Below the pieces are notes generated by a model. It was given only the letters and a program-made list of their open reading frames with translations, made no database searches and had not been told where the DNA came from. DNA of 64,000 bases from Pelagibius litoralis (GTDB lineage: Bacteria; Pseudomonadota; Alphaproteobacteria; Kiloniellales; Kiloniellaceae). The stretch covers positions 1 through 64,000 of the forward strand of contig NZ_JAAQPH010000007.1 in the NCBI RefSeq assembly GCF_011683915.1. Direction: 5' to 3'. Of this stretch, positions 1 to 64,000 are shown piece after piece. The stretch's first letter is position 1. Each line of letters begins with the position of its first letter. Both the position numbers and the translations under genes were made by a program.

Positions 1-344
1 ATAGTGCTCCGCTCTCCCGATCCTCGCCCCGCATCGCGCCCTCCATGATCGCAAACCAAACGCCATAGAGAATCACGACCAAAAGACTTCGGCGAGCCCT
101 TTTTCAGCAGCCTGCTAACTGTTTGATAGCGATCGGATTCACATGTTTTGGCGCAACCACGAAGTGGTTCCGTCAAAACATGACCCGATCTAGGGCGGAT
201 CACGTTTGACCTGCACTACGCCGTAGTTTCTGGCCAGCCGGTGAGTTGGATGCTCTTGTCAGCCAACAATGCACAAATGCTTTAAGTCAGGGTTTCAATT
301 TGAGCCTCGTGCGTAACTGAACGCCGAATAAGGTGTCGTTGGTT
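1..344. other. Left-edge noncoding stretch
   Basis: No complete gene is seen. On the minus strand an open frame runs from a TTG at 82 (or GTG at 76) off the left edge and would encode a short hydrophobic start (LLVVILYGVWFAIMEG), so the N-terminus of a neighbouring membrane protein is possible but unproven. The rest holds the palindromic repeat at 117-193 and the region downstream of galE. Confidence 0.4.
117..193 (-). repeat. 77-bp palindromic repeat, left copy
   Basis: Reverse-complemented, this stretch matches 11547-11623 at all but three positions by eye. Each copy is itself an imperfect hairpin: arms reading ATCGGAT..ATGTTTTG..AACCAC close on a TTCG tetraloop. It ends in CTAG at 190-193, just as the right copy begins with CTAG. 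The two copies lie in opposite orientation and bracket galE, the first regulator and the GDP-fucose polysaccharide block. It is probably a dispersed REP/MITE-like element; copy number elsewhere in the genome is unknown. Confidence 0.85.
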
Positions 345-1337
345 TTACCCACCGGCGCTCAGCCGCTCTTCCCAATCCAAGGCGGTGCTCAAGATGAAAT
401 CGAGATTGTCGTGCTCGGGGACCCAATTAAGCGAGGCCTTTAAGCGTGACGCATCCGCTACCAGTGCGGCCACATCGCCGGCTCGTCGTGGTGCCGTACG
501 CACGCGCAGGTCCACCCCGGAGAGCTGTTTGATACCTTCTATCACCTGGCGAACGGAATAGCCCCGACCGTAGCCGCAGTTTAGCGTCAGACTATGGCCT
601 TGGTCCCTAAGATGGGTAAGGGCGCTAACATGTGCTCTCGCCAAGTCACTTACGTGAATGTAATCACGGATACAGGTTCCATCCGGAGTGTCGTAATCGT
701 TGCCGAATACTTGGAGTTCCGCGCGCTTGCCGGTCGCGACTTCGCAGGCGATCTTGATCAGATGTGTGGCCCCCGGGGTTGACTGTCCGGTTCGCCCCAA
801 AGGGTCGGCGCCGGCCACGTTGAAGTAACGCAGCGCCACATAACGGAAATCCTGAGCAACAGCGAGGTCGCGCAGCATCCACTCAACCATCAACTTTGAG
901 GTGCCGTAGGGGTTGACCGGTCGCGTCGGCGCCGTCTCGCTCACCGAGGCAGTTTCGGGTTGACCATACACCGCAGCGGTCGAAGAGAACACGAAGCGGT
1001 TGATGTCGTGGTCCACACAGGTTTGGAGCAGCTGTCTCGTCTTGCAAGTGTTGTTAGCGTAATAGGTCAACGGCGCAACGACGGACTCCGGGACAACGAT
1101 ATCGCCGGCGAAGTGCATAACCGCTGAGATACGATGTTCATTGAAGATACGGTCAAGCACAGTCTTGTCGCCCACGTCTCCCAAATAGAAGGGAACCTCG
1201 GCAGGCACCAGATCGCGCCGGCCCTTGGCGAGGTTGTCAAGAACGACCACGGGGTAGGCACGCTCCTGACAGGCTAACACGGTATGGCTGCCGATGTAGC
1301 CGGCCCCACCTGTGATCAATACTTTGTCTTCTGTCAT
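345..1337 (-). CDS. galE: UDP-glucose 4-epimerase
   Basis: Interconverts UDP-glucose and UDP-galactose in the cytoplasm, feeding galactose into polysaccharide. The 330-aa protein starts with MTEDKVLITGGAGYIGSHT, giving the NAD-binding GGxGYIGS motif, followed by the SSTAAVYG segment and the YGTSK catalytic Tyr-x3-Lys. NPYGTSKL, ALRYFNVAGADP and RDYIHVSDLA are GalE signatures. The frame stays open 43 codons further upstream, but the ATG at 1337 fits the family start directly before the Rossmann motif. It is divergent from the winged-helix gene at 1557, with a palindromic motif between them. Length is normal for the family. Confidence 0.93.
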   Translation of the reverse strand: MTEDKVLITGGAGYIGSHTVLACQERAYPVVVLDNLAKGRRDLVPAEVPFYLGDVGDKTVLDRIFNEHRISAVMHFAGDIVVPESVVAPLTYYANNTCKTRQLLQTCVDHDINRFVFSSTAAVYGQPETASVSETAPTRPVNPYGTSKLMVEWMLRDLAVAQDFRYVALRYFNVAGADPLGRTGQSTPGATHLIKIACEVATGKRAELQVFGNDYDTPDGTCIRDYIHVSDLARAHVSALTHLRDQGHSLTLNCGYGRGYSVRQVIEGIKQLSGVDLRVRTAPRRAGDVAALVADASRLKASLNWVPEHDNLDFILSTALDWEERLSAGG

Positions 1338-1474
1338 GGGGCGGGTGTCCCCATGATTGTCGAAGAGTTGTACATGAAGCAAGACCTTGCGATGAGAACT
1401 GAGAAGGCTATTGGTGGTCGGGCTGGAGCCTGGATCGCTGAAAAAGCACGATGAGAAGCTTATCAAATTATGGC

Positions 1475-1490
1475 GTTCATGATGTGAAAT
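1475..1490 (+). promoter_or_regulatory. Putative operator upstream of first winged-helix gene
   Basis: GTTCATGATGTGAA at 1475-1488 is an imperfect dyad (TTCA..TGAA) lying 68 nt before the TTG start at 1557. It shares GTTCAT-N3-GTGAA with the dyad upstream of the paralogous regulator at 23215-23231, read on that gene's own strand. The paralogous regulators may bind it themselves. It could also affect divergent galE. This is an inference from two sites only. Confidence 0.45.
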
Positions 1491-1556
1491 TCAAAGCTTG
1501 AACGAAGTGTTGGGTGAGTGTAAGAGGGGCGTTCCGATTTATGATGGACAGGGGCC

Positions 1557-2204
1557 TTGCCCAAAGGGACCAAATCTGACGCAGAACTTGATTTCCTCAC
1601 CGCAATTGAGCATGGCTCGGTTGTTACGCAGGTTGCGCTCAAGCAGCATATCGGTGTGTCCGTCGGTCTGATCAACGCTCTGATGAAACGGGCCGTGAAC
1701 AAGGGCTATGTGAAGGTCTGCCAAGCGCCGTACCGGCGCTATGCTTACTATCTGACGCCTCAAGGGTTTCGGGAGAAGAGCCGTCTGGTCGCCAGGTATT
1801 TGGAGACATCGTTGTCATTCTTTCGCGAAGCCCGGGGCCAGTATGGGGAGATTTTCGAGAGAGCCCAGAAGATGGGGGTTAAGCGGCCGGTTTTGTTTGG
1901 GGGTGGTGAGCTTGCGGAAATCGCACTGCTGGCGGCTTCTGGGGCGGAAGAGACCGTTGTCGCAGTGGTCGATGCGCAAAAAGCGCCAGGACGCAGTCAT
2001 GGTGTCCCTGTCATAGCGGGGCTGGATGAGATCGCTTCGTTTGACGGTCTCGTCGTCACCGATGCCAGTTCGCCGCAAAGAATCTACGAACGCCTTCGCG
2101 AATCTTTTCCAGATGTGCCGATTTTTGCGCCGGCGTTGCTGCGGATCGTCTCAGACCGGGCGGATTTGATCGCGGCAACCCGCCGTGCGGAGGGCGGCTC
2201 GTGA
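1557..2204 (+). CDS. Winged-helix / Rossmann-domain regulator, EPS-associated MarR-like
   Basis: A 215-aa protein with two visible parts. Residues about 8-90 form a MarR-like winged helix (LKQHIGVSVGLINALMKRAV, then RRYAYYLTPQGF). Residues about 105-205 look like a Rossmann-type domain with a GGGELAEIALLAASG glycine motif and a DGLVVTD strand. It is clearly paralogous to the protein at 22473-23168, which precedes an RfaH-like gene. The N-terminal part resembles the EPS-associated MarR-type family found beside exopolysaccharide loci. The start is TTG: an in-frame stop lies at 1542 and the ATGs at 1541/1544 are in another frame. It may sense a nucleotide-sugar or dinucleotide through the C-terminal domain; that is inference. 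Confidence 0.75.
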   Translation: MPKGTKSDAELDFLTAIEHGSVVTQVALKQHIGVSVGLINALMKRAVNKGYVKVCQAPYRRYAYYLTPQGFREKSRLVARYLETSLSFFREARGQYGEIFERAQKMGVKRPVLFGGGELAEIALLAASGAEETVVAVVDAQKAPGRSHGVPVIAGLDEIASFDGLVVTDASSPQRIYERLRESFPDVPIFAPALLRIVSDRADLIAATRRAEGGS

Positions 2205-2739
2205 GCCCTTCCGCACAATCGTTCGCGGGTGCAAAGTCTCGTTGTGGTGATGTGGTGCCTTTCGACGACGTGCTTGACCTGTGTGAGTTCGCCATTCGAT
2301 AAGGCGCTCAAGCTAGGCTGCGGTCGATCTGGCTGGGCACTTCGGCTTAGTAACGGGTGTCCGTTAAAGGTGCGCGGGCAGTTCGAGCAATGGTCGTCGC
2401 TCCAGATCGGCAGTTGCATTCGCTACTGTGTTGGCGACATGGGTTGCAGCTAAGATTTAAACGGGTAGAAGCTGTACTTCACCCGAACGGCGGTAGCGTG
2501 TCTTGCTCGCATGAGAAGCCGGACAAAGTAATCATCAAAGATCGATGGCGTTGTTTGTGGCTTCTTGAAAGTGCGATCCTTGGCTGGTCTAGTTTGGGTA
2601 ACGTATTCCAGCTATTTGTTTAATCCCCTTCATCGCTGATTGACCTTTGCTAAGCGTTCCCAGGATGTTGGAGTTCGTGACAGCATGGTTGCGGTTTTGC
2701 CTTTGTTAAAAATGGAATCAACAGAGAAAACGGGCTGAC
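2205..2739 (+). other. Long noncoding leader of polysaccharide operon A
   Basis: A 535-bp stretch without a convincing gene; short open frames here have no family signature. It separates the first winged-helix gene from the FkbM gene and has lower GC than its surroundings. Its main content is the JUMPstart/ops-like sequence at 2464-2500, about 240 nt before the first gene. Such long untranslated leaders are typical of RfaH-controlled polysaccharide operons. No strong intrinsic terminator with a T-run is seen. Confidence 0.6.
2464..2500 (+). promoter_or_regulatory. JUMPstart-like sequence with ops element
   Basis: GGCGGTAGCGTG at 2489-2500 matches the ops core known from enterobacterial JUMPstart sequences, where RfaH is recruited to paused RNA polymerase. 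Upstream, GGTAG at 2464-2468 and GCTGT at 2471-2475 recall the GGTAGCTGT segment that precedes ops in the JUMPstart consensus, with slightly longer spacing. It is on the coding strand of the operon starting at 2740. An RfaH-like gene lies at 21976-22476. The 10-nt core also occurs once by chance antisense to a gene at 58857, so position and context carry much of the weight. Confidence 0.65.
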
Positions 2740-3432
2740 GTGACGTTTCCCCGACTACTTAGGCATGGATTAAGGCGGTGCTATCGCCGTCAGGCAAGGT
2801 GCTACTCAAGCATCCGGCTTGAGAAGGTCGGCAGCGACTATGGCGGTTGGGTTTTGCCGGTTGATCTGATCCAACCGGACTGGGTCTGCTATGCCGGTGG
2901 CGTCGGGGAAGACATTACTTTCGATCGTGAGATGATCGAGCGTTTTGGTTGCCGGGTATTTGCATTTGATCCGACGCCAAGGGCCGCCGCCCACGTCGAG
3001 CAGCATGCCGAGGGTCTCGGCAATTTCCGGTTCCTGCCCGTGGGGCTGTGGTCGGAGGATACTGTGCTGCGCTTCTATGCGCCGCGGGACCCGGCGCACG
3101 TTTCTCACTCTATTGTTAACCTGCAGGAAACTGACGCCTATTTCGAAGCGCCTTGTCGAACCGTATCGTCGCTGATGAGCGAACTTGGGCACAATAAAAT
3201 CGATCTGCTGAAAATCGATATCGAGGGCGCCGAGCACGAGGTGGTGCGGTCCATGTTTGCGCAGGGTGTTTTCCCGACGCTCTTGTGCATGGAAATCGAT
3301 CAACCGGCACCCCTGTTAGCAATTGCCTCGACGGTGAGGCGGGTTCGCAACGCTGGTTACAGGCTTGTCAGCGTTGACGGCTGGAATTTTACCTTCGTGC
3401 AGGCAGAGGCTCTGCCGCCGGGTACAGCTTAA
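2740..3432 (+). CDS. FkbM family methyltransferase
   Basis: A 230-aa SAM-dependent methyltransferase of the FkbM family, members of which O-methylate sugars in glycans and natural products. The family hallmark LLKIDIEGAEHEVVRSM is at about residues 155-171, and a SAM-site-like stretch (CYAGGVGEDITFDREMIERF) is near residue 50. The start is GTG at 2740. It is the first gene after the JUMPstart leader and ends 9 nt before the next gene, which has an AAGGAG ribosome site. Its likely role is to methylate a sugar in the product of operon A; the acceptor cannot be read from sequence. Confidence 0.8.
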   Translation: MTFPRLLRHGLRRCYRRQARCYSSIRLEKVGSDYGGWVLPVDLIQPDWVCYAGGVGEDITFDREMIERFGCRVFAFDPTPRAAAHVEQHAEGLGNFRFLPVGLWSEDTVLRFYAPRDPAHVSHSIVNLQETDAYFEAPCRTVSSLMSELGHNKIDLLKIDIEGAEHEVVRSMFAQGVFPTLLCMEIDQPAPLLAIASTVRRVRNAGYRLVSVDGWNFTFVQAEALPPGTA

Positions 3433-3441
3433 GGAGATGTG

Positions 3442-4536
3442 GTGAGCACTCCCGAGGTGTCGCTGCCAACGGACATTCGAATCACCTTCGGTATGATCGT
3501 CCTGAATGGCGAGCCTTTCCTGCGCTATAATCTGCGCGGGCTTTATCCCTATGCGCATGAGATCATTGTGGTTGAAGGTGCGGCGCCGGGTGCCTGCAAC
3601 ATAGCCGATCCGCAGGGGCACTCGCGGGATGGAACTCTGGCCATCTTGCGGCGTTTTAAGGAGGAGGAGGACCCTGAAGACAAGCTGATCATCGTGACCG
3701 CCGAAGATGAAGGCTATCCGGACGGATTCTGGCCAGGCGAGAAGGACGAACAAAGCCGCGCCTATGCGAAGCGGGCCTCCGGTAATTACCTCTGGCAGGT
3801 CGACGTCGATGAGTTTTACAGATCCGAAGATATCGAAACCGTCATCGCCTTGTTGCACGGCGAAGCGGACATTACCGCTGTCAGCTTCAGGCAGATAACG
3901 TTCTGGGGGGGCTTCGACTATACCGCTGAGGGTTGGTACCTGCGTCGCGGCGCGGCGACCTATCACCGCCTGTTCCAGTGGGGCCCCGGTTTTGACTATG
4001 TTTCCCATCGGCCGCCGACAGTCCATGATGACCGGGCGCGCGATCTGAGGCAGCTTCGCTGGTTTGACGACAGAGCAATGGCCGCTCGTGGAATCTATCT
4101 CTACCACTACTCCTTGCTGTTGCCGAAGCAGGTAGAGGAGAAGTGTGACTACTACCAGAATGCAGAATGGGCACAGCGGGTAGGGGCCCTTGCATGGGCA
4201 CAACAGGTGTTCGGCGAACTGCGCCGACCCTTCCGGGTCCACAATATGTACCGCTATCCAAGCTGGTTGGAGCGCTACCGCGGTGATCATCCGCAGCAAA
4301 TCCTGCAGATGCGAAGCGATATTGTTGACGGGCGCCTGCCTGTCGAACTGCGGCGCAGCGATGATATCGAGCGGCTACTGAACTCAATTTGGTATCCGGC
4401 CGCGCGATTCTTCGTCAAACAGGCCAGTGTAGTGGACCTCGCAGTATACCACCTGCTGTGCGGGATGCGGAAATACCGCTTTCTGCACAGGCCGTTAAGT
4501 GCGCTAAGGCGTTTGGTCCGGCGCTGGGCTTTTTGA
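3442..4536 (+). CDS. Glycosyltransferase family 2-like protein
   Basis: A 364-aa cytoplasmic protein beginning with a GT-A-type fold: ITFGMIVLNGEPFLRYNLRG, then HEIIVVEGA, and a metal-binding DVDEFY at about residue 118. This pattern fits GT2-like glycosyltransferases and related glycan-processing proteins. AAGGAG at 3431-3436 lies 5 nt from GTG 3442 and only 2 nt from the tandem GTG at 3439, so 3442 is preferred. The stop overlaps the next gene's start by one base (TGATG). Donor and acceptor sugars are unknown. Confidence 0.75.
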   Translation: MSTPEVSLPTDIRITFGMIVLNGEPFLRYNLRGLYPYAHEIIVVEGAAPGACNIADPQGHSRDGTLAILRRFKEEEDPEDKLIIVTAEDEGYPDGFWPGEKDEQSRAYAKRASGNYLWQVDVDEFYRSEDIETVIALLHGEADITAVSFRQITFWGGFDYTAEGWYLRRGAATYHRLFQWGPGFDYVSHRPPTVHDDRARDLRQLRWFDDRAMAARGIYLYHYSLLLPKQVEEKCDYYQNAEWAQRVGALAWAQQVFGELRRPFRVHNMYRYPSWLERYRGDHPQQILQMRSDIVDGRLPVELRRSDDIERLLNSIWYPAARFFVKQASVVDLAVYHLLCGMRKYRFLHRPLSALRRLVRRWAF

Positions 4537-5921
4537 TGAGGTCCGGGTTGAACCGTGAGAGCCTGAAGGTCTTGACAGTCAGCGCTGCCGACGAGGGGGG
4601 CGGGGCGGAAAAGATAGCCATGACGCTGTTTCGTGCGCTGCGCGCCAGCGATCACATGTCATGGATGGCGGTCGGGCGACGGAAAAAGGCAGACCCGGAT
4701 ATCTTCACGATCCCGGACACTGCCTGGAAAGAGGCCCTGCTCGATTGGGTAAGCCCAGCAATTGCGGGGCGCCTAGGGGAGGCGCGGTTTCGCCGGGCAC
4801 TTCTGCAATTGACCAATCCCCGGTTTCTCTTGGATCGGCTGCGTGGCCGTGAACCTTTTCACTACGCCGGCACAATGCGGCTGCTAGACCTGCCGCCCGA
4901 GCGCCCCGACGTCCTGCACTGTCACAACCTGCACGGTGGTTACTTCGATCTGCGCGAACTTGCCAGGCTCGGCAGCGAACTACCCGTGGTGCTCACGCTC
5001 CATGACGAGTGGACGTTCACAGGGCACTGCGCCTATACGTTGGGTTGCGAGCGCTGGCGCAACGGCTGTGGCCAGTGTCCGCATCTGGATGTCTATCCGG
5101 CTATTCGAAGGGATGGCTCAGCCGCCAATTGGGCAGCCAAGCGCGCCATCTTCAATTCAAGCCGGCTGTATGTCGCGACCCCCTCACGCTGGCTTATGGA
5201 GCGGGTAAAGGACTCGGTTTTGGCGAACGCTATTGTCGAAGCGAAGGTGATACCCAATGGCATTGATCTTGGTGTGTTCAAACCCGGCAATCGGGCCGAA
5301 GCGCGCCATCGGCTTGGCTTGCCCGCAGATGTGTTGATCCTGCTGTTCACGGCGAACCGAGCTCGTGTCAGCCCGTTCAAAGATTATGTGACGGTGCGCG
5401 CTGCGGCGCTGGAGGTCGCGCGCGTTCTGCCACAGCGCCGTGTTCTGCTGCTGGCTCTTGGCGATGCCGGACCTGACGAGAAGGTGGGCGACACTGAAAT
5501 TCGCTTCGTGCCTTATCAGAGCGAAGAAGGTACTGTTGCGTCATACTACCTTGCGGCGGATGTTTACTTGCACGCTGCACATGCCGACAATTTCCCGACA
5601 ACAATCCTGGAAGCTAGCGCCTGCGGATTGCCGGTGGTGGCGACTGCCGTGGGCGGTATCCCGGAACAGATCGATTCGTTGGACTATCATGGGCTTAGAG
5701 AAGGCGCTGGTTCTGGCGACAATGCGGAAAAGGCTACGGGGGTCTTGGTTCCTCCGGGTGACAGTATGGCAATGGCGGAGGCCGTGAGGTTGCTTCTGGA
5801 GGCGCCGAACCTACGTACCCGATTGTCGCGCAACGCGGCCGAAAGGGCGCAACGGGAATGGTCCGAAGTGCGTATGGTGGAGGCTTACCTAGATTGGTAT
5901 CGCCAGATTTTGAGAGCGTGA
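4536..5921 (+). CDS. Glycosyltransferase family 4
   Basis: A 461-aa GT-B glycosyltransferase. The N-terminal half contains LHCHNLHGGYFDLREL and VVLTLHDEWTFTGHCAY, typical of WcaC/capsule-type GT4 enzymes, and a Cys-rich CERWRNGCGQCPHL patch. The C-terminal GT4 domain has VIPNGIDLGVFKP and the donor-site ExxxCGLPVVAT (EASACGLPVVATAVGGIPEQ). The frame is open 49 codons further upstream, but the ATG at 4536 overlaps the previous stop (TGATG), indicating translational coupling. It probably adds a sugar to the operon A repeat unit; specificity is unknown. Confidence 0.85.
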   Translation: MRSGLNRESLKVLTVSAADEGGGAEKIAMTLFRALRASDHMSWMAVGRRKKADPDIFTIPDTAWKEALLDWVSPAIAGRLGEARFRRALLQLTNPRFLLDRLRGREPFHYAGTMRLLDLPPERPDVLHCHNLHGGYFDLRELARLGSELPVVLTLHDEWTFTGHCAYTLGCERWRNGCGQCPHLDVYPAIRRDGSAANWAAKRAIFNSSRLYVATPSRWLMERVKDSVLANAIVEAKVIPNGIDLGVFKPGNRAEARHRLGLPADVLILLFTANRARVSPFKDYVTVRAAALEVARVLPQRRVLLLALGDAGPDEKVGDTEIRFVPYQSEEGTVASYYLAADVYLHAAHADNFPTTILEASACGLPVVATAVGGIPEQIDSLDYHGLREGAGSGDNAEKATGVLVPPGDSMAMAEAVRLLLEAPNLRTRLSRNAAERAQREWSEVRMVEAYLDWYRQILRA

Positions 5922-5970
5922 TCTCCACTACGGTCGAGGGCGCAGTGAAACCACAAGGCAGGGTTCGAAG

Positions 5971-6924
5971 TTGGTAGGGTTTTCCATCATTACGCCGGTA
6001 TTGAATATGGCGGGCACGATACGTGACTGTATTGAGAGCGTCGCATGCCAAATTGATGATGTTGAAGCGGTCCAACACATCATAGTAGATGGTGGGTCTG
6101 ACGATGGCACGCTGGACGTTATCTCGGACTATCCACATATCGAACTGATACATGAACCAGCACCTGGAATCTATGTAGCGATGAACCGAGGGATTGCAGC
6201 CGCGCGACACGAGGTCGTCGGCATAGTGAATGCTGACGATCTTTTGGAGATCGGCGCTCTGGGTGTCGTATCTGGGGTGCTCGAGGCAAACCCTCGAGTA
6301 CAAATCGTAGCCGGTCTGGCGGTTGTGGAACGTCTCCACGACGGTGACCGAAAATTTGTGCGGATCGCGCCTAGCCGTGGACACAAGAGTCAAAGCTGGG
6401 ATCTACTCTTTCACGGGTCGATGCCCACCAATGCCTATTTTTTTAGGCTTTGTGTATTCAAAGAGAATGGGTCCTTCAATGTCGACTTTGCCGTCTGTTC
6501 AGACAGAGAGTTGCTGATCAGATTCAAGCTGGCAGGAATTCTGACATTGCCAGTGAAGCGGATACTATACCGATATTTGGCACATGAAGGGTCAACAACG
6601 CTCAACGCCGAACGTCGGCATGATGTGCAGATGTGCAACGAGCGTATTGCTATTGCAGAAAGCTATCTTGCGAAAGGGCAGCCGTCATCGTCTGTGGTTC
6701 GTCGATTCCGCGAATGGATCGCTGCCGAACGGGCACGAGTTATGATGGCTAGATCAAGGGCCGGAGAATGGCGTTTGGCTTGGCAGGAGGCGCAGATGGG
6801 ATTAAAAGCCTCTACACAGGGGTTCCTCGTATTTCTTCTCAGAAGAGCGGTGGCAATCCCTACCGCTCGTGCCAGAAGATGGCCCGCGACCCTGTCCTGT
6901 GCCTGTCGCAAGTTTTTTGCATAG
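5971..6924 (+). CDS. Glycosyltransferase family 2 (WcaE-like)
   Basis: A 317-aa GT-A enzyme. It opens with FSIITPVLNMAGTIRDCIES, followed by HIIVDGGSDDGTLDVI and PGIYVAMNRGIAAARHEVVGIVNADD, which carries the DxD-like NADD and resembles colanic-acid WcaE-type transferases. The start is a TTG at 5971 with weak purine-rich sequence upstream; no better in-frame start is seen. Codon use looks less GC-rich than in the manC gene that follows, which may mark separate acquisition. The last ~78 bases were checked as a possible start for the next gene and rejected in favour of 6947. Confidence 0.8.
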   Translation: MVGFSIITPVLNMAGTIRDCIESVACQIDDVEAVQHIIVDGGSDDGTLDVISDYPHIELIHEPAPGIYVAMNRGIAAARHEVVGIVNADDLLEIGALGVVSGVLEANPRVQIVAGLAVVERLHDGDRKFVRIAPSRGHKSQSWDLLFHGSMPTNAYFFRLCVFKENGSFNVDFAVCSDRELLIRFKLAGILTLPVKRILYRYLAHEGSTTLNAERRHDVQMCNERIAIAESYLAKGQPSSSVVRRFREWIAAERARVMMARSRAGEWRLAWQEAQMGLKASTQGFLVFLLRRAVAIPTARARRWPATLSCACRKFFA

Positions 6925-6946
6925 CGGTCGAAACAGCGGGCTGAGA

Positions 6947-8389
6947 ATGTTATCCCAAACCCAGACCATACACCCGGTTCTCCTCTGCGGTGGCAGTGGT
7001 ACCCGTCTCTGGCCTCTGTCACGGGCGCTCTATCCCAAGCAAGTCCTGAAGCTCGAGTCCGAAGAGGCCTTGATAATTCAAACTGCCCGCCGGGCGCAGG
7101 GCAAATGCTTCACGGCGCCTCTCGTTATCTGCAACGAGGAACACCGGTTCTTGATTTCTAGGCTGCTTCAGGAAGCCGACATAACGCCGTCGGGCGTCGT
7201 GTTGGAGGCGGAGGGACGGAACACCGCACCGGCCGCAGCCGTCGCCGCGCTCTTCGCCTTGAACCGGGCTGCGGAGCGGGAAGATCCCCTGCTGCTCTTA
7301 CTGCCCTCGGATCATGCGATTCCCGATGGAGAGGCTTTCCAGAGCTGTGTTTCAAAGGGGGTTGAAGCCGCGCAAGATGGCCGGATCGTTACCTTCGGCA
7401 TAAAGGCGAGTCGAGCAGAGACCGGTTATGGCTATATTGAGATAGACGCCGCCGCCGCCTGCATCTCGGCACCGGTGGAGGTGCTTCGCTTTGTCGAGAA
7501 ACCCGATGAGGTGACCGCGGAGGAGTTCTTACAGGGCGGGCGGCACTGCTGGAACAGCGGCATTTTTCTTTGCGGCGCCAAGACTTTGCTCAGTGAAATG
7601 GAGCGTTTTGCGCCGGACGTGTTAAGCGCTGCCCGGACGGCATTTGAACAGGGTAGACAGGATCTGGATTTTTTCAGGCTTGATGCGGCAGCCTATCATC
7701 GATCACCCAACATCTCTATTGACCATGCAGTCATGGAACGGACGGAGAGGGCTTCCGTACTTGCTGTCGATTTCGAATGGAGCGACATCGGCTCGTGGCA
7801 GGAGCTTTGGTCGCGGTCACCGAAAGATGAGGCGAATAACGCTCTCGTTGGAGACGTCATCGTCCAGGCTACCACCGGCAGCTTCGTCTACGGCGCATCG
7901 AAGGGCTTGACCGTTGTTTCCGGCCTGGAGGATGCGGTGGTCATCAATACGGAAGACGTGGTTCTGGTAACCAAGCGAAGTGGCGCAAGCCCGATCAAGG
8001 CAGTACTGGATCGCTTGGCCGCAGAGGGGCGCAGCGAACATCTCTCTCATGCCAGTGTCTATCGTCCTTGGGGGTCGTATAAGATTTTGGTGCACGGCAC
8101 GCAGTTTCAGGTCAAGGAAGTGAACGTGAATGCCGGGGCGGCACTCTCGCTCCAATATCACGAACACCGTTCCGAGCATTGGATCGTCGTTGAGGGTGTT
8201 GCCGAGGTGACCCGCGATTCGGATACCTTCGAGCTGAACCGGAGCGAGTCGACCTTCATCGCCCCTGGGCAGGTTCATCGTCTGATCAACTCAGGTGCCA
8301 AGGCGTTGAAAATCATCGAGATTCAATGTGGTGACTACCTGGGTGAAGATGACATCGTGCGCCTGGAGGACGACTATGGCCGGCGATAG
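6947..8389 (+). CDS. manC: Mannose-1-phosphate guanylyltransferase / mannose-6-phosphate isomerase
   Basis: A 480-aa type II bifunctional enzyme making GDP-mannose, the precursor for Gmd and Fcl downstream. The N-terminal nucleotidyltransferase has LLCGGSGTRLWPLSR at about residues 12-26 and FVEKPDE near 180. The C-terminal cupin isomerase has YRPWGSY, LQYHEHRSEHWIVVEG and FIAPGQVHRL. Length is typical for ManC/CpsB/XanB. The ATG at 6947 gives the canonical N-terminus; an upstream in-frame ATG at 6869 lies inside the preceding gene. Confidence 0.93.
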   Translation: MLSQTQTIHPVLLCGGSGTRLWPLSRALYPKQVLKLESEEALIIQTARRAQGKCFTAPLVICNEEHRFLISRLLQEADITPSGVVLEAEGRNTAPAAAVAALFALNRAAEREDPLLLLLPSDHAIPDGEAFQSCVSKGVEAAQDGRIVTFGIKASRAETGYGYIEIDAAAACISAPVEVLRFVEKPDEVTAEEFLQGGRHCWNSGIFLCGAKTLLSEMERFAPDVLSAARTAFEQGRQDLDFFRLDAAAYHRSPNISIDHAVMERTERASVLAVDFEWSDIGSWQELWSRSPKDEANNALVGDVIVQATTGSFVYGASKGLTVVSGLEDAVVINTEDVVLVTKRSGASPIKAVLDRLAAEGRSEHLSHASVYRPWGSYKILVHGTQFQVKEVNVNAGAALSLQYHEHRSEHWIVVEGVAEVTRDSDTFELNRSESTFIAPGQVHRLINSGAKALKIIEIQCGDYLGEDDIVRLEDDYGRR

Positions 8390-8393
8390 AAAC

Positions 8394-8435
8394 GGCCGAA
8401 TTCTGAGGAGAGGGCCAGGCAGGGCACATTCGGCC
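8394..8435 (+). other. Hairpin between manC and next glycosyltransferase
   Basis: GGCCGAAT at 8394-8401 pairs with ATTCGGCC at 8428-8435, followed by TTTC. The 8-bp stem encloses a 26-nt purine-rich loop. It could modulate read-through or mRNA stability inside the operon, but the T-run is short and it may be chance. Confidence 0.35.
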
Positions 8436-8461
8436 TTTCGTCAGCCAAGACCGTTGATGGG

Positions 8462-9379
8462 GTGGATTTGAAAGTCTCTGTGCAGATTGCGACGCGCGAC
8501 CGTTTCGAACCGCTATGTCGCGCGATCTCAAGCGTCTTCGACCAGGACTACGATAACTTCGAGATTATCGTCCTGGATGATGCGAGCGAAGCGTCGGACA
8601 TCTGCGATCGCCTTCGCAGTAAGTTCGACGATCCCAGGCTTCGTTGTTTTCGAAATACCGAGTGGTCGGGTGTTTCCGCCGTGCGGTCGCGCATGATGGA
8701 TCTTGGGGACGGCGAGGTCTATTGCTCGATTGACGACGATGGCGCCTTTGCTCACGCATCCTGCCTATCTCGTATCGTGGATGCCTTTCTCGCCGATCCG
8801 AAGCTTGGATTGTTGGCCGGAAAGATCAAGGACTACCGCGACGGCCAGGAGCGATTGCTGCTGCCTTTCGGCAAACGAGATCTGATGCGCTCGCCAGAGC
8901 TTCCGGAAGGACGTCACAGGGTTTCCTATTTCCTCGCGGGCTGCTATGCGATCCGGCGCAGCGTTGTCGAGAAGTGCGGCGCTTACCGTCCGGAAATGAT
9001 GTACGGGGAGGAGGAGCTCGACATCTCCTACCGTGTTATTGCCGCCGGCTACGACATTGTTTACGAGCCGGAGATCGTAGCCTACCATTGGCCGGAGCCT
9101 TCAGCCTTCAAAATGGATCAACCGCGCAGCGAGATCTATTTTCAGATCAAGAATAGATTTCACCTCGCTTATGCTTACCTGCCGGCTCGATTTATACCTT
9201 CCTATATCGCCGTCTGGTTGGTCCGATATCTGGTTACCTGTCTGCGACGGGGTCTTGTCTCCGACTACTTGGTTGGCGTAAAGGACGGGGTCCTAGGCAT
9301 GCGTCGGGGACCTCGCCAAACGTTGGGCAATGACGCAGTGACCTATCTGCGAAGTAACTATGGGCGTCTTTGGTACTGA
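8462..9379 (+). CDS. Glycosyltransferase family 2
   Basis: A 305-aa GT-A glycosyltransferase. It starts VSVQIATRDRFEPLCRAISSVFDQDYDNFEIIVLDDAS and carries a metal site CSIDDDGAF near residue 90, then YGEEELDISYRVIAAGY, an acceptor/base motif common in GT2 (ED-like). The C-terminus (about residues 230-300) has amphipathic segments that may sit on the membrane. The start is GTG at 8462. It lies between manC and fcl, so it may use GDP-mannose or GDP-fucose, but the donor cannot be assigned. Confidence 0.8.
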   Translation: MDLKVSVQIATRDRFEPLCRAISSVFDQDYDNFEIIVLDDASEASDICDRLRSKFDDPRLRCFRNTEWSGVSAVRSRMMDLGDGEVYCSIDDDGAFAHASCLSRIVDAFLADPKLGLLAGKIKDYRDGQERLLLPFGKRDLMRSPELPEGRHRVSYFLAGCYAIRRSVVEKCGAYRPEMMYGEEELDISYRVIAAGYDIVYEPEIVAYHWPEPSAFKMDQPRSEIYFQIKNRFHLAYAYLPARFIPSYIAVWLVRYLVTCLRRGLVSDYLVGVKDGVLGMRRGPRQTLGNDAVTYLRSNYGRLWY

Positions 9380-9503
9380 TGGTCTTCTTCTCGCGAGAGA
9401 ATAGTCAAAGCGCAGGCGGCACGCGCATGCCCGGTTTTGGCGATCTAACTTTAACTATACAAGCTGTTCGCAGGATCTCTGTGGACGAACGACAGGCAAT
9501 GCA

Positions 9504-10454
9504 TTGATATACGATCTGAAGCAGAAACGGGTTTGGGTTCCGGGCCATCGCGGCATGGTCGGGCAGGCCATCTGCCGTCGTCTGGAACGTGAGAACTGTA
9601 TATTGTTGAGCGCCTCGCGTGATGAGCTCGATCTAACACGGCAGGCCGATGTCGAAGCCTGGGTTCAGCGGGAACGTCCGCAGGCGATCTTCCTTGCGGC
9701 GGCGAAGGTCGGCGGCATTCATGCCAACGACAGTCTGCCGGCGAGCTTCCTCTACGACAACCTGGCGATCGAGCTGAATATCGTCGAAGCGGCCCGCAGA
9801 GCCAATGTCGAGAAGCTATTGCTGCTCGGTTCTTCCTGTATCTATCCGCGTGAGGCGCCCCAGCCGATGAGCGAAAAGGCTCTGCTCACCGGCCCGCTCG
9901 AACCAACGAACCAGTGGTACGCGATTGCCAAGATCAGTGGTATCATGCTCTGCCGGGCTTATCGGCGGCAGTATGGATGCGATTTCATCTCGGCAATGCC
10001 CACAAACGTCTATGGGCCGGGCGATAACTTTCATCCCGAGTACAGTCACGTGCCTGCAGCCCTGCTCCGCCGTTTCCATGAGGCCAAGGAAGGCGGCGCC
10101 GTTTCGGTTTCGGTCTGGGGCACCGGCCGCCCGAGACGCGAATTTCTCTATGTCACCGATCTTGCCGATGCCTGTGTGTTTCTTATGAAGAACTACTCGG
10201 CGGAACAGCACATCAACGTTGGCACGGGCCAAGAAATTTCAGTTGGTGATTTTGCCCAAACCATTGGTTCGATTGTAGGCTATAAGGGTGAGATTACTTT
10301 CGATACTTCGCGTCCTGACGGGGCTCTGCGGAAGCTATTGGATGTAACCGCACTTAGCGCTCTGGGCTGGACGGCGCAGACGTCTCTGCGCGATGGGTTG
10401 GCTTCTTACTATGATTGGTTCCTGAACAACCATGCAGAACTCCGCCGCGGCTAG
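9504..10454 (+). CDS. fcl: GDP-L-fucose synthase
   Basis: Converts GDP-4-keto-6-deoxymannose into GDP-L-fucose by 3,5-epimerisation and NADPH reduction. The 316-aa protein shows VWVPGHRGMVGQAI (Rossmann), AAAKVGGIHAN, LLLGSSCIYPR, the YAIAKISG catalytic Tyr-x3-Lys, and PTNVYGPGDNFHPEYSHV, all Fcl/WcaG signatures. The start appears to be TTG at 9504, since the nearby ATG is out of frame. It precedes gmd; many clusters have the reverse order. Confidence 0.92.
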   Translation: MIYDLKQKRVWVPGHRGMVGQAICRRLERENCILLSASRDELDLTRQADVEAWVQRERPQAIFLAAAKVGGIHANDSLPASFLYDNLAIELNIVEAARRANVEKLLLLGSSCIYPREAPQPMSEKALLTGPLEPTNQWYAIAKISGIMLCRAYRRQYGCDFISAMPTNVYGPGDNFHPEYSHVPAALLRRFHEAKEGGAVSVSVWGTGRPRREFLYVTDLADACVFLMKNYSAEQHINVGTGQEISVGDFAQTIGSIVGYKGEITFDTSRPDGALRKLLDVTALSALGWTAQTSLRDGLASYYDWFLNNHAELRRG

Positions 10455-10488
10455 ACACTTAGGTACCGAATTGATGGCAGGCTGATAG

Positions 10489-11550
10489 ATGGAAAAGCAT
10501 GCGCTCATAACCGGCGTGACGGGGCAGGATGGGGCCTATCTGGCCGAGCTGCTCCTGGCGAAGGGCTATCGGGTCTGGGGTGTCAAACGCCGCGCGTCGT
10601 CGTTCAACTCTGCCCGGGTGGATCATCTTTACTCTGATCCGCATGTTAACGACCCCAAGTTTCGCCTGGTCTACGGCGACATGACCGACGCGACGAATCT
10701 GATACGTCTGATCCAGGAGACGCAACCGGACGAGATATACAATCTTGCGGCTCAGAGCCATGTTCATGTCAGCTTTGAAACGCCCGAGTATACGGCGAAT
10801 TCTGACGCTCTGGGCACGCTTCGTGTTCTCGAAGCGATCAGGATCTTGAAACTGGGGGATCGTACGCGCTTCTACCAGGCTTCGACCTCGGAGCTCTATG
10901 GCAAGGTTCAGGAAACCCCTCAGAGCGAAACCACGCCCTTCTATCCGCGCTCGCCCTATGCGGCCGCGAAGCTGTATGCCTATTGGATCACTGTGAACTA
11001 CCGCGAAGCCTACGGCATGCATGCCTCGAACGGGATCCTGTTCAATCACGAGAGTCCCCTGCGTGGCGAAACCTTCGTGACCCGTAAAATCACCCGGGCA
11101 GTTGCGGCCATTAAGCTTGGGCTTCAGGATCGCGTTTATCTCGGCAATCTCGACGCGAAACGCGATTGGGGGCATGCGCGGGATTATGTCGAAGGGATGT
11201 GGCGCATCGTGCAGCAGGAGGCTCCCGACGACTATGTGCTGGCAACCGGCGTGGCTTTCAGCGTCCGCGAGTTTGTGGAGTTCGCCTTTGCCGAGGTTGG
11301 CCAGAAAATTGAATGGGAGGGCGACGGCGTCGAGGAAAAAGGCCGGGACCCCGAGTCCGGCAAGGTTCTCGTCGAAATTGATCCGCGCTATTTCCGGCCG
11401 ACCGAGGTCGATCTGCTGATGGGAGACCCGACCAAGGCAAAAGAGAAACTCGGCTGGTCCGCAACGACCAAGCTGAACGATCTGGTGGCCGAGATGGTTC
11501 GGGCGGATCTCGATGCAGTCGCCAAAGAGCACAACCGCCGAAGTCTCTAG
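10489..11550 (+). CDS. gmd: GDP-mannose 4,6-dehydratase
   Basis: First step of GDP-fucose synthesis, using GDP-mannose from ManC. The 353-aa protein has [57 protein letters not shown] and the [12 protein letters not shown] catalytic Tyr-x3-Lys, all diagnostic of Gmd. The start is ATG 10489, 34 nt after fcl. Its TAG stop (11548-11550) lies inside the palindromic repeat that ends the block, so the repeat abuts the coding sequence directly. Confidence 0.95.
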
Positions 11551-11623
11551 ATCGGATCATGTTTCGACGGAACCACTTCGTGGTTGCGCCAAAACATGTG
11601 AATCCGATCGCCATCAAACAGTT
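11547..11623 (+). repeat. 77-bp palindromic repeat, right copy
   Basis: Inverted near-identical partner of 117-193, with about 74 of 77 positions matching by eye. It folds on itself around TTCG at 11577-11580. The first bases CTAG contain the gmd stop codon. It sits between convergent gmd and waaA and could also serve as a transcript end. Confidence 0.85.
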
Positions 11624-11686
11624 AGAGCAGATTCACCCGGTCAATGGATCGCCTTCGGCGATTCCATCCGACCGGGATCTGCTCTA
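11623..11686. repeat. Second palindromic element with GAGCA ends
   Basis: TAGAGCAGAT at 11623-11632 pairs with ATCTGCTCTA at 11677-11686, and the stem continues with small bulges (CCCGGTC against GACCGGG, then GGATCGCC against the facing arm) to a CTTCGG loop. It lies directly after the 77-bp repeat between convergent genes. It may be a REP-like element and a bidirectional terminator; no T-run is visible. Confidence 0.7.
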
Positions 11687-11760
11687 GTAAGGACGAGTGG
11701 AGCCCAGTGCAAAGGCTGGGCTGGGTCTTGCTGCTGAATCTTGTTGGGCGGTGAGGCTTC

Positions 11761-13125
11761 TTAAGCCGTAGGGATCTTCTGAAGCAGAGGATCGAGCGCC
11801 TTCATAACCCTGCCGAGCACATCGGCCTGGCGGTCGGCGTAGCCGGCGGCGGTCGCGGCCAATGCGTCGCGACGGCCGGTATCTGCCAACAGGGTTGCCA
11901 GGGTCTTCTGCAACTCACCCTCGTCAGCGACCTGACACAAGGCGCCGGCGGCCTGCATCCCCTCCGCCATCTGACTGAAATTTGTGGTGTGCGGCCCGGT
12001 CAGAACCGCGCAGTCCAGTTTTGCCGGTTCCAGCAGATTATGCCCGCCCGTCGGCACCAGAGAACCGCCGACGAAAACGATGTTCGCCAGATGGTACCAC
12101 AGGCCCATTTCGCCCATGGTGTCGGCGAGATAGATATCCGTATCGCCGGTGATGGCCTCACCCCGGCTGCGCTGCGCGACGGTTAATTGCTTCGCTTCCA
12201 AGATCTCGCGGATCGCCTCCGCCCGATTGGGATGACGCGGTACGATCAAGGTCAGCAGGCTCGGGTGCAGGGCGGTCAGCATCCGGTGGACCTGCGCGAC
12301 AATTTCGTCCTCCCCGGAGTGGGTCGAGGCCGCGAGCCAGAGCGGTCGTCCGGCGATCTCGGCACGAAGCCTTTCAAGTGCGGCAGGATCGGCGGACAAT
12401 GGCGGTGCGGCCGCCTTCAGATCGCCGGCGCAAAGGGTATCCCCAGCGCCGAGGTCGCGAAGATGCGCCTGATCCTGGGGCGAACGGGCCATGACCAGAC
12501 TGAAATGCCCGAGAAGTTCTGCGATCAGCGGGCGGACCCTGCGCCAGGAACGGTAGGAGGCTGGAGAGACACGGCCGTTGAGCAGTACGAGTTCGGTGCC
12601 GGCCTGCGAAGCGGAGCGGATCAGGTTGGGCCAGAATTCCGACTCGACCATTATCCCCAGCGCCGGCCGCCAGTGATCTAGGAAGCCGGCGACAGCCCCT
12701 GGCAGGTCAACCGGTACGTATTGATGGATCACCCCGGCGGGTAGGCGCTCGGCCATCAACTTGGCGGAGGTCACGGTGCCGCTGGTCATGAGCAGGGAAA
12801 GAGCGGGCTGCTCGCGCTGCAGGCGTTCGATCAGGGGCAGCAGCGATACCGTCTCGCCGACACTGGCGGCATGCAGCCAGACAAGCGGGCCTTCGGGGCG
12901 CGCCAGCTTGGTCCTGCCCAGGCGCTCTTCGATGCGAAAGGGGTCTTCCCGGCCCCGTGTCAGGCGGCGGCGCAGATAGGTGCGGACCAGGGGAGCACCG
13001 ATCCCGGTCAGCAGGCGATAGCCGGCGAAAACCGTGCGGGCGACAGTAGAGCCCAGGCCGCCTGCATCCCTACCTCTGTCGGCTTTACCCTGATCGCTAC
13101 GTTCTGCCTCCGGCGGCATTGCCAC
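11761..13125 (-). CDS. waaA: 3-deoxy-D-manno-octulosonic acid transferase
   Basis: A 454-aa GT30 enzyme that adds Kdo to lipid A at the inner membrane. Visible features: an N-terminal hydrophobic anchor segment (TVFAGYRLLTGIGAPLV), VWLHAASVGE with the catalytic Glu, ESEFWPNLI, WLAASTHSGEDEI, VPRHPNRA and FVGGSLVPTGGHNLLEPA. These are canonical WaaA/KdtA motifs. It is the last gene of the minus-strand run starting at 23168, beside pseudaminic acid genes rather than lipid A genes. True Kdo transfer is most likely; a paralogue acting on another ulosonic acid cannot be excluded. Confidence 0.9.
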   Translation of the reverse strand: MAMPPEAERSDQGKADRGRDAGGLGSTVARTVFAGYRLLTGIGAPLVRTYLRRRLTRGREDPFRIEERLGRTKLARPEGPLVWLHAASVGETVSLLPLIERLQREQPALSLLMTSGTVTSAKLMAERLPAGVIHQYVPVDLPGAVAGFLDHWRPALGIMVESEFWPNLIRSASQAGTELVLLNGRVSPASYRSWRRVRPLIAELLGHFSLVMARSPQDQAHLRDLGAGDTLCAGDLKAAAPPLSADPAALERLRAEIAGRPLWLAASTHSGEDEIVAQVHRMLTALHPSLLTLIVPRHPNRAEAIREILEAKQLTVAQRSRGEAITGDTDIYLADTMGEMGLWYHLANIVFVGGSLVPTGGHNLLEPAKLDCAVLTGPHTTNFSQMAEGMQAAGALCQVADEGELQKTLATLLADTGRRDALAATAAGYADRQADVLGRVMKALDPLLQKIPTA

Positions 13126-13146
13126 TGCTCTGTACTCCGTCGCTGC

Positions 13147-14085
13147 TCAGGTATTGGCGGATTTGGCGAAGCTTGCCGCCAGACCTTCATCTACACTGAA
13201 GGATGGGACCCAACCAAGCGCCTTGCAAACCGCATCGTTGTCGATGGTGAGGGAGGTCGTCAGTGCTTCGACCGCAGCTGGGCGCCCTAGCAACTGCCCG
13301 GCCAGGACCAGAAGGCCGACCGGGAATGGCATCAGGCGGGCCTTTCGGCCGGATGCGCCAGCGATACGCCGCACCAGATCGGGGGTCGAGAGGTCGGTTC
13401 CGTCCGACAACGCGAGCGGTGCCTCAGGCACCTTTTCCACTGTGAGGGCAGCCTGAACCGCCTCTGTCAGGTTGCCGATGTAGAGCAGGCTGCGGCGGTT
13501 GTGGATGCTGGCCAGGGGCAGAGGCAGTCCTTTGGCGATCAGGCTCTCAAGACGTCTGATGTTGCCGGGGGCGCCCGGCCCGTAGATCAAGGGCGGGCGC
13601 AGGACGACCAACTCCGTCGCTGTGCCGCCAGTAGCTGCCGCAAGCGCGATCTCTGCCTCGCGCTTGCTCGTCTGGTAGGGGCTCGCCGTATCGGGGCCGG
13701 TTTCGGCAAGCATGGCGCCGATGGAACTGATGAAGACGATGCGGGCAACGCCGGCTGCGGCGGCCTGGCGTGCCAAGTTTGCGCTGGCTTCGACGTTCAC
13801 CCGGCGGAAGGCGACAAGAGGGTCCGCTGCCTCCTCGCGCAGGATATGGGCCCTTGCGGCGCAATGGACCACGGCATCGACGCCTTCCAGACCGGCCGTC
13901 CAGTCGGTTGTCCCGTCTATGGGGCCGCTGACCAGCCTCTCGACTCCCTCCGGCAGAACAGCCGCGCTGCGCCGTACGCTGCCGCGCAGGGTCCAGCCCC
14001 GTGCGATCAGGTGGCGGCAGACAGCCGTGCCGACGAAGCCGTTTGCCCCGGTTACGAGAGCCCGGCGCACAGCCCTAGAAGACAA
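13147..14085 (-). CDS. NAD-dependent epimerase/dehydratase (SDR)
   Basis: A 312-aa extended SDR. ALVTGANGFVGTAVCRHL is the NAD-binding motif, VVHCAARAHILRE and SPYQTSKREAE (Tyr-x3-Lys) follow, then VLRPPLIYGPGAPGN. This set resembles WbpV/WbnF-type UDP-HexNAc 4-epimerases or 4-reductases of O-antigen clusters. The start is TTG at 14085, overlapping the upstream glycosyltransferase by 11 nt. Its place between a glycosyltransferase and waaA suggests a sugar nucleotide for the same glycan; the exact substrate is not readable. Confidence 0.75.
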   Translation of the reverse strand: MSSRAVRRALVTGANGFVGTAVCRHLIARGWTLRGSVRRSAAVLPEGVERLVSGPIDGTTDWTAGLEGVDAVVHCAARAHILREEAADPLVAFRRVNVEASANLARQAAAAGVARIVFISSIGAMLAETGPDTASPYQTSKREAEIALAAATGGTATELVVLRPPLIYGPGAPGNIRRLESLIAKGLPLPLASIHNRRSLLYIGNLTEAVQAALTVEKVPEAPLALSDGTDLSTPDLVRRIAGASGRKARLMPFPVGLLVLAGQLLGRPAAVEALTTSLTIDNDAVCKALGWVPSFSVDEGLAASFAKSANT

Positions 14086-14860
14086 GGCGTTTCAGCACGG
14101 CGCGCGCGCCGTAGTGCGCCATGCACCAGGCGGCATGGATCAGGTTCAGCTTTTCGACGCCCCGGTAGACTGACCAGGTCCAGGCGGCCGAGCGTTTTGG
14201 TTTGCTGGAGAGCGAGCCTTTTACCACGCGATATCGGGCGAGGTCCTGTTGCAGGCCACGGGCGAGAAAACCGCGCTTGAGGATCGATAGCCAGAGAATG
14301 AAATCGTCGCGCCGGACCTCGGTCATGCGGATCGGCCCGGTCTTCTGGGTATCGACCATGCCTGTCAGTGTGGCGATGGCGGTGTTCTTCAACAGCTGGG
14401 CGTAGGTCAGGCTGTCGGGAATGGAGAACAGGCGGCCGAGCTGTCTGCCGTCTTCGTTGATGCGGCGAAAGGCGGTATAGGACACGGCGCAGTCCCATTG
14501 CTTCATGAATGCGACCTGGCGCTCCAGCTTTTCCTGCAGCCAGAGATCGTCGCTGTCGAGAAAGGCGATGAAGCGGCCCTGGGCCTGCTCCAGTGCCGCA
14601 TTGCGCGCGCGGCCTACACCACCGTTCTCGGTCAGGCGTAGAAGTTTGATCCTGAGGTCTTTCTCGGCGGCGGCCTGGACGATTGCGGCCGTGCTGTCGC
14701 TGGAAGCATCGTCGGCAACCAGCATCTCCCAGTCGGTCAGGCTTTGTCGCTGGACCGACGCGATGGTCTCGGCGATGAAGGCCTCGGCGTTGAAGGCTGC
14801 GGTGATCACCGAAACCAGCGGGCGCGTGCCCGGTGCGAATCCTGCAGGCTTCTCGCTCAC
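14075..14860 (-). CDS. Glycosyltransferase family 2
   Basis: A 261-aa GT-A enzyme: PLVSVITAAFNAEAFIAETIASV, MLVADDASSDSTAAIV, GVGRARNAALEQAQGRFIAFLDSDDLW (DxD), then a short C-terminal tail. The frame stays open to 15139, but the GTG at 14860 is preceded by GGAGAGG and puts the GT2 motif near the N-terminus, so it is chosen. It is co-directional with the pse genes and overlaps the SDR gene downstream. It could be the pseudaminic acid or adjacent-sugar transferase; that is inference from position. Confidence 0.82.
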   Translation of the reverse strand: MSEKPAGFAPGTRPLVSVITAAFNAEAFIAETIASVQRQSLTDWEMLVADDASSDSTAAIVQAAAEKDLRIKLLRLTENGGVGRARNAALEQAQGRFIAFLDSDDLWLQEKLERQVAFMKQWDCAVSYTAFRRINEDGRQLGRLFSIPDSLTYAQLLKNTAIATLTGMVDTQKTGPIRMTEVRRDDFILWLSILKRGFLARGLQQDLARYRVVKGSLSSKPKRSAAWTWSVYRGVEKLNLIHAAWCMAHYGARAVLKRLVF

Positions 14861-15399
14861 GCCACCTCTCCGGCAATTGCCCGTCTGATGGCGCACCGTA
14901 GTACGATCAAAAACAGTCCATATAGGGTGAGGCCAAGAGCTGTCTGATCGATCGGCAGTTCCGGCGGCCCGGGCTCTATCAGCATCTTTCAGGCTGGTGT
15001 CGCAAAAGTATGGTCCGTTCGATCTTTCACGGTAGCAGTGACCCGGGTCTGAGAAATCGAATGCAGTCTGCGAAGATGACAAAGGCGTTGATAATTCTAC
15101 CAATCGGAAGCCGGGTAGCCGCCACCAGTCTGACGGCAACCGGGAACACCAAGATTGCTATCTCGATCTTCGCGGTTTTACCGGTCTTGGGCAAGTCGAT
15201 TGACCTGTTTTTCGCGTTGTCCGGGTTCTGAAACCGAGTGTTTGAACTGTGATTGGCAGGGCGATGACCTACGGCATAGCTGCCGGGCGACGTTGAAGTC
15301 CTCGGCGGCTTGAAAGCCGAGCGTCCCGCCGCGGTAGCGGGCTTTTTTGGCTCTGAAGGGGCTCCCTGCGTCGGTGACGAGCGAGGCCGGCAGAAAGAA
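14861..15399. other. Gap inside the pse/LPS gene run with hairpins
   Basis: A 539-bp stretch between pseI and the glycosyltransferase with no convincing gene. On the plus strand CTCGGC/GCCGAG (15301-15321) is followed by a weak CCCGC/GCGGG hairpin (15325-15341) and six T (15343-15348), which looks like a weak plus-strand terminator with no plus-strand gene before it. The gap may separate a distal transcription unit (GT2-SDR-waaA) from the pse operon. A plus-strand frame at 15010-15231 has no ribosome site or family match. Confidence 0.4.
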
Positions 15400-16440
15400 C
15401 TAAGTCAGCAGATCCCAACTCAGCGGTGTTCCGCGCTTTATGGCGTTTTTTGCCGGTTTGCCTAAGAAGTCTCTCAGGTGCTTGGGCGGCAGGCCGTGGC
15501 CGGGTCGAATAGCGCGCAGGTTCTTTTCGGTGAAGGGCTGACCAGCGGCGATGTCCTCGACCACATAGAGCGAGCGGCGGAAGGCGGCATTGCCCAGTTC
15601 GCTCGGCTTGCGGGCGTAGCCGGCCTGGCCCAGGGCCGCCCAGGTCGTACGGCAGGTCTCACAGAGCTGCTGCAGTTCCTGCGGTTCAAGTGAAAAGGCG
15701 GCATCGGGGCCGCCGTCGGCGCGGTGCAGGGTGAAGTGTTTCTCGATGACATGGGCGCCCAGGGCGACGGCGGCGATGGGAACCTCCGGCCCCAGGGTGT
15801 GGTCCGACAGGCCGGAGACCGCGCCGAAGCGTTTGGTCAGGTCGGACAGGGTGCGAAGATTGACCTCTTCCGGGGGCGTCGGGTAGCCGCTGATGCAGTG
15901 CAGCAGCACGATCTCTCCGGAGCCGTGGGCCCTAGCGGTTTCCATGGCCTCGTCGATTTCGTCGAGATTGGCCATGCCGGTCGAAATGATCATCGGTTTG
16001 CCGGTCTTCGCCACCTTCTCGATCAACGGCAGGTCGGTGACTTCGAAGGAGGCGATCTTGTAAGCCGGCGCACCGAGGCCTTCGAGAAAGTCGACCGCCG
16101 TTGCATCGAAGGGGCTGCTGAACACGGCGAGGCCGAGTTCTCCTCCTTTGGCGAAGATCGCCTCGTGCCACTCCCAGGGCGTGTGTGCCCATTCATACAG
16201 CTCATAGAGGGTTTTTCCGTCCCACAAACCGCCTTCGATACGAAAGTCTTGACCATCGTGATCGATGGTCATGGTGTCGGCGGTATAGGTTTGCAGCTTT
16301 ACGGCATCGGCGCCGGCCGAGGCGGCGGCCTCGACCAGTGCCAGGGCGCGCTCCAACTCGCCGTTATGGTTGCCCGACAATTCCGCGATGATATAGGGCG
16401 GCTGCCCGGGGCCGATCTGGCGGCCAGCAATGTCGATCAT
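15400..16440 (-). CDS. pseI: Pseudaminic acid synthase
   Basis: Condenses 2,4-diacetamido-2,4,6-trideoxy-altrose with phosphoenolpyruvate to pseudaminic acid. The 346-aa protein has the NeuB-type barrel (YIIAELSGNHNGELERAL, DAVKLQTYTADTMTID, FSSPFDATAVDFLE, HCISGYPTPPEEVNL, GLSDHTLG, VIEKHFTLHR) and a C-terminal SAF domain from about residue 285 (YVVEDIAAGQPFTEKNLRAI). The LQTYTADTMTID wording fits PseI rather than NeuB. ATG 16440 is chosen, 40 nt after the pseG stop; the open frame upstream overlaps pseG. Confidence 0.92.
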   Translation of the reverse strand: MIDIAGRQIGPGQPPYIIAELSGNHNGELERALALVEAAASAGADAVKLQTYTADTMTIDHDGQDFRIEGGLWDGKTLYELYEWAHTPWEWHEAIFAKGGELGLAVFSSPFDATAVDFLEGLGAPAYKIASFEVTDLPLIEKVAKTGKPMIISTGMANLDEIDEAMETARAHGSGEIVLLHCISGYPTPPEEVNLRTLSDLTKRFGAVSGLSDHTLGPEVPIAAVALGAHVIEKHFTLHRADGGPDAAFSLEPQELQQLCETCRTTWAALGQAGYARKPSELGNAAFRRSLYVVEDIAAGQPFTEKNLRAIRPGHGLPPKHLRDFLGKPAKNAIKRGTPLSWDLLT

Positions 16441-16480
16441 CTTCTCAAAGATCCTGGTGACTTTGCATTGTAGCGGCGTT

Positions 16481-17968
16481 TCAGGGGTAGTTATACAACA
16501 GTCCCCCGGCGCCGGGTCCGTATTGGGCACGTTGGAACAAGGCGACAGAGGCTTCGTTTTCCGGCAGGACCTCGGCGACGATCACTGCCTTCTGCTGCCA
16601 GCGGCGGGCAAACCGCAACGCCTCCTCGGCGACACGCTGACCGCGATGCTCCGGCGAAATCAGGATCGAGACCTCAAACGCCGGCGTTTGCGGTGCTGCT
16701 GCTGGTGCCGCGACCGGGTCGAGGCGTAGAACGCCTGCTGGTTTCCTGTTCAGAGTGATCATTGTCAGCAGGCATTCAGGGTCGGCAAGGCGCGCGGTGA
16801 ACCATTGGTGGTGCTCTTTAGCGCTGGGGACCTGTGGGTTACGGGCGAAGCGGCGGCTTGTCGGGTGCCTCTGCCACTCCAGGATCAGGCCTTCGTCATT
16901 GGCCGTGGCCAGGCGCAAGGCCACAGGCCTGCCGTTTTTGGCCTGTCCTGGGGGCACAAGCTCAAGGCCCAGGCGGTCACAGCCGCGTCCGTCGCAGATC
17001 CTGGCCGCTTTGGCAGCCATATCCGACAGCGCATCACCGTCGTCAGCGAGGTCGCGCAGTGCGCCCGCGATCCGATCGGCCAGCGCATCGCGTGGTCCGG
17101 AGATCACGCGGGCGGCGCCTGTCGTGGCAATCCTTTCGGCGATCAGGCGCTGATTCTCCGCGACCACCAACATCAGGCTCGGCAGGCCGAGACAGCAACG
17201 TTCCCAGGTCGAGGTGCCGGCGGCTCCAATGGCCAAATCAGCCCGGGCCATCAGCTCCGGCATGTTGGCCACATCGACATGCAGCCGCACTTCCTTACCC
17301 ATGGTCTCGATCTGCGCGCTTACAGCCGACCGATGCGGCGCAGCCGCCCCGAGCACCACATCGACGGCCAGGGGAAGGCCGCTTTCGGCGATGGCCTGGA
17401 GCGCGACGAGGCTATGGTTGTCGGGATCGGTGGCGCCGATGCTGACGAGAATGCGATTCAGTCTGCCGGCGCCGGTTCTGCGCGCGAGGCTGGTTTGACG
17501 ATTGCCGGCGAAAGCCGGTCGCAAAAGCGCGTAGTCACAGCCGGTGAGCAACCGGGTTCCCGGCGGCACGAGCCCGGCGTAATCATCTGATGCGCGGCCC
17601 GGTGTTTGGTCGAGAAGAACATCGCAATCGTGCGGGCGGTCGGCCAGGTCGTCGATCACCAGGATATTCTTTGCCCAGCCCCGGCATCCTGCTTCCCAAC
17701 CCGCATCGCGTTCGTAGTGGTCGACGATGAGCCAGTCGGCGCCGTCAGGCCAGTTTTTCCGGATGTTCTCTGCCTCGGCAGCCATAATGCTGTCCAACAC
17801 CAGGATGTCTTCGCCGGCGAGAGCCGGGATAATCTCCAATGCTGTTGCATTGACGGCGAAACCGCACTGCCAGCCTAGTTTTTCAAGGGATTTCGCGAGA
17901 GTCAGACATCGCATGACATGACCACCGCCCAGGGCGGCAGAGGCGTCGGCGCGAAAGACGGTTCGCAT
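16481..17968 (-). CDS. pseG: PseG hydrolase fused to a GNAT (PseH-like) acetyltransferase
   Basis: A 495-aa fusion. Residues about 1-340 are PseG, which removes UDP from UDP-2,4-diacetamido-2,4,6-trideoxy-altrose: FRADASAALGGGHVMRCLTLA, WLIVDHYERD, DQTPGR, ILVSIGATDPDN, IGAAGTSTWERCCLGLP. From about residue 350 a GNAT domain follows (RLATANDEGLILEWQRHPTSR, HHQWFTARL, ISPEHRGQRVAEEAL). No separate pseH is seen, so this domain probably performs the N4-acetylation. ATG 17968 is one base after the pseF stop; ATG 17983 would overlap it. Confidence 0.9.
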   Translation of the reverse strand: MRTVFRADASAALGGGHVMRCLTLAKSLEKLGWQCGFAVNATALEIIPALAGEDILVLDSIMAAEAENIRKNWPDGADWLIVDHYERDAGWEAGCRGWAKNILVIDDLADRPHDCDVLLDQTPGRASDDYAGLVPPGTRLLTGCDYALLRPAFAGNRQTSLARRTGAGRLNRILVSIGATDPDNHSLVALQAIAESGLPLAVDVVLGAAAPHRSAVSAQIETMGKEVRLHVDVANMPELMARADLAIGAAGTSTWERCCLGLPSLMLVVAENQRLIAERIATTGAARVISGPRDALADRIAGALRDLADDGDALSDMAAKAARICDGRGCDRLGLELVPPGQAKNGRPVALRLATANDEGLILEWQRHPTSRRFARNPQVPSAKEHHQWFTARLADPECLLTMITLNRKPAGVLRLDPVAAPAAAPQTPAFEVSILISPEHRGQRVAEEALRFARRWQQKAVIVAEVLPENEASVALFQRAQYGPGAGGLLYNYP

Positions 17969-17969
17969 C

Positions 17970-18698
17970 CTAGGGACTCTCATTTCCGGCCGCTGCGGCC
18001 CGCTCGGCGGCCATGGCGAGATGGATCTCGGCCTCGCGGAAGTCTTCCTCATTGTCGATGTCGAATGACCGCTCCCGCGGCATTACATAGCCGACCAACG
18101 GTTGAGCTAGGTAACTTCCGGCCGTGCGAAACGCCTTCACGTCCAGAACGTGAACGGCTCCGTTGGGGCGAAAAACCTTCGGTAGGGTCTTGGTCGGCTG
18201 TTCGAGATATTGTTGAAACATCGGCGTCAGGCCGGCCCCGGCATCCATCTGAAAAGCTGCAAAGGGCGTATGGGAAAATTCGGCAACGCTCATTACAAAA
18301 GGTCGGTCTCGCTCAGTGAAAAGCTCATAGGCTCCGCGAACATCTTCAGCGGACCTAAAGGGGCAGGTGGGCAGTAGAATGACGATCGTTTCATAGGTGT
18401 CGCCGGCGTCCTCCAACGCTTCCAAAGCGTGCAGAGCGACATCGTCGGCCTCGGCGGGGTCGCGGGCCAATTCCGGCGGTCGCATAAAGGGAACGTCGAT
18501 ACCAAGGGCCCGCGCCTGGTCGGCGATGGCCTCGTCCTCGGTGGAGAGCACCAGGCGATCGATGACGCCACTGTCCCAAGCCGCTTCGGCGGCCCAGGCG
18601 ATCAGGGATTTGCCGCCCAGGTTACGGACGTTTTTCCTGGCCAGCCGCGTGGAGCCGCCTTTGGCGGGAATGAAGCCGAGTGTTGAGTTCTTTGCCAA
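17970..18698 (-). CDS. pseF: Pseudaminic acid cytidylyltransferase
   Basis: Activates pseudaminic acid as CMP-Pse. The 242-aa protein has the CMP-sugar synthetase start FIPAKGGSTRLARKNVRNLGGKSLIAW, then LVLSTEDEAIADQA, ILLPTCPFRSAEDV and SFDIDNEEDFREAEI, which fit PseF/NeuA-type enzymes. The start is probably TTG at 18698, with AGGAG about 8 nt upstream. It sits between the methylase and pseG in one minus-strand operon. Confidence 0.9.
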   Translation of the reverse strand: MAKNSTLGFIPAKGGSTRLARKNVRNLGGKSLIAWAAEAAWDSGVIDRLVLSTEDEAIADQARALGIDVPFMRPPELARDPAEADDVALHALEALEDAGDTYETIVILLPTCPFRSAEDVRGAYELFTERDRPFVMSVAEFSHTPFAAFQMDAGAGLTPMFQQYLEQPTKTLPKVFRPNGAVHVLDVKAFRTAGSYLAQPLVGYVMPRERSFDIDNEEDFREAEIHLAMAAERAAAAGNESP

Positions 18699-18731
18699 AA
18701 TGAGCTCCTGGTGCCGTAACGGACTCGGTCG

Positions 18732-19358
18732 TTATGGCTTCTCGAAAAGCCACCAGATTGTGTTGTCGCTGTTGTCCATTGGCTTCCATAGAAAGCCGTA
18801 GTCGCGAACCCGCAGATCGGGATGGCGTTCCAGGTAGTAGCTGCCGAAGTCGCGCTTGAAGAGGTGCCCTTCCATGCCGCGGTACTCGATCTCTACCGGG
18901 TTCGGCGAGAAGTACTCGATACAGGCGATGTAGCGACTGGAAACCCGCACGATCTCGTCGACCACGGAGGCGAGGTTGGGCGGTGCGACATGGATTAGTA
19001 CACCGCAGGTAAAGACAAGGTCGATGCTGTTGTCTTCGAAGGGCAATTCTCCGCCATGTCCGTTGCGGATGTCGGCTGCGCTGAGTGCCGGATTGCTGCG
19101 TGCTATTTCGCAAACCTGCGCATTGGGCTCGACGCCATGCAACTCCGGCAGATAGCCGCTGAGGGCGATCAGGTTCCGGCCGGTGTTGCAACCGACCTCC
19201 AGTGCGCTCTGCGGCGCCGGGGAGATCGCCGTTTTCAGGATGCGGCCCCAATAACGCCGCGTCGCCCGAAGGTTCTCCTCGGAGATCCGGTTGCCGCTGC
19301 GCTCGGCATATTCATAGCCGAAGTCCGAAGACCAGAGTTCAACCTGTCTGTTCGTCAT
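18732..19358 (-). CDS. Pseudaminic acid biosynthesis-associated methylase
   Basis: A 208-aa class I SAM-dependent methyltransferase: EVGCNTGRNLIALSGYLPELHGVEPN at about residues 53-78 and LPFEDNSIDLVFTCGVLIHV near 110. A family of this kind is known only as a companion of Pse genes and is thought to methylate pseudaminic acid or a precursor. Its position between pseC and pseF supports this. The ending GSYYLERHPDLRVRDYGFLW is also family-like. The exact substrate and timing are unproven. Confidence 0.82.
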   Translation of the reverse strand: MTNRQVELWSSDFGYEYAERSGNRISEENLRATRRYWGRILKTAISPAPQSALEVGCNTGRNLIALSGYLPELHGVEPNAQVCEIARSNPALSAADIRNGHGGELPFEDNSIDLVFTCGVLIHVAPPNLASVVDEIVRVSSRYIACIEYFSPNPVEIEYRGMEGHLFKRDFGSYYLERHPDLRVRDYGFLWKPMDNSDNTIWWLFEKP

Positions 19359-19492
19359 GGCCTCTATCCTTCAAACACTCTCAACACACTATGCTGTATC
19401 AACAATGAAGCCCTATGTACGCAGCGCCGCTTGTCGTGGTGCCCGCGGCGGGCGGGTATGATAGCGAGCTACGTGGAAAGCCCTCGTTTCCG

Positions 19493-20716
19493 TCAAACGT
19501 TCAGGCAGTCGTGCAGCGCGTCAACGACCCGTTCCACATCATCCGTCTCCATTCCGGGGAAAAGCGGAAGGGAGAGCGTGCGCGCGTAATAGCTTTCGGC
19601 GCCCGGCAGGCTGATCGTACCGTACCGTTCTTGATAGTAAGGCTGCAGGTGAACGGGAATGTAGTGTACCTGTGTCCCGATACCTTGTGCCGTCAGTTGT
19701 TGCATGAGGGCAGCGCGGCTGATGCCCGCGGCTTCAAAGTCGATCAGGACGGCGTAGAGATGCCAGGCAGGCTCGCAGTTCTGCGACCGGGTGATCGGGC
19801 GTACCAGGGGCGCGAAGTCTGAGAGCAGGCGGTCATAGTGTTCGGCCAATGCCCGGCGCTTGGTGACGAAGCGCGTCAGTTTTTTGATCTGACTGAGGCC
19901 GAGCGCACATTGGATGTCGGTCACCCGGTAATTCAGTCCCATCTCCGGCATCTCATAATACCAGGGATTGATCTTGCCTTGCTCATCGTAGGCAAGCGCC
20001 GTATTGCGTAATTGCTCCGGGTCGCGAGTCATGCCGTGCGAGCGAAATCGGGCCAGGCGCTCAGCCAGCTCTCTGCTGTTCGTCGTGACCGCGCCGCCTT
20101 CACCCATGACGATGGTTTTCACGGGGTGAAACGAGAAGGTGGTCATCTCCGTCAGCCGTCCGTCGCCGATCGGTTTTGCGGCGTCGTTACCCTTAAGATA
20201 GCGGCTGCCAATGGCATGAGCGGCGTCATCGATTATGGCGAGATCCTGCGCCTTGGCGAGGGCGCTTATCTTGGCAAGATCGGTGCACTGTCCGGCCAGG
20301 TGTACCGGCATGACCGCTTTCACCGGCCCGTCGGCGCGGGCCAGTGCATCAGTCAGGTGTTCGTTGTCCATCAAGCCGCTGTGCGGACAGCAGTCGGCGA
20401 AAACGACCTCGGCGCCGGTCAGGCGCACGGCGTTGGCGGTCGCCAGAAAGGTTACGCTGGGCACGATGGCACGGTCGCCGGGTCCAAGGTCCAGAGCAAG
20501 GGCCGCAAGGTGAAGCGCCGCCGTTCCGTTCGCGCAGGCAATGGCGTAGCGGGCCTCTGTAACTTCGCAGATCGCGGCCTCGAATGCCGCTACGGCGGGG
20601 CCGGTGGTCAGCCAGTCGCCACGCAGAACGGCTGTGACGGCCGCGATATCGTCTTCTTCGATAAGCTGCCGGCCGTAGGGAAGGAAGGACATCGCTGGGT
20701 GGGTTACTTCTCGCAT
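19493..20716 (-). CDS. pseC: UDP-4-keto-sugar aminotransferase PseC
   Basis: PLP enzyme of the DegT/DnrJ/EryC1 family that aminates the 4-keto product of PseB. The 407-aa protein has CANGTAALHLAALALDLGPGD, PVHLAGQCTDL, IIDDAAHAIG and the PLP lysine in TFSFHPVKTIVMGEGG (K200). HYIPVHLQPYYQERYG near the end is also typical. ATG 20716 overlaps pseB by 13 nt; ATG 20692 is an alternative that keeps all motifs. Confidence 0.9.
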   Translation of the reverse strand: MREVTHPAMSFLPYGRQLIEEDDIAAVTAVLRGDWLTTGPAVAAFEAAICEVTEARYAIACANGTAALHLAALALDLGPGDRAIVPSVTFLATANAVRLTGAEVVFADCCPHSGLMDNEHLTDALARADGPVKAVMPVHLAGQCTDLAKISALAKAQDLAIIDDAAHAIGSRYLKGNDAAKPIGDGRLTEMTTFSFHPVKTIVMGEGGAVTTNSRELAERLARFRSHGMTRDPEQLRNTALAYDEQGKINPWYYEMPEMGLNYRVTDIQCALGLSQIKKLTRFVTKRRALAEHYDRLLSDFAPLVRPITRSQNCEPAWHLYAVLIDFEAAGISRAALMQQLTAQGIGTQVHYIPVHLQPYYQERYGTISLPGAESYYARTLSLPLFPGMETDDVERVVDALHDCLNV

Positions 20717-21741
20717 TCCGCGATCATTTTAGTCAGCCGCTCGGCGCAGAGCCAGTCGCCGTTGATGTTGCTGGCAAAGCGAAAACCGGCCTCAACGGGT
20801 TTGGCGCCCGAGTTCGGGAATTGTTGATGCAACTGCTCCCAGAACTCCGGAAGGATCATATAGCGGTCCGGCAACTCATAAGTGCTGCGGGCATCGTCTT
20901 CGGTGATCAGGACCTCGTGGATCTTCTCGCCCGGTCGGATCCCGACGACTCGGTGTGGCAGGTCGGGCGCCATGAAACGAGCGAGTTCGGTAACCTTCAT
21001 GCTGGGAATCTTGGGCACGAAAATCTCGCCGCCTTTCATCAAGGCGAGGCAGGAAAGAACGAAGTCCACGCCTTGCTGCAGGGTAATCCAGAAACGGGTC
21101 ATTTCCGCGTCAGTAATAGGCAGGCTGTCACAGTCCTCTTTGATCAGCTTGCGAAAGAAGGGAACGACACTGCCCCGCGATCCAAGGACGTTGCCATAAC
21201 GCACCACCGAAAACCGGGTGCCGATGGAGCCGCTCAGATTGTTGGCCGCAACAAAGATCTTGTCTGAAGCCAGCTTGCTGGCGCCGTAGAGATTGACCGG
21301 ACTGGCGGCCTTGTCGGTGGAGAGGGCGATGACCTGTTGGACGCCGCAGCTCAGTGACGCCCGCACCACGTTCTCAGCGCCGATAACATTCGTTTGTATG
21401 CATTCGAAGGGATTGTACTCGGCCGCCGTAACATGTTTCAGGGCCGCGGCATGGACGACCACATCAACCTCGCGCAGTGCCAACTCAAGGCGGCTGGCAT
21501 CGCGGACATCGCCAATGAAATAGCGAATTGCGGGGTACTGTTCCTTTGGGAACGCCTGACCCATTTCGTACTGTTTCAGTTCGTCGCGCGAGAAGACGAT
21601 CACCCGGCGCGGCTTATAGCGCTCCAGGGCCGTGCGGACGAACCTTTGTCCGAATGAGCCCGTGCCGCCTGTTATCAGGACCGATTTTCCGTCCAGGTTC
21701 AGGCACTCGGCCTCTGAGAATCTGTCTTCTTCCGACTTCAT
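20704..21741 (-). CDS. pseB: UDP-N-acetylglucosamine 4,6-dehydratase (inverting)
   Basis: First step of the Pse pathway: removes water from UDP-GlcNAc and inverts C5. The 345-aa protein has SVLITGGTGSFGQRFVRTAL, VIVFSRDELKQYEM, HAAALKHVTAAEYNPFE, ALSTDKAASPVNLYGASKL (Tyr-x3-Lys) and a conserved RPGEKIHEVLI. The ATG at 21741 gives the usual family N-terminus; an upstream TTG at 21810 only adds a non-conserved tail. It lies 234 nt after the RfaH-like gene in the same direction. Confidence 0.93.
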   Translation of the reverse strand: MKSEEDRFSEAECLNLDGKSVLITGGTGSFGQRFVRTALERYKPRRVIVFSRDELKQYEMGQAFPKEQYPAIRYFIGDVRDASRLELALREVDVVVHAAALKHVTAAEYNPFECIQTNVIGAENVVRASLSCGVQQVIALSTDKAASPVNLYGASKLASDKIFVAANNLSGSIGTRFSVVRYGNVLGSRGSVVPFFRKLIKEDCDSLPITDAEMTRFWITLQQGVDFVLSCLALMKGGEIFVPKIPSMKVTELARFMAPDLPHRVVGIRPGEKIHEVLITEDDARSTYELPDRYMILPEFWEQLHQQFPNSGAKPVEAGFRFASNINGDWLCAERLTKMIAECEK

Positions 21742-21975
21742 AGTCTGTCGGTTATGCGCCGAATTCCTTAACAAATAGTATGAATCATGAATTAACCGGT
21801 AAGGAGACAAGCTTATGCGGCTGATTTTCCGCTGGTTGACAGGGCGATCAAGGTCGACAGCGTTGGTTAACGGCGGAATCGCTGATCAATTCCCGTCGTG
21901 CCGCCTGACTGCCTATCTGGATGACTGGCCTGCTCAAACAAGTATTGGACACCAGACCTTCCGGCACGACGGAAC

Positions 21976-22476
21976 TCAGGGCCCTGGTACCACAGCACCC
22001 AGCGGTGCCTGGACCTGAACCTTGCGGCCGAGCAGGTCGAGCAACAGGATGACCCTCTCCTGATCCGCCATCTTCTCGAAAAAACCAAAACAGTCGGCCA
22101 GAGCGCCCGAAACAATTCGTAAGGCTTCGCCTTTCTGAAAGGTGGGCGCCTGCAGTTGGATAAGCCCGTCATCGCCCTCTCGCGCCCGGATTGCCTCGAC
22201 GACGCCTTCAGCAACGGCCGAGGGGCGCTCACCATTGCAGATCAATTGACTCACGCCCAGGGTCCCATTGATCGAGCGCCAGGGCGCTTTCTCAAGGTCC
22301 AACTGGACGAAGATATAGCCGGGAAAAAGGGGGGCCTTGACCAGATCACGGCGACGCGCGTGGCGCCTTTCGCGCCAGTAGCGGGGCAGATAGGGCTCGA
22401 AACCTTGGCGCGCCAGATTCAGGCGCGCCGTTTCCTCGGCGCGAACCAAGGTTTGTGCGACATACCAGTGTTTCAT
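21976..22476 (-). CDS. RfaH/NusG-like transcription antiterminator
   Basis: A 166-aa NusG paralogue. The NGN domain (HWYVAQTLVRAEETARLNLARQG, APLFPGYIFVQLD, INGTLGVSQLI) matches RfaH-type spacing, and the C-terminal KOW-type part has GEALRIVSGALADCFGFFEK and RVILLLDLLGRKV. Such specialised factors travel with RNA polymerase to allow long polysaccharide operons to be transcribed. Its ATG overlaps the stop of the winged-helix gene by 4 nt, so the two are co-translated. It precedes the pse genes, and an ops-like target lies at 2489-2500. Confidence 0.87.
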   Translation of the reverse strand: MKHWYVAQTLVRAEETARLNLARQGFEPYLPRYWRERRHARRRDLVKAPLFPGYIFVQLDLEKAPWRSINGTLGVSQLICNGERPSAVAEGVVEAIRAREGDDGLIQLQAPTFQKGEALRIVSGALADCFGFFEKMADQERVILLLDLLGRKVQVQAPLGAVVPGP

Positions 22477-23168
22477 GGCAGCTTATCTGCGTTGACTGGC
22501 TGCTTGCGCCTGGAAAGACGCAGAAGGCTTGGGAAGAAGACTTTCTCCACGCCAAATTGGCCGATCATACGCTCGTAAGCGCCCTGTGGATCCTTCATGT
22601 CGGTGATCACCAGGATCTCGCCGGGGGAGAGTTTCGTCAGGCTGCGCACCACCGGCGTGCCGGCCAGTCGCTGGCGATTCGTGCTCTCGTCCAGGACTGC
22701 AGAGACTTCCAATCCACAATCCAGTGCCGCCAGTATGGCAATCTCGCAGAGGTCCCCGGCGCCGACGAAGGTAATACACTGGCAGCCCTGGGATTTGCTG
22801 TGTTGAAACAGATCGGAGCAGTCTTCGCGTGCAAGGCGGAAGAAACCGAGCGAGCGAGTCAGGAATTTCGCCGTGAGACGGGCCTTTTCGCTGAAACCCT
22901 TAGCGGTAAGATAATAGGCATAGCGGCGGGCCGGCGCTTTTCGGGTCTTGACCAAACCCTTGCTGATGCAGCGCTTCAGATAGATGTTCGTCAGGCCCAA
23001 TGCGATGCCCAATTCCGCCGACAAGCCGCGTTGGGTTACACGCGCTTCGGATTCGATAGCGTCGAGCATCATGCGGGTCGAATCGGCTTCATGGTCAGAT
23101 TTTATCGGCATTTGCGCTTGCGCAGGCAAGATGTCCTCCGAGTCGCGAGGATGAAGCTGACGCCCCAT
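22473..23168 (-). CDS. Winged-helix / Rossmann-domain regulator, EPS-associated MarR-like
   Basis: A 231-aa paralogue of the protein at 1557-2204: shared KSD..., LGIALGLTNIYLKRCISKG in the winged helix, ARRYAYYLTAKGFSEKARL, then a Rossmann-like half starting GAGDLCEIAILAALDCGLE and ending VFFPSLLRL. The start at 23168 is preceded by GAAGG four bases away; a second in-frame ATG at 23111 has no such site. It is the first gene of the RfaH-pse run, with a dyad 47 nt upstream. It probably regulates this operon, perhaps in response to a metabolite bound by the C-terminal domain. Confidence 0.78.
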   Translation of the reverse strand: MGRQLHPRDSEDILPAQAQMPIKSDHEADSTRMMLDAIESEARVTQRGLSAELGIALGLTNIYLKRCISKGLVKTRKAPARRYAYYLTAKGFSEKARLTAKFLTRSLGFFRLAREDCSDLFQHSKSQGCQCITFVGAGDLCEIAILAALDCGLEVSAVLDESTNRQRLAGTPVVRSLTKLSPGEILVITDMKDPQGAYERMIGQFGVEKVFFPSLLRLSRRKQPVNADKLP

Positions 23169-23214
23169 TACCTTCGGAGCCTCTGTCTAGGCCTCTCCCC
23201 TGTGTTCTGTCAAG

Positions 23215-23231
23215 TGTTCACGATATGAACA
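23215..23231 (-). promoter_or_regulatory. Putative operator upstream of second winged-helix gene
   Basis: TGTTCACGATATGAACA is a perfect 6-bp dyad (TGTTCA/TGAACA) with a 5-nt spacer. Read on the minus strand it gives GTTCAT-ATC-GTGAA, matching the motif at 1475-1488 in eleven positions with identical spacing. It lies in the 120-nt divergent region before the exonuclease gene. Confidence 0.55.
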
Positions 23232-23309
23232 AAATCAAGAATGGATAAGTAATTTCATTGATTTGCGGGTTTCTTAAGGCTATGTCCAGTGCAGGCGAGG
23301 AAAACTCCA

Positions 23310-23897
23310 ATGGGCAATACAAGAATCGCCGGAAAGGCGCCGGAAGCAAAACGCTATGTGGTCTTTGACCTTGAGGCGACCTGCTGGCCGCGTGGGCGTG
23401 AGGAGGCGCCGTCGGAAATCATCGAAATCGGGGCGGTGTGCTTTGGAATGCCTGGCTCTCAGCCGGTTGGCGGGGATGAATTCCAGACCTTTGTGCGGCC
23501 CTTCATGGCGCCCCGGCTGTCCGAGTTCTGTACCGAGCTGACCACAATCCGGCAGGCCGATGTCGATGGTGCCCCGGCTTTTCCCAAGGCGATAGCGGAT
23601 TTCCATCGCTGGGCTGCCGGCGGCGGCGGTTACATCCTTGCCGCCTGGGGGAACTACGACGGCGCCCAGATCGCCCGGGATTGCGGTAAACACGGGATCG
23701 ACAACCCCTTTGAGCTTGTGCCTTATGTGAATGTGAAGGTTGCCTTTGCAAAGCACCTGAAACTGCGTCGTTCCATGGGTTTGGACAACGCTCTTAAAAA
23801 GGTCGGTCTGCGGCAGGAAGGCACGGCCCATCGGGCTATCGATGATGCGCGCTCCGTGGTTCGCATTCTGCAGACGGGCGTGGCGCAGGCGCTGTGA
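23310..23897 (+). CDS. 3'-5' exonuclease, DEDD family (ERI-1/KapD-like)
   Basis: A 195-aa single-domain exonuclease. All four acidic motif regions are visible: VVFDLEATCW (D, E), the ELTTIRQADVD segment, WGNYD, and HRAIDDA with the DEDDh histidine. The TCW after DLEA is typical of the ERI-1/KapD-like subgroup that trims RNA ends. ATG 23310 has GAGG about 10 nt upstream; a GTG at 23289 is an alternative. It is divergent from the regulator and not obviously linked to polysaccharide synthesis. Confidence 0.82.
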   Translation: MGNTRIAGKAPEAKRYVVFDLEATCWPRGREEAPSEIIEIGAVCFGMPGSQPVGGDEFQTFVRPFMAPRLSEFCTELTTIRQADVDGAPAFPKAIADFHRWAAGGGGYILAAWGNYDGAQIARDCGKHGIDNPFELVPYVNVKVAFAKHLKLRRSMGLDNALKKVGLRQEGTAHRAIDDARSVVRILQTGVAQAL

Positions 23898-24093
23898 AGT
23901 GAGGTATCCAGGTTTGCCGGGCGACAGTGCTGCCCGGCGTGTTTTGTGCCGGACAGAGGTTCTTGCCGGGTCGATCGGCAAAGAATGCCTCGGCGGTTGT
24001 AGAACCAAGGCTTTTTCCTGTTTTCCGCAGGTCATGAGAGTTGCTGGGCAGATGCTGGGCAGATCACTGCATGATTATATTTGAGAGGAAATC

Positions 24094-25380
24094 TTGACCG
24101 CAATCCTGCCAGAACAGCCAAGCATTGCTGTTGTCGGCCTCGGCTATGTCGGGTTGCCGTTGGCAGTCGCGCTCAGTGAGTACTTCAGTGTTGTCGCTTT
24201 TGACAAGGCCCCCCAGCGGGTCGAGGAGCTTCGGGCCGGAAACGACCGAACCCGTGAAGTGACGCAAGAGACCCTGGCGGGTGCCACGCTCCATCTAACG
24301 TCCGAGGCGGCAGATATCTCTGCCTGCGACGTTTACATCGTAACGGTTCCGACCCCGGTGGACCGTGAAAACCGGCCCGACCTGGGCGCGGTGATTTCAG
24401 CCAGCCGCGCCGTCGGCGCCGTCCTGCGGCCCGGCGGTGTGGTGGTCTATGAGTCGACGGTCTATCCCGGCGTAACCGAAGAGGTTTGTGGCCCGATCCT
24501 GGCGGAGGCCTCCGGCTTGACGGCAGGTCGGGATTTTTTCCTCGGCTATTCCCCGGAGCGCATCAATCCCGGCGACCGCCGTCACGGCCTTCGCCAGATC
24601 GTGAAGGTGGTTGCCGGGCAGACGCCGGAAGTGACCGACTATCTGGCGGAGATTTATGGCCGCGTGACCGAGGCAGGCGTATTCCGGGCGGCCGATATCA
24701 AGACGGCCGAGGCCGCCAAGGTGATCGAGAACGCTCAGCGTGACATCAACATTGCCTTCGTGAACGAGGTGACCAAGATCTTCAACCGCATGGATCTCTC
24801 GATCTATGACGTTCTCGAAGCGGCGCGGACCAAGTGGAACTTTCTCGATTTTCGCCCGGGCATGGTGGGGGGGCACTGTATCGGCGTGGACCCTTACTAC
24901 CTCGCCCATTGCAGCGAGGCGCTGGGACTGCATCCCCAGGTTATCCTAGCCGGCCGGCGGACCAACGATTCGATGGGTACCTACTTCGCCGGCATGGTCG
25001 CTGAAGCACTGCGCGGCAGGCAGAGCCGGCGGGTGCTGGTGCTGGGCCTGACCTTCAAGGAAAATGTGCCGGACCTTCGCAACAGCAAGGCCGCCGATCT
25101 GATTTCGGCATTGCGGCAACGTGGTTACGACGTTTCGACCCATGATCCCCTTGCCGACCCGCAGGAAGCGCTGGATGATTTCGGTCTTGAGATCCTGCCG
25201 AGCCTTGATGGCCAGGACCCTTTTGACTGCGTTGTCGGTGCCGTGGCGCACGACGCCTATCGCGATTTCGCCTCCGGGGACTTTGCGTCTTTGCTCGTAC
25301 CCGATGGACTGGCCTTCGATCTCAGGAACATGTGGGACGATGCCGTGATGCCGCCGGGCAGGCAGCGCCGCTCTATATGA
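24094..25380 (+). CDS. UDP-N-acetylhexosamine 6-dehydrogenase (WbpO/TviB type)
   Basis: A 428-aa nucleotide-sugar dehydrogenase that oxidises a UDP-HexNAc (or UDP-hexose) to the uronic acid with two NAD. Motifs: VVGLGYVGLPLAVALS, VPTPVDRENRPDL, ESTVYPGVTEEVCGP, FLGYSPERINPGD, and the active-site GGHCIGVDPYYL with Cys about 262. The set fits WbpO/TviB/VipA better than Ugd. The TTG start has GAGAGGA 4 nt upstream. It opens operon C, followed by an epimerase that would act on its product. Confidence 0.88.
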   Translation: MTAILPEQPSIAVVGLGYVGLPLAVALSEYFSVVAFDKAPQRVEELRAGNDRTREVTQETLAGATLHLTSEAADISACDVYIVTVPTPVDRENRPDLGAVISASRAVGAVLRPGGVVVYESTVYPGVTEEVCGPILAEASGLTAGRDFFLGYSPERINPGDRRHGLRQIVKVVAGQTPEVTDYLAEIYGRVTEAGVFRAADIKTAEAAKVIENAQRDINIAFVNEVTKIFNRMDLSIYDVLEAARTKWNFLDFRPGMVGGHCIGVDPYYLAHCSEALGLHPQVILAGRRTNDSMGTYFAGMVAEALRGRQSRRVLVLGLTFKENVPDLRNSKAADLISALRQRGYDVSTHDPLADPQEALDDFGLEILPSLDGQDPFDCVVGAVAHDAYRDFASGDFASLLVPDGLAFDLRNMWDDAVMPPGRQRRSI

Positions 25381-25459
25381 GTGATGCAGTCGGGGTTGGC
25401 GCGACCGAAAGGCCGATCCTGTCATCTTAACGTTCAGGCTTTTGATCAAGAGGATAATT

Positions 25460-26440
25460 ATGTCGATTATCGTGACCGGAGTGGCCGGTTTTATCGGGTC
25501 CCAGGTGGCCGCCCAGCTTATCGGACGGGGCCATGCGGTGATCGGCCTCGACAACCTGAACGACTATTACGATCCGGTGCTGAAGCAGGCCCGGCTTGAC
25601 CGCCTGTCCGGTCACAACGGTTTCACTTTTCGCAAGCTCGATGTATCCGACCAGCAGCAGATCGCGAGTCTTGCGACCGAGTTTCCCGACGTGACCGAAA
25701 TCGTACACCTGGCGGCGCAGGCTGGTGTGCGTTACTCGCTGGAGAACCCCTTCGCCTACGTTCAGACCAATGTCATGGGGCATCTCTGCATGATGGAGCT
25801 GGGGCGGCGACTCGGTAAGCTGCGTCACTTCGTCTACGCCTCTTCTTCCTCCGTTTACGGCGGGAATACGGAACTGCCCTTTTCGGTTGATCAGCGGGTG
25901 GACCGTCCGGTTTCGCTCTATGCGGCGACCAAGCGCGCTGACGAACTGATGACCCACTGCTATGCCCATCTCTTTGGCATGCCGAGCACCGGCCTCCGCT
26001 TTTTCACGGTCTACGGCCCCTGGGGCCGGCCGGATATGTCGGCCTTCATCTTCACCAAGGCGATCCTGGAGGGGCGCCCGATCCGCATCTTCAATCATGG
26101 CGACATGCAGCGCGACTTCACCTACATCGACGATATCGTCGCCGGTGTCCTGGCGGTCATCGACCATCCGCCGCAGGCAGGTGCGGGCGGTCCGCCAAAT
26201 CGCGTCTATAATCTTGGCAATCACAAGTCCGAACCGCTGCTGCGTTTCGTCGAACTGATAGAAGAGGCCTGTGGTCGCCCGGCAATCCGCGAATTTGAGG
26301 ATATGCAGCCCGGCGACGTGCGGGAGACCTATGCGGACATCGAACCGGCGCGGCGCGATCTGGGTTTCGAACCACGGGTATCCATCGACGAGGGAATTCC
26401 CCGCTTCGTTGAATGGTATCGCGGATACTACGGGGCTTAA
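25460..26440 (+). CDS. UDP-glucuronate/HexNAcA 4-epimerase (CapI/LspL-like SDR)
   Basis: A 326-aa extended SDR: IVTGVAGFIGSQVAAQL, the GLDNLNDYYDPVLKQARL segment typical of uronate epimerases, HLAAQAGVRYSLENPFAYVQ, YASSSSVYGGN, SLYAATKRADE (Tyr-x3-Lys) and RFFTVYGPWGRPDMS. It likely converts the preceding enzyme's UDP-uronic acid to its 4-epimer (for example glucuronate to galacturonate). ATG 25460 follows AGAGGA; TTG 25442 is a weaker choice. Confidence 0.87.
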   Translation: MSIIVTGVAGFIGSQVAAQLIGRGHAVIGLDNLNDYYDPVLKQARLDRLSGHNGFTFRKLDVSDQQQIASLATEFPDVTEIVHLAAQAGVRYSLENPFAYVQTNVMGHLCMMELGRRLGKLRHFVYASSSSVYGGNTELPFSVDQRVDRPVSLYAATKRADELMTHCYAHLFGMPSTGLRFFTVYGPWGRPDMSAFIFTKAILEGRPIRIFNHGDMQRDFTYIDDIVAGVLAVIDHPPQAGAGGPPNRVYNLGNHKSEPLLRFVELIEEACGRPAIREFEDMQPGDVRETYADIEPARRDLGFEPRVSIDEGIPRFVEWYRGYYGA

Positions 26441-26604
26441 TATATTGTTTTATAAAGAATATTTTGAGTGAATCGGGCAGGCGCCAAAACTCTGTGACAA
26501 GCGTTGGGCTTGCATAAATCCCAGGGTTGTTCCTTGATTCGCTCAGGTAAAGACGTTAAGTCCTTTCGCACCTGCAGCATTTTTTGCCGAGGAATTTTGC
26601 CACT

Positions 26605-27399
26605 ATGGATCGACTGGACGAACTGGAAGCGCAATCCGTCTTTATTTTGCGCGAGGCCTACAACCGGATCGAGCCACTTGCCATGCTTTGGTCGCTCGGC
26701 AAGGACTCCAATGTCATGCTCTGGCTGGCGCGTAAGGCCTTCTTCGGCCATGTGCCCTTTCCCGTGATGCATGTCGATACTGGTAAGAAATTCAAAGAGA
26801 TGTACGAGTTCCGCGACCGCTACGCCAAGGAGTGGAAGCTCGATTTTCTGCGCGAGGAATGCCCTTCCATCGATACGGTCGATGCCAGCCTGCCGCCGGC
26901 GGCCCGCTCCGCTGCGCGAAAGACCGAGGGGCTGCGCCAGGCCATCGCCAAGCACGAACTGAAGGCGGTGATCGCCGGAATTCGCCGCGACGAGCAGGCG
27001 ACCCGCGCGAAGGAAAGGGTCTTCAGCCCGCGCGATGAGACCGGTCAGTGGGACTTTCGCGACCAGCCGCCTGAGTTCTGGGACCAGTACAAGACGGATT
27101 TTCCGCCGGGTGCGCATATCAGGATCCATCCACTGCTGCATTGGACCGAACTGGATATCTGGCTGTACACTCGTCGTGAGGGAATTCCGATCGTGCCGCT
27201 GTATCTGGCCCGGGACGGCAAGCGATACCGTTCTCTCGGCGATCAGGATATCACCAACCCGGTCGACTCGGATGCCGACACGATTGATGACATCATTGCC
27301 GAACTGCAGACAACCAACACGGCCGAACGTGCGGGGCGCGCCATGGATCATGAGCGCGAGGACGCTTTCGAGCGTCTGCGCGCCACCGGTTACATGTGA
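26605..27399 (+). CDS. cysD: Sulfate adenylyltransferase small subunit
   Basis: The 264-aa ATP-PPi-motif subunit that with CysN makes APS from sulfate and [22 protein letters not shown] carries the SxGKDS PP-loop, then [36 protein letters not shown] and [21 protein letters not shown]. The preceding 164 nt are AT-rich (around 26440-26475) and may hold a promoter. In polysaccharide clusters this enzyme usually supplies PAPS for sulfation, as NodPQ does. ATG 26605 follows GAGGA. Confidence 0.93.
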
Positions 27400-27413
27400 T
27401 CGGGAGAGCTGCC

Positions 27414-29372
27414 ATGACCCAAGACACGAAACAGGACAGCACCACCTTGTCTGACGACGCCACGCAGAGCGATGCCCTGCCGGAGGCCCAGGCCGCCGAG
27501 CGGTCGCTGCACCATATCGTCATTGTCGGCCATGTCGATCACGGCAAGTCGTCTCTGATCGGCCGCCTGCTGCACGATACGAATTCCCTGCCGCCGGGCA
27601 AGGTCGAGGAACTGGAAGCGATCTCCGCGCGCCGCGGCATGGAGATCGAATGGTCTTTCGTGCTGGATGCCTTCCAGGCGGAACGCGATCAGGCGGTCAC
27701 CATCGATACGACTCAGATCTGGTTCAATACGGCGCTGCGCGACTATGTGATCATCGATGCGCCGGGCCATCGGGAGTTTCTCAAGAACATGGTCAGCGGC
27801 GCGGCCAGCGCCGATGCGGCGATCATGGTCGTCGATGCTGAGGAGGGGGTGCGCGAGCAATCGCGGCGCCATGCCTATCTTTTGCATCTGCTGGGTGTGC
27901 GGCAGATCGCCGTGGTCATCAACAAAATGGATCTGGTCGATTTCAGCCAGGCCCGTTTCGACGAGGTTTCCAGGCAGATAACCGAGTACCTGCAGTCCAT
28001 CGGCGCCGCCCCGATGGTCATCGTGCCGATCTCGGCGCGCGGGGGCGACAACATCGCCAGCCGTTCGGACAGGAGTCCCTGGTACGACGGGCCGACGGTG
28101 ATCTCCGCTTTGGATGGATTCCACGGACATCCCGGGATCGGTTCGCAGCCGCTGCGCTTGCCCATTCAGGACGTCTACAAGTTCGATGCCAGGCGTATTC
28201 TGGCCGGGCGCATTGAATCCGGTTCGCTCACCATCGGTGACACGCTGCTGTTCTCACCGTCGAACAAGACGGCGCGGATCCGCTCCATCGAAGCCTGGCC
28301 TGACAACAACGCGCCGGAGACCGCCGCTGCCGGAGAGTCGGTCGGGATCACCCTGGACGAGCAGTTGTTTGTCGAGCGCGGCGAACTCGTCAGCCATGTC
28401 GAGAACCCGCCGAAGCTCAGTACCCTTTTTCACGCCCGGCTTTTCTGGCTCGGCCACAATCCGCTGAAGGTGGGCGCGCGCTATAAACTGAAGCTTCTGA
28501 CCCAGGAAGCCGAGGTGACCGTAAAGTCGATTGAGCGCATCATCGATACCCAGACCCTGGAGAACAGCGATGGCGACTCGGTCGAGCGCAATGCCGTTGC
28601 CGAGGTAACGCTGCACAGCCGCATGGTTCTGGGTCTCGACGACTATGGCGATCTGCCCCGGACCGGCCGCTTCGTCCTGATTGAGGACTACGACACCGTT
28701 GGCGGCGGCGTTATTTCCATGGAAGGGCTGCCGGACCAACGACAGGCGATCACGGTGAAATCGACGAACGTGATCTCGGTGGAGCACCGCCTGGCCGCAG
28801 AGGCGCGGGCGGCGCGCAACGGCCACTACGGCGGCGTGCTGTGGTTTACCGGTCTCTCCGGTGCCGGCAAGTCGACGCTGGCCATGGAAGTCGAACAGCG
28901 GCTTTTCGCCAAGGGCTATCATGTCTATGTGCTGGACGGCGACAATGTGCGCCGTGGCCTCAATGCCAACCTCGGTTTTTCACCGGAGGACCGGACTGAA
29001 AACATTCGCCGGGTCGGCGAGGCCGCGTCTCTCTTTGCGGATTCCGGGATTATCTGCATCACCGCCTTTATCTCACCCTACCGGGTCGACCGTGACCGTG
29101 CCCGGGCTTCGGCCTCCGGGCACTTCCACGAGATCTATATCAAGGCGGATGTGGAGACCTGTGAACAGCGCGATCCCAAAGGCCTCTACAAGAAGGCGCG
29201 CGCGGGCGAGATCCGTCAGTTCACCGGGATATCGGCGCCCTATGAACCGCCGGAGTCCGCGGACCTGGTGGTCGACACAAGTCAGCATGACGTCGCCGAT
29301 TCGGTCGCGCAGATCATCCGCTACATTGAGCAGACCTTTACACTCAAGAAAGGCGAGGACGCCGGGTCGTAG
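27414..29372 (+). CDS. cysNC: Bifunctional sulfate adenylyltransferase large subunit / APS kinase
   Basis: A 652-aa fusion making PAPS. Residues about 39-250 are a GTPase ([36 protein letters not shown]), followed by EF-Tu-like beta domains, and from about 470 an APS kinase ([46 protein letters not shown]). The layout equals NodQ/CysNC. The start ATG 27414 follows GGGAGAG. It is paired with cysD; no sulfotransferase gene is recognisable in this window. Confidence 0.94.
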
Positions 29373-29374
29373 AG

Positions 29375-30607
29375 TCAGGCGGCCGTTTTGCGATTGTGAT
29401 CCGGGTGCCGCCCAACCACGATCAGCACTACCGCCGCACCGCCGATCATCGCCAGCCAGTGGCTCTGCCAGATGCCGTAGGCGGTGGAGGCGATTGCCAG
29501 CACCGTTATGACCATTGCAGTGGCGCAGGCGCGTGCCGGGGTCGGCATGTCGTCGATTCTTCGCCCCAGCACAAACAGCAGCGACAAAGTGAACAGGCTG
29601 CCAATGGCGCCGAGTTCCAGAATTATCTGCAACGGCGCATTATGGGGGTGTGAGGGAACGACCTTGCGCCCGGCGCGGAAAGGCTCGCTGTTTCCCGCCG
29701 GGACCAGGGCGGACGAGTCGAACCCCCAGCCGGCGATCGGACGTTCGAAAATGCGGTCGGCGACGAAATCCCAGATATGCACCCGGTAGCGTGCCGTGCT
29801 GGGCAGGTAGTCGGCCTGATCCAACTGAGCCTGCTTCATCAGCTTGGCGATGCCCGGGCTGGCGATCAAAGCGCCGGCGATGGCGACGGCCAGGATCAGC
29901 CGGCCGGCGCCACGACCAATGCTCGCCAGGATCGCCGTCGGCAGTCCAGCGATGAGCGCCAGCGCCGCTGCGGAGGACTGGGACAGCAAGGTGACGATGA
30001 GGGCGGCCGGCGGTAGCCCTGAAGCCAGGAGCCGTTTGCGCCCCTGCCAGGCCAACAAGGTAACGGGCCACACCAGCACCGCTGCGGCGGTGATCCCGCG
30101 GTTGAGCCGGGAGTAATCCGCATAGTCGCTGACGGCCGGACCCTGCAGCAGGGTGAAGATGGGAAATCCGAAGGTGAACTCGGCCAGGATTATGGCCAGT
30201 GACAGGCCGAACCCCAGCGCAATACCGATCCGAGGGCCGCGTCTTTGCGGCTCCTCGAGCAGTTTTGCCAAGCCGCCCAGATAGATCAAGGCCAGCAGCA
30301 GCAGCCCGACCCTGAGTGCCAGAACCGCGGCCGAGGCCGAATGGGGGGCCCAGGACGAGGCGACAAGGCACCAGAGGATCAGTCCACCGGTGGCAAGGGT
30401 GACGCCCCGGTCCATGACGCGCCAGGGCAGGGCTTTTGCCCCCAACAGCAGCCCGCCGATCACGGTCGTGACCAGGACCAGCGGCACCACCGCCTTAGGC
30501 GCGAGCAGGCCGAGCAGCGGTAGCAACAAGGCAAAAGCAGACAGCACCTGGCCAAAGCGGTCCAGGCGGCTCCTTTTGCCGATAAGGGGTTCGAGCAGGG
30601 CGGTCAC
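29375..30607 (-). CDS. O-antigen polymerase/ligase-like membrane protein
   Basis: A 410-aa polytopic inner-membrane protein with about ten hydrophobic segments. The region near residues 315-335 reads VPSHPHNAPLQIILELGAIG, the HxHN..LQ pattern of the Wzy_C/WaaL family, after a large periplasmic loop (RYRVHIWDFVADRIFERPIAGWGFD). It would polymerise or ligate lipid-linked glycans on the periplasmic face. The start is GTG with AAGG upstream. Its stop is 2 nt from the cysNC stop, so the two genes are tightly convergent. Confidence 0.82.
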   Translation of the reverse strand: MTALLEPLIGKRSRLDRFGQVLSAFALLLPLLGLLAPKAVVPLVLVTTVIGGLLLGAKALPWRVMDRGVTLATGGLILWCLVASSWAPHSASAAVLALRVGLLLLALIYLGGLAKLLEEPQRRGPRIGIALGFGLSLAIILAEFTFGFPIFTLLQGPAVSDYADYSRLNRGITAAAVLVWPVTLLAWQGRKRLLASGLPPAALIVTLLSQSSAAALALIAGLPTAILASIGRGAGRLILAVAIAGALIASPGIAKLMKQAQLDQADYLPSTARYRVHIWDFVADRIFERPIAGWGFDSSALVPAGNSEPFRAGRKVVPSHPHNAPLQIILELGAIGSLFTLSLLFVLGRRIDDMPTPARACATAMVITVLAIASTAYGIWQSHWLAMIGGAAVVLIVVGRHPDHNRKTAA

Positions 30608-30714
30608 AGAGGCCTTTTAGTGGATTGAGGCCGTCGTGAAAACCATGTGACGCAGGAAAAGCCGGCAAACGTCAAGGCAGCCACAGCAAAGACCGCTGAC
30701 AATGGCCGTTAGAC

Positions 30715-31536
30715 CTAAGGTGCCGCCTGGGCGGCGCGTTCTTCGGCCTCGCGCCTGACTTCCTGGCGCCGGGTTACCAGAGAGGCGATCAGCACCCCGC
30801 TTGCGACCAGACCGACCAGGATGGTGCAGACGGCGTTGATCTCCGGCGTCACGCCAAGGCGCACCTGGCTGTAGATCTTCATCGGCAGGGTGGTCGCGCC
30901 GGGACCGGTGGTGAAGCTGGCGATCACAAGATCATCCAGGGAGAGGGTGAAGGACAGCAGCCAGCCGGCGACCACCGCAGGGGCGATGACCGGCAGGGTG
31001 ATCTGCAGGAAGGTCCGGCCGGGGGTACAGCCAAGGTCCATGGCGGCTTCCTCGATCGAGCGGTCGAAGCTGACCAGACGCGACTGCACGACGACCGCTA
31101 CGTAGCACATGGAAAAGGTGATATGGGCGATGGTGACGGTGACAAAGCCGCGGTCCAGGGAGATGGCCACGAACATCAGCAGCAGCGATAGCCCGGTAAT
31201 CACCTCGGGCATGACCAGCGGGGCGTAGATCATGCCGGAGAAAAGGGTGCGGCCGCGAAATGGCCCGAAGCGCGTCATGATCAGGCCCGCCAGGGTTCCC
31301 AGGACCGTTGCAAAGGTGGAGGCGACGAAGGCGACCTTGACGGTGACCCAGGCGGCGTTCATCAGCGATTCGTTGCGCAGCATCTCTCCGTACCACTTGG
31401 TCGAGAAGCCGGCCCAGACCGTCACCAGTTTCGATTCGTTGAAGCTGTAGATCACCAGCAGGGCGATCGGCAGGTAGAGAAACAGGAAACCGATAACCAG
31501 GGAAGACGTGTTGAACCAGCTGAGGCCTTGTTTCAT
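30715..31536 (-). CDS. potI: Putrescine/spermidine ABC transporter permease PotI
   Basis: A 273-aa permease with about six membrane spans. It starts FNTSSLVIGFLFLYLPIALLVIYSFNES, and carries the ABC coupling EAAMDLGCTPGRTFLQITLP (EAA loop). It is last in the potF-G-H-I order on the minus strand. ATG 31536 is chosen, 4 nt after potH; the longer frame overlaps potH. Confidence 0.9.
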   Translation of the reverse strand: MKQGLSWFNTSSLVIGFLFLYLPIALLVIYSFNESKLVTVWAGFSTKWYGEMLRNESLMNAAWVTVKVAFVASTFATVLGTLAGLIMTRFGPFRGRTLFSGMIYAPLVMPEVITGLSLLLMFVAISLDRGFVTVTIAHITFSMCYVAVVVQSRLVSFDRSIEEAAMDLGCTPGRTFLQITLPVIAPAVVAGWLLSFTLSLDDLVIASFTTGPGATTLPMKIYSQVRLGVTPEINAVCTILVGLVASGVLIASLVTRRQEVRREAEERAAQAAP

Positions 31537-31540
31537 GTTC

Positions 31541-32575
31541 CTAGCCCTCCGCCCTGGTGCTGCGTTCCTGCATGCGCTGGAACAGGACAATGGGCAGGAC
31601 CAGCACCAGCAACAGGATCACGGCGACCGCCGAAGACAGCGGCCAGTCGCGGTTGTTGAAGAACTCTGACCAGAGTGTCTTGCCGATCATCAGGGTCTGC
31701 GAACCGCCGAGCAGGTCCGGGATCACGAACTCACCGAGAGCCGGGATGAAGACCAGGAAGCAGCCGGCAACAATGCCCGGCAGTGACAGCGGCACGGTGA
31801 TGACCCAGAACGCCTTGATCGGCCGGCACCCCAGATCCGCCGCCGCTTCCAGCAGGCCGAGGTCCATCTTCTCGAGGTTCGCATAGAGCGGCAGGATCAT
31901 GAAGGGCAGGTAGGAATAGACGATGCCGATGAAGACGGCGATGTCGGTGTTGAGGATCGTCAGGGGCTCTGAGATGAGGCCCAACTGCGTGAGCGCCAGG
32001 TTCAGCAGCCCTTCTTTCTTCAGAATTCCGATCCAGGCATAGACGCGGATGAGGAAAGAGGTCCAGAACGGCAGGATCACCATCATCAGGAGGGCAAAGC
32101 GCCAGCGCTTCGGGGCGCGGATCATGCCATAGGCGATGGGATAGCCGATCAGCAGCGCCAAGATGGTGGAGATCAGGGAGATGCGCAGCGAGGAGACGTA
32201 GGACTTCCAATAAAGGCTGTCCTCCATCAGGAAGAGGTAGTTCTCCAGGCTGGCCTGGATGGCGATGAAGCCGTCCTCGATGAAGACGAAGAGCGGCGTA
32301 TAGGGCGGTTGGGCGACAATGACCTCCGCCAGGCTGATTTTCAGGACGATCAGGAAGGGCGCAAGGAAGAACGCCAGCAGCCAGAGGTAAGGTATGGCGA
32401 TGACCAGACTGCGCCCGGAAAAGCCCATCTCCACCAGCAACAGGACGAAAAGCCTGTAAGGCGCGAACAGCAGCAATCGCGCATGAAGGCCTGTGAAAAA
32501 TCCGCTGGAGGCGCTGCCGCCGCCGAGATAGGCGATCTTCTCGCCGGGGGCGGGGTCTTGTGAGGGTTCCGGCAT
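31541..32575 (-). CDS. potH: Putrescine/spermidine ABC transporter permease PotH
   Basis: A 344-aa permease, somewhat longer than usual because of an N-terminal cytoplasmic stretch of about 55 residues. Motifs include ILPFWTSFLIRVYAWIGIL and the EAA-like LEAAADLGCRPIKAFWVITVP. LGEFVIPDLLGGSQTLMIGK is typical of PotH/PotB. It lies 11 nt after potG. Confidence 0.9.
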   Translation of the reverse strand: MPEPSQDPAPGEKIAYLGGGSASSGFFTGLHARLLLFAPYRLFVLLLVEMGFSGRSLVIAIPYLWLLAFFLAPFLIVLKISLAEVIVAQPPYTPLFVFIEDGFIAIQASLENYLFLMEDSLYWKSYVSSLRISLISTILALLIGYPIAYGMIRAPKRWRFALLMMVILPFWTSFLIRVYAWIGILKKEGLLNLALTQLGLISEPLTILNTDIAVFIGIVYSYLPFMILPLYANLEKMDLGLLEAAADLGCRPIKAFWVITVPLSLPGIVAGCFLVFIPALGEFVIPDLLGGSQTLMIGKTLWSEFFNNRDWPLSSAVAVILLLVLVLPIVLFQRMQERSTRAEG

Positions 32576-32586
32576 GGCGGCCTCGC

Positions 32587-33780
32587 TCAGTTCAGCAGAA
32601 CGACGGCGGCGTCCGGCGCCCAGGTCAGATAGACCCGGTCTTCCCAGGTGATCGGGCGCTCGATCAGCCGTGCCATGTTGGCCTGGGTTGCCGTCACCAT
32701 TTTTCCGTTGTCCAGCTTCACATGATAGATCGACAGGTTGCCGAGGTAGCCGATATCCCAGACCTCACCGGCCAGGCAGTTCACCCAGGTACTGCTGGGC
32801 GTGCTGGCGGGGGCTTCCAATGAGATGCTCAGCTTCTCGGGCCTGACGGCGATCCAGACCTGCCGGCCGACCGGCTCGTCTGCGCTGGGGCCTGTCTGGA
32901 TTGCACAGCCGGCCTCGCTGCTCTGGATCATAAGGTGATCGCCCTCGCGGCTGTCCACCCGGCCTTCCAAAATGTTCACCTCACCGATGAAGTCGGCGAC
33001 GTAGCGTGAATTCGGGTACTCATAGAGCTCCGCCGGGGTCGACACCTGCACGATCTTGCCGTGATCCATCACCGCGATGCGGCTGGAAACCGTCATTGCC
33101 TCTTCCTGATCGTGGGTCACGATCACGAAGGTGATGCCGGTTTCTTCCTGGATGTTCATCAACTCGAACTGGGTCTGGGTGCGCAGGTTTTTGTCGAGTG
33201 CCCCCAGCGGCTCGTCAAGCAGCAGCATCTTGGGTTTCTTGACCAGCGAGCGCGCCAAAGCCACCCGCTGACGCTGGCCGCCGGACAGTTGGTGCGGCTT
33301 TCGTTTGGCAAAGGCGTTCAGCTGCACCATCTCAATCACTTCGGCGACGCGCCGCTCGATCTCGGGTTTCGGCACGCCGTCCTGTTTCAGGCCGAAGGCG
33401 ATGTTCTTCTCGACGTTCATGTGCGGGAACAGCGCATAGGACTGGAACATCATGTTGACTGGCCGTTCATAAGGCGGAACGCCGGACATGTCCTCGCCCT
33501 CCAGCAGGATCTGCCCGCTGCTCGGCAGCTCGAAACCCGCCAGCATGCGCAGCAGCGTTGTCTTGCCGCAGCCCGAAGGGCCGAGCAGGGAGAAGAATTC
33601 CTTCCGATAGATATCGAGCGATATGTCGTCGACCGCGACAAAGTCCCCGAAGCGCTTGGTCAGATTGGCAATTTGTACATGGGGCCGTTCGCTTGGGTCG
33701 TTCCAAGGTTCCCAGCGTTTGCGTGTCGCCGAAGCGCCGCTACTGCGCGCCGCCGTTCCGGTTGCTCCGGTATCGCTCAT
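32587..33780 (-). CDS. potG: Putrescine/spermidine ABC transporter ATPase PotG
   Basis: A 397-aa ABC ATPase: LLGPSGCGKTTLLRMLAGF (Walker A), HQLSGGQRQRVALARSLV (signature), MLLLDEPLGALDK (Walker B), VIVTHDQEEAM (H-loop), followed by a TOBE-type regulatory domain from about residue 270. It energises uptake through PotH/PotI. An intrinsic-terminator-like hairpin separates it from potF. Confidence 0.93.
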   Translation of the reverse strand: MSDTGATGTAARSSGASATRKRWEPWNDPSERPHVQIANLTKRFGDFVAVDDISLDIYRKEFFSLLGPSGCGKTTLLRMLAGFELPSSGQILLEGEDMSGVPPYERPVNMMFQSYALFPHMNVEKNIAFGLKQDGVPKPEIERRVAEVIEMVQLNAFAKRKPHQLSGGQRQRVALARSLVKKPKMLLLDEPLGALDKNLRTQTQFELMNIQEETGITFVIVTHDQEEAMTVSSRIAVMDHGKIVQVSTPAELYEYPNSRYVADFIGEVNILEGRVDSREGDHLMIQSSEAGCAIQTGPSADEPVGRQVWIAVRPEKLSISLEAPASTPSSTWVNCLAGEVWDIGYLGNLSIYHVKLDNGKMVTATQANMARLIERPITWEDRVYLTWAPDAAVVLLN

Positions 33781-33822
33781 TGAATCCCCCCGCCGCTATC
33801 GTTGACCGCTCCCGCCCGAACC

Positions 33823-33857
33823 AAAAACGGCCCCGCCTGCCAGGGGACGGGGCCGTT
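33823..33857 (-). terminator. Intercistronic terminator/attenuator between potF and potG
   Basis: On the minus strand AACGGCCCCG (33848-33857) pairs with CGGGGCCGTT (33826-33835), a 10-bp stem, followed by TTTTT. Located directly after the potF stop, it would end most transcripts or protect the potF mRNA 3' end, giving excess binding protein over ATPase and permeases. Confidence 0.8.
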
Positions 33858-33865
33858 CAGTCGGG

Positions 33866-34966
33866 TTACTGACCGCTCTTCACCTTGGTCCAGAGCCGGG
33901 TGACCACCCGCTGCACCTTCGGGGCATAGGGTGTGGTGGTGTAAAGCGTCGCCAGCGCTTCGGGCGTGGGGTAGATCGCCGGGTCGTCGATCACGTCTTC
34001 TTCCAGAAACTGCTGAGAGGCCTCGTTGCCGTTGGCGTAGTAGACGTAGTTCGACGCCTTGGCCATGATCTCCGGCCTCATGATGTAGTTCAGGAAGGCA
34101 TGGGCTTCCTCGACATGCGGCGCGTCCGAGGGAATTGCCATCTGGTCGAACCACATCAGGGCGCCTTCGTTCGGGGCGACGTAGTTGATGATCACACCGT
34201 TATCGGCTTCCGCGGCCCGGTCGCGGGCCTGCAGCACGTCGCCGGACCAGCCGATCGCCATGCAGATGTCGCCGTTTGCCAGAGCGTTGATGTATTCCGA
34301 CGAATGAAACTTCTGGACATAGGGGCGGATCGCCAGCAGGGCGGCCTCGGCTTTGCGGATGACGTCCGGGTCCTGGCTGTCCGGGTCCTCGCCGATATAG
34401 TTCAAAGCTGCCGGGATCAGTTCGACCGGCGCATCGAGTACGTGAATGCCGCAGTCGGCGAATTTGGAGGCCACCTCAGGATCGAAGAGCATGCGCCATG
34501 AATCAACCGGTGCGTCCGGCATGCGCTCCAGGATCTGCTTTTCATTGTAGCCGATCCCGGTGGTGCCCCACATGTAGTTGATGGAGTAGGCGTTGCCCGG
34601 GTCGTACTTGGCTGTGCGGTCCAGCACTACGCCCCACATGTTGGACAGGTTGGGCAGTTTGCCGGTGTCCAGCTTCTGGAACACGCCGGCCTGGACCTGG
34701 CGCGACAGGAAAGTTCCGCTGGGGACCACCACGTCGTAGCCGGTACCGCCGGCCAGCAGTTTGGTCTCCAGCACTTCGTTGGAATCGAAGACGTCATAGA
34801 CGACCTTGATCCCGGTCTCCTTCTCGAAATCCTTCAGGATCGACTCGTCGATATAGTCGGACCAGTTGAAAACGTTAACGACCTTGTCCTGGGCCGCGGC
34901 CGGGCCCAAAGATAGCGCCAAAGCGGCCACAGCGAGGGCCGGCGCAAGAAGCGGCAATTTTTTCAT
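33866..34966 (-). CDS. potF: Polyamine-binding periplasmic protein PotF
   Basis: A 366-aa solute-binding protein with a Sec signal peptide (MKKLPLLAPALAVAALALSL, cleavage near AAAQ-DK). The mature part starts VVNVFNWSDYIDESILKDFEKETGIKV, the classic PotD/PotF opening, and has VVPSGTFLSRQVQAG and NYMWGTTGIGYN. It captures putrescine or spermidine for PotGHI. It is first in the operon, with the promoter expected in the 34967-35100 area. Confidence 0.93.
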   Translation of the reverse strand: MKKLPLLAPALAVAALALSLGPAAAQDKVVNVFNWSDYIDESILKDFEKETGIKVVYDVFDSNEVLETKLLAGGTGYDVVVPSGTFLSRQVQAGVFQKLDTGKLPNLSNMWGVVLDRTAKYDPGNAYSINYMWGTTGIGYNEKQILERMPDAPVDSWRMLFDPEVASKFADCGIHVLDAPVELIPAALNYIGEDPDSQDPDVIRKAEAALLAIRPYVQKFHSSEYINALANGDICMAIGWSGDVLQARDRAAEADNGVIINYVAPNEGALMWFDQMAIPSDAPHVEEAHAFLNYIMRPEIMAKASNYVYYANGNEASQQFLEEDVIDDPAIYPTPEALATLYTTTPYAPKVQRVVTRLWTKVKSGQ

Positions 34967-35547
34967 GATGATTTCCCTGTTTCAGTGACTTCATGTCGGC
35001 GCTAAGGACGCCTTTATTGGGTCTGTTCTGACCAACCTGACTCTGATATCAAGCCGCTCTGCGGCGCTTGTCAATGCTTCATCGCAGTTGCGAAGGCTTG
35101 TTCGGGTACGGCCCCCGAGCGCCGGCTTTGGGGCGCTGGAATCGGTCCAAAAGGGGCCCCTGGCCTGTGGATGTCACTTCGCTGTCAGAGCTTTGCCCTA
35201 ACTTCGCCGTCTTTACGGGCGAAAGATCGGTGTTGAGGGTTGAAGTCCAAAGGCGATAACTTAACCATTATGGGTAGGAGGACGATCTCGCCGCGATCCG
35301 CTGAAAGGTCCGGACCGCTGGTGTTTAAGCTGTATTCGGGTGCCTGTCGGGGGCCGGACCAAATTTGTCACACCGTACAGGAACCTTTACATATTAAGCA
35401 CTTGGCGGCCATTTCCCGGTTCTCAAGCGTCAGGATTCGCGCGGCGTCTCTCCAGCGCCGTCGCCTTAGGGTTTCGTTAATAATTTGCGGTTCACGATTG
35501 ACAGGTTTCCGGTCGGACCGGAGCAAGCGAAGATCAGGATAATGATA
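34967..35547. other. Divergent intergenic region between potF and the lipoprotein-chvI-chvG operon
   Basis: 581 bp with no convincing gene. It should hold promoters for potF (minus) and the lipoprotein operon (plus). A sigma70-like pair is seen at 35365-35393. Short open frames at 35068-35259 and 35240-35542 lack ribosome sites or recognisable motifs. Confidence 0.5.
35365..35393 (+). promoter_or_regulatory. Putative promoter of lipoprotein-chvI-chvG operon
   Basis: TTGTCA at 35365-35370, a 17-nt spacer, and TACATA at 35388-35393 resemble a housekeeping sigma promoter. It would leave a leader of about 150 nt before the lipoprotein start at 35548. Assigned by eye only. Confidence 0.4.
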
Positions 35548-36150
35548 ATGAGACTCCGAAATGGGGTCCTGGGGATGGCATTGCTGGGTCTTTCAGCGTG
35601 TGCGGAACTGGGTATTCAGTTTCCGTTGATGCGTGAGCCGGCACCGGAAGTAGGTCCTGCGCCCGTGGATGAGGCGCTGAGCGATGTTGGCCGTTTTCCG
35701 GTGGAAGCTGAGGAAGAGAAGGTGGTGGAGCTGAAGCCTCCGCCGCCGATTCCAAAGCGTAAACCGGAAGTGACCCAAGCGGCGATCGATGCGACCCGGG
35801 ACCCGCAGGCCGATCCGGACTCCTTGGTCGGGCTCGATTTCGAGCGGACCTCGGCGTTGCTGGGCGATCCTGCGCTGTTGATCGAGGAACCGCCTGCCAA
35901 GATTTGGGCATACAATGGCAGCAATTGTGTTCTCCACATATTTTTCTATCCGAAGGTCGGCGGAAGCGACTTTCGGGTGCTTACTTACAAGGTCAAGGGT
36001 GGGGCTGAGGGCGAAACCGACGGTGAGACCGTGCCGGACGACTTTGCCCGCCTTTGTTTGAGCGAGCTGCTGGCTCAGGCCGAAGCCGAGCGGGGGGAGC
36101 CGGGTAACGACCCTGTCCCGCCGGCGGACGGGGCGGCCGGAGGCAGCTAG
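35548..36150 (+). CDS. Predicted lipoprotein upstream of ChvI/ChvG
   Basis: A 200-aa protein with a lipoprotein signal: RLRNGVLGMALLGLSACAEL, lipobox LSAC, so the Cys is lipidated after export. A Pro/Glu-rich linker (VVELKPPPPIPKRKPE) leads to a small domain starting LVGLDFERTSALLGDPALL, with YNGSNCVLHIFFYP, reminiscent of SmpA/BamE-type folds, though this is only a resemblance. ATG 35548 has AGGA about 8 nt upstream. Its place before the response regulator suggests an envelope role linked to this signalling system. Confidence 0.7.
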   Translation: MRLRNGVLGMALLGLSACAELGIQFPLMREPAPEVGPAPVDEALSDVGRFPVEAEEEKVVELKPPPPIPKRKPEVTQAAIDATRDPQADPDSLVGLDFERTSALLGDPALLIEEPPAKIWAYNGSNCVLHIFFYPKVGGSDFRVLTYKVKGGAEGETDGETVPDDFARLCLSELLAQAEAERGEPGNDPVPPADGAAGGS

Positions 36151-36207
36151 CGAAGCGAGGAGCGAGGAGCAGGCAACAGTAAAGGGGGCGCCCAAGGCGC
36201 GAGAAAT

Positions 36208-36981
36208 ATGATGGCTGTGCAGCCGGTCGTGACAGAGACCACATTCAATCGTGTATTCATCGTCGATGACGATGATCTTTTTCGAGAGTCCCTCGGACTC
36301 AATCTTGCGGAGGAAGGCTACGAAGTCGTCGACTTCGCCAACGGCGAGAGCGCGCTGGAGTTCATGATGTCCGGCGAGGAGGCCGAGGCCGTCCTGCTGG
36401 ATTGGCGCATGCCGGGGTTAGACGGGCTGGCGGTGCTTCGGCGCATGCGCGAGTGCCGTATCCAGACGCCGGTGATCTTCCTTACCGTGCTGAGCGATGA
36501 GATCTATGAGGAAGCGGCCCTGAAGTGGGGGGCCGTGGACTTTATCGACAAGTCGCGCCGTCTGCCGATCATCTTGCAGCGGCTGAAGCTGATCACCGAG
36601 GGAGTGAAACCCTCTGCCGACAGCTCAGGCCAGACGCCCGCTGTGATCCGCAACGGCCCCCTGGAGCTGAAGACCGACATCTCAAGGGCTTTCTGGGATG
36701 ACAAGCAGATCGACCTGACCCTGACCGAGTTCGCCATTGTGCTGTTCTTGGTCACCCAGCAGGGCGGCGACGTGTCCTATCGCCAGATCTACGACATCGT
36801 GCGCGGCAAGGATTTCGTTGCGGGCTATGGTCCGGACGGCTATCGCGCCAATGTGCGGTCGTTCATCAAGCGTATCCGCAAGAAATTCCGCGATGTCGAC
36901 GATTCCTTCGACGGGATCGAAAACTATCCGGGTTTCGGCTATCGCTGGCGCGATCAGGCCGGCAAGGGCGGAGGCGCCTAG
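36208..36981 (+). CDS. chvI: ChvI-type response regulator
   Basis: A 257-aa OmpR-family regulator. The receiver (FIVDDDDLFRESLGLNL, phospho-acceptor D65 in LLDWRMPG, conserved Lys in FIDKSRR) is followed by a winged-helix DNA-binding domain: LTLTEFAIVLFLVTQQGGDV, GYGPDGYRANVRSFIKRIRK and ENYPGFGYRW, near-diagnostic of ChvI. With ChvG it controls envelope, acid response and exopolysaccharide genes in rhizobia. ATG 36208 or 36211 could start. It ends 3 nt before the kinase start. Confidence 0.9.
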   Translation: MMAVQPVVTETTFNRVFIVDDDDLFRESLGLNLAEEGYEVVDFANGESALEFMMSGEEAEAVLLDWRMPGLDGLAVLRRMRECRIQTPVIFLTVLSDEIYEEAALKWGAVDFIDKSRRLPIILQRLKLITEGVKPSADSSGQTPAVIRNGPLELKTDISRAFWDDKQIDLTLTEFAIVLFLVTQQGGDVSYRQIYDIVRGKDFVAGYGPDGYRANVRSFIKRIRKKFRDVDDSFDGIENYPGFGYRWRDQAGKGGGA

Positions 36982-36984
36982 GTC

Positions 36985-38541
36985 ATGGTCGCGCGGGTGG
37001 AAGGGCCGGTGCCGTCTTCGGCATCCCGGGGTTTTTACTTCGGGCTGCCTTTCCGCTCGCTCGTCAGCAAGCTTGTCCTGCTGCTGATCATCTTCTGCGC
37101 CGTGCCGGTCATCCTCTATACCCAGTTCAGAGAGGCGGACGCGGAGAAACGCTTCCTGTTGATGGAGAGCGTGCGTGAACAGGGCCGGGTTGTTGCCGAA
37201 AGCCTGCGGCCGCTGTTGGAACAGCAGGAAATCTCCTCGCTTCCCCTGCTGAACGACGAGGTGGCGCGTTTCGCCACGGATCAGACCGGGGTCAAGATCC
37301 TGTTCCGGCCCGTTGGCGAATATGGGGCGGAAAGCTTCTTCTTCGTTGCCTCCCAACCGACCATTGCCCCGACGGAATTGACCGAAGAACGCGACCGCCT
37401 GGTGGAGCGGGGGGTCTTCGACAATCTTGCCCAGAGCTGCTGGGGCGAGTTGTCCATGGCCCTGCGTCACCGCCGCCCCTCCGGCGAGGAGGAGTTGCTG
37501 ACCTCCATTACGCCGATCAATACCGAGGCCGGCTGCTGGGCGGTGATCACCACCCATTCCACGGCCGAGTTCCTCGGCACGTCGATCGATCAGCCGTACT
37601 GGAAGACCATTGAAGTGCGGATCGCCGCAGCGATCTATTTCGCCATGGCGATCTTCACCATCGGCCTTTTCGTGTCGATCTGGCGCGGTCTGATGCGGTT
37701 TCGCTATCTGGCGCGCTCCATCCGCACCGGCACTTCCGGTCATATCAGCTTCGGCAAGCAGAACCGGGTGCCGGAGTTGGCGCCGGTCGCCGAGGAGTTC
37801 GACCGCATGACCCTGGCGTTGCAGGATTCTGCCGAAAGCATCCGGCTGGCGGCAGAGGACAATGCCCATGCCTTCAAGACGCCGATTGCGATCATGCGCC
37901 AGTCGCTGGAGCCTCTGCGCCGCCTTGTCGAGCCCGAGGAAGTGCGCGGTCAGAGGGCGTTGGACGTGTTGGAAGTCTCCATCGATCGGCTCGACCATCT
38001 TGTCGCCTATGCCCGCCGGCTTGAGGAAACCACTGCCGAGCTGCTGGATCCGCCACGCCAACGCATCGGCCTGACCGAGATGCTGGAGCGCATGCTGGCC
38101 GCCTATGCCGACACCTTTGCCAGCAGGCGGCTCATTCTCGATGCCCGCCTGCAGCCCGAAATTTCAATTCTTGCGGGTGAGGATCTCCTGGAGACGGTGC
38201 TGGAGAACGTGATCGACAACGCTGTCGAGGTGTCGCCCGATGGTTCGAAGATCATTGTCGAGCTGCGCAAGGTGAATGACCGTGCCGAACTTTCCCTGCT
38301 GGACCGCGGGCCGGGCGTACCGCATGGCGAGCTGACACGGATATTCGAGCGCTATGTCTCCCTGCGGTCCCAGCCCGTGGCCGGCGATACGGCGGCTGAC
38401 GGCGGCGAAGGCAGCCCGCACATGGGCATCGGCCTGTGGATCGTCCGTCGCAACCTTCAGGCGATTGGCGGCAGCGTTCGCGCGGAAAATCGTCCTGACG
38501 GGGGCCTCGCCATGGTCATGCGGTTCCCCCTGGCTGCCTAA
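36985..38541 (+). CDS. chvG: ChvG-type sensor histidine kinase
   Basis: A 518-aa inner-membrane kinase. One membrane span lies at about residues 27-46 and another at about 213-233, framing a periplasmic sensor domain (about 47-210). HAMP and the H-box EDNAHAFKTPIAIMRQ (His295) follow, then ENVIDNAVEVSPDG (N-box), LLDRGPGVP (G1) and GIGLWIVRRNL (G2). HAFKTPIA is characteristic of ChvG/ExoS. It is paired with chvI. Periplasmic inhibitor genes such as exoR are not seen in the window. Confidence 0.9.
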   Translation: MVARVEGPVPSSASRGFYFGLPFRSLVSKLVLLLIIFCAVPVILYTQFREADAEKRFLLMESVREQGRVVAESLRPLLEQQEISSLPLLNDEVARFATDQTGVKILFRPVGEYGAESFFFVASQPTIAPTELTEERDRLVERGVFDNLAQSCWGELSMALRHRRPSGEEELLTSITPINTEAGCWAVITTHSTAEFLGTSIDQPYWKTIEVRIAAAIYFAMAIFTIGLFVSIWRGLMRFRYLARSIRTGTSGHISFGKQNRVPELAPVAEEFDRMTLALQDSAESIRLAAEDNAHAFKTPIAIMRQSLEPLRRLVEPEEVRGQRALDVLEVSIDRLDHLVAYARRLEETTAELLDPPRQRIGLTEMLERMLAAYADTFASRRLILDARLQPEISILAGEDLLETVLENVIDNAVEVSPDGSKIIVELRKVNDRAELSLLDRGPGVPHGELTRIFERYVSLRSQPVAGDTAADGGEGSPHMGIGLWIVRRNLQAIGGSVRAENRPDGGLAMVMRFPLAA

Positions 38542-38663
38542 GAATCTCCTGTTAACTGCCCATAAATATTACAGAAGTTGTTGCGATCCGGTCGCATTTT
38601 GAGCCTTTCGCAGCCACAACTTTGACGCACCGCCTGGTTGTGATCGCGGATAGATTAGGCGTG

Positions 38664-39242
38664 ATGCGGAGCAAACATGGATCTCAAAGGCCTGAAAACG
38701 GTGGCGGACCCGTCGGTTCGACAGTGACGCAGTTCGACAGTGCGACGGCCAATATGGGACAGAACAGGGGAAGCATTCTGACGGCCCCTCCCTTCGGGTT
38801 CTCCCCCGAGCTTCCCCTTCGCCGGCCGGGTGGCCCGACAACCCGGCCGGCACCCTCCGTTCCTGACGGCATCAGAGACAGTCTGCGCCGTTTGCGCGGG
38901 CTCCATCTGCGCCTGTCGCTTTGCCGGGTCAGTCTCAGGCAGGGCAGCGACAGCCGCCTGGTCGGCATTGACGATGCCTATCTGATTACCGAACGTCTGG
39001 GAGACGGATCCCTCATCGTCATCTTCATTCATCCGCCGGGGGTCAATGACGACGCTTCGGCGGAGCAGGTGCTTTCCCGGCGCCTGTTGGCCTGCCTGCA
39101 AAAGCAGGGCCTGGCGATCTGGGCGCTCCGCTTTGCGGCCATGCACTGCGATGCCGCCGCGATCGACGATGGTCATGCGACGCTGGAGGCGCTCTTCGAC
39201 AAGCCGCTGCGCCCCCTGAACCGGCCCCGCCTGGCCGTTTAA
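38664..39242 (+). CDS. Hypothetical protein downstream of chvG
   Basis: About 192 aa and not recognised. The N-terminal 90 residues are low-complexity and Pro/Gly/Arg-rich; the C-terminal half is better structured (LVGIDDAYLITERLGDGSLIVIFIHPPG, ALRFAAMHCDAAAID). No membrane span or signal is seen. The start is uncertain: TTG 38622, ATG 38664 or ATG 38754, none with a strong ribosome site. Co-direction with chvG may mean a shared transcript. Confidence 0.5.
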   Translation: MRSKHGSQRPENGGGPVGSTVTQFDSATANMGQNRGSILTAPPFGFSPELPLRRPGGPTTRPAPSVPDGIRDSLRRLRGLHLRLSLCRVSLRQGSDSRLVGIDDAYLITERLGDGSLIVIFIHPPGVNDDASAEQVLSRRLLACLQKQGLAIWALRFAAMHCDAAAIDDGHATLEALFDKPLRPLNRPRLAV

Positions 39243-39262
39243 CGCCCACCTCCCGCTCAGTT

Positions 39263-40693
39263 CTACCTGGCTACCGGCGCTGCACTGCGTTCAAGCGCGG
39301 GATAGTAAAGGCCCATGGTGACGGCCCTTGCCGCCATGAACAGGGTGAAGCTCAGCCAGAGCCCGTGGTTGCCGAAGGCGGGCACCAACAGCCATGCCGC
39401 AGCGAGAAAGCAGATCAGGGACAGGACCATGGCGTTACGCATGGCCGCGGTCCGCGTCGCGCCGATGAATACGCCGTCGAGCAGGAAGCTCCAGACCGAT
39501 ACGAGCGGCGACAGGATGATCCACCAGAGATAGTCTTCGGCAAACTGCCGTACGGCGGCGATGTCCGTAAAAAGCGCGATGATCGCCTGCCCGGCCACGA
39601 TAAAGAAGAGACTCAGCAACAGGGCCGCGCCCAACGACCAAAGCCCGCAGACCAGTACCGCCTGGCGGAAGGTTCGGCGGTTCTTCGCCCCGTAAGCGCC
39701 GCCGACCAGGATTTCGGCGGCATGGGCCAGGCCGTCGAGGCCATGCGAGATGATGGTCTGGAACTGCAGCAGAACCGCGTTTCCGGCCAGGGTCAGATCG
39801 CCGAGGCCGGCGCCCTGGGATGTGAACACCCCGAAGGCGAGCAGCAGCATGATGGTCCTGAGGAAGATGTCTGCATTGACCTTGAACAGCGCCAGCAGCC
39901 TGCCGCGGTCCATCAGGCGGGTGAGATCCTGACCTCCGAAAACCTGACCGCCCGGAAGGCGGCCCAGGCTGTGGAGAACGATCGTCGCCCCCAGCAATGC
40001 GGCCGATACTTCGGCGATCAGGGTGGCCCAGGCGACCCCGGCGACGCCCCAGCCGAATCCCAGAACGAAGATCAGGTCGAGGACGATATTGATGCCGTTC
40101 AGAACGATCTGCAGCACCAGGGCGGTGCGCGCCCGCTGGACGCCGAGCAGCCAGCCGAGCACGGTGAAATTGGCCAGGGTCGCGGGCGCAGACCAGACGC
40201 GCACATCGAAATAGACCGCAGTCTCGCCGCTTACCGCTGCGCTGGCGTCGACCGCCCAGAGCGCGAAAATCCTCACCGGGGCCTGCAGAAGAATGATCAG
40301 CAGGCCGAAGACGGCAGCAAGGGCCAGCGGGCGCAGCAGGGCGGCGCGCAGTTCCGCCGTGTCACCGGCACCGAAGGCCTGGGCGGTGAAGCCGGTCGTG
40401 CCCATCCTCAGGAAGCCGAAGCCCCAGAACAGAAAGCTGAAAATCAGGCTGCCGACCGCCACGCCGCCGATAAAGCGGGGATCGGGCAGGTGGCCGACCA
40501 CGGCGGTATCGACGGCGCCGAGCAGGGGTGTGGTCAGGTTGGCCAGCATGATGGGGCCGGCCAGCTTCCAGACCCGGCGATGCCAGTCGCCGCTTTGATC
40601 GCCCGGCCGTCCGCCCCCGGCGCCTGACCGCCCGGCAGCGGGTTGGCCGGCGCTGGCCCTTTCAGAAGGCGGCCTGTCGGGCGTTTCGGTCAT
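39263..40693 (-). CDS. MATE family efflux transporter (DinF-like)
   Basis: A 476-aa multidrug/toxin exporter with about twelve membrane spans. WKLAGPIMLANLTTPLLGAVDTAVVGHL is the typical first helix of the DinF/NorM group, and FLFWGFGFLRMGTTGFTAQAFGAGD and NGINIVLDLIFVLGFGWGV follow. The frame stays open to 41614, but that extension is antisense to the dgcN region; ATG 40693 starts the true protein. It couples drug export to Na+ or H+ entry. Confidence 0.9.
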   Translation of the reverse strand: MTETPDRPPSERASAGQPAAGRSGAGGGRPGDQSGDWHRRVWKLAGPIMLANLTTPLLGAVDTAVVGHLPDPRFIGGVAVGSLIFSFLFWGFGFLRMGTTGFTAQAFGAGDTAELRAALLRPLALAAVFGLLIILLQAPVRIFALWAVDASAAVSGETAVYFDVRVWSAPATLANFTVLGWLLGVQRARTALVLQIVLNGINIVLDLIFVLGFGWGVAGVAWATLIAEVSAALLGATIVLHSLGRLPGGQVFGGQDLTRLMDRGRLLALFKVNADIFLRTIMLLLAFGVFTSQGAGLGDLTLAGNAVLLQFQTIISHGLDGLAHAAEILVGGAYGAKNRRTFRQAVLVCGLWSLGAALLLSLFFIVAGQAIIALFTDIAAVRQFAEDYLWWIILSPLVSVWSFLLDGVFIGATRTAAMRNAMVLSLICFLAAAWLLVPAFGNHGLWLSFTLFMAARAVTMGLYYPALERSAAPVAR

Positions 40694-40939
40694 GGAGATC
40701 GGGCGTTTCTGTGCAAGAGGGCGCTGCGCAAGAGGGCGGGCCGGTCGATCATAGGCCAGGCACAAGGCTCGGAAAACCGTCTCGCTCGGCTTGGCGCGGC
40801 GGCTTGTTGTCCCTAAGATGCCGCGCCGCCCCGGCGGGGGCGGAGAGCGATCGACATGTATGCAATCAACTGAGGGGTTGCTGCGGCCCGGAGCACGATC
40901 TGGCGCAGCGGTCCCGCGAAAGACGGGGTCTAGGGGCAG

Positions 40940-41944
40940 ATGGCAATCGAGCATCCATATCTTTTGTTTCTCGGCGATGCGCCGGATCAATTGACGGCGA
41001 AGACCGCCCAGGGGATCGCCCATTGGCGCCCAGATTGGTGTCTGGGGCAATTGCGGCTGGAGGGCTGTCAGGCCGATCTGGGTTTGCCCGATATGAGCCT
41101 GGAGGCGGCCAAGGAGGCCGGTGCCAGGACGCTGGTGATCGGCGTGGCGAACCGCGGCGGGGTGTTCTCGGACAGCTGGATCTCGGTGCTGGAACAAGCG
41201 CTGATGCTGGGTTTCGACATCGCCGCCGGGCTGCACAACCGGCTGATCGATGTACCGGCGCTGAAGGCGGTGGCGAAGCAGCACGGCCGCCAACTCTTCG
41301 ATGTACGCCACCCCGACCGCGAGTTCGAGGTCGCCAGTGGCAGCAAACGCCCAGGCAAGCGCCTGCTGGCGGTCGGTACGGATTGCTCGGTGGGCAAGAT
41401 GTATGCGGCCCTGGCGGTGGAGAAGGAAATGCAGGCCCGGGGCATGAAGGTCGACTTCCGCGCCACCGGCCAGACCGGTATCCTGATTGCCGGGCAGGGT
41501 GTTTCCATCGATGCCGTGGTGGCCGATTTCATTTCCGGTGCGGTGGAGTATCTCTCGCCGGCCAACGACGATGATCACTGGGATATCGTCGAGGGCCAGG
41601 GCTCGCTGTTCCATGCCTCCTTTGCCGGGGTTTCAATGGGCCTGTTGCACGGCGCCCAGCCTGACGCCCTGATCCTCTGTCACGAGCCGACGCGCCGGCA
41701 CATGCGCGGCCTGCCCGACTTTACGCTGCCGGGCCTGCAGGCCTGTATGGATGCCAATCTGTCCGCCGCCCGCCTGACCAATCCGGCGGTGCGCTTTATC
41801 GGCGTGGCGGTGAACACCTCGCAGATGCCCGAATCCGAGCGGGCCGGCTACCTGCGCCGCCTGGAGGACGAGTTCGATTTGCCGTCGGTAGACCCTTTCC
41901 AGGGCGGGGTGAAGCCCCTGGTCGACCGGCTCCAGCAGGTCTGA
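40940..41944 (+). CDS. dgcN: DUF1611 family N-acetyltransferase DgcN
   Basis: A 334-aa protein of the DUF1611 family: VIGVANRGGVFSDSW, LHNRLIDVP, LLAVGTDCSVGKMYAALAVEKEM (a P-loop-like GTDCSVGKMY), FRATGQTGILIAGQGVSID, EGQGSLFHASFAGVS. DgcN has been described as the enzyme that acetylates D-glutamate in marine bacteria, working with DgcA. The next gene, 2 nt later, is the matching enolase-superfamily enzyme. Assignment rests on motif recall and this pairing. Confidence 0.82.
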   Translation: MAIEHPYLLFLGDAPDQLTAKTAQGIAHWRPDWCLGQLRLEGCQADLGLPDMSLEAAKEAGARTLVIGVANRGGVFSDSWISVLEQALMLGFDIAAGLHNRLIDVPALKAVAKQHGRQLFDVRHPDREFEVASGSKRPGKRLLAVGTDCSVGKMYAALAVEKEMQARGMKVDFRATGQTGILIAGQGVSIDAVVADFISGAVEYLSPANDDDHWDIVEGQGSLFHASFAGVSMGLLHGAQPDALILCHEPTRRHMRGLPDFTLPGLQACMDANLSAARLTNPAVRFIGVAVNTSQMPESERAGYLRRLEDEFDLPSVDPFQGGVKPLVDRLQQV

Positions 41945-41946
41945 CG

Positions 41947-42927
41947 GTGACGGAGCTCAGCGTTACCTCGGAATCCTGGCCGATCCGGGGCAGCTTCACC
42001 ATCTCGCGCGGCAGCAAGACCAGCGCCGAGGTGGTGGTGGTCGAACTCAGCGCCGGCGGGCATGTCGGGCGCGGCGAGGCGGTGCCTTACACCCGCTATG
42101 GGGAGACCATGGCGGGCGTCATTGCCGATATAGAGGCGCTGCGGCCGCGCCTTGCCCAGGGCCTGGATCGCCAGGGCCTGCAGCAGGTCCTGCCTGCCGG
42201 GGCCGCGCGCAACGCGGTGGACTGCGCCTTCTGGGACCTGGAGGCCAAGCAGGCCGGGCACCGCTACTGGCAGCTGATCGGCGCCAACGAACCAGGGCCG
42301 GTGGTGACCGCCTATACGCTTTCCCTCGACACGGTGGAGGTGATGGCCAAGGCGGCGGCGGACAACGCTGAGCGTCCGCTGTTGAAGCTGAAGCTTGCCG
42401 GACCTGAGGATATGGCGCGGGTTGCCGCGGTGCGTGAAAAGGCGCCCCTGTCGCGCATTATCGTCGACGCCAACGAGGGCTGGTCGGCGGCGGACTATGC
42501 ACAGCTGGCGCCGCAACTGGCGGTGCTCGGCGTTGAGATGATCGAACAGCCGCTGCCTGTCGGCGAGGATGCGGCGCTGGCCGGCATGAAACGCCCGGTG
42601 CCGGTCTGTGCCGATGAGTCCTGCCACGATACCGCGACCCTGGCGGGCCTCAGGGGCCGCTACGACATGGTCAACATCAAGCTCGACAAGGCCGGCGGCC
42701 TGACCGAGGCCCTGAAACTGAAACAGGCCGCCGAGGCGGAGGGCTTCGGCATCATGGTCGGCTGCATGCTGGCGACGTCGCTGGCCATGGCGCCGGCGGT
42801 GATTCTGGCTCAGGGCGCGCCGGTGGTCGACCTCGACGGCCCGCTGCTGCTGGCCGAGGACCGTCCCGACGGCCTGCGTTTCGACGACGGCCTGGCCTAC
42901 CCGCCCGTAGCGGCGCTCTGGGGGTGA
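41947..42927 (+). CDS. dgcA: N-acetyl-D-glutamate racemase DgcA / dipeptide epimerase-like
   Basis: A 326-aa enolase-superfamily enzyme of the muconate-lactonising subgroup. The KxK base is in LLKLKLAG, metal ligands are in IVDANEGW, MIEQPLP and VCADES, and the second-base lysine in NIKLDKAGG. The family includes L-Ala-D/L-Glu epimerases; next to DgcN it probably racemises N-acetyl-D-glutamate. The start is GTG 41947. Confidence 0.85.
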   Translation: MTELSVTSESWPIRGSFTISRGSKTSAEVVVVELSAGGHVGRGEAVPYTRYGETMAGVIADIEALRPRLAQGLDRQGLQQVLPAGAARNAVDCAFWDLEAKQAGHRYWQLIGANEPGPVVTAYTLSLDTVEVMAKAAADNAERPLLKLKLAGPEDMARVAAVREKAPLSRIIVDANEGWSAADYAQLAPQLAVLGVEMIEQPLPVGEDAALAGMKRPVPVCADESCHDTATLAGLRGRYDMVNIKLDKAGGLTEALKLKQAAEAEGFGIMVGCMLATSLAMAPAVILAQGAPVVDLDGPLLLAEDRPDGLRFDDGLAYPPVAALWG

Positions 42928-42942
42928 CTGGGCGATAAAGTC

Positions 42943-44115
42943 ATGGGCCGTTTCGCTGGGTTTTCGATGCAGGCGGCGAGCGCCGGTTTGCTGGCGGCGC
43001 TGGTCGGCTTCGCCAGTTCCTTTGCCGTGGTGCTGCAGGGCCTGGATGCCATCGGCGCCAGCCGTGCCGAGGCGGCTTCGGGCCTCATGGCTCTTTCCCT
43101 CGCCATGGGCCTTTGCGGCGTTTTTCTCAGCCTGAAGACCAAGCTGCCGGTCAGCATTGCCTGGTCGACCCCGGGTGCCGCCCTGCTGGCAACCACCGGA
43201 CCGCTGGCGGGCGGCTTCGCCGCTGCCGTCGGCGCTTTCATGATCTGCGGCGTACTCATCGTTCTCTCCGGCCTGTGGAAGCCTCTGGGGCGCTGGGTCG
43301 CCGCAATCCCGGCATCACTGGCCAATGCCATGCTGGCCGGGGTGCTGCTGACTTTCTGTCTGGCGCCGGTGCAGGCCGTGGCCGAGGGGCCGGAACTGGC
43401 TTTGCCGATTATCCTTGCCTGGGCCCTGGTCTGGCGTTTCAAGCGGCTCTACGCGGTGCCGGCTGCCCTGGTCGTGACCATCGCCGTTATCGTGCTGACC
43501 AACGACCTGCCGCCGTTTGAGAGCGCCTATCTGATTCCCCGGCCGGTGCTGGTAATCCCCGAGTTCTCACTGGCCGCTTTGATCGGCATCGCCCTGCCGC
43601 TCTTCATCGTCACCATGGCCTCGCAGAACATTCCCGGGGTCGCGGTGTTGAACGCCAACGGCTATCGTCCGACGCCGGGCCCGCTGTTTGCGGCCACCGG
43701 CTTGTTCAGCCTGCTCGCGGCGCCCTTCGGCGGGCATGCGGTCAATCTTGCGGCGATTACGGCGGCGCTCTGCGCCGGGCCGGATGCCCACCCGGATCCC
43801 CAGCGGCGTTACTGGGCGGCCCTGGTGTCGGGCGCCTTCTATGTACTGTTCGGCCTGATGGCGGCGGCCATCGCCGCTTTCGTGCTGGCCTTGCCGACCT
43901 ATCTCATCATGGCGGTGGCGGGTCTGGCGCTGCTCGGCCCCTTTGCGGCGGCCCTGACCGATGCCCTGGGCGAGGCCGAGGATCGGCTCCCCGCTGTGGT
44001 CACCTTCGTGGTTACCGCCTCCGGCCTCTCGTTCCTGGGTGTCGGCAGCGCCTTTTGGGGGCTGCTCGCCGGCCTCGCGCTCTACGCCCTGACGCGCTGG
44101 CGCGGCCGCCTCTGA
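42943..44115 (+). CDS. benE: BenE family transporter
   Basis: A 390-aa inner-membrane protein with about eleven spans: LPVSIAWSTPGAALLATTGPL, PLFIVTMASQNIPGVAVLNANGYRP and APFGGHAVNLAAITAALCAGPDAH are BenE (benzoate/H+ symporter) signatures. It starts 15 nt after dgcA, so it may be co-transcribed and import a different organic acid. The substrate is not certain. Confidence 0.87.
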   Translation: MGRFAGFSMQAASAGLLAALVGFASSFAVVLQGLDAIGASRAEAASGLMALSLAMGLCGVFLSLKTKLPVSIAWSTPGAALLATTGPLAGGFAAAVGAFMICGVLIVLSGLWKPLGRWVAAIPASLANAMLAGVLLTFCLAPVQAVAEGPELALPIILAWALVWRFKRLYAVPAALVVTIAVIVLTNDLPPFESAYLIPRPVLVIPEFSLAALIGIALPLFIVTMASQNIPGVAVLNANGYRPTPGPLFAATGLFSLLAAPFGGHAVNLAAITAALCAGPDAHPDPQRRYWAALVSGAFYVLFGLMAAAIAAFVLALPTYLIMAVAGLALLGPFAAALTDALGEAEDRLPAVVTFVVTASGLSFLGVGSAFWGLLAGLALYALTRWRGRL

Positions 44116-44181
44116 TTTGGCCTGTCGATTTGGCCGGTGATTTGATTGACCTGACGTCGCCCGGCGTTAGGTTGGACTGAG

Positions 44182-44826
44182 ATGAACCGGGCGATCGATA
44201 TCTACTGTGAGCGGGTCGGCACGGCTTTCTGGGCCGAGCCGCTGAATGCCGTCAGCAACCTGGCGTTCATTGTCGCGGGAATTCTTCTGGTTATGGCGCT
44301 GCGTCGGCAGGACCAGGCGGTGCGGCGCGATCCGGCCATCGGGACCCTGGTGGGGTTGACCTTCTTGATCGGCCTTGGCAGCGGTCTGTTCCACACCTTT
44401 GCGGTGCTCTGGTCGGCCTTGGCCGATGTTGTCCCCATCGCGCTCTTCATCCTGCTCTACATGTATCTGTCGCTCCGGCGTCTGGTCGTTCTGCCGCTTT
44501 GGATGTGCCTGTTGAGCCTGGTGGCGGTGCTCGCCCTGGTCACGGCGATGCCGATCCTTTTCGGCTTCAGCGTTTCCACCTATGCCGTTGCGCTGGCGGC
44601 CATGCTGGGGGTCGGCGGTTTTCTTCATTTCGCCCGCCGCCATCCGGCGGGCCGGGAAATCCTGATCGCCGCCGTCATCTTTGCCGTCTCGCTGAGCTTC
44701 CGGACTGTCGACCTGCCGCTTTGCGAGGTGCTGCCCATCGGCACCCACTACTTCTGGCACATTCTGAATGCCGTTGTGCTCTATCGGCTGACCCGGACGA
44801 TGATGCGCCACGGGGCTCCGTCATAG
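44182..44826 (+). CDS. Alkaline ceramidase-like membrane protein
   Basis: A 214-aa protein with six or seven membrane spans. DIYCERVGTAFWAEPLNAVSN at the N-terminus, GSGLFHTFAVLWSALADVVPI in the middle and LPIGTHYFWHILNA near the end place conserved His, Asp and Cys-type residues of the ceramidase/CREST superfamily metal site. It may hydrolyse a lipid amide. It follows benE by 66 nt. Confidence 0.82.
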   Translation: MNRAIDIYCERVGTAFWAEPLNAVSNLAFIVAGILLVMALRRQDQAVRRDPAIGTLVGLTFLIGLGSGLFHTFAVLWSALADVVPIALFILLYMYLSLRRLVVLPLWMCLLSLVAVLALVTAMPILFGFSVSTYAVALAAMLGVGGFLHFARRHPAGREILIAAVIFAVSLSFRTVDLPLCEVLPIGTHYFWHILNAVVLYRLTRTMMRHGAPS

Positions 44827-44833
44827 AACAGCG

Positions 44834-46048
44834 TTAAGTCGCGCTCTTCAGATAATCGTCTTCAAAGACCACGCGCTCGGCCCCGGTGAAGCGGCGCTGG
44901 CGTTCCAGTTCGGCCTCCAGGCGATCCAGTCGCGCGGCGGAGAGTTTTATCTTGGGCTCCAGCCAGAGGCCTTTTACCCGTAGAGCGCCGCTGTCGCGCT
45001 CGTGCTTCATGTCGATGCGGCCGATCAGGCGCTCGCCTTCCAGCAGGGGAAAGACGTAGTAGCCGAATTGGCGCTTGGCCGCCGGCACGAAGACCTCGAT
45101 GCGGTAGTGAAAACCGAACAGCCGCTGGGTACGGTTGCGGTCGCGGATCAGCGGGTCGAAGGGGCTGAGCACTCTAATTCGCTTCGGCGCCTCGGGCAGG
45201 TCGTGCATTGGGTCGTTGTCCGCCCAGCAGAAGGCAGCGCGGGGGCGTTCGTCTCCGGCGCCTTTTACCAGCACCTCTTCCAGCGCATCATCTTTCCGGG
45301 CCTGGCACCAGGTCTTGGCTTCCTCCGCCGTGACCAGATCCCAGAAAGCGGCAATCTCGCCGGACGTGGCGATGCCCAGGCGGTCGAGTGCCGCCCGGCA
45401 GGCCCAGTCGATGATCTCTTCCGATGTGGGCTCGGCATCGCGATGCTCGGCGGCGATGACCCGTTCCGTCAGGTCGTAGACCTTCTGGAAGCCGGAGCGT
45501 GCCGCCACGGCCAGCTGGCCGCTGTGCCAGAGATATTCCAGCGCGGTCTTTGAGGGATGCCAGTCCCACCAGCCGCTGCTGCCCTTCGGGGTCTTGGGGT
45601 CACCGTTGCCCAGGTCGCGTGCCAGGGCCGGGCCGTTGTCGCGGATGTGGTGGAGCACGTTCTTCACTTCGCTCTCGAAGTCCCCGCGCCGGGTCTTGCC
45701 CCAGCGCTCCCGAAGCATCTCACCTCGGACGGCGAAGCGCCTTTTCCAATACGGGAAGAAGCGGCTGGGGATGATCGAGGCATCGTGGGTCCAGTTTTCG
45801 AACAGCTCAGCCTCTTTCTCGATAAGCCGGCTGAGCTGTTTATGACGATAGGTCTGGTTGCGCGCGAAGAGGATCATGTGATGAGCGCGCTCCACCGTCT
45901 GGATCGAATCGACCTGGACGAAGCCCAGCCGCTCGATCAGCGCCAGCAGGTCCGGGTCGCCGATTTTACGATAAGGCGAGTCTGAAAGCCCCTGGCGCTG
46001 CAGGAAAAGCCGCCTCGCCGAGCGGTTGTCGATGATCCTTGGGTTCAT
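44834..46048 (-). CDS. YcaQ/AlkX-like winged-helix DNA glycosylase
   Basis: A 404-aa protein of the HTH_42 family. The N-terminal catalytic-site region FVQVDSIQTVERAHHMILFARN has a Q-V-D motif, which in the YcaQ/AlkX group replaces the Q-x-Q of AlkZ; this is recalled, not computed. ENWTHDASIIP, GWWDWHPSKTALEYLWHSGQL and FHYRIEVFVPAAKRQFGYYV are also family-like. Members unhook interstrand crosslinks and remove bulky alkylated bases. Confidence 0.85.
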   Translation of the reverse strand: MNPRIIDNRSARRLFLQRQGLSDSPYRKIGDPDLLALIERLGFVQVDSIQTVERAHHMILFARNQTYRHKQLSRLIEKEAELFENWTHDASIIPSRFFPYWKRRFAVRGEMLRERWGKTRRGDFESEVKNVLHHIRDNGPALARDLGNGDPKTPKGSSGWWDWHPSKTALEYLWHSGQLAVAARSGFQKVYDLTERVIAAEHRDAEPTSEEIIDWACRAALDRLGIATSGEIAAFWDLVTAEEAKTWCQARKDDALEEVLVKGAGDERPRAAFCWADNDPMHDLPEAPKRIRVLSPFDPLIRDRNRTQRLFGFHYRIEVFVPAAKRQFGYYVFPLLEGERLIGRIDMKHERDSGALRVKGLWLEPKIKLSAARLDRLEAELERQRRFTGAERVVFEDDYLKSAT

Positions 46049-46065
46049 GCCTTGCGCCGAATGCC

Positions 46066-46395
46066 TCAGCTTCTGTTGCGCCGCCAGCCGCCGCGCCGCC
46101 GTGGCTGGCAGAGGTGCCGGGTCATGCGGTCTTCGGGAAAGGTCGCGGTTTCCTTCAGCATCTCGATCACGCGCCCGCAGGGGCCGCCGGGCTGCGGCGC
46201 CTCGCCCAGACGATAGTCGTCGATCAGCCGCCGGGCCGCCCCGGCCGGATCGCGCCCGTCGCCCAGGCGCAGGACCCAGGTGAGGACGACATCTTCCGCC
46301 GGGCCGGGAAAAGCTTCGCCCATCTCCAGAACCTCGCGGATGATGCCGCCGGGATCGTCGGGCGAGTCGTGCTCGGAGATGTAGCGTATGGCCAT
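46066..46395 (-). CDS. Hypothetical protein, small
   Basis: 109 aa, not recognised. It begins AIRYISEHDSPDDPGGIIREVLEMGEAFPGPAED and ends in an Arg-rich tail (CQPRRRGGWRRNRS). No membrane segments. ATG 46395 has AGGA about 9 nt upstream. It fits snugly between the methyltransferase and the YcaQ-like gene, all on the minus strand, so the three may be co-transcribed. Confidence 0.65.
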   Translation of the reverse strand: MAIRYISEHDSPDDPGGIIREVLEMGEAFPGPAEDVVLTWVLRLGDGRDPAGAARRLIDDYRLGEAPQPGGPCGRVIEMLKETATFPEDRMTRHLCQPRRRGGWRRNRS

Positions 46396-46412
46396 GGGTC
46401 GGATCCTGGGTC

Positions 46413-47105
46413 CTAAATCCGCTGCAACAGGTTCAACCGGCTGGGTATCTCGAACCAGAAGGCGCCCTCACGCTGTTCTCCAGCCGCCATAAAGGCCTGC
46501 CGCAACGACTCTTCCGCCGCCTCCACTGTGGGGCGCCGCTTCGGGTCGACCGCGATCAGGCCGTCACGGAAGGCCTCAAAGCTCGCCACGCGATGCGGGG
46601 CGCGATAGCGGAACTCCTCGACCTCTTCCAATTCCTCATCGGCGCAGGCCGCTTGCAGGGCTTCATAGGCCTGCGCCCGCACCTCGGTCTCGTCTTCGAT
46701 GGGCTGCACCAGCGCGAAGTGCGTGCCTTCGGCCAGTGGCTCCTGCACGTAGACAAAACCGCCCGGCCTGACCACCCGGGCGGCCTCGTCCAGCGCCGCG
46801 CCCTGAACCTCGACCGGAACGTGGTGCAGGGCGTTGAAATAGACGACGGCGTCCAGGCTGGCATCGGCCAGGGGAAGCTGCTCGCCGAAGGCGCAGAGGT
46901 AGGACTCATCGCCGGCCGGCTCCGCCGCGCGGGCCCGCGCCAGTTGCTGCGGGCCGGGATCGATGCCGAGAACCGCCGCTCCCGCCCTGGTCATAACCCG
47001 TACCAGTCCGCCGTCGCCGCAGCCGACATCGGCCACCCTGGCGCCGGCCAGGGCAAGATGTTCCCGCAGGACGGCGGTATGCTTAAGAAGGGGCGGTTCA
47101 CTCAT
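46413..47105 (-). CDS. Class I SAM-dependent methyltransferase
   Basis: A 230-aa methyltransferase: VADVGCGDGGLVRVMTRAGA (motif I), LGIDPGPQQ, LPLADASLDAVVYFNALHHVP (motif II/III) and ARVVRPGGFVYVQEPL. It is of the UbiE/Methyltransf_11 type. An acidic stretch EELEEVEEF is at about residue 160. The substrate is unknown. Confidence 0.8.
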   Translation of the reverse strand: MSEPPLLKHTAVLREHLALAGARVADVGCGDGGLVRVMTRAGAAVLGIDPGPQQLARARAAEPAGDESYLCAFGEQLPLADASLDAVVYFNALHHVPVEVQGAALDEAARVVRPGGFVYVQEPLAEGTHFALVQPIEDETEVRAQAYEALQAACADEELEEVEEFRYRAPHRVASFEAFRDGLIAVDPKRRPTVEAAEESLRQAFMAAGEQREGAFWFEIPSRLNLLQRI

Positions 47106-47274
47106 AGAATCTCTTACCGGCGTTGCTCGCTGCGCATTCTAGGCGCCGGTGGCAAGCCTCCGCCAGTCTTTCGGGTCTTCAGGGGCAAGCCAGGTGCCAG
47201 CCCCCTGACAGAACGGCCAGCGCCTTGACTTGTCGGGCGCTGCTGTCTTTCATCGGTCGCACAGAAGGGAGCCG

Positions 47275-48012
47275 GTGACAGCAATGCAGATCGCGACGGA
47301 AGAGGCCTGGTATCGCACGGCAGGGGCGGGTGACGGCATCACCCACATCTGGGAGCCCTATATCAAAGAGTTCTACCGTTGCAACATCTGGCATGTGCGG
47401 GGCCGGGACCGCGACATGCTGGTCGATTCCGGCATGGGGGTGGTCAGCCTGCGCGGGCAGATCGGGGCGCTGGCCGAGCGGCCGCTGACGGCGGTTGCCA
47501 GCCACACCCACTTCGATCATATCGGCTGTCATCATGAGTTTCCTGAGCGTGCCGTCCACAAAGACGAGGCCGCGCTGATGGCCGCACCGGGACGCAAGGA
47601 GACCTTGGCGGATCCTTATGTGACCGACGACATCTTCACCGCCCTGCCGCCCGGCGACTACGTTTCGGAAAGCTACGAGGTCACGCCGGCGGCGGCCACA
47701 CGGCTGCTGGAGGACGGCGACGTCATCGATCTCGGCGACCGCCACTTCTCGGTCGTTCATACGCCCGGTCATTCCCCCGGGGGTATCATGCTGTTTGAAG
47801 CGGCGAGCGGCGTTTTGATCTCAGGTGATACCGTCTACGACGGGCCCCTTATCGACGATGCCTATCATTCCGATCTCGCCGTCTATGTCGCGACCATGAA
47901 ACGGATCCATGACCTGCCGGTCCGCGTTGTACACGGCGGCCATTTCCCCAGCTTCGACGGCGCGCGCTACCGCAGCCTGATCCGCCAGTTCCTTGAGGAA
48001 AAAGGAGCCTAG
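47275..48012 (+). CDS. MBL-fold metallo-hydrolase
   Basis: A 245-aa metallo-beta-lactamase-fold hydrolase with the HTHFDHIG metal motif, a later His in VVHTPGHSPGG, Asp in LISGDTVYDG, and the final His in VVHGGHFPSF. These give a complete two-metal site. GTG 47275 follows AGAAGGGAG at good spacing; ATG 47284 is an alternative. Activity could be lactonase, glyoxalase-like or other; not assignable. Confidence 0.82.
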   Translation: MTAMQIATEEAWYRTAGAGDGITHIWEPYIKEFYRCNIWHVRGRDRDMLVDSGMGVVSLRGQIGALAERPLTAVASHTHFDHIGCHHEFPERAVHKDEAALMAAPGRKETLADPYVTDDIFTALPPGDYVSESYEVTPAAATRLLEDGDVIDLGDRHFSVVHTPGHSPGGIMLFEAASGVLISGDTVYDGPLIDDAYHSDLAVYVATMKRIHDLPVRVVHGGHFPSFDGARYRSLIRQFLEEKGA

Positions 48013-48043
48013 GGTCTTTTCGACTTACGTCGAAGCGGTTCCA

Positions 48044-48107
48044 GCCCGCTCCCCCTCCCGGCCACCCACCAGGATAATCGCATTGGGTGGCCGGGAGGGG
48101 AGCGGGC
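48044..48107. repeat. Long GC-rich hairpin between convergent genes
   Basis: GCCCGCTCCCC..TCCCGGCCACCCA at 48044-48068 pairs with TGGGTGGCCGGGA..GGGGAGCGGGC at 48084-48107 with one bulge, giving a stem of about 23 bp. It lies between the metallo-hydrolase and the ABC ATPase and probably ends both transcripts. The flank at 48124-48139 (GAAAATGCTCTAGCGG) is repeated at 62448-62463, pointing to a mobile or REP-type origin. Confidence 0.75.
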
Positions 48108-48132
48108 CGGTGCCGTCTAAACCGAAAATGCT

Positions 48133-49194
48133 CTAGCGGGTCAGCAGCACCATGTCGGCGGGGTCGGCGTAGAGGGTCAGGGCTTCGCCGGGCCGGATCA
48201 TCTGTTTTTGCGGCAAGCGTAGTTTCACGGTGTTGTCCGACCCGTCGAGTTTTGCCATGCATTGATGATGGGTGCCGAAGAAACCTGATTCGACAACCTT
48301 GGCGGTGCCGATTTTGGCCCGTTCCCCCGCCGCGTCCGGATGGAGGTGTTCGGGGCGCAGTGACAGTGCCACCTTGGCGCCCTTGTCGGCCTTGCCCGTA
48401 AGGCTGAATCCGCCGAAGGTTGTCTCGACGTGGATACGCTCGCCTGCGGCATCGGTGATGCTACCCTCGATCAGGTTGTTGTCGCCCATGAAGTTGGCGG
48501 TGAACCTGGAGGAGGGCTGCAGGTAGACCCGTTCCGGTGAACCGATGTCCTCGATGAAGCCGTCGTTCATCACCACGATGACGTCGCCGATGGCCATCGC
48601 CTCTTCCTGGTCGTGGGTCACATGAACGAAGGTGGTTCCGACCCGCTTCTGGATCAGCTTCAGTTCTTCCTGCATCTGGCGGCGCAGTTTGAGGTCGAGT
48701 GCGCCCAGGGGTTCGTCGAGCAGCAGCACCGAGGGCTCGACCACCAGGGCACGGGCCAGGGCGATGCGCTGGCGCTGGCCGCCGGAAAGCTCGTGAATGC
48801 GCCGCGCCGCGGTGTGGCCGAGGCCGACCATGTCGAGCGCGCGCTCGGTCCGTATCCTTTGCTGGTCCTTCGCGACCCTGCGCATCTTCAGCCCGAAAGC
48901 CACGTTGGCCGCAATCGACATGTGGGGAAACAGGGCGTAGTCCTGGAAAACCGTGGTTGTCGGACGTTTTGCCGGCGGCATCCGGGTGACGTCCCTGCCG
49001 TCGATGAAAACCCGTCCTTCCGTGGGGTCGAGAAAGCCGCCGAGGATGTTCAGCAGGGTGGTCTTGCCGCCGCCGGACGGCCCCAGCAAGACAACAAAGC
49101 TGCCTGCTTCGATGGTCAGGTTGATGCCCTGAAGCGCGACCTTGCCGCCGAAGCGCATGGCGATGTCGCGAAACTCGACGGCGGGGAGGGTCAC
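48133..49194 (-). CDS. Spermidine/putrescine-type ABC transporter ATPase
   Basis: A 353-aa ABC ATPase: LLGPSGGGKTTLLNILGGF (Walker A; a Gly replaces the usual Cys), HELSGGQRQRIALARAL, VLLLDEPLGALD, VHVTHDQEEAMAI, then a TOBE-like domain. GTG 49194 overlaps the permease stop as GTGA, so the long frame reaching 49830 is not the true N-terminus. Its stop codon lies inside the repeat-like CTCTAG border. Confidence 0.88.
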   Translation of the reverse strand: MTLPAVEFRDIAMRFGGKVALQGINLTIEAGSFVVLLGPSGGGKTTLLNILGGFLDPTEGRVFIDGRDVTRMPPAKRPTTTVFQDYALFPHMSIAANVAFGLKMRRVAKDQQRIRTERALDMVGLGHTAARRIHELSGGQRQRIALARALVVEPSVLLLDEPLGALDLKLRRQMQEELKLIQKRVGTTFVHVTHDQEEAMAIGDVIVVMNDGFIEDIGSPERVYLQPSSRFTANFMGDNNLIEGSITDAAGERIHVETTFGGFSLTGKADKGAKVALSLRPEHLHPDAAGERAKIGTAKVVESGFFGTHHQCMAKLDGSDNTVKLRLPQKQMIRPGEALTLYADPADMVLLTR

Positions 49195-49988
49195 GTTTTC
49201 TTTCTCCGGAAGACGACGAAGTCCAGCAGCAGGACGGTGGCGACGGAAATCAGGAACACAAAGCTGCCGACGGCATTGGTCTTGGGGTTCAGGCCGGTGC
49301 GCAGCATGCTCCAGATCTCGACCGGCAGGGTAACCTCGAAGCGGCTGACCATGAAGGCGATGATGAACTCGTCCCAGGAAAAGGTGACGGAGAGGAAGAA
49401 GCCGGCGAACAGCGCCGGCCACATCATCGGCACCGTCACCAGGGCGAGAACCTGCCATTCCCGGGCGCCGAGGTCGCGCGCCGCGCGCTCGATGTTGGCC
49501 TGATGAGCGCCCATCTGGCTGTAGACGATGGCAAAGCAGAGCGGCAGGTTGATCACCACATGCCCGATGCCGACGGTCAGCAGCGACTTGGGCACGCCCA
49601 GCTGGTTGAAGGTGATCAGCAGCCCCATGGCGATGATCAGGTAGCTGACCGTCAGGGGCGCGGTGAGAAAGCCCTGCAGCACCCGGGCGAAGGGCAGGCG
49701 GTGGCGGGCCAGGGCATAGGCGGCGAGGAAGCCGAGGACCACCGAGACCAGTGACGAGGCCAGCGCAACGATCACCGAGTTCGTCAAAGCGTCCATCATC
49801 CGTTCGTCGGTGAAGACCGCCTCGTACCACTGCAGGGACGGTCCGTTGAAAGGCGGCACCGGCACCCGCGAGCCCTGGAAGGAAAACAGCACCAGCACGC
49901 CGACCGGCAGAAAGATGAAGCCGTAAATCAGAATGACGTAAATCCAGACTGGCGCGGCGCGCAACGCGGGCAGGGCTCGATGGATCAT
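49191..49988 (-). CDS. ABC transporter permease (PotC-like)
   Basis: A 265-aa permease with about six spans: WIYVILIYGFIFLPVGVLVLFSFQ, then the EAA-like loop IERAARDLGAREWQVLALVTVP and FSWDEFIIAFMVSRFEVTLP. ATG 49988 lies 2 nt after the upstream permease stop; the longer frame to 50786 is a shadow of that gene. Confidence 0.88.
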   Translation of the reverse strand: MIHRALPALRAAPVWIYVILIYGFIFLPVGVLVLFSFQGSRVPVPPFNGPSLQWYEAVFTDERMMDALTNSVIVALASSLVSVVLGFLAAYALARHRLPFARVLQGFLTAPLTVSYLIIAMGLLITFNQLGVPKSLLTVGIGHVVINLPLCFAIVYSQMGAHQANIERAARDLGAREWQVLALVTVPMMWPALFAGFFLSVTFSWDEFIIAFMVSRFEVTLPVEIWSMLRTGLNPKTNAVGSFVFLISVATVLLLDFVVFRRKKT

Positions 49989-49990
49989 GG

Positions 49991-50857
49991 TCACACCCTG
50001 TCGATCTTCAGCCAGCGCGCGCAGGCCAGGTAGACCAGGCTGACCACGGCCATCAGGATCATCGCCAGGGCCGAGGCCATGGGAAAGTCGGAGCGCCGGG
50101 CGATCTGCATCATAATCGTCTGGGGCAGCAGCAGCTCGCGGCTGCCGCCCAGGATCTGCGGCGTGATGTAGTCGCCGATGCACAGAACAAAGGTCAGGAA
50201 GGCGCCGACCATGATGCCCGGAAGAGTCAGCGGCAGGGTCACGTGCAGGAAGGCGCGCAGTGGCCCGGCACCCAGGTCCGCGGCGGCCTTGCGATAGCTT
50301 GGCGACAGTTGCACCAGATTGGCGTAGATGGTGAGGGTCAGCAGCATCACGAAGAAGTGGACGAAGCCGACGACGGTGGCCCCGCGGTTGTTGGCGAAGG
50401 AAACCGGGTCTTCGGTGATTCCCATGTCGAGCAGAAAGTTCGACAGAATGCCCCCCTCCGACAGCACCAGCAGCCAGCTGTAGGAGCGCACGACATAGGA
50501 GGTCCAGAACGGCAGGATGGCGAGGATCAGGGCGAGGCGCTGCCAGCGCCGCGGCACCCGTTCGGCCAGGATATAGGCCAGCGGATAGGCCAGCAGAACG
50601 CTGATGACCGTCACCATCACCGTCACTTCGATGGAGTTGACCAGCGATTGGAACAGGAAGCTCTTGGCGAAGAACTTTTCGTAATTCTGAAGGCTGATTT
50701 CGCTGACCAGCCTGGTGCCGACCCGCTGCCACAGGCTGTAGAGGCCCATGATCGCCAGAGGCGCGAAGAAAAAGGCGATCGTCCATAAAAAGGCGGGCAG
50801 CAGAAGCCCCCAGGCCCTGACGCGTGCGCTCAGATACCTGGGGGGTCTGTCGGTCAT
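49991..50857 (-). CDS. ABC transporter permease (PotB-like)
   Basis: A 288-aa permease: LLLPAFLWTIAFFFAPLAIMG, ILPFWTSYVVRSYSWLLVL, EAA-type YRKAAADLGAGPLRAFLHVTLP and IGDYITPQILGGSRELLLP. It pairs with the PotC-like subunit. It follows the binding-protein gene by 35 nt. Confidence 0.88.
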   Translation of the reverse strand: MTDRPPRYLSARVRAWGLLLPAFLWTIAFFFAPLAIMGLYSLWQRVGTRLVSEISLQNYEKFFAKSFLFQSLVNSIEVTVMVTVISVLLAYPLAYILAERVPRRWQRLALILAILPFWTSYVVRSYSWLLVLSEGGILSNFLLDMGITEDPVSFANNRGATVVGFVHFFVMLLTLTIYANLVQLSPSYRKAAADLGAGPLRAFLHVTLPLTLPGIMVGAFLTFVLCIGDYITPQILGGSRELLLPQTIMMQIARRSDFPMASALAMILMAVVSLVYLACARWLKIDRV

Positions 50858-50892
50858 GGTCTTTCAGCCAAAGCAGTCAGGATCGCGGCAGC

Positions 50893-52008
50893 CTAGTGCT
50901 GCAGGAACTCGGTCCAGACATCGAGCATCTCGGCATCCAGTTCGGCATCCGGGATGAAGTAGCGGTGGGAGTTGGCGAGAAATTTTTCCTGCTCGTCCCA
51001 GCGCAGCGCGCTCTTTTGTTCCGGTGACAGCAAGGCGCCGGCCTTTTTGTTCGCCGGCATGCCCCAGAAGCAGGAGGAGGTCGCCAGGCGTGCCTGGCCC
51101 TCCGGGCTCATGACGTACTTCACGAATTCGACCGCCAAGTCCTTGTTCTTCGAGTCCTTGAAGACGGCGAGCGATTGGCTCCACAGAATACCGCCCTGGT
51201 CGGGCAGCACCCAGTCCAGGTCGGGGTTTTCCGACTGCATGACGGCAACCGCCCATTCGCCGCCGCCGATGAGGATATCGGCCTCACCGGTCGCCAGGGC
51301 CGTGGTGGAGGAAACCACCTCGCCGACCATTGCCGAATTGTCCTTCAGCTTGAACAGCTCGTCTCTTATCGCGGGCAGCTTGTCGGCGGTGATGTCGCTG
51401 GGCTTCATACCCATCTTCAGCGCCACCAGATTCATCAGCGGGATGTAGTAGTCGTAGACCGCGATCCGGCTTTTGTATTTGTCCGACCACAGCGTCTGGA
51501 GGTCGCGCATGTCGGCGGGATCGACCTTGGATTTGTCGTAGCTGATCACGTTGTAGCCGAACTTCTCCATGATCGCGTACATCTTGCCGTCTTTGTGGGT
51601 GACGTCGGTCATCTGTACCTGGGAGAAGGTGTCCGCCAGCGGCAGTTCGCCCTTCGGCAACTCGGCCAGCAGTCCGGCTTCGACGACCCGCGGTACGTCG
51701 ACGCCGTCGATCACGAAGACGTCCCAGTCGCCGGGACGGGACTGCTCGACGATCGCCAGGGCGGCACCGGTGCCTTCGTATTCCTTCAGGTTGACTTTGA
51801 CGCCGTACTTTTCTTCGAAGGGCTTGATCAAGGCCGGATCGGTGTGGTCGCACCAGACCAGCGCATTCAATTCTTCGGCGGCTTGGGCGGAAAGGGGAAA
51901 CAAGACCGAGCCCGTTGCAACGCCCGCTGTGACGACAGCGGCTCCGAGAAGCCGGCCGCTATGGCGTGGCAGGGCGGATTTCACATGACCCTGGGTAAGA
52001 GAAAACAT
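50893..52008 (-). CDS. Extracellular solute-binding protein (PotD-like)
   Basis: A 371-aa periplasmic binding protein. The signal region (GRLLGAAVVTAGVATGSVLF) ends near AQA-AEEL. The mature part starts ELNALVWCDHTDPALIKPFEEKYGVKV, with VFVIDGVDVPRVVEAGLLA and GEADILIGGGEWAVAV. It belongs with polyamine-type proteins but lacks the NWSDYI opening of PotF, so its ligand may differ. ATG 52008 follows AGGGAGAG closely. Confidence 0.87.
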   Translation of the reverse strand: MFSLTQGHVKSALPRHSGRLLGAAVVTAGVATGSVLFPLSAQAAEELNALVWCDHTDPALIKPFEEKYGVKVNLKEYEGTGAALAIVEQSRPGDWDVFVIDGVDVPRVVEAGLLAELPKGELPLADTFSQVQMTDVTHKDGKMYAIMEKFGYNVISYDKSKVDPADMRDLQTLWSDKYKSRIAVYDYYIPLMNLVALKMGMKPSDITADKLPAIRDELFKLKDNSAMVGEVVSSTTALATGEADILIGGGEWAVAVMQSENPDLDWVLPDQGGILWSQSLAVFKDSKNKDLAVEFVKYVMSPEGQARLATSSCFWGMPANKKAGALLSPEQKSALRWDEQEKFLANSHRYFIPDAELDAEMLDVWTEFLQH

Positions 52009-52100
52009 CCAACTCTCCCTGTTCTTGTTGGTGGTCCGCCGGACTTTCCGGATCTGCGGCGGCACGGATCTTGCCGTTTTTGCAAGGTTCACGTCAAAAA

Positions 52101-52133
52101 AATGAACCAATTCTAAACTTGAGTCAATTCATT
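52101..52133. promoter_or_regulatory. Putative TetR operator in divergent promoter region
   Basis: AATGAA at 52101-52106 faces TTCATT at 52128-52133, with CAATT/AATT repeats inside, in the 145-bp AT-rich gap between the binding-protein gene and tetR. A regulator here could control both directions. Evidence is the imperfect dyad and position only. Confidence 0.35.
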
Positions 52134-52153
52134 CTCTATGCCATGGATACGCG

Positions 52154-52768
52154 ATGACCGGATTGAGAGCAAAGCAGAAGGCCGACCGCGATCACCGCAT
52201 TCTGAAGGCGGCAAGCCATCTGTTTCGCGAAGAGGGTTACGACCGCACGAAGATCGAGACCATTGCGGCGGAAGCCGAGGTCGCCATCGGCACCGTCTAC
52301 AATTACTACCGGAACAAAGGCGATCTGCTGGTCGCCATCGTGTCGATGGAGGTGAACGAGGTTCTCGCCGCCGGCGCGAAGTTGATCGACCATCCGCCGG
52401 CTGAAGCCAGCGCTGCGGTCAATGCCCTGATCGGCATCTACCTCGATCACTCCCTGGTCTATCTGAATAAAGAGATGTGGCGCCACGCCATGGCAATCTC
52501 GACAAGCCAGCCGGAATCGCCTTTCGGCAGGCGCTATAGGGATCTCGACAACCGCCTCGCCGAGCAGCTTTGCGAGTTGATCAAGCGTCTGCAACGCAGC
52601 GGCCGGGTGAAAGTCGGCATCGACGCCACCGCCGTCGGCGAGATGATCTTCAACAACATGAACATGATGTTCACGACTTTCGTGAAGACCGAGGACATGA
52701 GCCTTTCGGCGCTCAACGACGCGATCGCCCGGCAGTTGCGCCCGCTGATGGATGCTATACGCAGCTGA
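52154..52768 (+). CDS. TetR family transcriptional regulator
   Basis: A 204-aa regulator. The N-terminal HTH reads HRILKAASHLFREEGYDRTKIETIAAEAEVAIGTVYNYYRNKGDLL, the standard TetR pattern; the C-terminal helical domain would bind the inducer. It is divergent from the ABC transporter and upstream of the acyl-CoA cluster, so it may control one or both. Confidence 0.9.
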   Translation: MTGLRAKQKADRDHRILKAASHLFREEGYDRTKIETIAAEAEVAIGTVYNYYRNKGDLLVAIVSMEVNEVLAAGAKLIDHPPAEASAAVNALIGIYLDHSLVYLNKEMWRHAMAISTSQPESPFGRRYRDLDNRLAEQLCELIKRLQRSGRVKVGIDATAVGEMIFNNMNMMFTTFVKTEDMSLSALNDAIARQLRPLMDAIRS

Positions 52769-52832
52769 GCAAGGCAGGGTTGCGCGCCTCGGTCTTGCAG
52801 CGCGACAGTGATGCGTTAGGCTGTCGTCAGCC

Positions 52833-53990
52833 ATGACAAACGATGAAACCTTCCCTGAAGTCCGCGCGGGCGTTCGCGCCCTCTGCGCGAATTTCCCCGG
52901 CGCCTACTGGCGGGAACTGGATGCCGGGCGGGCCTATCCCGAGGCCTTCGTAAGGGCCCTGACCGAGGCAGGGTATCTTGCCGCACTGATTCCAGAGGCC
53001 TACGGCGGCAGCGGTCTGCCGCTCTCGGCCGCAGCGGCGGTGCTGGAGGAGATACACAAGGCGGGCTGCAACGGTGCGGCCTGCCATGCCCAGATGTACA
53101 CCATGGGCACCCTGCTGAAACACGGCAGCGACGCGCAGAAACAGCGCTGGCTGCCGGGCATTGCCGAGGGAGCCCTGCGCCTGCAGGCCTTTGGGGTGAC
53201 CGAGCCGACCAGCGGTACCGACACCCTGAGCCTCGCCACCACGGCGAAGCGCGAAGGTGAGCGCTACATCGTCAACGGCCAGAAGGTCTGGACCAGCCGC
53301 GCCGAACATTCCGATCTGATGCTGCTTCTCGCCCGCACGACTTCGAAAGACCGGGTGGAGAAGAAAGGCGAGGGGCTTTCGGTCTTCCTCGTCGATCTGC
53401 GAGAGGCCGTCGGCCAGGGCGTCACCATCAAGCCGATCCGCGCCATGATGAACCATGCGGCGACGGAGGTGTTCTTCGACAACCTGGAAGTGCCGGCGGA
53501 GAACCTGATCGGCGTCGAAGGGCAGGGCTTTCGCTATATTCTCGACGGCATGAATGCCGAGCGCATTCTGATCGCCGCCGAATGCATCGGCGATGCCCGC
53601 TGGTTCACTGCGAAGGCCAGCGCCTACGCTGGAGAACGAAAAGTTTTCGGACGGCCCATCGGCCAGAACCAGGGGGTGCAGTTTCCCATTGCCCGCGCTT
53701 ATGCCCAGAGCGAGGCGGCGGCGCTCATGGTGGCACAGGCGGCGGCTTTGTTTGACGCCGGGCAGCGCTGCGGCAAGGAGGCCAACATGGCCAAGCTGCT
53801 GGCCTCTGAGGCCTCCTGGGCGGCGGCGGAAGCCTGCCTGCAGACCCACGGCGGTTTCGGTTTCGCCGAGGAATATGATATCGAGCGCAAGTACCGTGAG
53901 GCCCGGCTTTATCAGGTGGCGCCGATCTCCACCAACCTGATCCTTGCTTATCTTGCCGAGCATGTGCTCGGCATGCCGCGGTCCTACTGA
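52833..53990 (+). CDS. Acyl-CoA dehydrogenase
   Basis: A 385-aa flavoprotein: LIPEAYGGSGLPLSAAAAVLEEI, FGVTEPTSGTDTLSL and KVWTSRAEHSDLMLLLAR for FAD/substrate contacts, FGRPIGQNQGVQFPIARAYA, LQTHGGFGFAEEYDIERKYREARLY near the C-terminus. It introduces a 2,3-double bond in an acyl-CoA. It starts a run of CoA-related genes with 2-8-nt spacing or overlap. Confidence 0.9.
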   Translation: MTNDETFPEVRAGVRALCANFPGAYWRELDAGRAYPEAFVRALTEAGYLAALIPEAYGGSGLPLSAAAAVLEEIHKAGCNGAACHAQMYTMGTLLKHGSDAQKQRWLPGIAEGALRLQAFGVTEPTSGTDTLSLATTAKREGERYIVNGQKVWTSRAEHSDLMLLLARTTSKDRVEKKGEGLSVFLVDLREAVGQGVTIKPIRAMMNHAATEVFFDNLEVPAENLIGVEGQGFRYILDGMNAERILIAAECIGDARWFTAKASAYAGERKVFGRPIGQNQGVQFPIARAYAQSEAAALMVAQAAALFDAGQRCGKEANMAKLLASEASWAAAEACLQTHGGFGFAEEYDIERKYREARLYQVAPISTNLILAYLAEHVLGMPRSY

Positions 53991-53998
53991 GATTGATC

Positions 53999-54640
53999 AT
54001 GAAGCCCACGCTCTTCGGTCCCTCCTACAGCGTTTACGTTCGCATCGTGAAGATCGCCCTGGCGGAGAAGGGCGTCGCCTACGACCAGGTCGAATTCGAC
54101 GTCTTCGACCGCAAGGACTGGCCCGAGGACTGGCTGGAGCGTCATCCCTTCGGCCTGGTGCCGGCCTTCGAGCATGACGGCTTCCGGCTCTATGAGGCCC
54201 GCGCCATCACCCGTTACATCGACGAGGGTTTCCTGGGACCGTCACTACAGCCGGGCTCGGCCCGGGATCGCGCCCTGATGGCGCAGGTGATCTCGGTACT
54301 CGATGGCCAGGGTTATTGGCCGATGGTGCGGCAGATTTTCATCCAGAGCATTGAGCGCCCCCGCGAAGGCGAGGCCGATGAGGCGATCATCGCCGCCGCC
54401 CTGCCCAAGGCGGACCGCTGTCTTGCAGCCCTGGCCGCTCTGCTCGGCGATCATGCCTACTTCACCGGTTCTGACTTCAGTCTTGCCGATGCCCATGCGG
54501 CGCCCATGTTTCACTATTTCCTCGAGGCGCCGGAGGGCCAGCAACTGCTTCAGGCGCAGCCGTCCCTGGAGGCCTGGTGGCAGCGGGTCGTGCAGAGGCA
54601 GAGCGTTCAGTCCACCTATGTGCCCCCGGATCCTCCATGA
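53999..54640 (+). CDS. Glutathione S-transferase family protein
   Basis: A 213-aa GST: a thioredoxin-fold N-terminus (TLFGPSYSVYVRIVKIALAEKGV, HPFGLVPAFEHDGFRLYEARAITRYIDE) with the conserved cis-Pro and ESxAI-like segment, then an all-helical domain (DFSLADAHAAPMFHYF). ATG 53999 lies 8 nt after the dehydrogenase. Its stop overlaps the CoA-transferase start (ATGA). Confidence 0.87.
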   Translation: MKPTLFGPSYSVYVRIVKIALAEKGVAYDQVEFDVFDRKDWPEDWLERHPFGLVPAFEHDGFRLYEARAITRYIDEGFLGPSLQPGSARDRALMAQVISVLDGQGYWPMVRQIFIQSIERPREGEADEAIIAAALPKADRCLAALAALLGDHAYFTGSDFSLADAHAAPMFHYFLEAPEGQQLLQAQPSLEAWWQRVVQRQSVQSTYVPPDPP

Positions 54641-55785
54641 CGCAGCGACAGACCAGGCCGCTTGGGGGATCGCTGGACGGTCTGCTCGTCGTCAGTCTGG
54701 AACAGGCGGTGGCGGCGCCCTACTGCAGCTGCCGCTTGGCCGACGCCGGCGCGCGGGTGATCAAGCTGGAGCGGCCGGAGGGCGACTTCGCCCGCGCCTA
54801 CGACCGGGCCGCCAGGGGCGAGAGCGCTTACTTCGTCTGGCTGAACCGGGGCAAGGAATCAATTGCCGTCGACCTGAAGACACCGGAAGATCTTGCCCTG
54901 GTGAAGCGCATGATCGCCAAGGCCGACATCTTCATCCAGAACCTGGCGCCCGGCGCGGCGCAACGCCTGGGTCTGGGGTCGGACGAACTGCGCGAAGCCG
55001 ACCCGCGCCTCATCACCTGCGACATCTCCGGCTACGGCGACAGCGGCCCCTATGCGCAGATGAAGGCCTATGATCTGCTGGTACAGGCCGAAAGCGGACT
55101 GGCGTCGATCACCGGACGGCCGGAGGGGCCGGGCCGCGTCGGCGTTTCGGTCTGTGATATCGCCTGCGGCATGTACGCCTATCAGGCCGTGCTTGAAGCG
55201 CTGCTGCGCCGCGCCCGTACCGGCGAAGGGGCAGGCCTGGCCGCGTCGCTGTTCAGCGGCATGGCGGACTGGATGACCGTACCGCTGCTGCATCACGACT
55301 ACGGCCCGGGCGCGCCGCAGCGGGTCGGCCTCAACCACCCGAGCATCGCGCCCTACGGCGTCTATCCCTGCGCGGCGGGGGAGGAGATCGTCATCTGTAT
55401 TCAGAACGAGCGGGAATGGCTGCGCTTCGTCGGACAGGTCCTGAAACAACCAGACCTGGCCGAAGACCCACGCTTTTGCGACAACACGGCGCGGGTGGAT
55501 AACCGTGCGGCGCTGGACCGGGAGATCGAAAGCTGTTTCACACAGCTCGACCGCGCGGCGTTGGTCGACCTGCTGCATCAGGCGGGCATCGCCTTCGGGG
55601 CGGTGAATAGCCCGGCCGATCTCAGCGCCCATCCGCAGCTGCGCCGTGTCACGGTGGAGACGCCCGGCGGCCCGGTGGATCTGGTCGCGCCTCCTGTGGA
55701 AGAGCGCGGCGTGGCGCCGCTCTTCGGCAGCGTGCCGGCCCTGGATGCGCAAGGAACGGCGCTGCGCAAGGAGTTCGGCGCATGA
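54637..55785 (+). CDS. CaiB/BaiF CoA-transferase family III
   Basis: A 382-aa type III CoA-transferase: VVSLEQAVAAPYCSCRLADAGARVIKLERPEGDFAR, FVWLNRGKESIAVDLKTPED, ISGYGDSGPYAQMKAYDLLVQAESGL with the catalytic-type Asp in YDLLVQ. It moves CoA between carboxylic acids. ATG 54637 overlaps the GST stop; its own stop overlaps the MaoC start. Related enzymes act on citramalate/mesaconate or carnitine. Confidence 0.88.
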   Translation: MTQRQTRPLGGSLDGLLVVSLEQAVAAPYCSCRLADAGARVIKLERPEGDFARAYDRAARGESAYFVWLNRGKESIAVDLKTPEDLALVKRMIAKADIFIQNLAPGAAQRLGLGSDELREADPRLITCDISGYGDSGPYAQMKAYDLLVQAESGLASITGRPEGPGRVGVSVCDIACGMYAYQAVLEALLRRARTGEGAGLAASLFSGMADWMTVPLLHHDYGPGAPQRVGLNHPSIAPYGVYPCAAGEEIVICIQNEREWLRFVGQVLKQPDLAEDPRFCDNTARVDNRAALDREIESCFTQLDRAALVDLLHQAGIAFGAVNSPADLSAHPQLRRVTVETPGGPVDLVAPPVEERGVAPLFGSVPALDAQGTALRKEFGA

Positions 55786-56636
55786 GCGGAACCAACGATG
55801 ATTGGTCCGATTGGGTCGGCCGCCAGGAGGAAGCCTGCGACAGCCTGGATCTCAACCGGGCGCGGGCCCTGCAGGCGACCCTGGACGATTCAGGCGCGGT
55901 GCTGGAACCCGGCGCGGCCCTGCCGCCGCTCTGGCACTGGGCCTATTTCTGGTCCTTGGCATCGACCGCCGGACTCGGCCCGGACGGTCACGCGGCGCGC
56001 GGCGAGTTCCTGCCGCCCATCGACCTGCCGCGGCGCATGTGGGCCGGCAGCCGGGTCGTCTTCCCGAAACCGCTCGCAATCGGTTCCGACATTACCCGCC
56101 GCTCCACCATCAAGTCGGTGGCGCAGAAAATCGGGCGCAGCGGGCCGCTTGCCTTCGTCACCGTCGAACATGTGCTGGACGACGGCGCGGGCCTCTGCGT
56201 CGTCGAGGAGCACGACATCGTTTATCGGGAGGCCGCGGCCAAGGGCGCGGCCCTGCCGCCAGGCAAGCCGGCGCCTGCCGACGGCGCCTGGGTACAAAAC
56301 GTTTCTCCCTCGCCGGTGCTGCTGTTCCGCTACTCGGCGCTGACCTTCAACGGTCACCGCATCCACTACGACCAGCCCTACACGACGCAGGAGGAAGGCT
56401 ATCCCGGCCTCATCGTCCACGGGCCTCTGCTGGCCACTCTGATGGTCGGCCTGGTGCGGCGCGAAGAGCCGGCGGCCCGCGTGACACGCTTCGCCTTTCG
56501 CGCCCTGCGCCCGATCTTCGACACCAGGCCCTTCACGGTCTGCGGTGCCCCGGATGGGCGTTCAAATCGCGCCGACCTCTGGGTCACCGACCACGACGGT
56601 TTTCTCGCCATGCAGGGCGAGGTGGACTGGGCCTGA
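55782..56636 (+). CDS. MaoC-like / mesaconyl-CoA hydratase family protein
   Basis: A 284-aa double-hotdog protein: an N-terminal FAS1-like half (PPLWHWAYFW, PPIDLPRRMWAGSRVVFPKPL) and a C-terminal MaoC-like half with FRYSALTFNGHRIHYDQPYT and YPGLIVHGPLLATLM, typical of mesaconyl-C4-CoA or itaconyl-CoA hydratases. With the CoA-transferase and dehydrogenase it suggests a route for a branched dicarboxylic acid. The exact substrate is inferred. Confidence 0.85.
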   Translation: MSGTNDDWSDWVGRQEEACDSLDLNRARALQATLDDSGAVLEPGAALPPLWHWAYFWSLASTAGLGPDGHAARGEFLPPIDLPRRMWAGSRVVFPKPLAIGSDITRRSTIKSVAQKIGRSGPLAFVTVEHVLDDGAGLCVVEEHDIVYREAAAKGAALPPGKPAPADGAWVQNVSPSPVLLFRYSALTFNGHRIHYDQPYTTQEEGYPGLIVHGPLLATLMVGLVRREEPAARVTRFAFRALRPIFDTRPFTVCGAPDGRSNRADLWVTDHDGFLAMQGEVDWA

Positions 56637-56701
56637 CGCCTTCGATGCGAATGGCCAGCGGCCATCTTTCAATCAATCAACCTACATGACGAGGACAAGC
56701 C

Positions 56702-57028
56702 ATGCTTTTGGACGTGCGCACCTACCGGGTGAAACCGAATACGATGAAGGCCCACTTCGATCTTTATGAGCTCTACGGCAAGCCGGCGCAGACCCGGCAC
56801 CTGGGCCAGCCGCTGGCCTATCTGCGCACGGAGACCGGCGACCCCAACGAGTACGTCCACATCTGGGTCTACGAGAACGCCGGGGATCGCGAGACGCGCC
56901 GCGCCGCCATGCAGGCCGACCCCGGCTGGCAGGACTATCTCAAACGCTCGGCGGAACTGGGCGCGCTCATCTCTCAGACCAATAAGCTGATGATGCCCGT
57001 CGACTTCTTCGACGGACCGAAGCGTTAG
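56702..57028 (+). CDS. NIPSNAP family protein
   Basis: A 108-aa ferredoxin-fold-like protein: LDVRTYRVKPNTMKAHFDLYE, YLRTETGDPNEYVHIWVYEN, WQDYLKRS and a C-terminal LMMPVDFF are NIPSNAP hallmarks. Function is poorly known; it often sits beside catabolic genes, as here. Its stop overlaps the convergent aminotransferase stop by 4 nt. Confidence 0.85.
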   Translation: MLLDVRTYRVKPNTMKAHFDLYELYGKPAQTRHLGQPLAYLRTETGDPNEYVHIWVYENAGDRETRRAAMQADPGWQDYLKRSAELGALISQTNKLMMPVDFFDGPKR

Positions 57029-58206
57029 GCGGTCACCATCTCCTTCACCGCCGCGGCGAAGCGGTCCAGTTCGTCTTCGCTGTTGTAGTAGTGGACCGAG
57101 GCGCGGAGGAGATCGGGCAGGCGTCTTTTGGTCGCATCCAACAGCGTCGAGTTCGGATCGGTGACCGAGGTGTTGATGCCCTGCGCACTGAGCCGCTCCC
57201 GGATGTCGCTGGCCTCTATCCCCTCGGCCTGGAAGACGCAGATACCGCAGCGGCGGCTGCCGATGTCCTGCACCGTCACGCCGGGAAGGGCGGCGAGCCG
57301 TTCACGCAGGCCAGTGGCCAGCGTGCACACCCGCGCTTCGATCTCGGGCAGGCCGATGGCCAGGGCGTAGTCTACGGCGACGCCGAGGCCCAGCACGGCG
57401 GCGTAGTTGTACTCCCAGTTTTCGAAGCGTTTGGCATCGGGCCGCAGTTCGTAGCGGTCCGGCGTTACCCACTTGGCGGCGCGCAGGTCCAGGACTGGCG
57501 GTTCGACCTGGTCCAGGAAGCCACGCCGGACATAGAGAAACCCGCTGCCGCGCGGCCCGCGCAGATATTTGCGCCCGGTGACCGACAGCAGGTCGCAGCC
57601 GAGCTTTTCCACATCCAGGTTGATCTGCCCTGCCGACTGGCAGGCATCGAGCAGGAAGGGGATGCCGTGGCTGCGTGCGACCCGGCCGATCTCCTCCGCC
57701 GGGTTCACCAGGCCGCCGTTGGTCGGCACATGGGTGACGGCGATCAGCTTTACCCCCGGCTTGGCGCAGGCGGCTTCCAGGGCCGGGATCGAAAGTTCGC
57801 CCTCCGAGGTGGAGGGGATGGCCTCCACCACAAGGCCCTTGCTGCGCGCCAGCTTCAGGTAGTTCAGATAGTTGCTGGCGTATTCCGCCTCGCCGGTCAG
57901 CAGGCGGTCGCCGGGCTGGAAGTCGAAGGCGAAAAAGGCCGCGTTCCATGCCGCCGTCGCGTTCTCCATCAGGGCGATTTCTTCCGGCGCGGCGTTCAGC
58001 AGGCGCGCGATGCTGCGATAGACTCCGTCGATCTCTTCGGCGGCCTCCCTTGCCGCCTCGTAGCCGCCGATCTCGGCCTCGCGGTGGATATGGGCGAGCT
58101 GGCGCACCACGACAGGGTCAGGCATCAGGGCCGCGCCGGCGTTGTTGAAGTGCAGCACTTCTTCGCAGGCCGGCGTTTCCGCTCTGACTTTTGTAAGATC
58201 GATCAT
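57025..58206 (-). CDS. Class V aminotransferase-fold PLP enzyme
   Basis: A 393-aa PLP enzyme: HFNNAGAALMPDPVV, TGEAEYASNYLNYLKLA, VTHVPTNGGLVNPAEEIG, LLDACQSAGQINLDVEKLGCDLLS and the PLP lysine in SVTGRKYLRGPRGSGFLYV. It resembles cysteine desulfurase, isopenicillin-N-epimerase or EgtE-like enzymes. No neighbour clarifies the substrate. Confidence 0.82.
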   Translation of the reverse strand: MIDLTKVRAETPACEEVLHFNNAGAALMPDPVVVRQLAHIHREAEIGGYEAAREAAEEIDGVYRSIARLLNAAPEEIALMENATAAWNAAFFAFDFQPGDRLLTGEAEYASNYLNYLKLARSKGLVVEAIPSTSEGELSIPALEAACAKPGVKLIAVTHVPTNGGLVNPAEEIGRVARSHGIPFLLDACQSAGQINLDVEKLGCDLLSVTGRKYLRGPRGSGFLYVRRGFLDQVEPPVLDLRAAKWVTPDRYELRPDAKRFENWEYNYAAVLGLGVAVDYALAIGLPEIEARVCTLATGLRERLAALPGVTVQDIGSRRCGICVFQAEGIEASDIRERLSAQGINTSVTDPNSTLLDATKRRLPDLLRASVHYYNSEDELDRFAAAVKEMVTA

Positions 58207-58358
58207 GCCCGTCCTCCCATCGCCTGCGGCTCAGGCTTTTTCCCGGCCCCCGGCCATTGCCGGAGAAGCGGGTTTAGAGGGGAAGGGGTATCCTTGGCAA
58301 GGGGGCCTGCTTTGCGGGGCAGGGGAAGCGGGCTGGTTCCGTCAGACCCCGAGAGACT

Positions 58359-59018
58359 CTAGCCTTTCGCCCTGGCGGCTTCGCGCGCCGCTTTCAGGGC
58401 CGCGCGCCGTTCCCGGTTGGCGCGGTGGCGTTCCGCCCGCCAGGCTTTGAAGACTTTGGCGCGATAGCCGTTGGCGCGCAGGATGGTCCGGGAGTGATAG
58501 TGGCCCACCGCGCGGGTCCAGGACCGCGCCTCTTCCCGCAGCCCGGCCAGGAAGGCGGCGGCATAGGCGGTGTTGCGGGCGGGATCGAAGGCGGTCTCCA
58601 GGTCCTCGAAGGCCTCGGGGTGGTGATGGAGGTTCACCTGCATGCAGCCGACGTCGATGTTGCGCACGCCCCGCGCGCGCAGCGCCTCAACCGTTTCAAT
58701 CGCCGCCTTCTTGCTCGGCAGGAATCGCCCCTTTCCCTCGGCCATGACGGTCCAGGGCCAGGCAAGTATTTCCCGGGTTTCCGGGTTCCGCCGTCCCGAT
58801 TCGGTTCGCCCGATCGCGCTCAGCAGTAAGGGCGGCAGATCGTAGGCCTGCTCGGCGGCGGTAGCGCTCGCCCGGCAAAGAGTCCAAGTGTTTTCAAAGG
58901 CTTCGGTGGCCCGTGCCGTGCCGGAAGCCGTTGCCAGGGCGATCAGCGCCAAGGCCAGTGCGGCGGCTGCAGTGAGATTAAAGGCCCTCACCGGGCCCTC
59001 TGTATCGCGATTTTTCAT
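58359..59018 (-). CDS. Lytic transglycosylase (SLT domain) protein
   Basis: A 219-aa exported protein. Signal peptide about residues 12-38 (AAALALALIALATASGTARA). The SLT fold shows LSAIGRTESGRRNPE with the catalytic Glu, NIDVGCMQVNLHHHPEAFEDL, AYAAAFLAGLREE and AVGHYHSRTILRANGY. It cleaves peptidoglycan in the periplasm. The Arg/Lys/Ala-rich tail is unusual. ATG 59018 is chosen because it starts the signal peptide; no ribosome site is obvious. Confidence 0.85.
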   Translation of the reverse strand: MKNRDTEGPVRAFNLTAAAALALALIALATASGTARATEAFENTWTLCRASATAAEQAYDLPPLLLSAIGRTESGRRNPETREILAWPWTVMAEGKGRFLPSKKAAIETVEALRARGVRNIDVGCMQVNLHHHPEAFEDLETAFDPARNTAYAAAFLAGLREEARSWTRAVGHYHSRTILRANGYRAKVFKAWRAERHRANRERRAALKAAREAARAKG

Positions 59019-59210
59019 GGCCGTGTATAAGCAACCGGCGTGCCAATTCCCTGTTACGGAAGCTGCGGCGGGCGAATTTGTTGTGCGGCGCAAAAGAATT
59101 AGCTTGAACCGATTAATTAGGATGTGGCGATATCGAGAAATTTGTAGGTAAATCAATGAATTGAAGAAAAGATGGTTGAATTCCTGCCGAGGGCCGCGCA
59201 TATTGTGCAC

Positions 59211-59307
59211 TGCGATATGGGAACGTCTTTGGCGGGCCCTATCGCAGTTCCATAGGGCATTTCCTCCCTAAACTTGGGCCGCGCGTTGTCGCGGCCCACT
59301 TTTTTTT
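59211..59307 (+). ncRNA. Candidate trans-acting small RNA with anti-SD motif
   Basis: About 97 nt in a gap with no plus-strand gene. A stem GCCCTAT/ATAGGGC (59236-59258) is followed by an unpaired TTCCTCCCT (CCTCCC at 59263-59268) and a strong terminator at 59275-59307. Upstream TTGAAT (59176-59181) and TATTGT (59201-59206) could be a weak promoter. This layout recalls alphaproteobacterial small RNAs such as the AbcR/alpha-r15 group, which base-pair with ribosome sites of transporter mRNAs; the family link is only suggested. Confidence 0.6.
59275..59307 (+). terminator. Rho-independent terminator
   Basis: TGGGCCGCG (59275-59283) pairs perfectly with CGCGGCCCA (59290-59298) around a 6-nt loop, followed by C and eight T on the plus strand (59300-59307). 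Both nearby protein genes are on the minus strand, so it terminates an RNA of its own. Confidence 0.85.
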
Positions 59308-59335
59308 GCGGAGAGGCTTTCTTTTTGTGGAGAGG

Positions 59336-59896
59336 TCAGGGTTTGGGCATGGTGGTGTCGCCGGGCCCCAGGGCGCGCTGCATCAGCACCGAATCAAGCC
59401 AGCGTCCGTGTTTAAAGCCGACCGACCGCAGACAGCCCGCCGGTTCGAAGCCGTGGCGCCGGTGCAGCCGGATCGAGGCTTCGTTCTTGCTGTCGCCGAT
59501 CACGGCGATCATCTGCCGGAAGCCCAGGTTTTCGCAACGCTCGATGAGCCGTCCGAGGAGAAGGCCGCCGATTCCCCGCCCGCCCTGGCCGTCGCGTACA
59601 TAGACCGTGTTCTCCAGGCTGAAGCGATAGGCCGGGCGTGTGCGGTAGGCACCGACCGTGGCAAAGCCGAGAACCGCGCCCGGGGATTCGGCCGGCTCCG
59701 CAACGAGGTAGGGCAGGCCGCGGGATTGCGCCGAATCGAGGCGCCGCCGCATTTCGTCTAGGCTCGGCGGGGTTTCCTCGAAGGAAGCCACGCCATTGAT
59801 CACGTGCTCCGCGTAGATCTTCTGGATGATCGAACAGTCATCCGGCCGTGCATCGCGCAGCACGATCCCGGCATTCGGGCGCAGGGCTTCGCTCAC
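59336..59896 (-). CDS. GNAT acetyltransferase (phosphinothricin acetyltransferase-like)
   Basis: A 186-aa GNAT enzyme: LRDARPDDCSIIQKIYAEHV, SFEETPPSLDEMRRRL, a PAT-type ENTVYVRDGQGGRGIGGLLL (acetyl-CoA loop Q-x-x-R-G-x-G) and IGDSKNEASIRLHRRHGFEPAG. This matches the Pat/MddA group. GTG 59896 overlaps the upstream stop (GTGA); the longer frame to 60343 is a shadow of the amidohydrolase gene. Confidence 0.87.
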   Translation of the reverse strand: MSEALRPNAGIVLRDARPDDCSIIQKIYAEHVINGVASFEETPPSLDEMRRRLDSAQSRGLPYLVAEPAESPGAVLGFATVGAYRTRPAYRFSLENTVYVRDGQGGRGIGGLLLGRLIERCENLGFRQMIAVIGDSKNEASIRLHRRHGFEPAGCLRSVGFKHGRWLDSVLMQRALGPGDTTMPKP

Positions 59897-60804
59897 CGCT
59901 GGCCGTTCCGCCGCCGCCCGGGGTCCACCGCGCCCAGGGCGGCCACGACGTCGCGCATGTCCTGCGCCAGCGCGTTCAACGCCGGGCGGCGTTCCATCCT
60001 TGTTTCGTCCATGTAGATCTGGCGGTTGATCTCTATCTGCAGGCTGTGAACATTGGCTTCCGGCCTGCCGTAGTGACGGGTCACAAAGCCCCCGGCATAG
60101 GGGCTGTTGCGCACCACCTGATAGTTCTTGCCCATGAGGGTGCGCTCGACCGAAGAGGTAACCGCCGCGTTGCAGCTGGTTCCATGGCAGTCGCCCAGAA
60201 CAAAGGCGATCCGATTCGTCGCGCAGCGACCCTGCCCCAGCTTGCCGAGAGAGGGCATGGAATGGCAGTCGACCAGGATGCAATAGCCGAAGCGTTCCTT
60301 GGTCTGCTCGACAAGCGACCGCAGCGCCTCGTGATAGGGCCAATAGCAGGTGCGGATCCGCTCCAGGCCTTCTTCCAGGCTCAACTTGTCTTTATAGATG
60401 TTGGCGCCGTTGGCGACGACCCGCGCGATGGTGCCGAGACCGGCGGCAACCCGCGGAGAGCGGGTGTTCGCATAGGCCGGCAGCTTGTCCTTGAAGACCG
60501 CCGGGTCCAATTCGTATGGCTCGCGATTCGGGTCGACAAAGGCGCGGGGGAACAGGGCGTGGATCAAAGGCGCGCCCATTTCCGGCGCGCAGCCGAAGAT
60601 CTCATTGACGAAACTGTCTTCGGACTGGCGCAGGCTGACCGGGTCCAGGCGCGAAGCTGCGAGGAACGCCGGGGGGTAGTCGCAGCCGCTGTGCGGCGAT
60701 GCGAAGACGAGCGGCAGCGACTGCTGCTCCGGCCAGAGGATCTCGTGGGGCTGGCTTGCCGGGTGGAACTGGCTTGCTCGGGCGCTCGGCGCTATGGCGT
60801 CCAT
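59893..60804 (-). CDS. N-formylglutamate amidohydrolase family protein
   Basis: A 303-aa zinc hydrolase: FASPHSGCDYP and LVDCHSMPS give metal-binding His/Asp/His, with DPNREPYELDP, YWPYHEALRSLV and EINRQIYMDE as further family blocks. It would release formate from N-formylglutamate at the end of histidine degradation or act on similar amides. No other hut genes are present. It is divergent from cpdR across 252 nt with no recognisable gene. Confidence 0.87.
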   Translation of the reverse strand: MDAIAPSARASQFHPASQPHEILWPEQQSLPLVFASPHSGCDYPPAFLAASRLDPVSLRQSEDSFVNEIFGCAPEMGAPLIHALFPRAFVDPNREPYELDPAVFKDKLPAYANTRSPRVAAGLGTIARVVANGANIYKDKLSLEEGLERIRTCYWPYHEALRSLVEQTKERFGYCILVDCHSMPSLGKLGQGRCATNRIAFVLGDCHGTSCNAAVTSSVERTLMGKNYQVVRNSPYAGGFVTRHYGRPEANVHSLQIEINRQIYMDETRMERRPALNALAQDMRDVVAALGAVDPGRRRNGQR

Positions 60805-61056
60805 ATCTCTAAAGGGCTTATTTCCACGGCGTTATAGGTTAACAGGGGGTCCATCGCTGCCTATGACGTCCGGACCACAGCGCTTGCGTTGTCGATTGGC
60901 GGCTTTTCAGCCAGTCATCCTGCCATTAAGCTCTATTTGGCACCAGGGTGGTAGCCTATAGTTTAAGAGGCCCGGGCGGATTTCGCTGTCCCTGGCAGTT
61001 TTTGTTGGGGCAGTTTTTGTTAGCGGCTTTTCGGGTGCGAAAAGCAGAACAGGGTT

Positions 61057-61416
61057 ATGGCGCAAATCCTTCTTGCAGAAGACGATGGCTCGATGCGGGA
61101 ATTCCTGGCAAAGGCCCTGCGCAAGGCGGGTCACCATGTGGTGGCTGTCGGCGACGGGCTGGACGCTATCAAGTCCCTGGACGGCTTCCATGCCGATCTG
61201 TTGCTGGCGGACGTGGTCATGCCGGGCCTGGACGGCATAGAACTGGCCCGCCGGGCCGCCAAGCTTCAGCCCGGCCTCAGGGTCATGTTCATCACCGGTT
61301 TTGCCGCCGTTGCCCTGAAAAACCGGGAGCAGACGCCGCGCGGCGCCCGCATTCTTTCCAAGCCCTTTCACCTGCGCCATCTGGTGGAAGAAGTCGAATC
61401 GATGCTGACGGCCTAA
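61057..61416 (+). CDS. cpdR: CpdR-type single-domain response regulator
   Basis: A 119-aa receiver without an output domain. ILLAEDDGSMREFLAKAL has the acidic pair, D52 in LLADVVMPGLDG is the phospho-site, and the T/K pair is in MFITGFAAVAL and ILSKPFHLRHLVEEVE. These stretches closely match Caulobacter CpdR, which in unphosphorylated form guides ClpXP proteolysis during the cell cycle. It stands alone just before tRNA-Val. Confidence 0.92.
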   Translation: MAQILLAEDDGSMREFLAKALRKAGHHVVAVGDGLDAIKSLDGFHADLLLADVVMPGLDGIELARRAAKLQPGLRVMFITGFAAVALKNREQTPRGARILSKPFHLRHLVEEVESMLTA

Positions 61417-61561
61417 ACATCCTGGCGAGGTGATCAGGCTGCGCTTGAAAAAGCCCGGGGATGATGCTACTTCGCGTCCTCCCCGGCAGACTGGTGGGGA
61501 AAATCGGGTCCGAAGCGGCATTTCAAGACCGTTTGCCGGTTGCTTCCGGGCCGATAAGAGA

Positions 61562-61636
61562 GGGCGTATAGCTCAGCGGGAGAGCGCCTCGTTGACATCG
61601 AGGAGGTCCCTGGTTCAATCCCAGGTACGCCCACCA
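61562..61636 (+). tRNA. tRNA-Val(GAC)
   Basis: A full cloverleaf: acceptor GGGCGTA/TACGCCC, D-arm GCTCAGCGGGAGAGC, anticodon arm CCTCG-TTGACAT-CGAGG with anticodon GAC, T-arm CCTGGTTCAATCCCAGG, discriminator A and encoded CCA. The sequence downstream contains mobile-element debris, so this tRNA may mark an integration site. Confidence 0.97.
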
Positions 61637-61889
61637 TTCTTTTCAATGGCTTAGCTGAAGTTTGCCGAGGCCCGATCCGGGTCTTTCGGGTGCAATTCGG
61701 GTGCAAATCTGAATTTTTGAGTAAATCTGGGCCCGCGCGCTGGTTGAATCGATTGCAGCGCTCGCGAGAGCGGGTTCCGAAATCCTCCATCCCAAAGCGT
61801 TTGTTGTTGGTTGGGGCTGGGTACGGATTCGAAGGGCACTGTCACATCTTCCCGAAGTGAATATAGGGATTCGGGAGAATATGTCTGTT

Positions 61890-62371
61890 TCACGCAGTCT
61901 GGGTAGCGATCCGCCATTCGGTGAATGCCACATCTCGGAAGGTTTTGAGTGTGCGTCTGGAGATGAGGTGGCGTTGGAGGTTGAAGCAGTTGTAGACGAC
62001 GGCGTGGGTAGAGAGAAATCGTTGCGTCGATCCTGGCCGCTTAAAGCCGATCCACGATCGCTCTCGCCGCCGCACCGGCTGATGGGAACTCTCAGCACGA
62101 TTGTTCAGTCGGCCGCCTGTCTCGTGGCGTTCTTTAAGTCCGAGATCTCCCAACGCCGCGCATAGGAACGTAGCTTGTCAGTCACGACTGCAGTTGGTGA
62201 AATGCCCTGCTTCCTAAGCAGTTTCCGAATCAGTTTCTTGGCAGCACACTTGTCTCGCCGCGGCTGGAGCAAGATGTCGAGTACCTCGCCTTCAGCATCG
62301 ACAGCGCGCCACAAAAACATCCGGCGATCAAGCGATGCCGCAAATCGTCTGAAAGAGGTTTCGTCATGCAA
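61890..62371 (-). pseudogene. IS6 family transposase remnant, frameshifted and N-terminally truncated
   Basis: Two overlapping minus frames join into one IS6-type catalytic domain. The frame 62371-62105 encodes HDETSFRRFAASLD, LWRAVDAEGEVLDILLQPRR and VVTDKLRSYA. The frame 62153-61890 continues with LGLKERHETGGRLNNRAESS, RRRERSWIGFKRPGSTQRFL and NLQRHLISRRTLKTFR. A one-base shift near 62150-62165 breaks the gene. The DDE acidic residues appear present across the two frames, but the N-terminal DNA-binding part is lost. A non-functional element relic. Confidence 0.85.
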
Positions 62372-62375
62372 GCTG

Positions 62376-62463
62376 ACCTCCTTAACCAGCCTGTATCTTG
62401 AATCAGAAATCCAAGCAAAAGGGAATCCCTAAGATTCACACAGGTCAGAAAATGCTCTAGCGG
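62376..62463 (-). repeat. End of a second mobile element abutting the transposase remnant
   Basis: Read on the minus strand this begins CCGCTAGAGCATTTTC and runs through a stretch (GGGATTCCC, GGATTTCTGATTC) with no coding signature up to the truncated transposase. The first 16 bases equal those beside the hairpin at 48124-48139. It may be the terminal end of an IS630- or MITE-type element that cut off the transposase N-terminus; this is inference. Confidence 0.5.
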
Positions 62464-62500
62464 CAAAAGCGGCGTAGCAGCCGGCTTATCAGGCCCGCCA

Positions 62501-64000
62501 TCACCATCGGAATCGCTGTGGTGGCAGGCGGCGGGCTAGCTTCTGCTCCACGGTGCTCTCGCCGGGACAATCCCGTGCCTGGCGTACCAGTAACGGCTCG
62601 AAGCCCTCCGCCAAGACCTGTTTATAATAGGCGTGCAGGTCATCGTAGCGCCCACTGCGCGTGGCCAGGGCCTTGGTGCGCGTCTGCTTGTGACTGCGCA
62701 GCATGCCGTAGCAGGGCATGAAGTATTTTCGCGTCCCAAGCTTCATGCTGGTCACGATTCCGAAGGCCATGTCGTCGACCTTCGGAAAAGGCGGACTCAT
62801 GATGGTGCCGAAGACCTCCGGGTCGAGAAGAGTGTCGCGATGAAACATCGACAGGCCGGGCCCCACGGTATCGACTTCCACGGGCTCGGACACTTCGTCG
62901 TTCATGAATGTGAGCGAGACCGTCGAAAAGCCCGTGTCGTCCCACTCCGCCCAGATGGTGGTCCACAAGGACAGGATGTCGTGTGGCGCCAGGCGCTGAA
63001 ACCGCTCGTACATCCGTGCAATGAGGCTGTTGTCGAGAAGTGTGAAATCGTCATCCAGGAAAAGAACCGTCTCGTACTTCGCCATGGCCGCGAAGGCGTA
63101 GCGCACCGAGCAGGCCCAGTTGTAACTCGAGTCGATGACCTTGACGTTCGCCAGGGCCTCCAGACGCCGCCGGAATCGCAGCCCACCCAGGCGACGGCCC
63201 GGTGCATTGTTGCAGATGATCACCTCAAGTCCCAGTTCGCCCAATTCCTGCGCGGCGAGGGACTCCAGGAGCGCGTTGAGCCCCTCGGGGCGGAAATAAG
63301 TCAGCACCACCACCGTGACCCCCGATCCGCTGGATCGCTGCGTTCCGTGCGCCTTGCCGTCGTGTGGAGTCACACTCAGCTTCCTGCGCAGCGCTTGAAG
63401 CCGCCAACGCAGCAGGCCCCAGAGACGCGTGCCGAGCGAGCGCTTTTTGAGGTCGGCGGCCAGAACTTCTGCTTCCGTCGATGTCACCGCGCCCTTAGCC
63501 TCAAGCGCGGCGATCAGTACGCCTGCGAGTTCCATGCCGCGCGGGTGGGCACTACCGGCAAGGGTAGTGGCCAGCGCGGCAAGCTCGGCCGCCGTCACTG
63601 GGCGCCCGAGCAGCGCTTCCGCCAGGCGCGCCCTGGCCGCCAGAACGGAACGCTGTTGGGCTTCCCCCTTCCGCACCGAAACGGCGCCAGAGTGGGTACG
63701 GTAGCGCACCAGAGGCCGCGACAGGTTTGCAAAGCAGGTCCTACCGACCAGGCGTGTCCAGAGTTCCAGATCCTGGGCGACCTCCACATCCGGATCATAT
63801 CCGGCAACCGCCCTCACCAACTCGGCCCGGAACATGACACTGGGATGGGCCAGCACCCGACCGTAGAACATGCGCCACACGATCTCCGCGTGCTCCGTCG
63901 CCACGCCAAAAGACCCGCGCGATTTGCCCTCTGCATCGACGATCTCCAGTTCCGAGCCGAGCACGCCGACCTCCGGGTGACGGTCGAGCCATTCGACTTG
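62501..64000 (-). CDS. Two-domain glycosyltransferase (family 2), 5' end outside window
   Basis: A partial protein of at least 499 aa, reading beyond 64000: codons upstream of 63964 continue as QVEWLDRHPEVGVLGS without a start. The first part is the C-terminal half of a GT2 domain (IVDAEGKSRGSF, VMFRAELVRAVAGYDPDVEVAQDLELW with the ED motif). From about residue 230 a second GT-A-like domain follows: VVVLTYFRPEGLNALLESLA, LEVIICNNAPG, TVLFLDDDFTLLD, PKVDDMAF. Tandem GT domains suggest synthesis of a repeating or two-sugar unit. Its end lies 40 bp from the mobile-element debris. Confidence 0.82.
   Translation of the reverse strand, partial: QVEWLDRHPEVGVLGSELEIVDAEGKSRGSFGVATEHAEIVWRMFYGRVLAHPSVMFRAELVRAVAGYDPDVEVAQDLELWTRLVGRTCFANLSRPLVRYRTHSGAVSVRKGEAQQRSVLAARARLAEALLGRPVTAAELAALATTLAGSAHPRGMELAGVLIAALEAKGAVTSTEAEVLAADLKKRSLGTRLWGLLRWRLQALRRKLSVTPHDGKAHGTQRSSGSGVTVVVLTYFRPEGLNALLESLAAQELGELGLEVIICNNAPGRRLGGLRFRRRLEALANVKVIDSSYNWACSVRYAFAAMAKYETVLFLDDDFTLLDNSLIARMYERFQRLAPHDILSLWTTIWAEWDDTGFSTVSLTFMNDEVSEPVEVDTVGPGLSMFHRDTLLDPEVFGTIMSPPFPKVDDMAFGIVTSMKLGTRKYFMPCYGMLRSHKQTRTKALATRSGRYDDLHAYYKQVLAEGFEPLLVRQARDCPGESTVEQKLARRLPPQRFRW

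Follow-up and report, generated by a model that had tools for sequence, protein, structure and literature searches.

The leader of a polysaccharide operon in Pelagibius litoralis contains an RNA hairpin and, directly after it, an exact ops sequence; the two form a unit that is conserved in Alphaproteobacteria and associated with genes for RfaH-like NusG paralogues. We propose, with a probability of about 0.78, that this unit is a two-part pause-and-recruit signal at which the RfaH-like paralogue would be recruited for antitermination through the sugar operon. RfaH-like genes in Alphaproteobacteria are already known, having been counted, with no signal given, as 18% of rfaH genes (PMC7593976); the new part is the signal, and no prior description of a hairpin + ops element was found in the open-licence literature searched. 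The following features were identified in the whole 64,000-nt stretch of DNA that was analysed (the window).

2457–2502, + strand: whole element (covariance model R1, 31.4 bits, E 5.8e-6)
2462–2485, + strand: hairpin CGGGT.A.GAAG-CUGUA-CUUCACCCG (RNA fold, covariation in relatives)
2478–2488, + strand: conserved 3' arm and linker TTCACCCGAAC (TCACCC..A invariant in seed copies)
2489–2500, + strand: ops element GGCGGTAGCGTG (exact match, predicted pause at U2499)
2740–11550, + strand: operon A, the predicted target (FkbM methyltransferase, glycosyltransferases, ManC, NDP-sugar epimerase, GDP-mannose 4,6-dehydratase)
21976–22476, − strand: RfaH-like NusG paralogue (NGN and KOW domains), the predicted reader of the element

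The ops sequence and its leader

The 12-mer GGCGGTAGCGTG, which the sequence-only reading had placed at 2489–2500, is indeed there, as the single zero-mismatch copy within the window and on the + strand. It lies in the intergenic gap between a MarR-like gene (1557–2204) and an FkbM-type methyltransferase gene (start at 2740). The same reading had described a long untranslated leader and a nine-kilobase sugar operon, and both descriptions hold: no + strand ORF of more than 88 amino acids covers the leader, which looks untranslated as far as the first gene at 2740, and sugar enzymes are encoded throughout 2740–11550. A scan of the leader for sigma-70 promoters and terminators returned nothing exceeding shuffles. 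Right after ops, the leader contains an ATG ORF of six codons (2511–2531, + strand; MRSRTK).

Counts of the 12-mer carry little information. In the window, GGCGGTAGNNT was observed once against 0.42 expected. Across the 6.03 Mb of the genome there are 8 occurrences of the degenerate 12-mer core GGCGGTAGNNTG and 25 of the reversed pattern. The genome-wide count of the core alone was rejected as proof, as the core is not enriched; it is uninformative in a genome of 62% G+C, and the question is therefore whether a longer unit is conserved. An antisense copy of the core at 58857 (GGCGGTAGCGCT), over which caution had rightly been advised, was rejected as a second element and attributed to chance, with neither a hairpin nor a TCACCC before it.

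A hairpin and ops form one conserved unit

The conserved unit comprises the hairpin and TCACCCGRAN-KGCGGTAGCRTG. In the window, the hairpin folds with −11.4 kcal/mol (4 of 200 shuffles were as good) and its 3' base lies 14 nt upstream of U2499, where the pause is predicted. Across copies, the distance from the end of the stem to the ops pause U, a site known from E. coli, is mostly 10–14 nt. This distance resembles the geometry of hairpin-stabilised (his-type) pauses.

When the sequences flanking rfaH-like genes of relatives were scanned (20 kb), a same-genus genome provided GGGTGAAGCCGGCTTCACCCGAACGGCGGTAGCGTG, which aligns to GGGTAGAAGCTGTACTTCACCCGAACGGCGGTAGCGTG in the window. This comparison identifies the GGTAG and GCTGT sequences as the 5' arm and loop of the hairpin rather than as JUMPstart blocks, the role that they had been given previously; they are present, but are mis-spaced relative to E. 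coli and unconserved in relatives. Across the order, TTCACCCGAACGGCGGTAGCGTG with up to 3 mismatches gave 12 matches in 63 genomes, compared with 0 for the reversed pattern. Most of the 12 follow an rfaH-like gene at a distance of about 100 bp. In all except one, an upstream arm can pair with the TTCACCC arm. One early match (GGCGGTGTCGTG, in G007:C8) was set aside as probably due to chance.

The hairpin covaries. With the register fixed on the inner TCACCCG stem, the base just before K is Watson–Crick paired in 55 of the 117 copies listed from an exact scan (see below), compared with 37 expected, a count that exceeds all 2000 permutations. Covariation was scored in two ungapped sets of copies with the same loop, because the MAFFT alignment of the hairpin misplaces the variable loop. 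The scores for these sets (21 and 22 copies) were 0.213 and 0.208, against 0.134 and 0.114 for shuffles; none of 500 shuffles reached the observed score and slid controls gave at most 0.109. Shuffle tests are inflated by relatedness, so it is the slid control that carries weight.

Distribution and target operons

The conservation that the sequence-only reading had suggested looking for in related genomes extends from the order to the class: a search based on the TTCACCCGAAC region, using TCACCCRRANNGCGGTAGCNT with one mismatch, yielded 54 matches in 51 of 385 genomes, against 4 for the reversed control. An exact scan of named genomes found at least 117 copies, nearly all listed ones being from Alphaproteobacteria (Methylocystis, Kiloniella, Pelagibius, Thalassospira, Bradyrhizobium, Rhodopseudomonas, Nitrobacter, Blastochloris and others). 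Although the search pattern did not cover it, the G in position 12 of ops is kept in 111 of the 117 listed copies. No element was found in a viral contig collection, and a protein scan of genome contigs for close relatives returned no loci. Greedy ORF calling placed 49 of the 117 listed elements 'inside' an ORF, many of these being antisense ORFs or ORFs with over-extended starts, and we therefore make no claim as to exact gene starts.

The element in the window was not part of the training set of covariance model R1, which detects two elements in total in the genome (6 Mb), each ahead of a polysaccharide operon. The second (C62:71893–71938) is about 40 nt ahead of an ABC-2 permease gene (polysaccharide exporter). 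In the nearest relative, the element directly precedes a family-2 glycosyltransferase gene, far from rfaH. The first genes behind copies encode mainly NDP-sugar epimerases/dehydratases, Polysacc_synt_2 proteins, DegT aminotransferases, ABC transporters and Wzz.

Three related MarR_EPS-like regulator genes recur in this genome. Those at 1557–2204 (+ strand), directly before the leader of operon A, and at 22473–23168 (− strand), directly before the rfaH-like gene, are 42% identical; the third, at about 12780–12180 (− strand) of locus L122, immediately precedes the second element and has in-frame stops. Behind the rfaH-like gene is a pseudaminic acid cluster (15400–21810, − strand) encoding PseI, a PseG–PseH fusion, a methylase, PseC and a PseB-like epimerase.

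Association with rfaH-like genes

The pattern that yielded the 117 listed copies was built without reference to rfaH, and 89 of these copies lie on the same strand as an rfaH-like gene, 35–188 nt past its stop codon; by chance, roughly 1% of the positions at those loci would have such a placement. Co-occurrence with this NusG paralogue, which had been put forward as a check, was observed: an rfaH-like gene is present in 41 of the 51 element-bearing genomes compared with 87 of 385 overall (Fisher P = 1e-21), and in 23 of 24 genomes with exact copies. Anchoring on rfaH instead, we found that 20 of 42 cases have GCGGTAGC in the 250 nt that follow and that none has the reversed or antisense 8-mer; 20 of 42 is a low estimate, because 17 of the 42 were fetched for lacking an adjacent element under the first pattern. 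In many of the genomes with rfaH-like genes (46 of 87), no element was found under the pattern with at most 1 mismatch. Some genomes have two rfaH-like genes with an element behind one or both (G032, contigs C24 and C27; G005, contig C8; G001, contigs C34 and C91).

In the window, element and rfaH-like gene are unlinked, about 19.5 kb apart and on opposite strands; here, we infer their pairing from relatives. Neither the window's rfaH-like gene nor its nearest relative (75% identical) has an element directly behind it, their elements being elsewhere, which indicates that the gene in the window would act in trans.

The RfaH-like protein

The gene at 21976–22476 (− strand) does encode an RfaH-like protein, as first suggested. 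To judge by its model score and its residues, the protein is not an RfaH in the strict sense. It scores 117.3 bits against TIGR01955, below the cut-off of 144.5, which is passed in none of the 385 class genomes. The nearest solved relative by sequence is E. coli RfaH (PDB 5OND, 6C6S), in which K10, H20, R23 and R73 read G5 and T6 of ops (PMC5995543). At these contact positions, the window protein has L10, N20, R23 and L73 (K10→L, H20→N, R73→L). Of 48 proteins of the alphaproteobacterial clade, 4 retain K10 and 5 have R or K at 73; in E. coli-type homologues (n = 24), K10 and R73 are each at least 90% conserved. These proteins group apart from the E. coli type (SH-aLRT 99); within their clade, H39, A40 and W66 are invariant and R41 is nearly so. 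With K10 and R73 missing, any reading of ops must differ from that by E. coli RfaH. AlphaFold2 modelling was set aside as a test for autoinhibition by a fold-switching, α-helical KOW domain: it gives the KOW domain of the window protein as a β-barrel (mean pLDDT 94), but an enterobacterial-type control run in the same way is likewise modelled as a β-barrel, with low confidence.

Relation to known systems

The JUMPstart RNA motif was described from Gammaproteobacteria only (PMC2864571). The alphaproteobacterial element shares with enterobacterial JUMPstart/ops the sequence GGCGGTAGCGTG, a stem-loop just upstream of it, a position in leaders of sugar-coat operons and an RfaH-type partner; the stem lies 12 nt from the pause U in E. 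coli JUMPstart and 10–14 nt here. In contrast, the hairpin is unrelated in sequence (with a conserved TCACCCGRA arm), and the element usually adjoins an rfaH-like gene whereas JUMPstart is unlinked. The Rfam JUMPstart model (RF01707) had no match at E ≤ 10 in window positions 2205–2800 and none at E ≤ 1 in nine relatives; the E. coli JUMPstart, as positive control, scored 61.1 bits. The earlier description of a complete JUMPstart is not supported, and the upstream blocks belong to a different hairpin. What stands of the proposed extension of RfaH–ops control to Alphaproteobacteria is ops in a sugar-operon leader, a matching paralogue and conservation; what is not supported is an RfaH in the strict sense, along with the complete JUMPstart.

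The paralogue resembles E. coli RfaH in its NGN and KOW domains and in the retention of Q24, T72, G74, R138 and L142, and differs in that K10, R73, E48 and the gate-loop HTT are replaced. Bacillus LoaP is likewise a NusG paralogue whose target has a leader RNA hairpin and a pause (PMC12691694), but it is Gram-positive and works without ops, its UNCG-type hairpin causes no pause and the pause is further downstream. The cis-acting 'monomorphic' RfaH homologues of a 2026 preprint are likewise encoded beside a putative target operon; they were treated as ops-independent, with targets set by operon length (PMC13015549), whereas here ops lies behind the gene.

Proposed mechanism and alternatives

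From these sequence features we infer pausing, recruitment and antitermination as successive steps. RNA polymerase would pause at the consensus ops site, K-GCGGTAGC-R-T|G, with the 3' edge of the RNA hairpin 10–14 nt (14 in the window) before the RNA 3' end. The hairpin, together with the ops loop exposed on the non-template strand, would mark the paused complex; the RfaH-like NusG paralogue (21976–22476) would then be recruited, remain on the polymerase and suppress premature (Rho-type) termination along the approximately 9-kb sugar operon. In most genomes that bear it, the predicted signal is just behind the rfaH-like gene and in the same direction, ahead of the adjoining polysaccharide operon.

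A possible alternative, to which we give some tentative credence, is that ops only pauses polymerase and that the paralogue is recruited in a LoaP-like manner by the RNA hairpin, not by non-template DNA. K10 and R73 have been lost while hairpin pairing persists and covaries, E. coli RfaH has nothing that corresponds to the family-specific invariant residues H39, A40 and W66, and LoaP binds and requires a leader RNA hairpin (PMC12691694). Against this, GCGGTAGC is conserved as strongly as in E. coli, including the G5–T6 read by RfaH, and the ops-pocket residues H/N20, R23, Q24, T72 and G74 are largely retained. LoaP residues E40 and R41 were reported in the reading of its RNA hairpin (PMC12691694); H39–A40 and R41 of the clade are near these positions by unaligned numbering, making them a candidate lead.

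That the element acts on the rfaH-like transcript alone, as a 3'-end stabiliser or attenuator, and not on downstream operons would fit the position of most of the 117 listed copies, about 50 nt past the rfaH stop codon. It is improbable given that, in the window and in the nearest relative, the element directly precedes a polysaccharide operon and lies far away from rfaH, and that the hairpin has no following U-tract. Also improbable is a reading of the inverted repeat as the DNA operator of a dimeric regulator, with ops adjacent by chance. A MarR_EPS-like protein could be that regulator, and in this genome such genes precede the rfaH-like gene as well as both leaders, but the inter-arm spacer is variable (mostly 3–8 nt), compensatory and G–U changes occur in one arm opposite a near-invariant partner, and the spacing to ops is constant within a few nucleotides. 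A chance 12-mer match in a G+C-rich genome, which the unenriched core would allow, is refuted by the recovery of the full unit (54 versus 4 reversed in 385 genomes) together with its linkage to and co-occurrence with rfaH.

Implications

Beyond the pause-and-recruit reading of this one leader, we regard as evenly balanced the wider proposition that the RfaH-like clade across Alphaproteobacteria uses hairpin + ops, with recognition of ops independent of K10 and R73. Were this the case, recruitment guided by ops would predate, or be independent of, the residues with which the enterobacterial protein reads DNA, contradicting the proposed late joint acquisition of those residues with ops recognition; and cis-linked RfaH homologues, described as ops-independent (PMC13015549), would not be signal-free. 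It is an open question how NusG paralogues besides E. coli RfaH locate their targets (PMC7593976). The element offers a defined, testable signal for the whole clade, with which the regulon could be listed for any genome of the Alphaproteobacteria. It is also a natural case in which ops is retained and the ops-reading residues of E. coli are gone.

Outside the class, perfect 12/12 ops sequences occur 60–310 nt behind rfaH-like genes at eight loci (L290, L295, L301, L302, L309, L316, L322 and L323). These copies have a different upstream sequence, with no match to Rfam JUMPstart, and the linkage of ops to rfaH-like genes may be much wider than the class.

What the first reader, a model, noticed from the sequence alone, without database searches (positions are those of the whole stretch)
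21976..23168. Co-translated regulator pair: winged-helix/Rossmann protein plus RfaH-like factor heading the Pse operon
The two genes overlap by ATGA and precede eight to nine co-directional glycan genes. A DNA-binding repressor-like protein with a possible ligand domain followed by an elongation factor would give two-level control (initiation and elongation) from one transcript, and the factor may act in trans on the ops at 2489 as well.
Basis: partly seen in the sequence, partly recalled or inferred. Interest (0 to 1): 0.75.

Follow-up and report, generated by a model that had tools for sequence, protein, structure and literature searches.

The report
Two-tier regulator cassette for surface-sugar operons
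The gene pair is real and belongs to a widespread alphaproteobacterial cassette in which a self-regulating DNA-binding switch and an RfaH-like elongation factor are made together and, in most relatives, are followed by the DNA signal at which the elongation factor is expected to load on its way into surface-sugar genes.

Summary
The pair is real: a winged-helix/Rossmann gene (WH, 22473-23168) overlaps an RfaH-like gene (RFH, 21976-22476) by ATGA and precedes nine glycan genes. It is conserved: 73 of 81 WH genes in 80 GTDB loci adjoin RFH, 52 with the same 4-nt overlap. RFH groups with RfaH, not NusG.

(1) A palindrome GTTCA-N5-TGAAC at the WH promoter in 73 of 84 upstream regions. A scan of 190 genomes with this promoter pattern alone gave 12 loci to inspect; all 12 lie directly upstream of WH. 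(2) A covarying RNA hairpin fused to an E. coli-type ops core (GCGGTAGC), usually 50-110 nt after the pair. Across 61 genomes of the order it tracks RFH (17/22 against 1/39).

In this genome the pair's own pse operon has no recognisable ops. The two intact hairpin-ops elements (2462-2500, and contig position about 71.9 kb) each follow an orphan or broken WH copy and precede glycan operons. The only RFH in the genome therefore probably acts on them in trans.

RFH lacks most E. coli ops-contact residues and is predicted without the autoinhibited fold. Ops base T6 becomes C in the one RFH clade with altered reader residues. All function is inferred. I call it a new variant of the RfaH/ops kind.

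The parts
23216..23230 (.). WH operator GTTCATATCGTGAAC, ending 2 bp upstream of the -35
   Evidence: Palindrome GTTCA-N5-TGAAC in 73/84 WH upstream regions; the only one of 4 genomic copies that lies upstream of a WH gene
23185..23213 (-). Promoter-like TTGACA-17-CTAGAC, conserved in the Pelagibius-clade relatives
   Evidence: Direct sequence comparison with L018 and L042-L046
22473..23168 (-). WH: winged-helix + Rossmann regulator; probable true start TTG at 23129
   Evidence: HTH_24 E 1.3e-7; TIGR04176 58.8 bits, below cutoff; Rossmann model Z 10.8 to the WbaP DUF
21976..22476 (-). RFH: RfaH-like NusG paralogue, ATGA overlap with WH
   Evidence: PF02357; TIGR01955 117.3 bits, below cutoff 144.5; PDB hits to E. 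coli RfaH E 8e-27; tree
21811..21975 (-). Gap before pseB where close relatives carry the hairpin-ops element; no recognisable core here
20704..21810 (-). pseB (ATG at 21741 likelier than the listed TTG)
   Evidence: TIGR03589 E 1.7e-152
19493..20716 (-). pseC
   Evidence: TIGR03588 E 6.4e-147
18732..19358 (-). Pse-associated methylase
   Evidence: TIGR03587
17970..18698 (-). pseF
   Evidence: TIGR03584 161.2 bits, below cutoff 205.7
16481..18052 (-). pseG-pseH fusion
   Evidence: TIGR03590 on 29-307 above cutoff; TIGR03585 on 384-511 below cutoff
15400..16530 (-). pseI
   Evidence: TIGR03586 E 9e-151
14075..15139 (-). family 2 glycosyltransferase
13147..14085 (-). SDR sugar-nucleotide enzyme
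11761..13125 (-). Kdo-transferase-like glycosyltransferase
   Evidence: PF04413 E 1e-57
1475..1503 (.). Operator-like GTTCATGATGTGAAATTCAAAGCTTGAAC upstream of the orphan WH
1557..2204 (+). Orphan WH paralogue, no adjacent RFH
   Evidence: 41% identity, E 6e-41; no RFH in the locus
2462..2485 (+). RNA hairpin CGGGT-A-GAAG-loop-CTTC-ACCCG
2489..2500 (+). ops GGCGGTAGCGTG
2740..9379 (+). Glycan operon after the ops: FkbM methyltransferase, glycosyltransferases, mannose-1-P guanylyltransferase/isomerase

Best explanation
The pair is one copy of a conserved alphaproteobacterial cassette: operator/promoter - WH - RFH - (hairpin-ops) - glycan genes. SHOWN by sequence: the order, the translational overlap, the operator at the WH promoter, the hairpin plus ops downstream in most relatives, the co-occurrence of ops with RFH, and the covariation of ops base 6 with RFH residues. 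INFERRED: (1) WH binds GTTCA-N5-TGAAC as a dimer and controls its own promoter. In most relatives this should be repression, because the site fills the -35/-10 spacer. In this clade the mode is open, because the site abuts the -35 from upstream. (2) The Rossmann domain, most like the uridine-nucleotide-binding DUF of WbaP, lets WH respond to a nucleotide or nucleotide-sugar signal. (3) RFH is co-translated with WH and loads on RNA polymerase paused at the hairpin-ops, where it suppresses termination and pausing through long glycan operons. (4) In this genome the pse operon has lost its ops, so the single RFH mainly serves two other glycan loci in trans, at 2489 and at about 71.9 kb of the same contig.
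For: Pair: 73/81 WH genes adjacent to RFH, 52 with -4 overlap. Operator: 73/84 regions; the unbiased promoter scan hit 18/190 genomes, and all 12 fetched loci lie directly upstream of WH; 49 sites sit in a TTGACG-17-nTA promoter with TA conserved in 43-44. Ops: 38/50 Q24-type pairs have it within 300 nt, ending 56-109 nt after the module; 17/22 RFH+ against 1/39 RFH- genomes, Fisher p 8e-10. Hairpin: all 60 elements pair at least 4 of CACCCG; mean MFE -14.7 against -12.7 with right arms permuted (0/2000) and -8.8 with left flank shuffled; right-arm position 9 is C-G 15, G-C 27, A-U 3. Trans use: one RFH in the genome; hairpin-ops exactly at 2480 and 71898, after an orphan and a broken WH, before GT/FkbM and Wzm/Wzt operons. 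Reader/site covariation: Q24-type genomes T6 14/14; R24/L24-type C6 4/4, one directly before pseB. Family: RFH plus EcRfaH against NusG 100/99. Rossmann: WbaP DUF Z 10.8, rmsd 2.2 over 87 residues; that DUF responds to UMP/UDP/UTP (PMC10942596).
Against: No experiment exists. The pair's own pse operon has no recognisable ops, so elongation control of that operon is unproven. RFH lacks K10 and R73 and usually H20 of E. coli RfaH, so ops reading must use other contacts. The winged-helix half of the WH model has pLDDT of about 50-60 and no Foldseek hit reached E 0.001. The ligand is unknown. R24-type RFHs form essentially one clade, so the T6/C6 switch may be a single event. About a quarter of Q24-type pairs have no cis ops.
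Confidence: 0.72

Rival explanations
1. RFH works only in cis and without ops: it is not autoinhibited and loads co-translationally onto the polymerase that has just transcribed it, as proposed for monomorphic RfaH homologues. The ops-like block is a relic or only a pause.
For: Beta-barrel KOW predicted with pLDDT about 90; E48 of EcRfaH replaced in all sequences; monomorphic RfaHs sit next to their operons (PMC13015549); the pse operon here has no ops.
Against: Ops bases 3-8 are nearly invariant, yet bases 4, 5, 7 and 8 are dispensable for pausing in E. coli (PMC5995543). Elements persist far from RFH and after broken WH, track RFH across genomes, and base 6 covaries with reader residues.
Confidence: 0.13
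2. RFH is recruited mainly by the RNA hairpin, as LoaP binds an RNA hairpin, and the ops core only provides a pause.
For: The hairpin is conserved with compensatory changes; LoaP needs a leader RNA hairpin (PMC12691694).
Against: Hairpin stem sequence, loop length (spacing 5-14) and distance vary while the core is invariant; the site base that covaries with RFH is the one flipped into the RfaH pocket; LoaP model score 44.7 against cutoff 125.
Confidence: 0.1
3. WH is an activator rather than a repressor, at least in the Pelagibius clade, where its site lies just upstream of the -35.
For: Operator ends 2 bp upstream of TTGACA in the window and its close relatives.
Against: In most relatives the site fills the -35/-10 spacer, a repressor geometry; many promoters carry both sites.
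Confidence: 0.3
4. The WH-RFH linkage is hitch-hiking inside mobile glycan islands without functional coupling.
For: Glycan loci move often; WH orphans exist (8 of 81).
Against: ATGA coupling in divergent genomes, fixed order in 70 of 73 pairs, and a shared operator upstream.
Confidence: 0.05

Closest known systems
E. coli RfaH / ops / JUMPstart
   Same: NGN-KOW NusG paralogue; same core GGCGGTAGCGTG; hairpin before ops (Rfam JUMPstart aligns end to end at the 2489 element but at 12.8 bits, below cutoff 35); envelope-glycan operons.
   Different: RFH is encoded with its targets and co-translated with a DNA-binding regulator; K10/R73 and mostly H20 absent; no autoinhibited fold predicted; hairpin abuts or merges with the ops; position 1 relaxed (T or G).
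RfaH cluster CL4 of Wang et al. 2020 (PMC7593976)
   Same: Reported as associated with an HTH regulator and glycan genes.
   Different: That text names no operator, Rossmann domain, ops-hairpin or co-translation; whether these proteins are CL4 could not be checked.
Bacteroides UpxY/UpxZ
   Same: NusG paralogue plus a second regulator heading each capsule operon.
   Different: WH is a wHTH/Rossmann protein with its own operator; UpxZ is a trans-inhibitor of other UpxYs; UpxY model 68.1 against cutoff 100.
LoaP / dfn hairpin
   Same: NusG paralogue with a leader RNA hairpin.
   Different: LoaP's hairpin is a UNCG type with no ops; model score far below cutoff.
Rex repressors; WbaP DUF (PF13727)
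   Same: Rex: wHTH + Rossmann architecture, Z about 9-10. WbaP DUF: best fold match.
   Different: Neither is detected by sequence at significance (one relative each of A1 reaches PglD_N E 0.012 and CoA_binding_3 E 0.021); ligand untested.
MarR_EPS (TIGR04176)
   Same: wHTH half, EPS context.
   Different: 105-aa family without a Rossmann domain; 58.8 against cutoff 88 bits.

Membership tests
RfaH | NGN + KOW NusG paralogue, separate from housekeeping NusG | tested here: met
RfaH | NCBIfam RfaH equivalog score (TIGR01955, cutoff 144.5) | tested here: not met
   117.3 bits
RfaH | ops-contact residues K10, H20, R23, R73 | tested here: not met
   Window has L10, N20, R23, L73; across 74 sequences K10 7, H20 26, R23 47, R73 3
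RfaH | ops element at target operons | tested here: met
   Two exact elements in the genome and co-occurrence across genomes; absent at the pair's own operon
RfaH | Autoinhibited alpha-helical KOW that switches fold | tested here: inconclusive
   AF2 gives beta-barrel only, from a 19-row alignment of close relatives
RfaH | Antitermination / ribosome coupling | not testable with these tools
   No assay
JUMPstart RNA (RF01707) | Rfam gathering score 35 | tested here: not met
   12.8 bits at 2463-2500; no hit at gathering threshold in nine relatives' loci
MarR_EPS (TIGR04176) | NCBIfam cutoff 88 bits | tested here: not met
   58.8 bits, wHTH only
Rex family | wHTH + NAD(H)-binding Rossmann | tested here: inconclusive
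   Fold similarity Z about 9-10 for the Rossmann part; NAD binding untested
UpxY | NF033644 cutoff 100 bits | tested here: not met
   68.1 bits
LoaP | NF033641 cutoff 125 bits | tested here: not met
   44.7 bits

The most novel reading that the evidence does not exclude
WH is a nucleotide-sugar or uridine-nucleotide sensor that sets the supply of an RfaH relative lacking autoinhibition. This relative reads ops with a different set of residues, and its T6-to-C6 specificity has been switched in nature together with residues 23/24/72. In that case ops recognition would predate autoinhibition in RfaH evolution, and precursor supply would gate both initiation and elongation of glycan operons.
Probability: 0.3. 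Interest if true: 0.85.

Novelty: new variant of a known kind. Interest (0 to 1): 0.7.

Why it matters
It would extend RfaH/ops control from mainly gammaproteobacteria to a self-contained, operon-borne cassette across Alphaproteobacteria, with a dedicated promoter regulator. The natural change of ops base 6 with RFH residues 23/24/72 makes reader specificity directly testable. An ops-using RfaH relative predicted without autoinhibition bears on the proposed order of events in RfaH evolution, where ops contacts and autoinhibition arise together and late (PMC7593976). Hairpin plus ops would combine two pause classes that are described as biochemically distinct (PMC11001881).

Tried and rejected
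Rfam gathering scans found nothing at the elements. Gapless MAFFT alignment of the elements misaligns the left arm because loop length varies, so I used fold plus permutation tests instead and built no covariance model. PDB sequence search with the WH profile gave only weak MarR hits. Foldseek on WH had no hit at E <= 0.001; VIA was used as a second look only. I looked for an RFH remnant between the orphan or broken WH and its ops: none found by tblastn. The inverted repeat in the 21850-21975 gap was tested as a mobile repeat: single copy in the genome, and the gap folds no better than shuffles. For the 71-nt stretch around 2489, MFE alone is not unusual against shuffles (z -0.27); the hairpin claim rests on the 60-sequence comparison. 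The three other genomic GTTCA-N5-TGAAC sites have no WH nearby; the one examined (C62:215861) is inside an ORF, so I take them as chance. Scan of 11.5-23.5 kb for promoters and terminators was at shuffle level.

Full report
WHAT IS THERE. On the minus strand, WH (22473-23168) and RFH (21976-22476) overlap by ATGA. WH is a winged helix (HTH_24 E 1.3e-7) followed by a Rossmann-type domain; RFH is an NGN-KOW NusG paralogue. The likely WH start is TTG 23129 behind GGAGGA, as in relatives. pseB, pseC, a Pse methylase, pseF, a pseG-pseH fusion, pseI, a GT2, an SDR and a Kdo-transferase-like gene follow. The genome has two NusG-type genes, housekeeping nusG on another contig and this one. The close named relatives are Pelagibius / Kiloniellaceae MAGs.

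CONSERVATION OF THE PAIR. In the order, 21 of 61 genomes carry WH, and nearly all full copies are followed at once by RFH. A scan of 84,980 species found 459 relatives, and the best 80 loci were kept. There, 70 WH genes are followed by RFH, 3 are preceded by it and 8 are orphans, one of these at a contig end; 52 pairs have the identical -4 overlap. The tree separates RFH plus E. coli RfaH from alphaproteobacterial NusG at 100/99, though EcRfaH is a long branch.

OPERATOR. GTTCA-N5-TGAAC occurs in 73 of 84 WH upstream regions, and 47 have more than one. In 49 sites it follows TTGAC directly and a TA lies 17 nt beyond the -35 hexamer in 43-44, so the site fills the promoter spacer. An unbiased scan of 190 genomes of the class with TTGACGTTCA-N5-TGAAC hit 18 genomes; all 12 loci fetched lie just upstream of a WH gene. 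In the window the site (23216-23230) lies 2 bp upstream of TTGACA-17-CTAGAC, an arrangement shared by its clade. It is the only one of four genomic copies upstream of a WH gene. I infer that WH is a dedicated local autoregulator. Repression is the natural reading for the spacer type; the mode is open for the window type.

HAIRPIN-OPS. Between the pair and the first downstream gene, most loci carry TTCACCCG-NNN-TGCGGTAGC-N-TG. The last part is the E. coli ops core; the first part is the right arm of an RNA hairpin. All 60 elements can form it. The true left/right combinations fold better than permuted ones (mean -14.7 against -12.7 kcal/mol, 0 of 2000), and position 9 switches between C-G, G-C and A-U. 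Of 50 Q24-type pairs with enough sequence, 38 have the element in cis. Over 61 genomes, element and RFH co-occur (17/22 against 1/39). The exact-pattern misses include one-mismatch variants seen in L026 and L033. Rfam's JUMPstart aligns at 12.8 bits, well below its cutoff, and no relative tested reaches it.

THIS GENOME. The hairpin-ops pattern occurs twice: 2462-2500, after an orphan WH (1557-2204) and before an FkbM/GT operon; and on the minus strand at contig 71898-71915 (hairpin 71910-71933), after a WH copy with internal stops and before a Wzm/Wzt/sulfotransferase/GT operon. The gap between RFH and pseB, where the close relatives L042 and L043 have the element, has no core. Congener G057 shows the same pattern: no ops at its pair, one 36 kb away before a GT2 gene. 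So the single RFH most likely acts in trans. Whether it acts on its own pse operon, perhaps co-translationally without ops, is open.

READER AND SITE. E. coli RfaH uses K10, H20, R23 and R73 (with Q24) around flipped T6 (PMC5995543). RFHs keep R23 (47/74) and Q24 (57/74) but seldom K10 or R73. RFHs with Q24 have ops in the locus in 46 of 56 cases, others in 2 of 17; those two carry GCGGCAGC, that is T6 to C. Genome-wide, Q24-type genomes carry T6 in 14 of 14. The R24/L24-type genomes that have an element carry C6 in 4 of 4, including one directly before pseB; a fifth, G061, has T6 but also holds a Q24-type RFH. Two further C6 matches, L151 and L153, lack a hairpin and look like chance. As the R24 type is mostly one clade, this may be one evolutionary event.

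FOLDS. The RFH model has a beta-barrel KOW (mean pLDDT 90.6), like the monomorphic class that lies beside its operons (PMC13015549); the alignment was shallow. The WH Rossmann part (pLDDT about 95) matches best the DUF of WbaP (Z 10.8, rmsd 2.2, 87 residues), then succinyl-CoA synthetase and Rex repressors at Z 9-10. The WbaP DUF is stabilised by UMP/UDP/UTP (PMC10942596). A uridine-nucleotide or nucleotide-sugar signal is therefore a hypothesis, not a result.

PRIOR ART. Wang et al. 2020 note that one RfaH cluster, CL4, is associated with an HTH regulator. I found no paper in the library describing the operator, the alphaproteobacterial hairpin-ops, or the base-6 covariation; the library is open-access only. 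I therefore rate this a new variant of a known kind.

Noticed in passing
contig C62 about 72227-72788 (-), L014:8173-8833: Third WH paralogue, broken by in-frame TAG and TAA, with an intact hairpin-ops downstream and a Wzm/Wzt ABC-transporter glycan operon.
   Followed up: yes
window 16481-18052 (-): PseG fused to a PseH-like acetyltransferase in one 523-aa ORF.
   Followed up: no
window 11761-13125 (-): A Kdo-transferase-like gene (PF04413) closes the pse operon; it might transfer a nonulosonic acid.
   Followed up: no
window 21875-21975 (-): Inverted repeat (TTCCGTCGTGCCG...CGGCACGACGGGAA) about 60 nt apart in the gap where relatives carry the ops; single copy in the genome, origin unknown.
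   Followed up: partly
L039:1474-1851 (G054): A short ORF joins the WH N-terminus to an RFH fragment and ends at an intact hairpin-ops, as if an internal deletion had spared the ops.
   Followed up: no
L059, L064, L081 (two gammaproteobacterial MAGs, one Muproteobacteria MAG): Gene order reversed (RFH then WH) with GGCGGTAGCGTG after the pair and no GTTCA-N5-TGAAC site upstream of WH.
   Followed up: partly
window 59240-59312 (+): Rfam suhB/mmgR sRNA match above gathering score.
   Followed up: no
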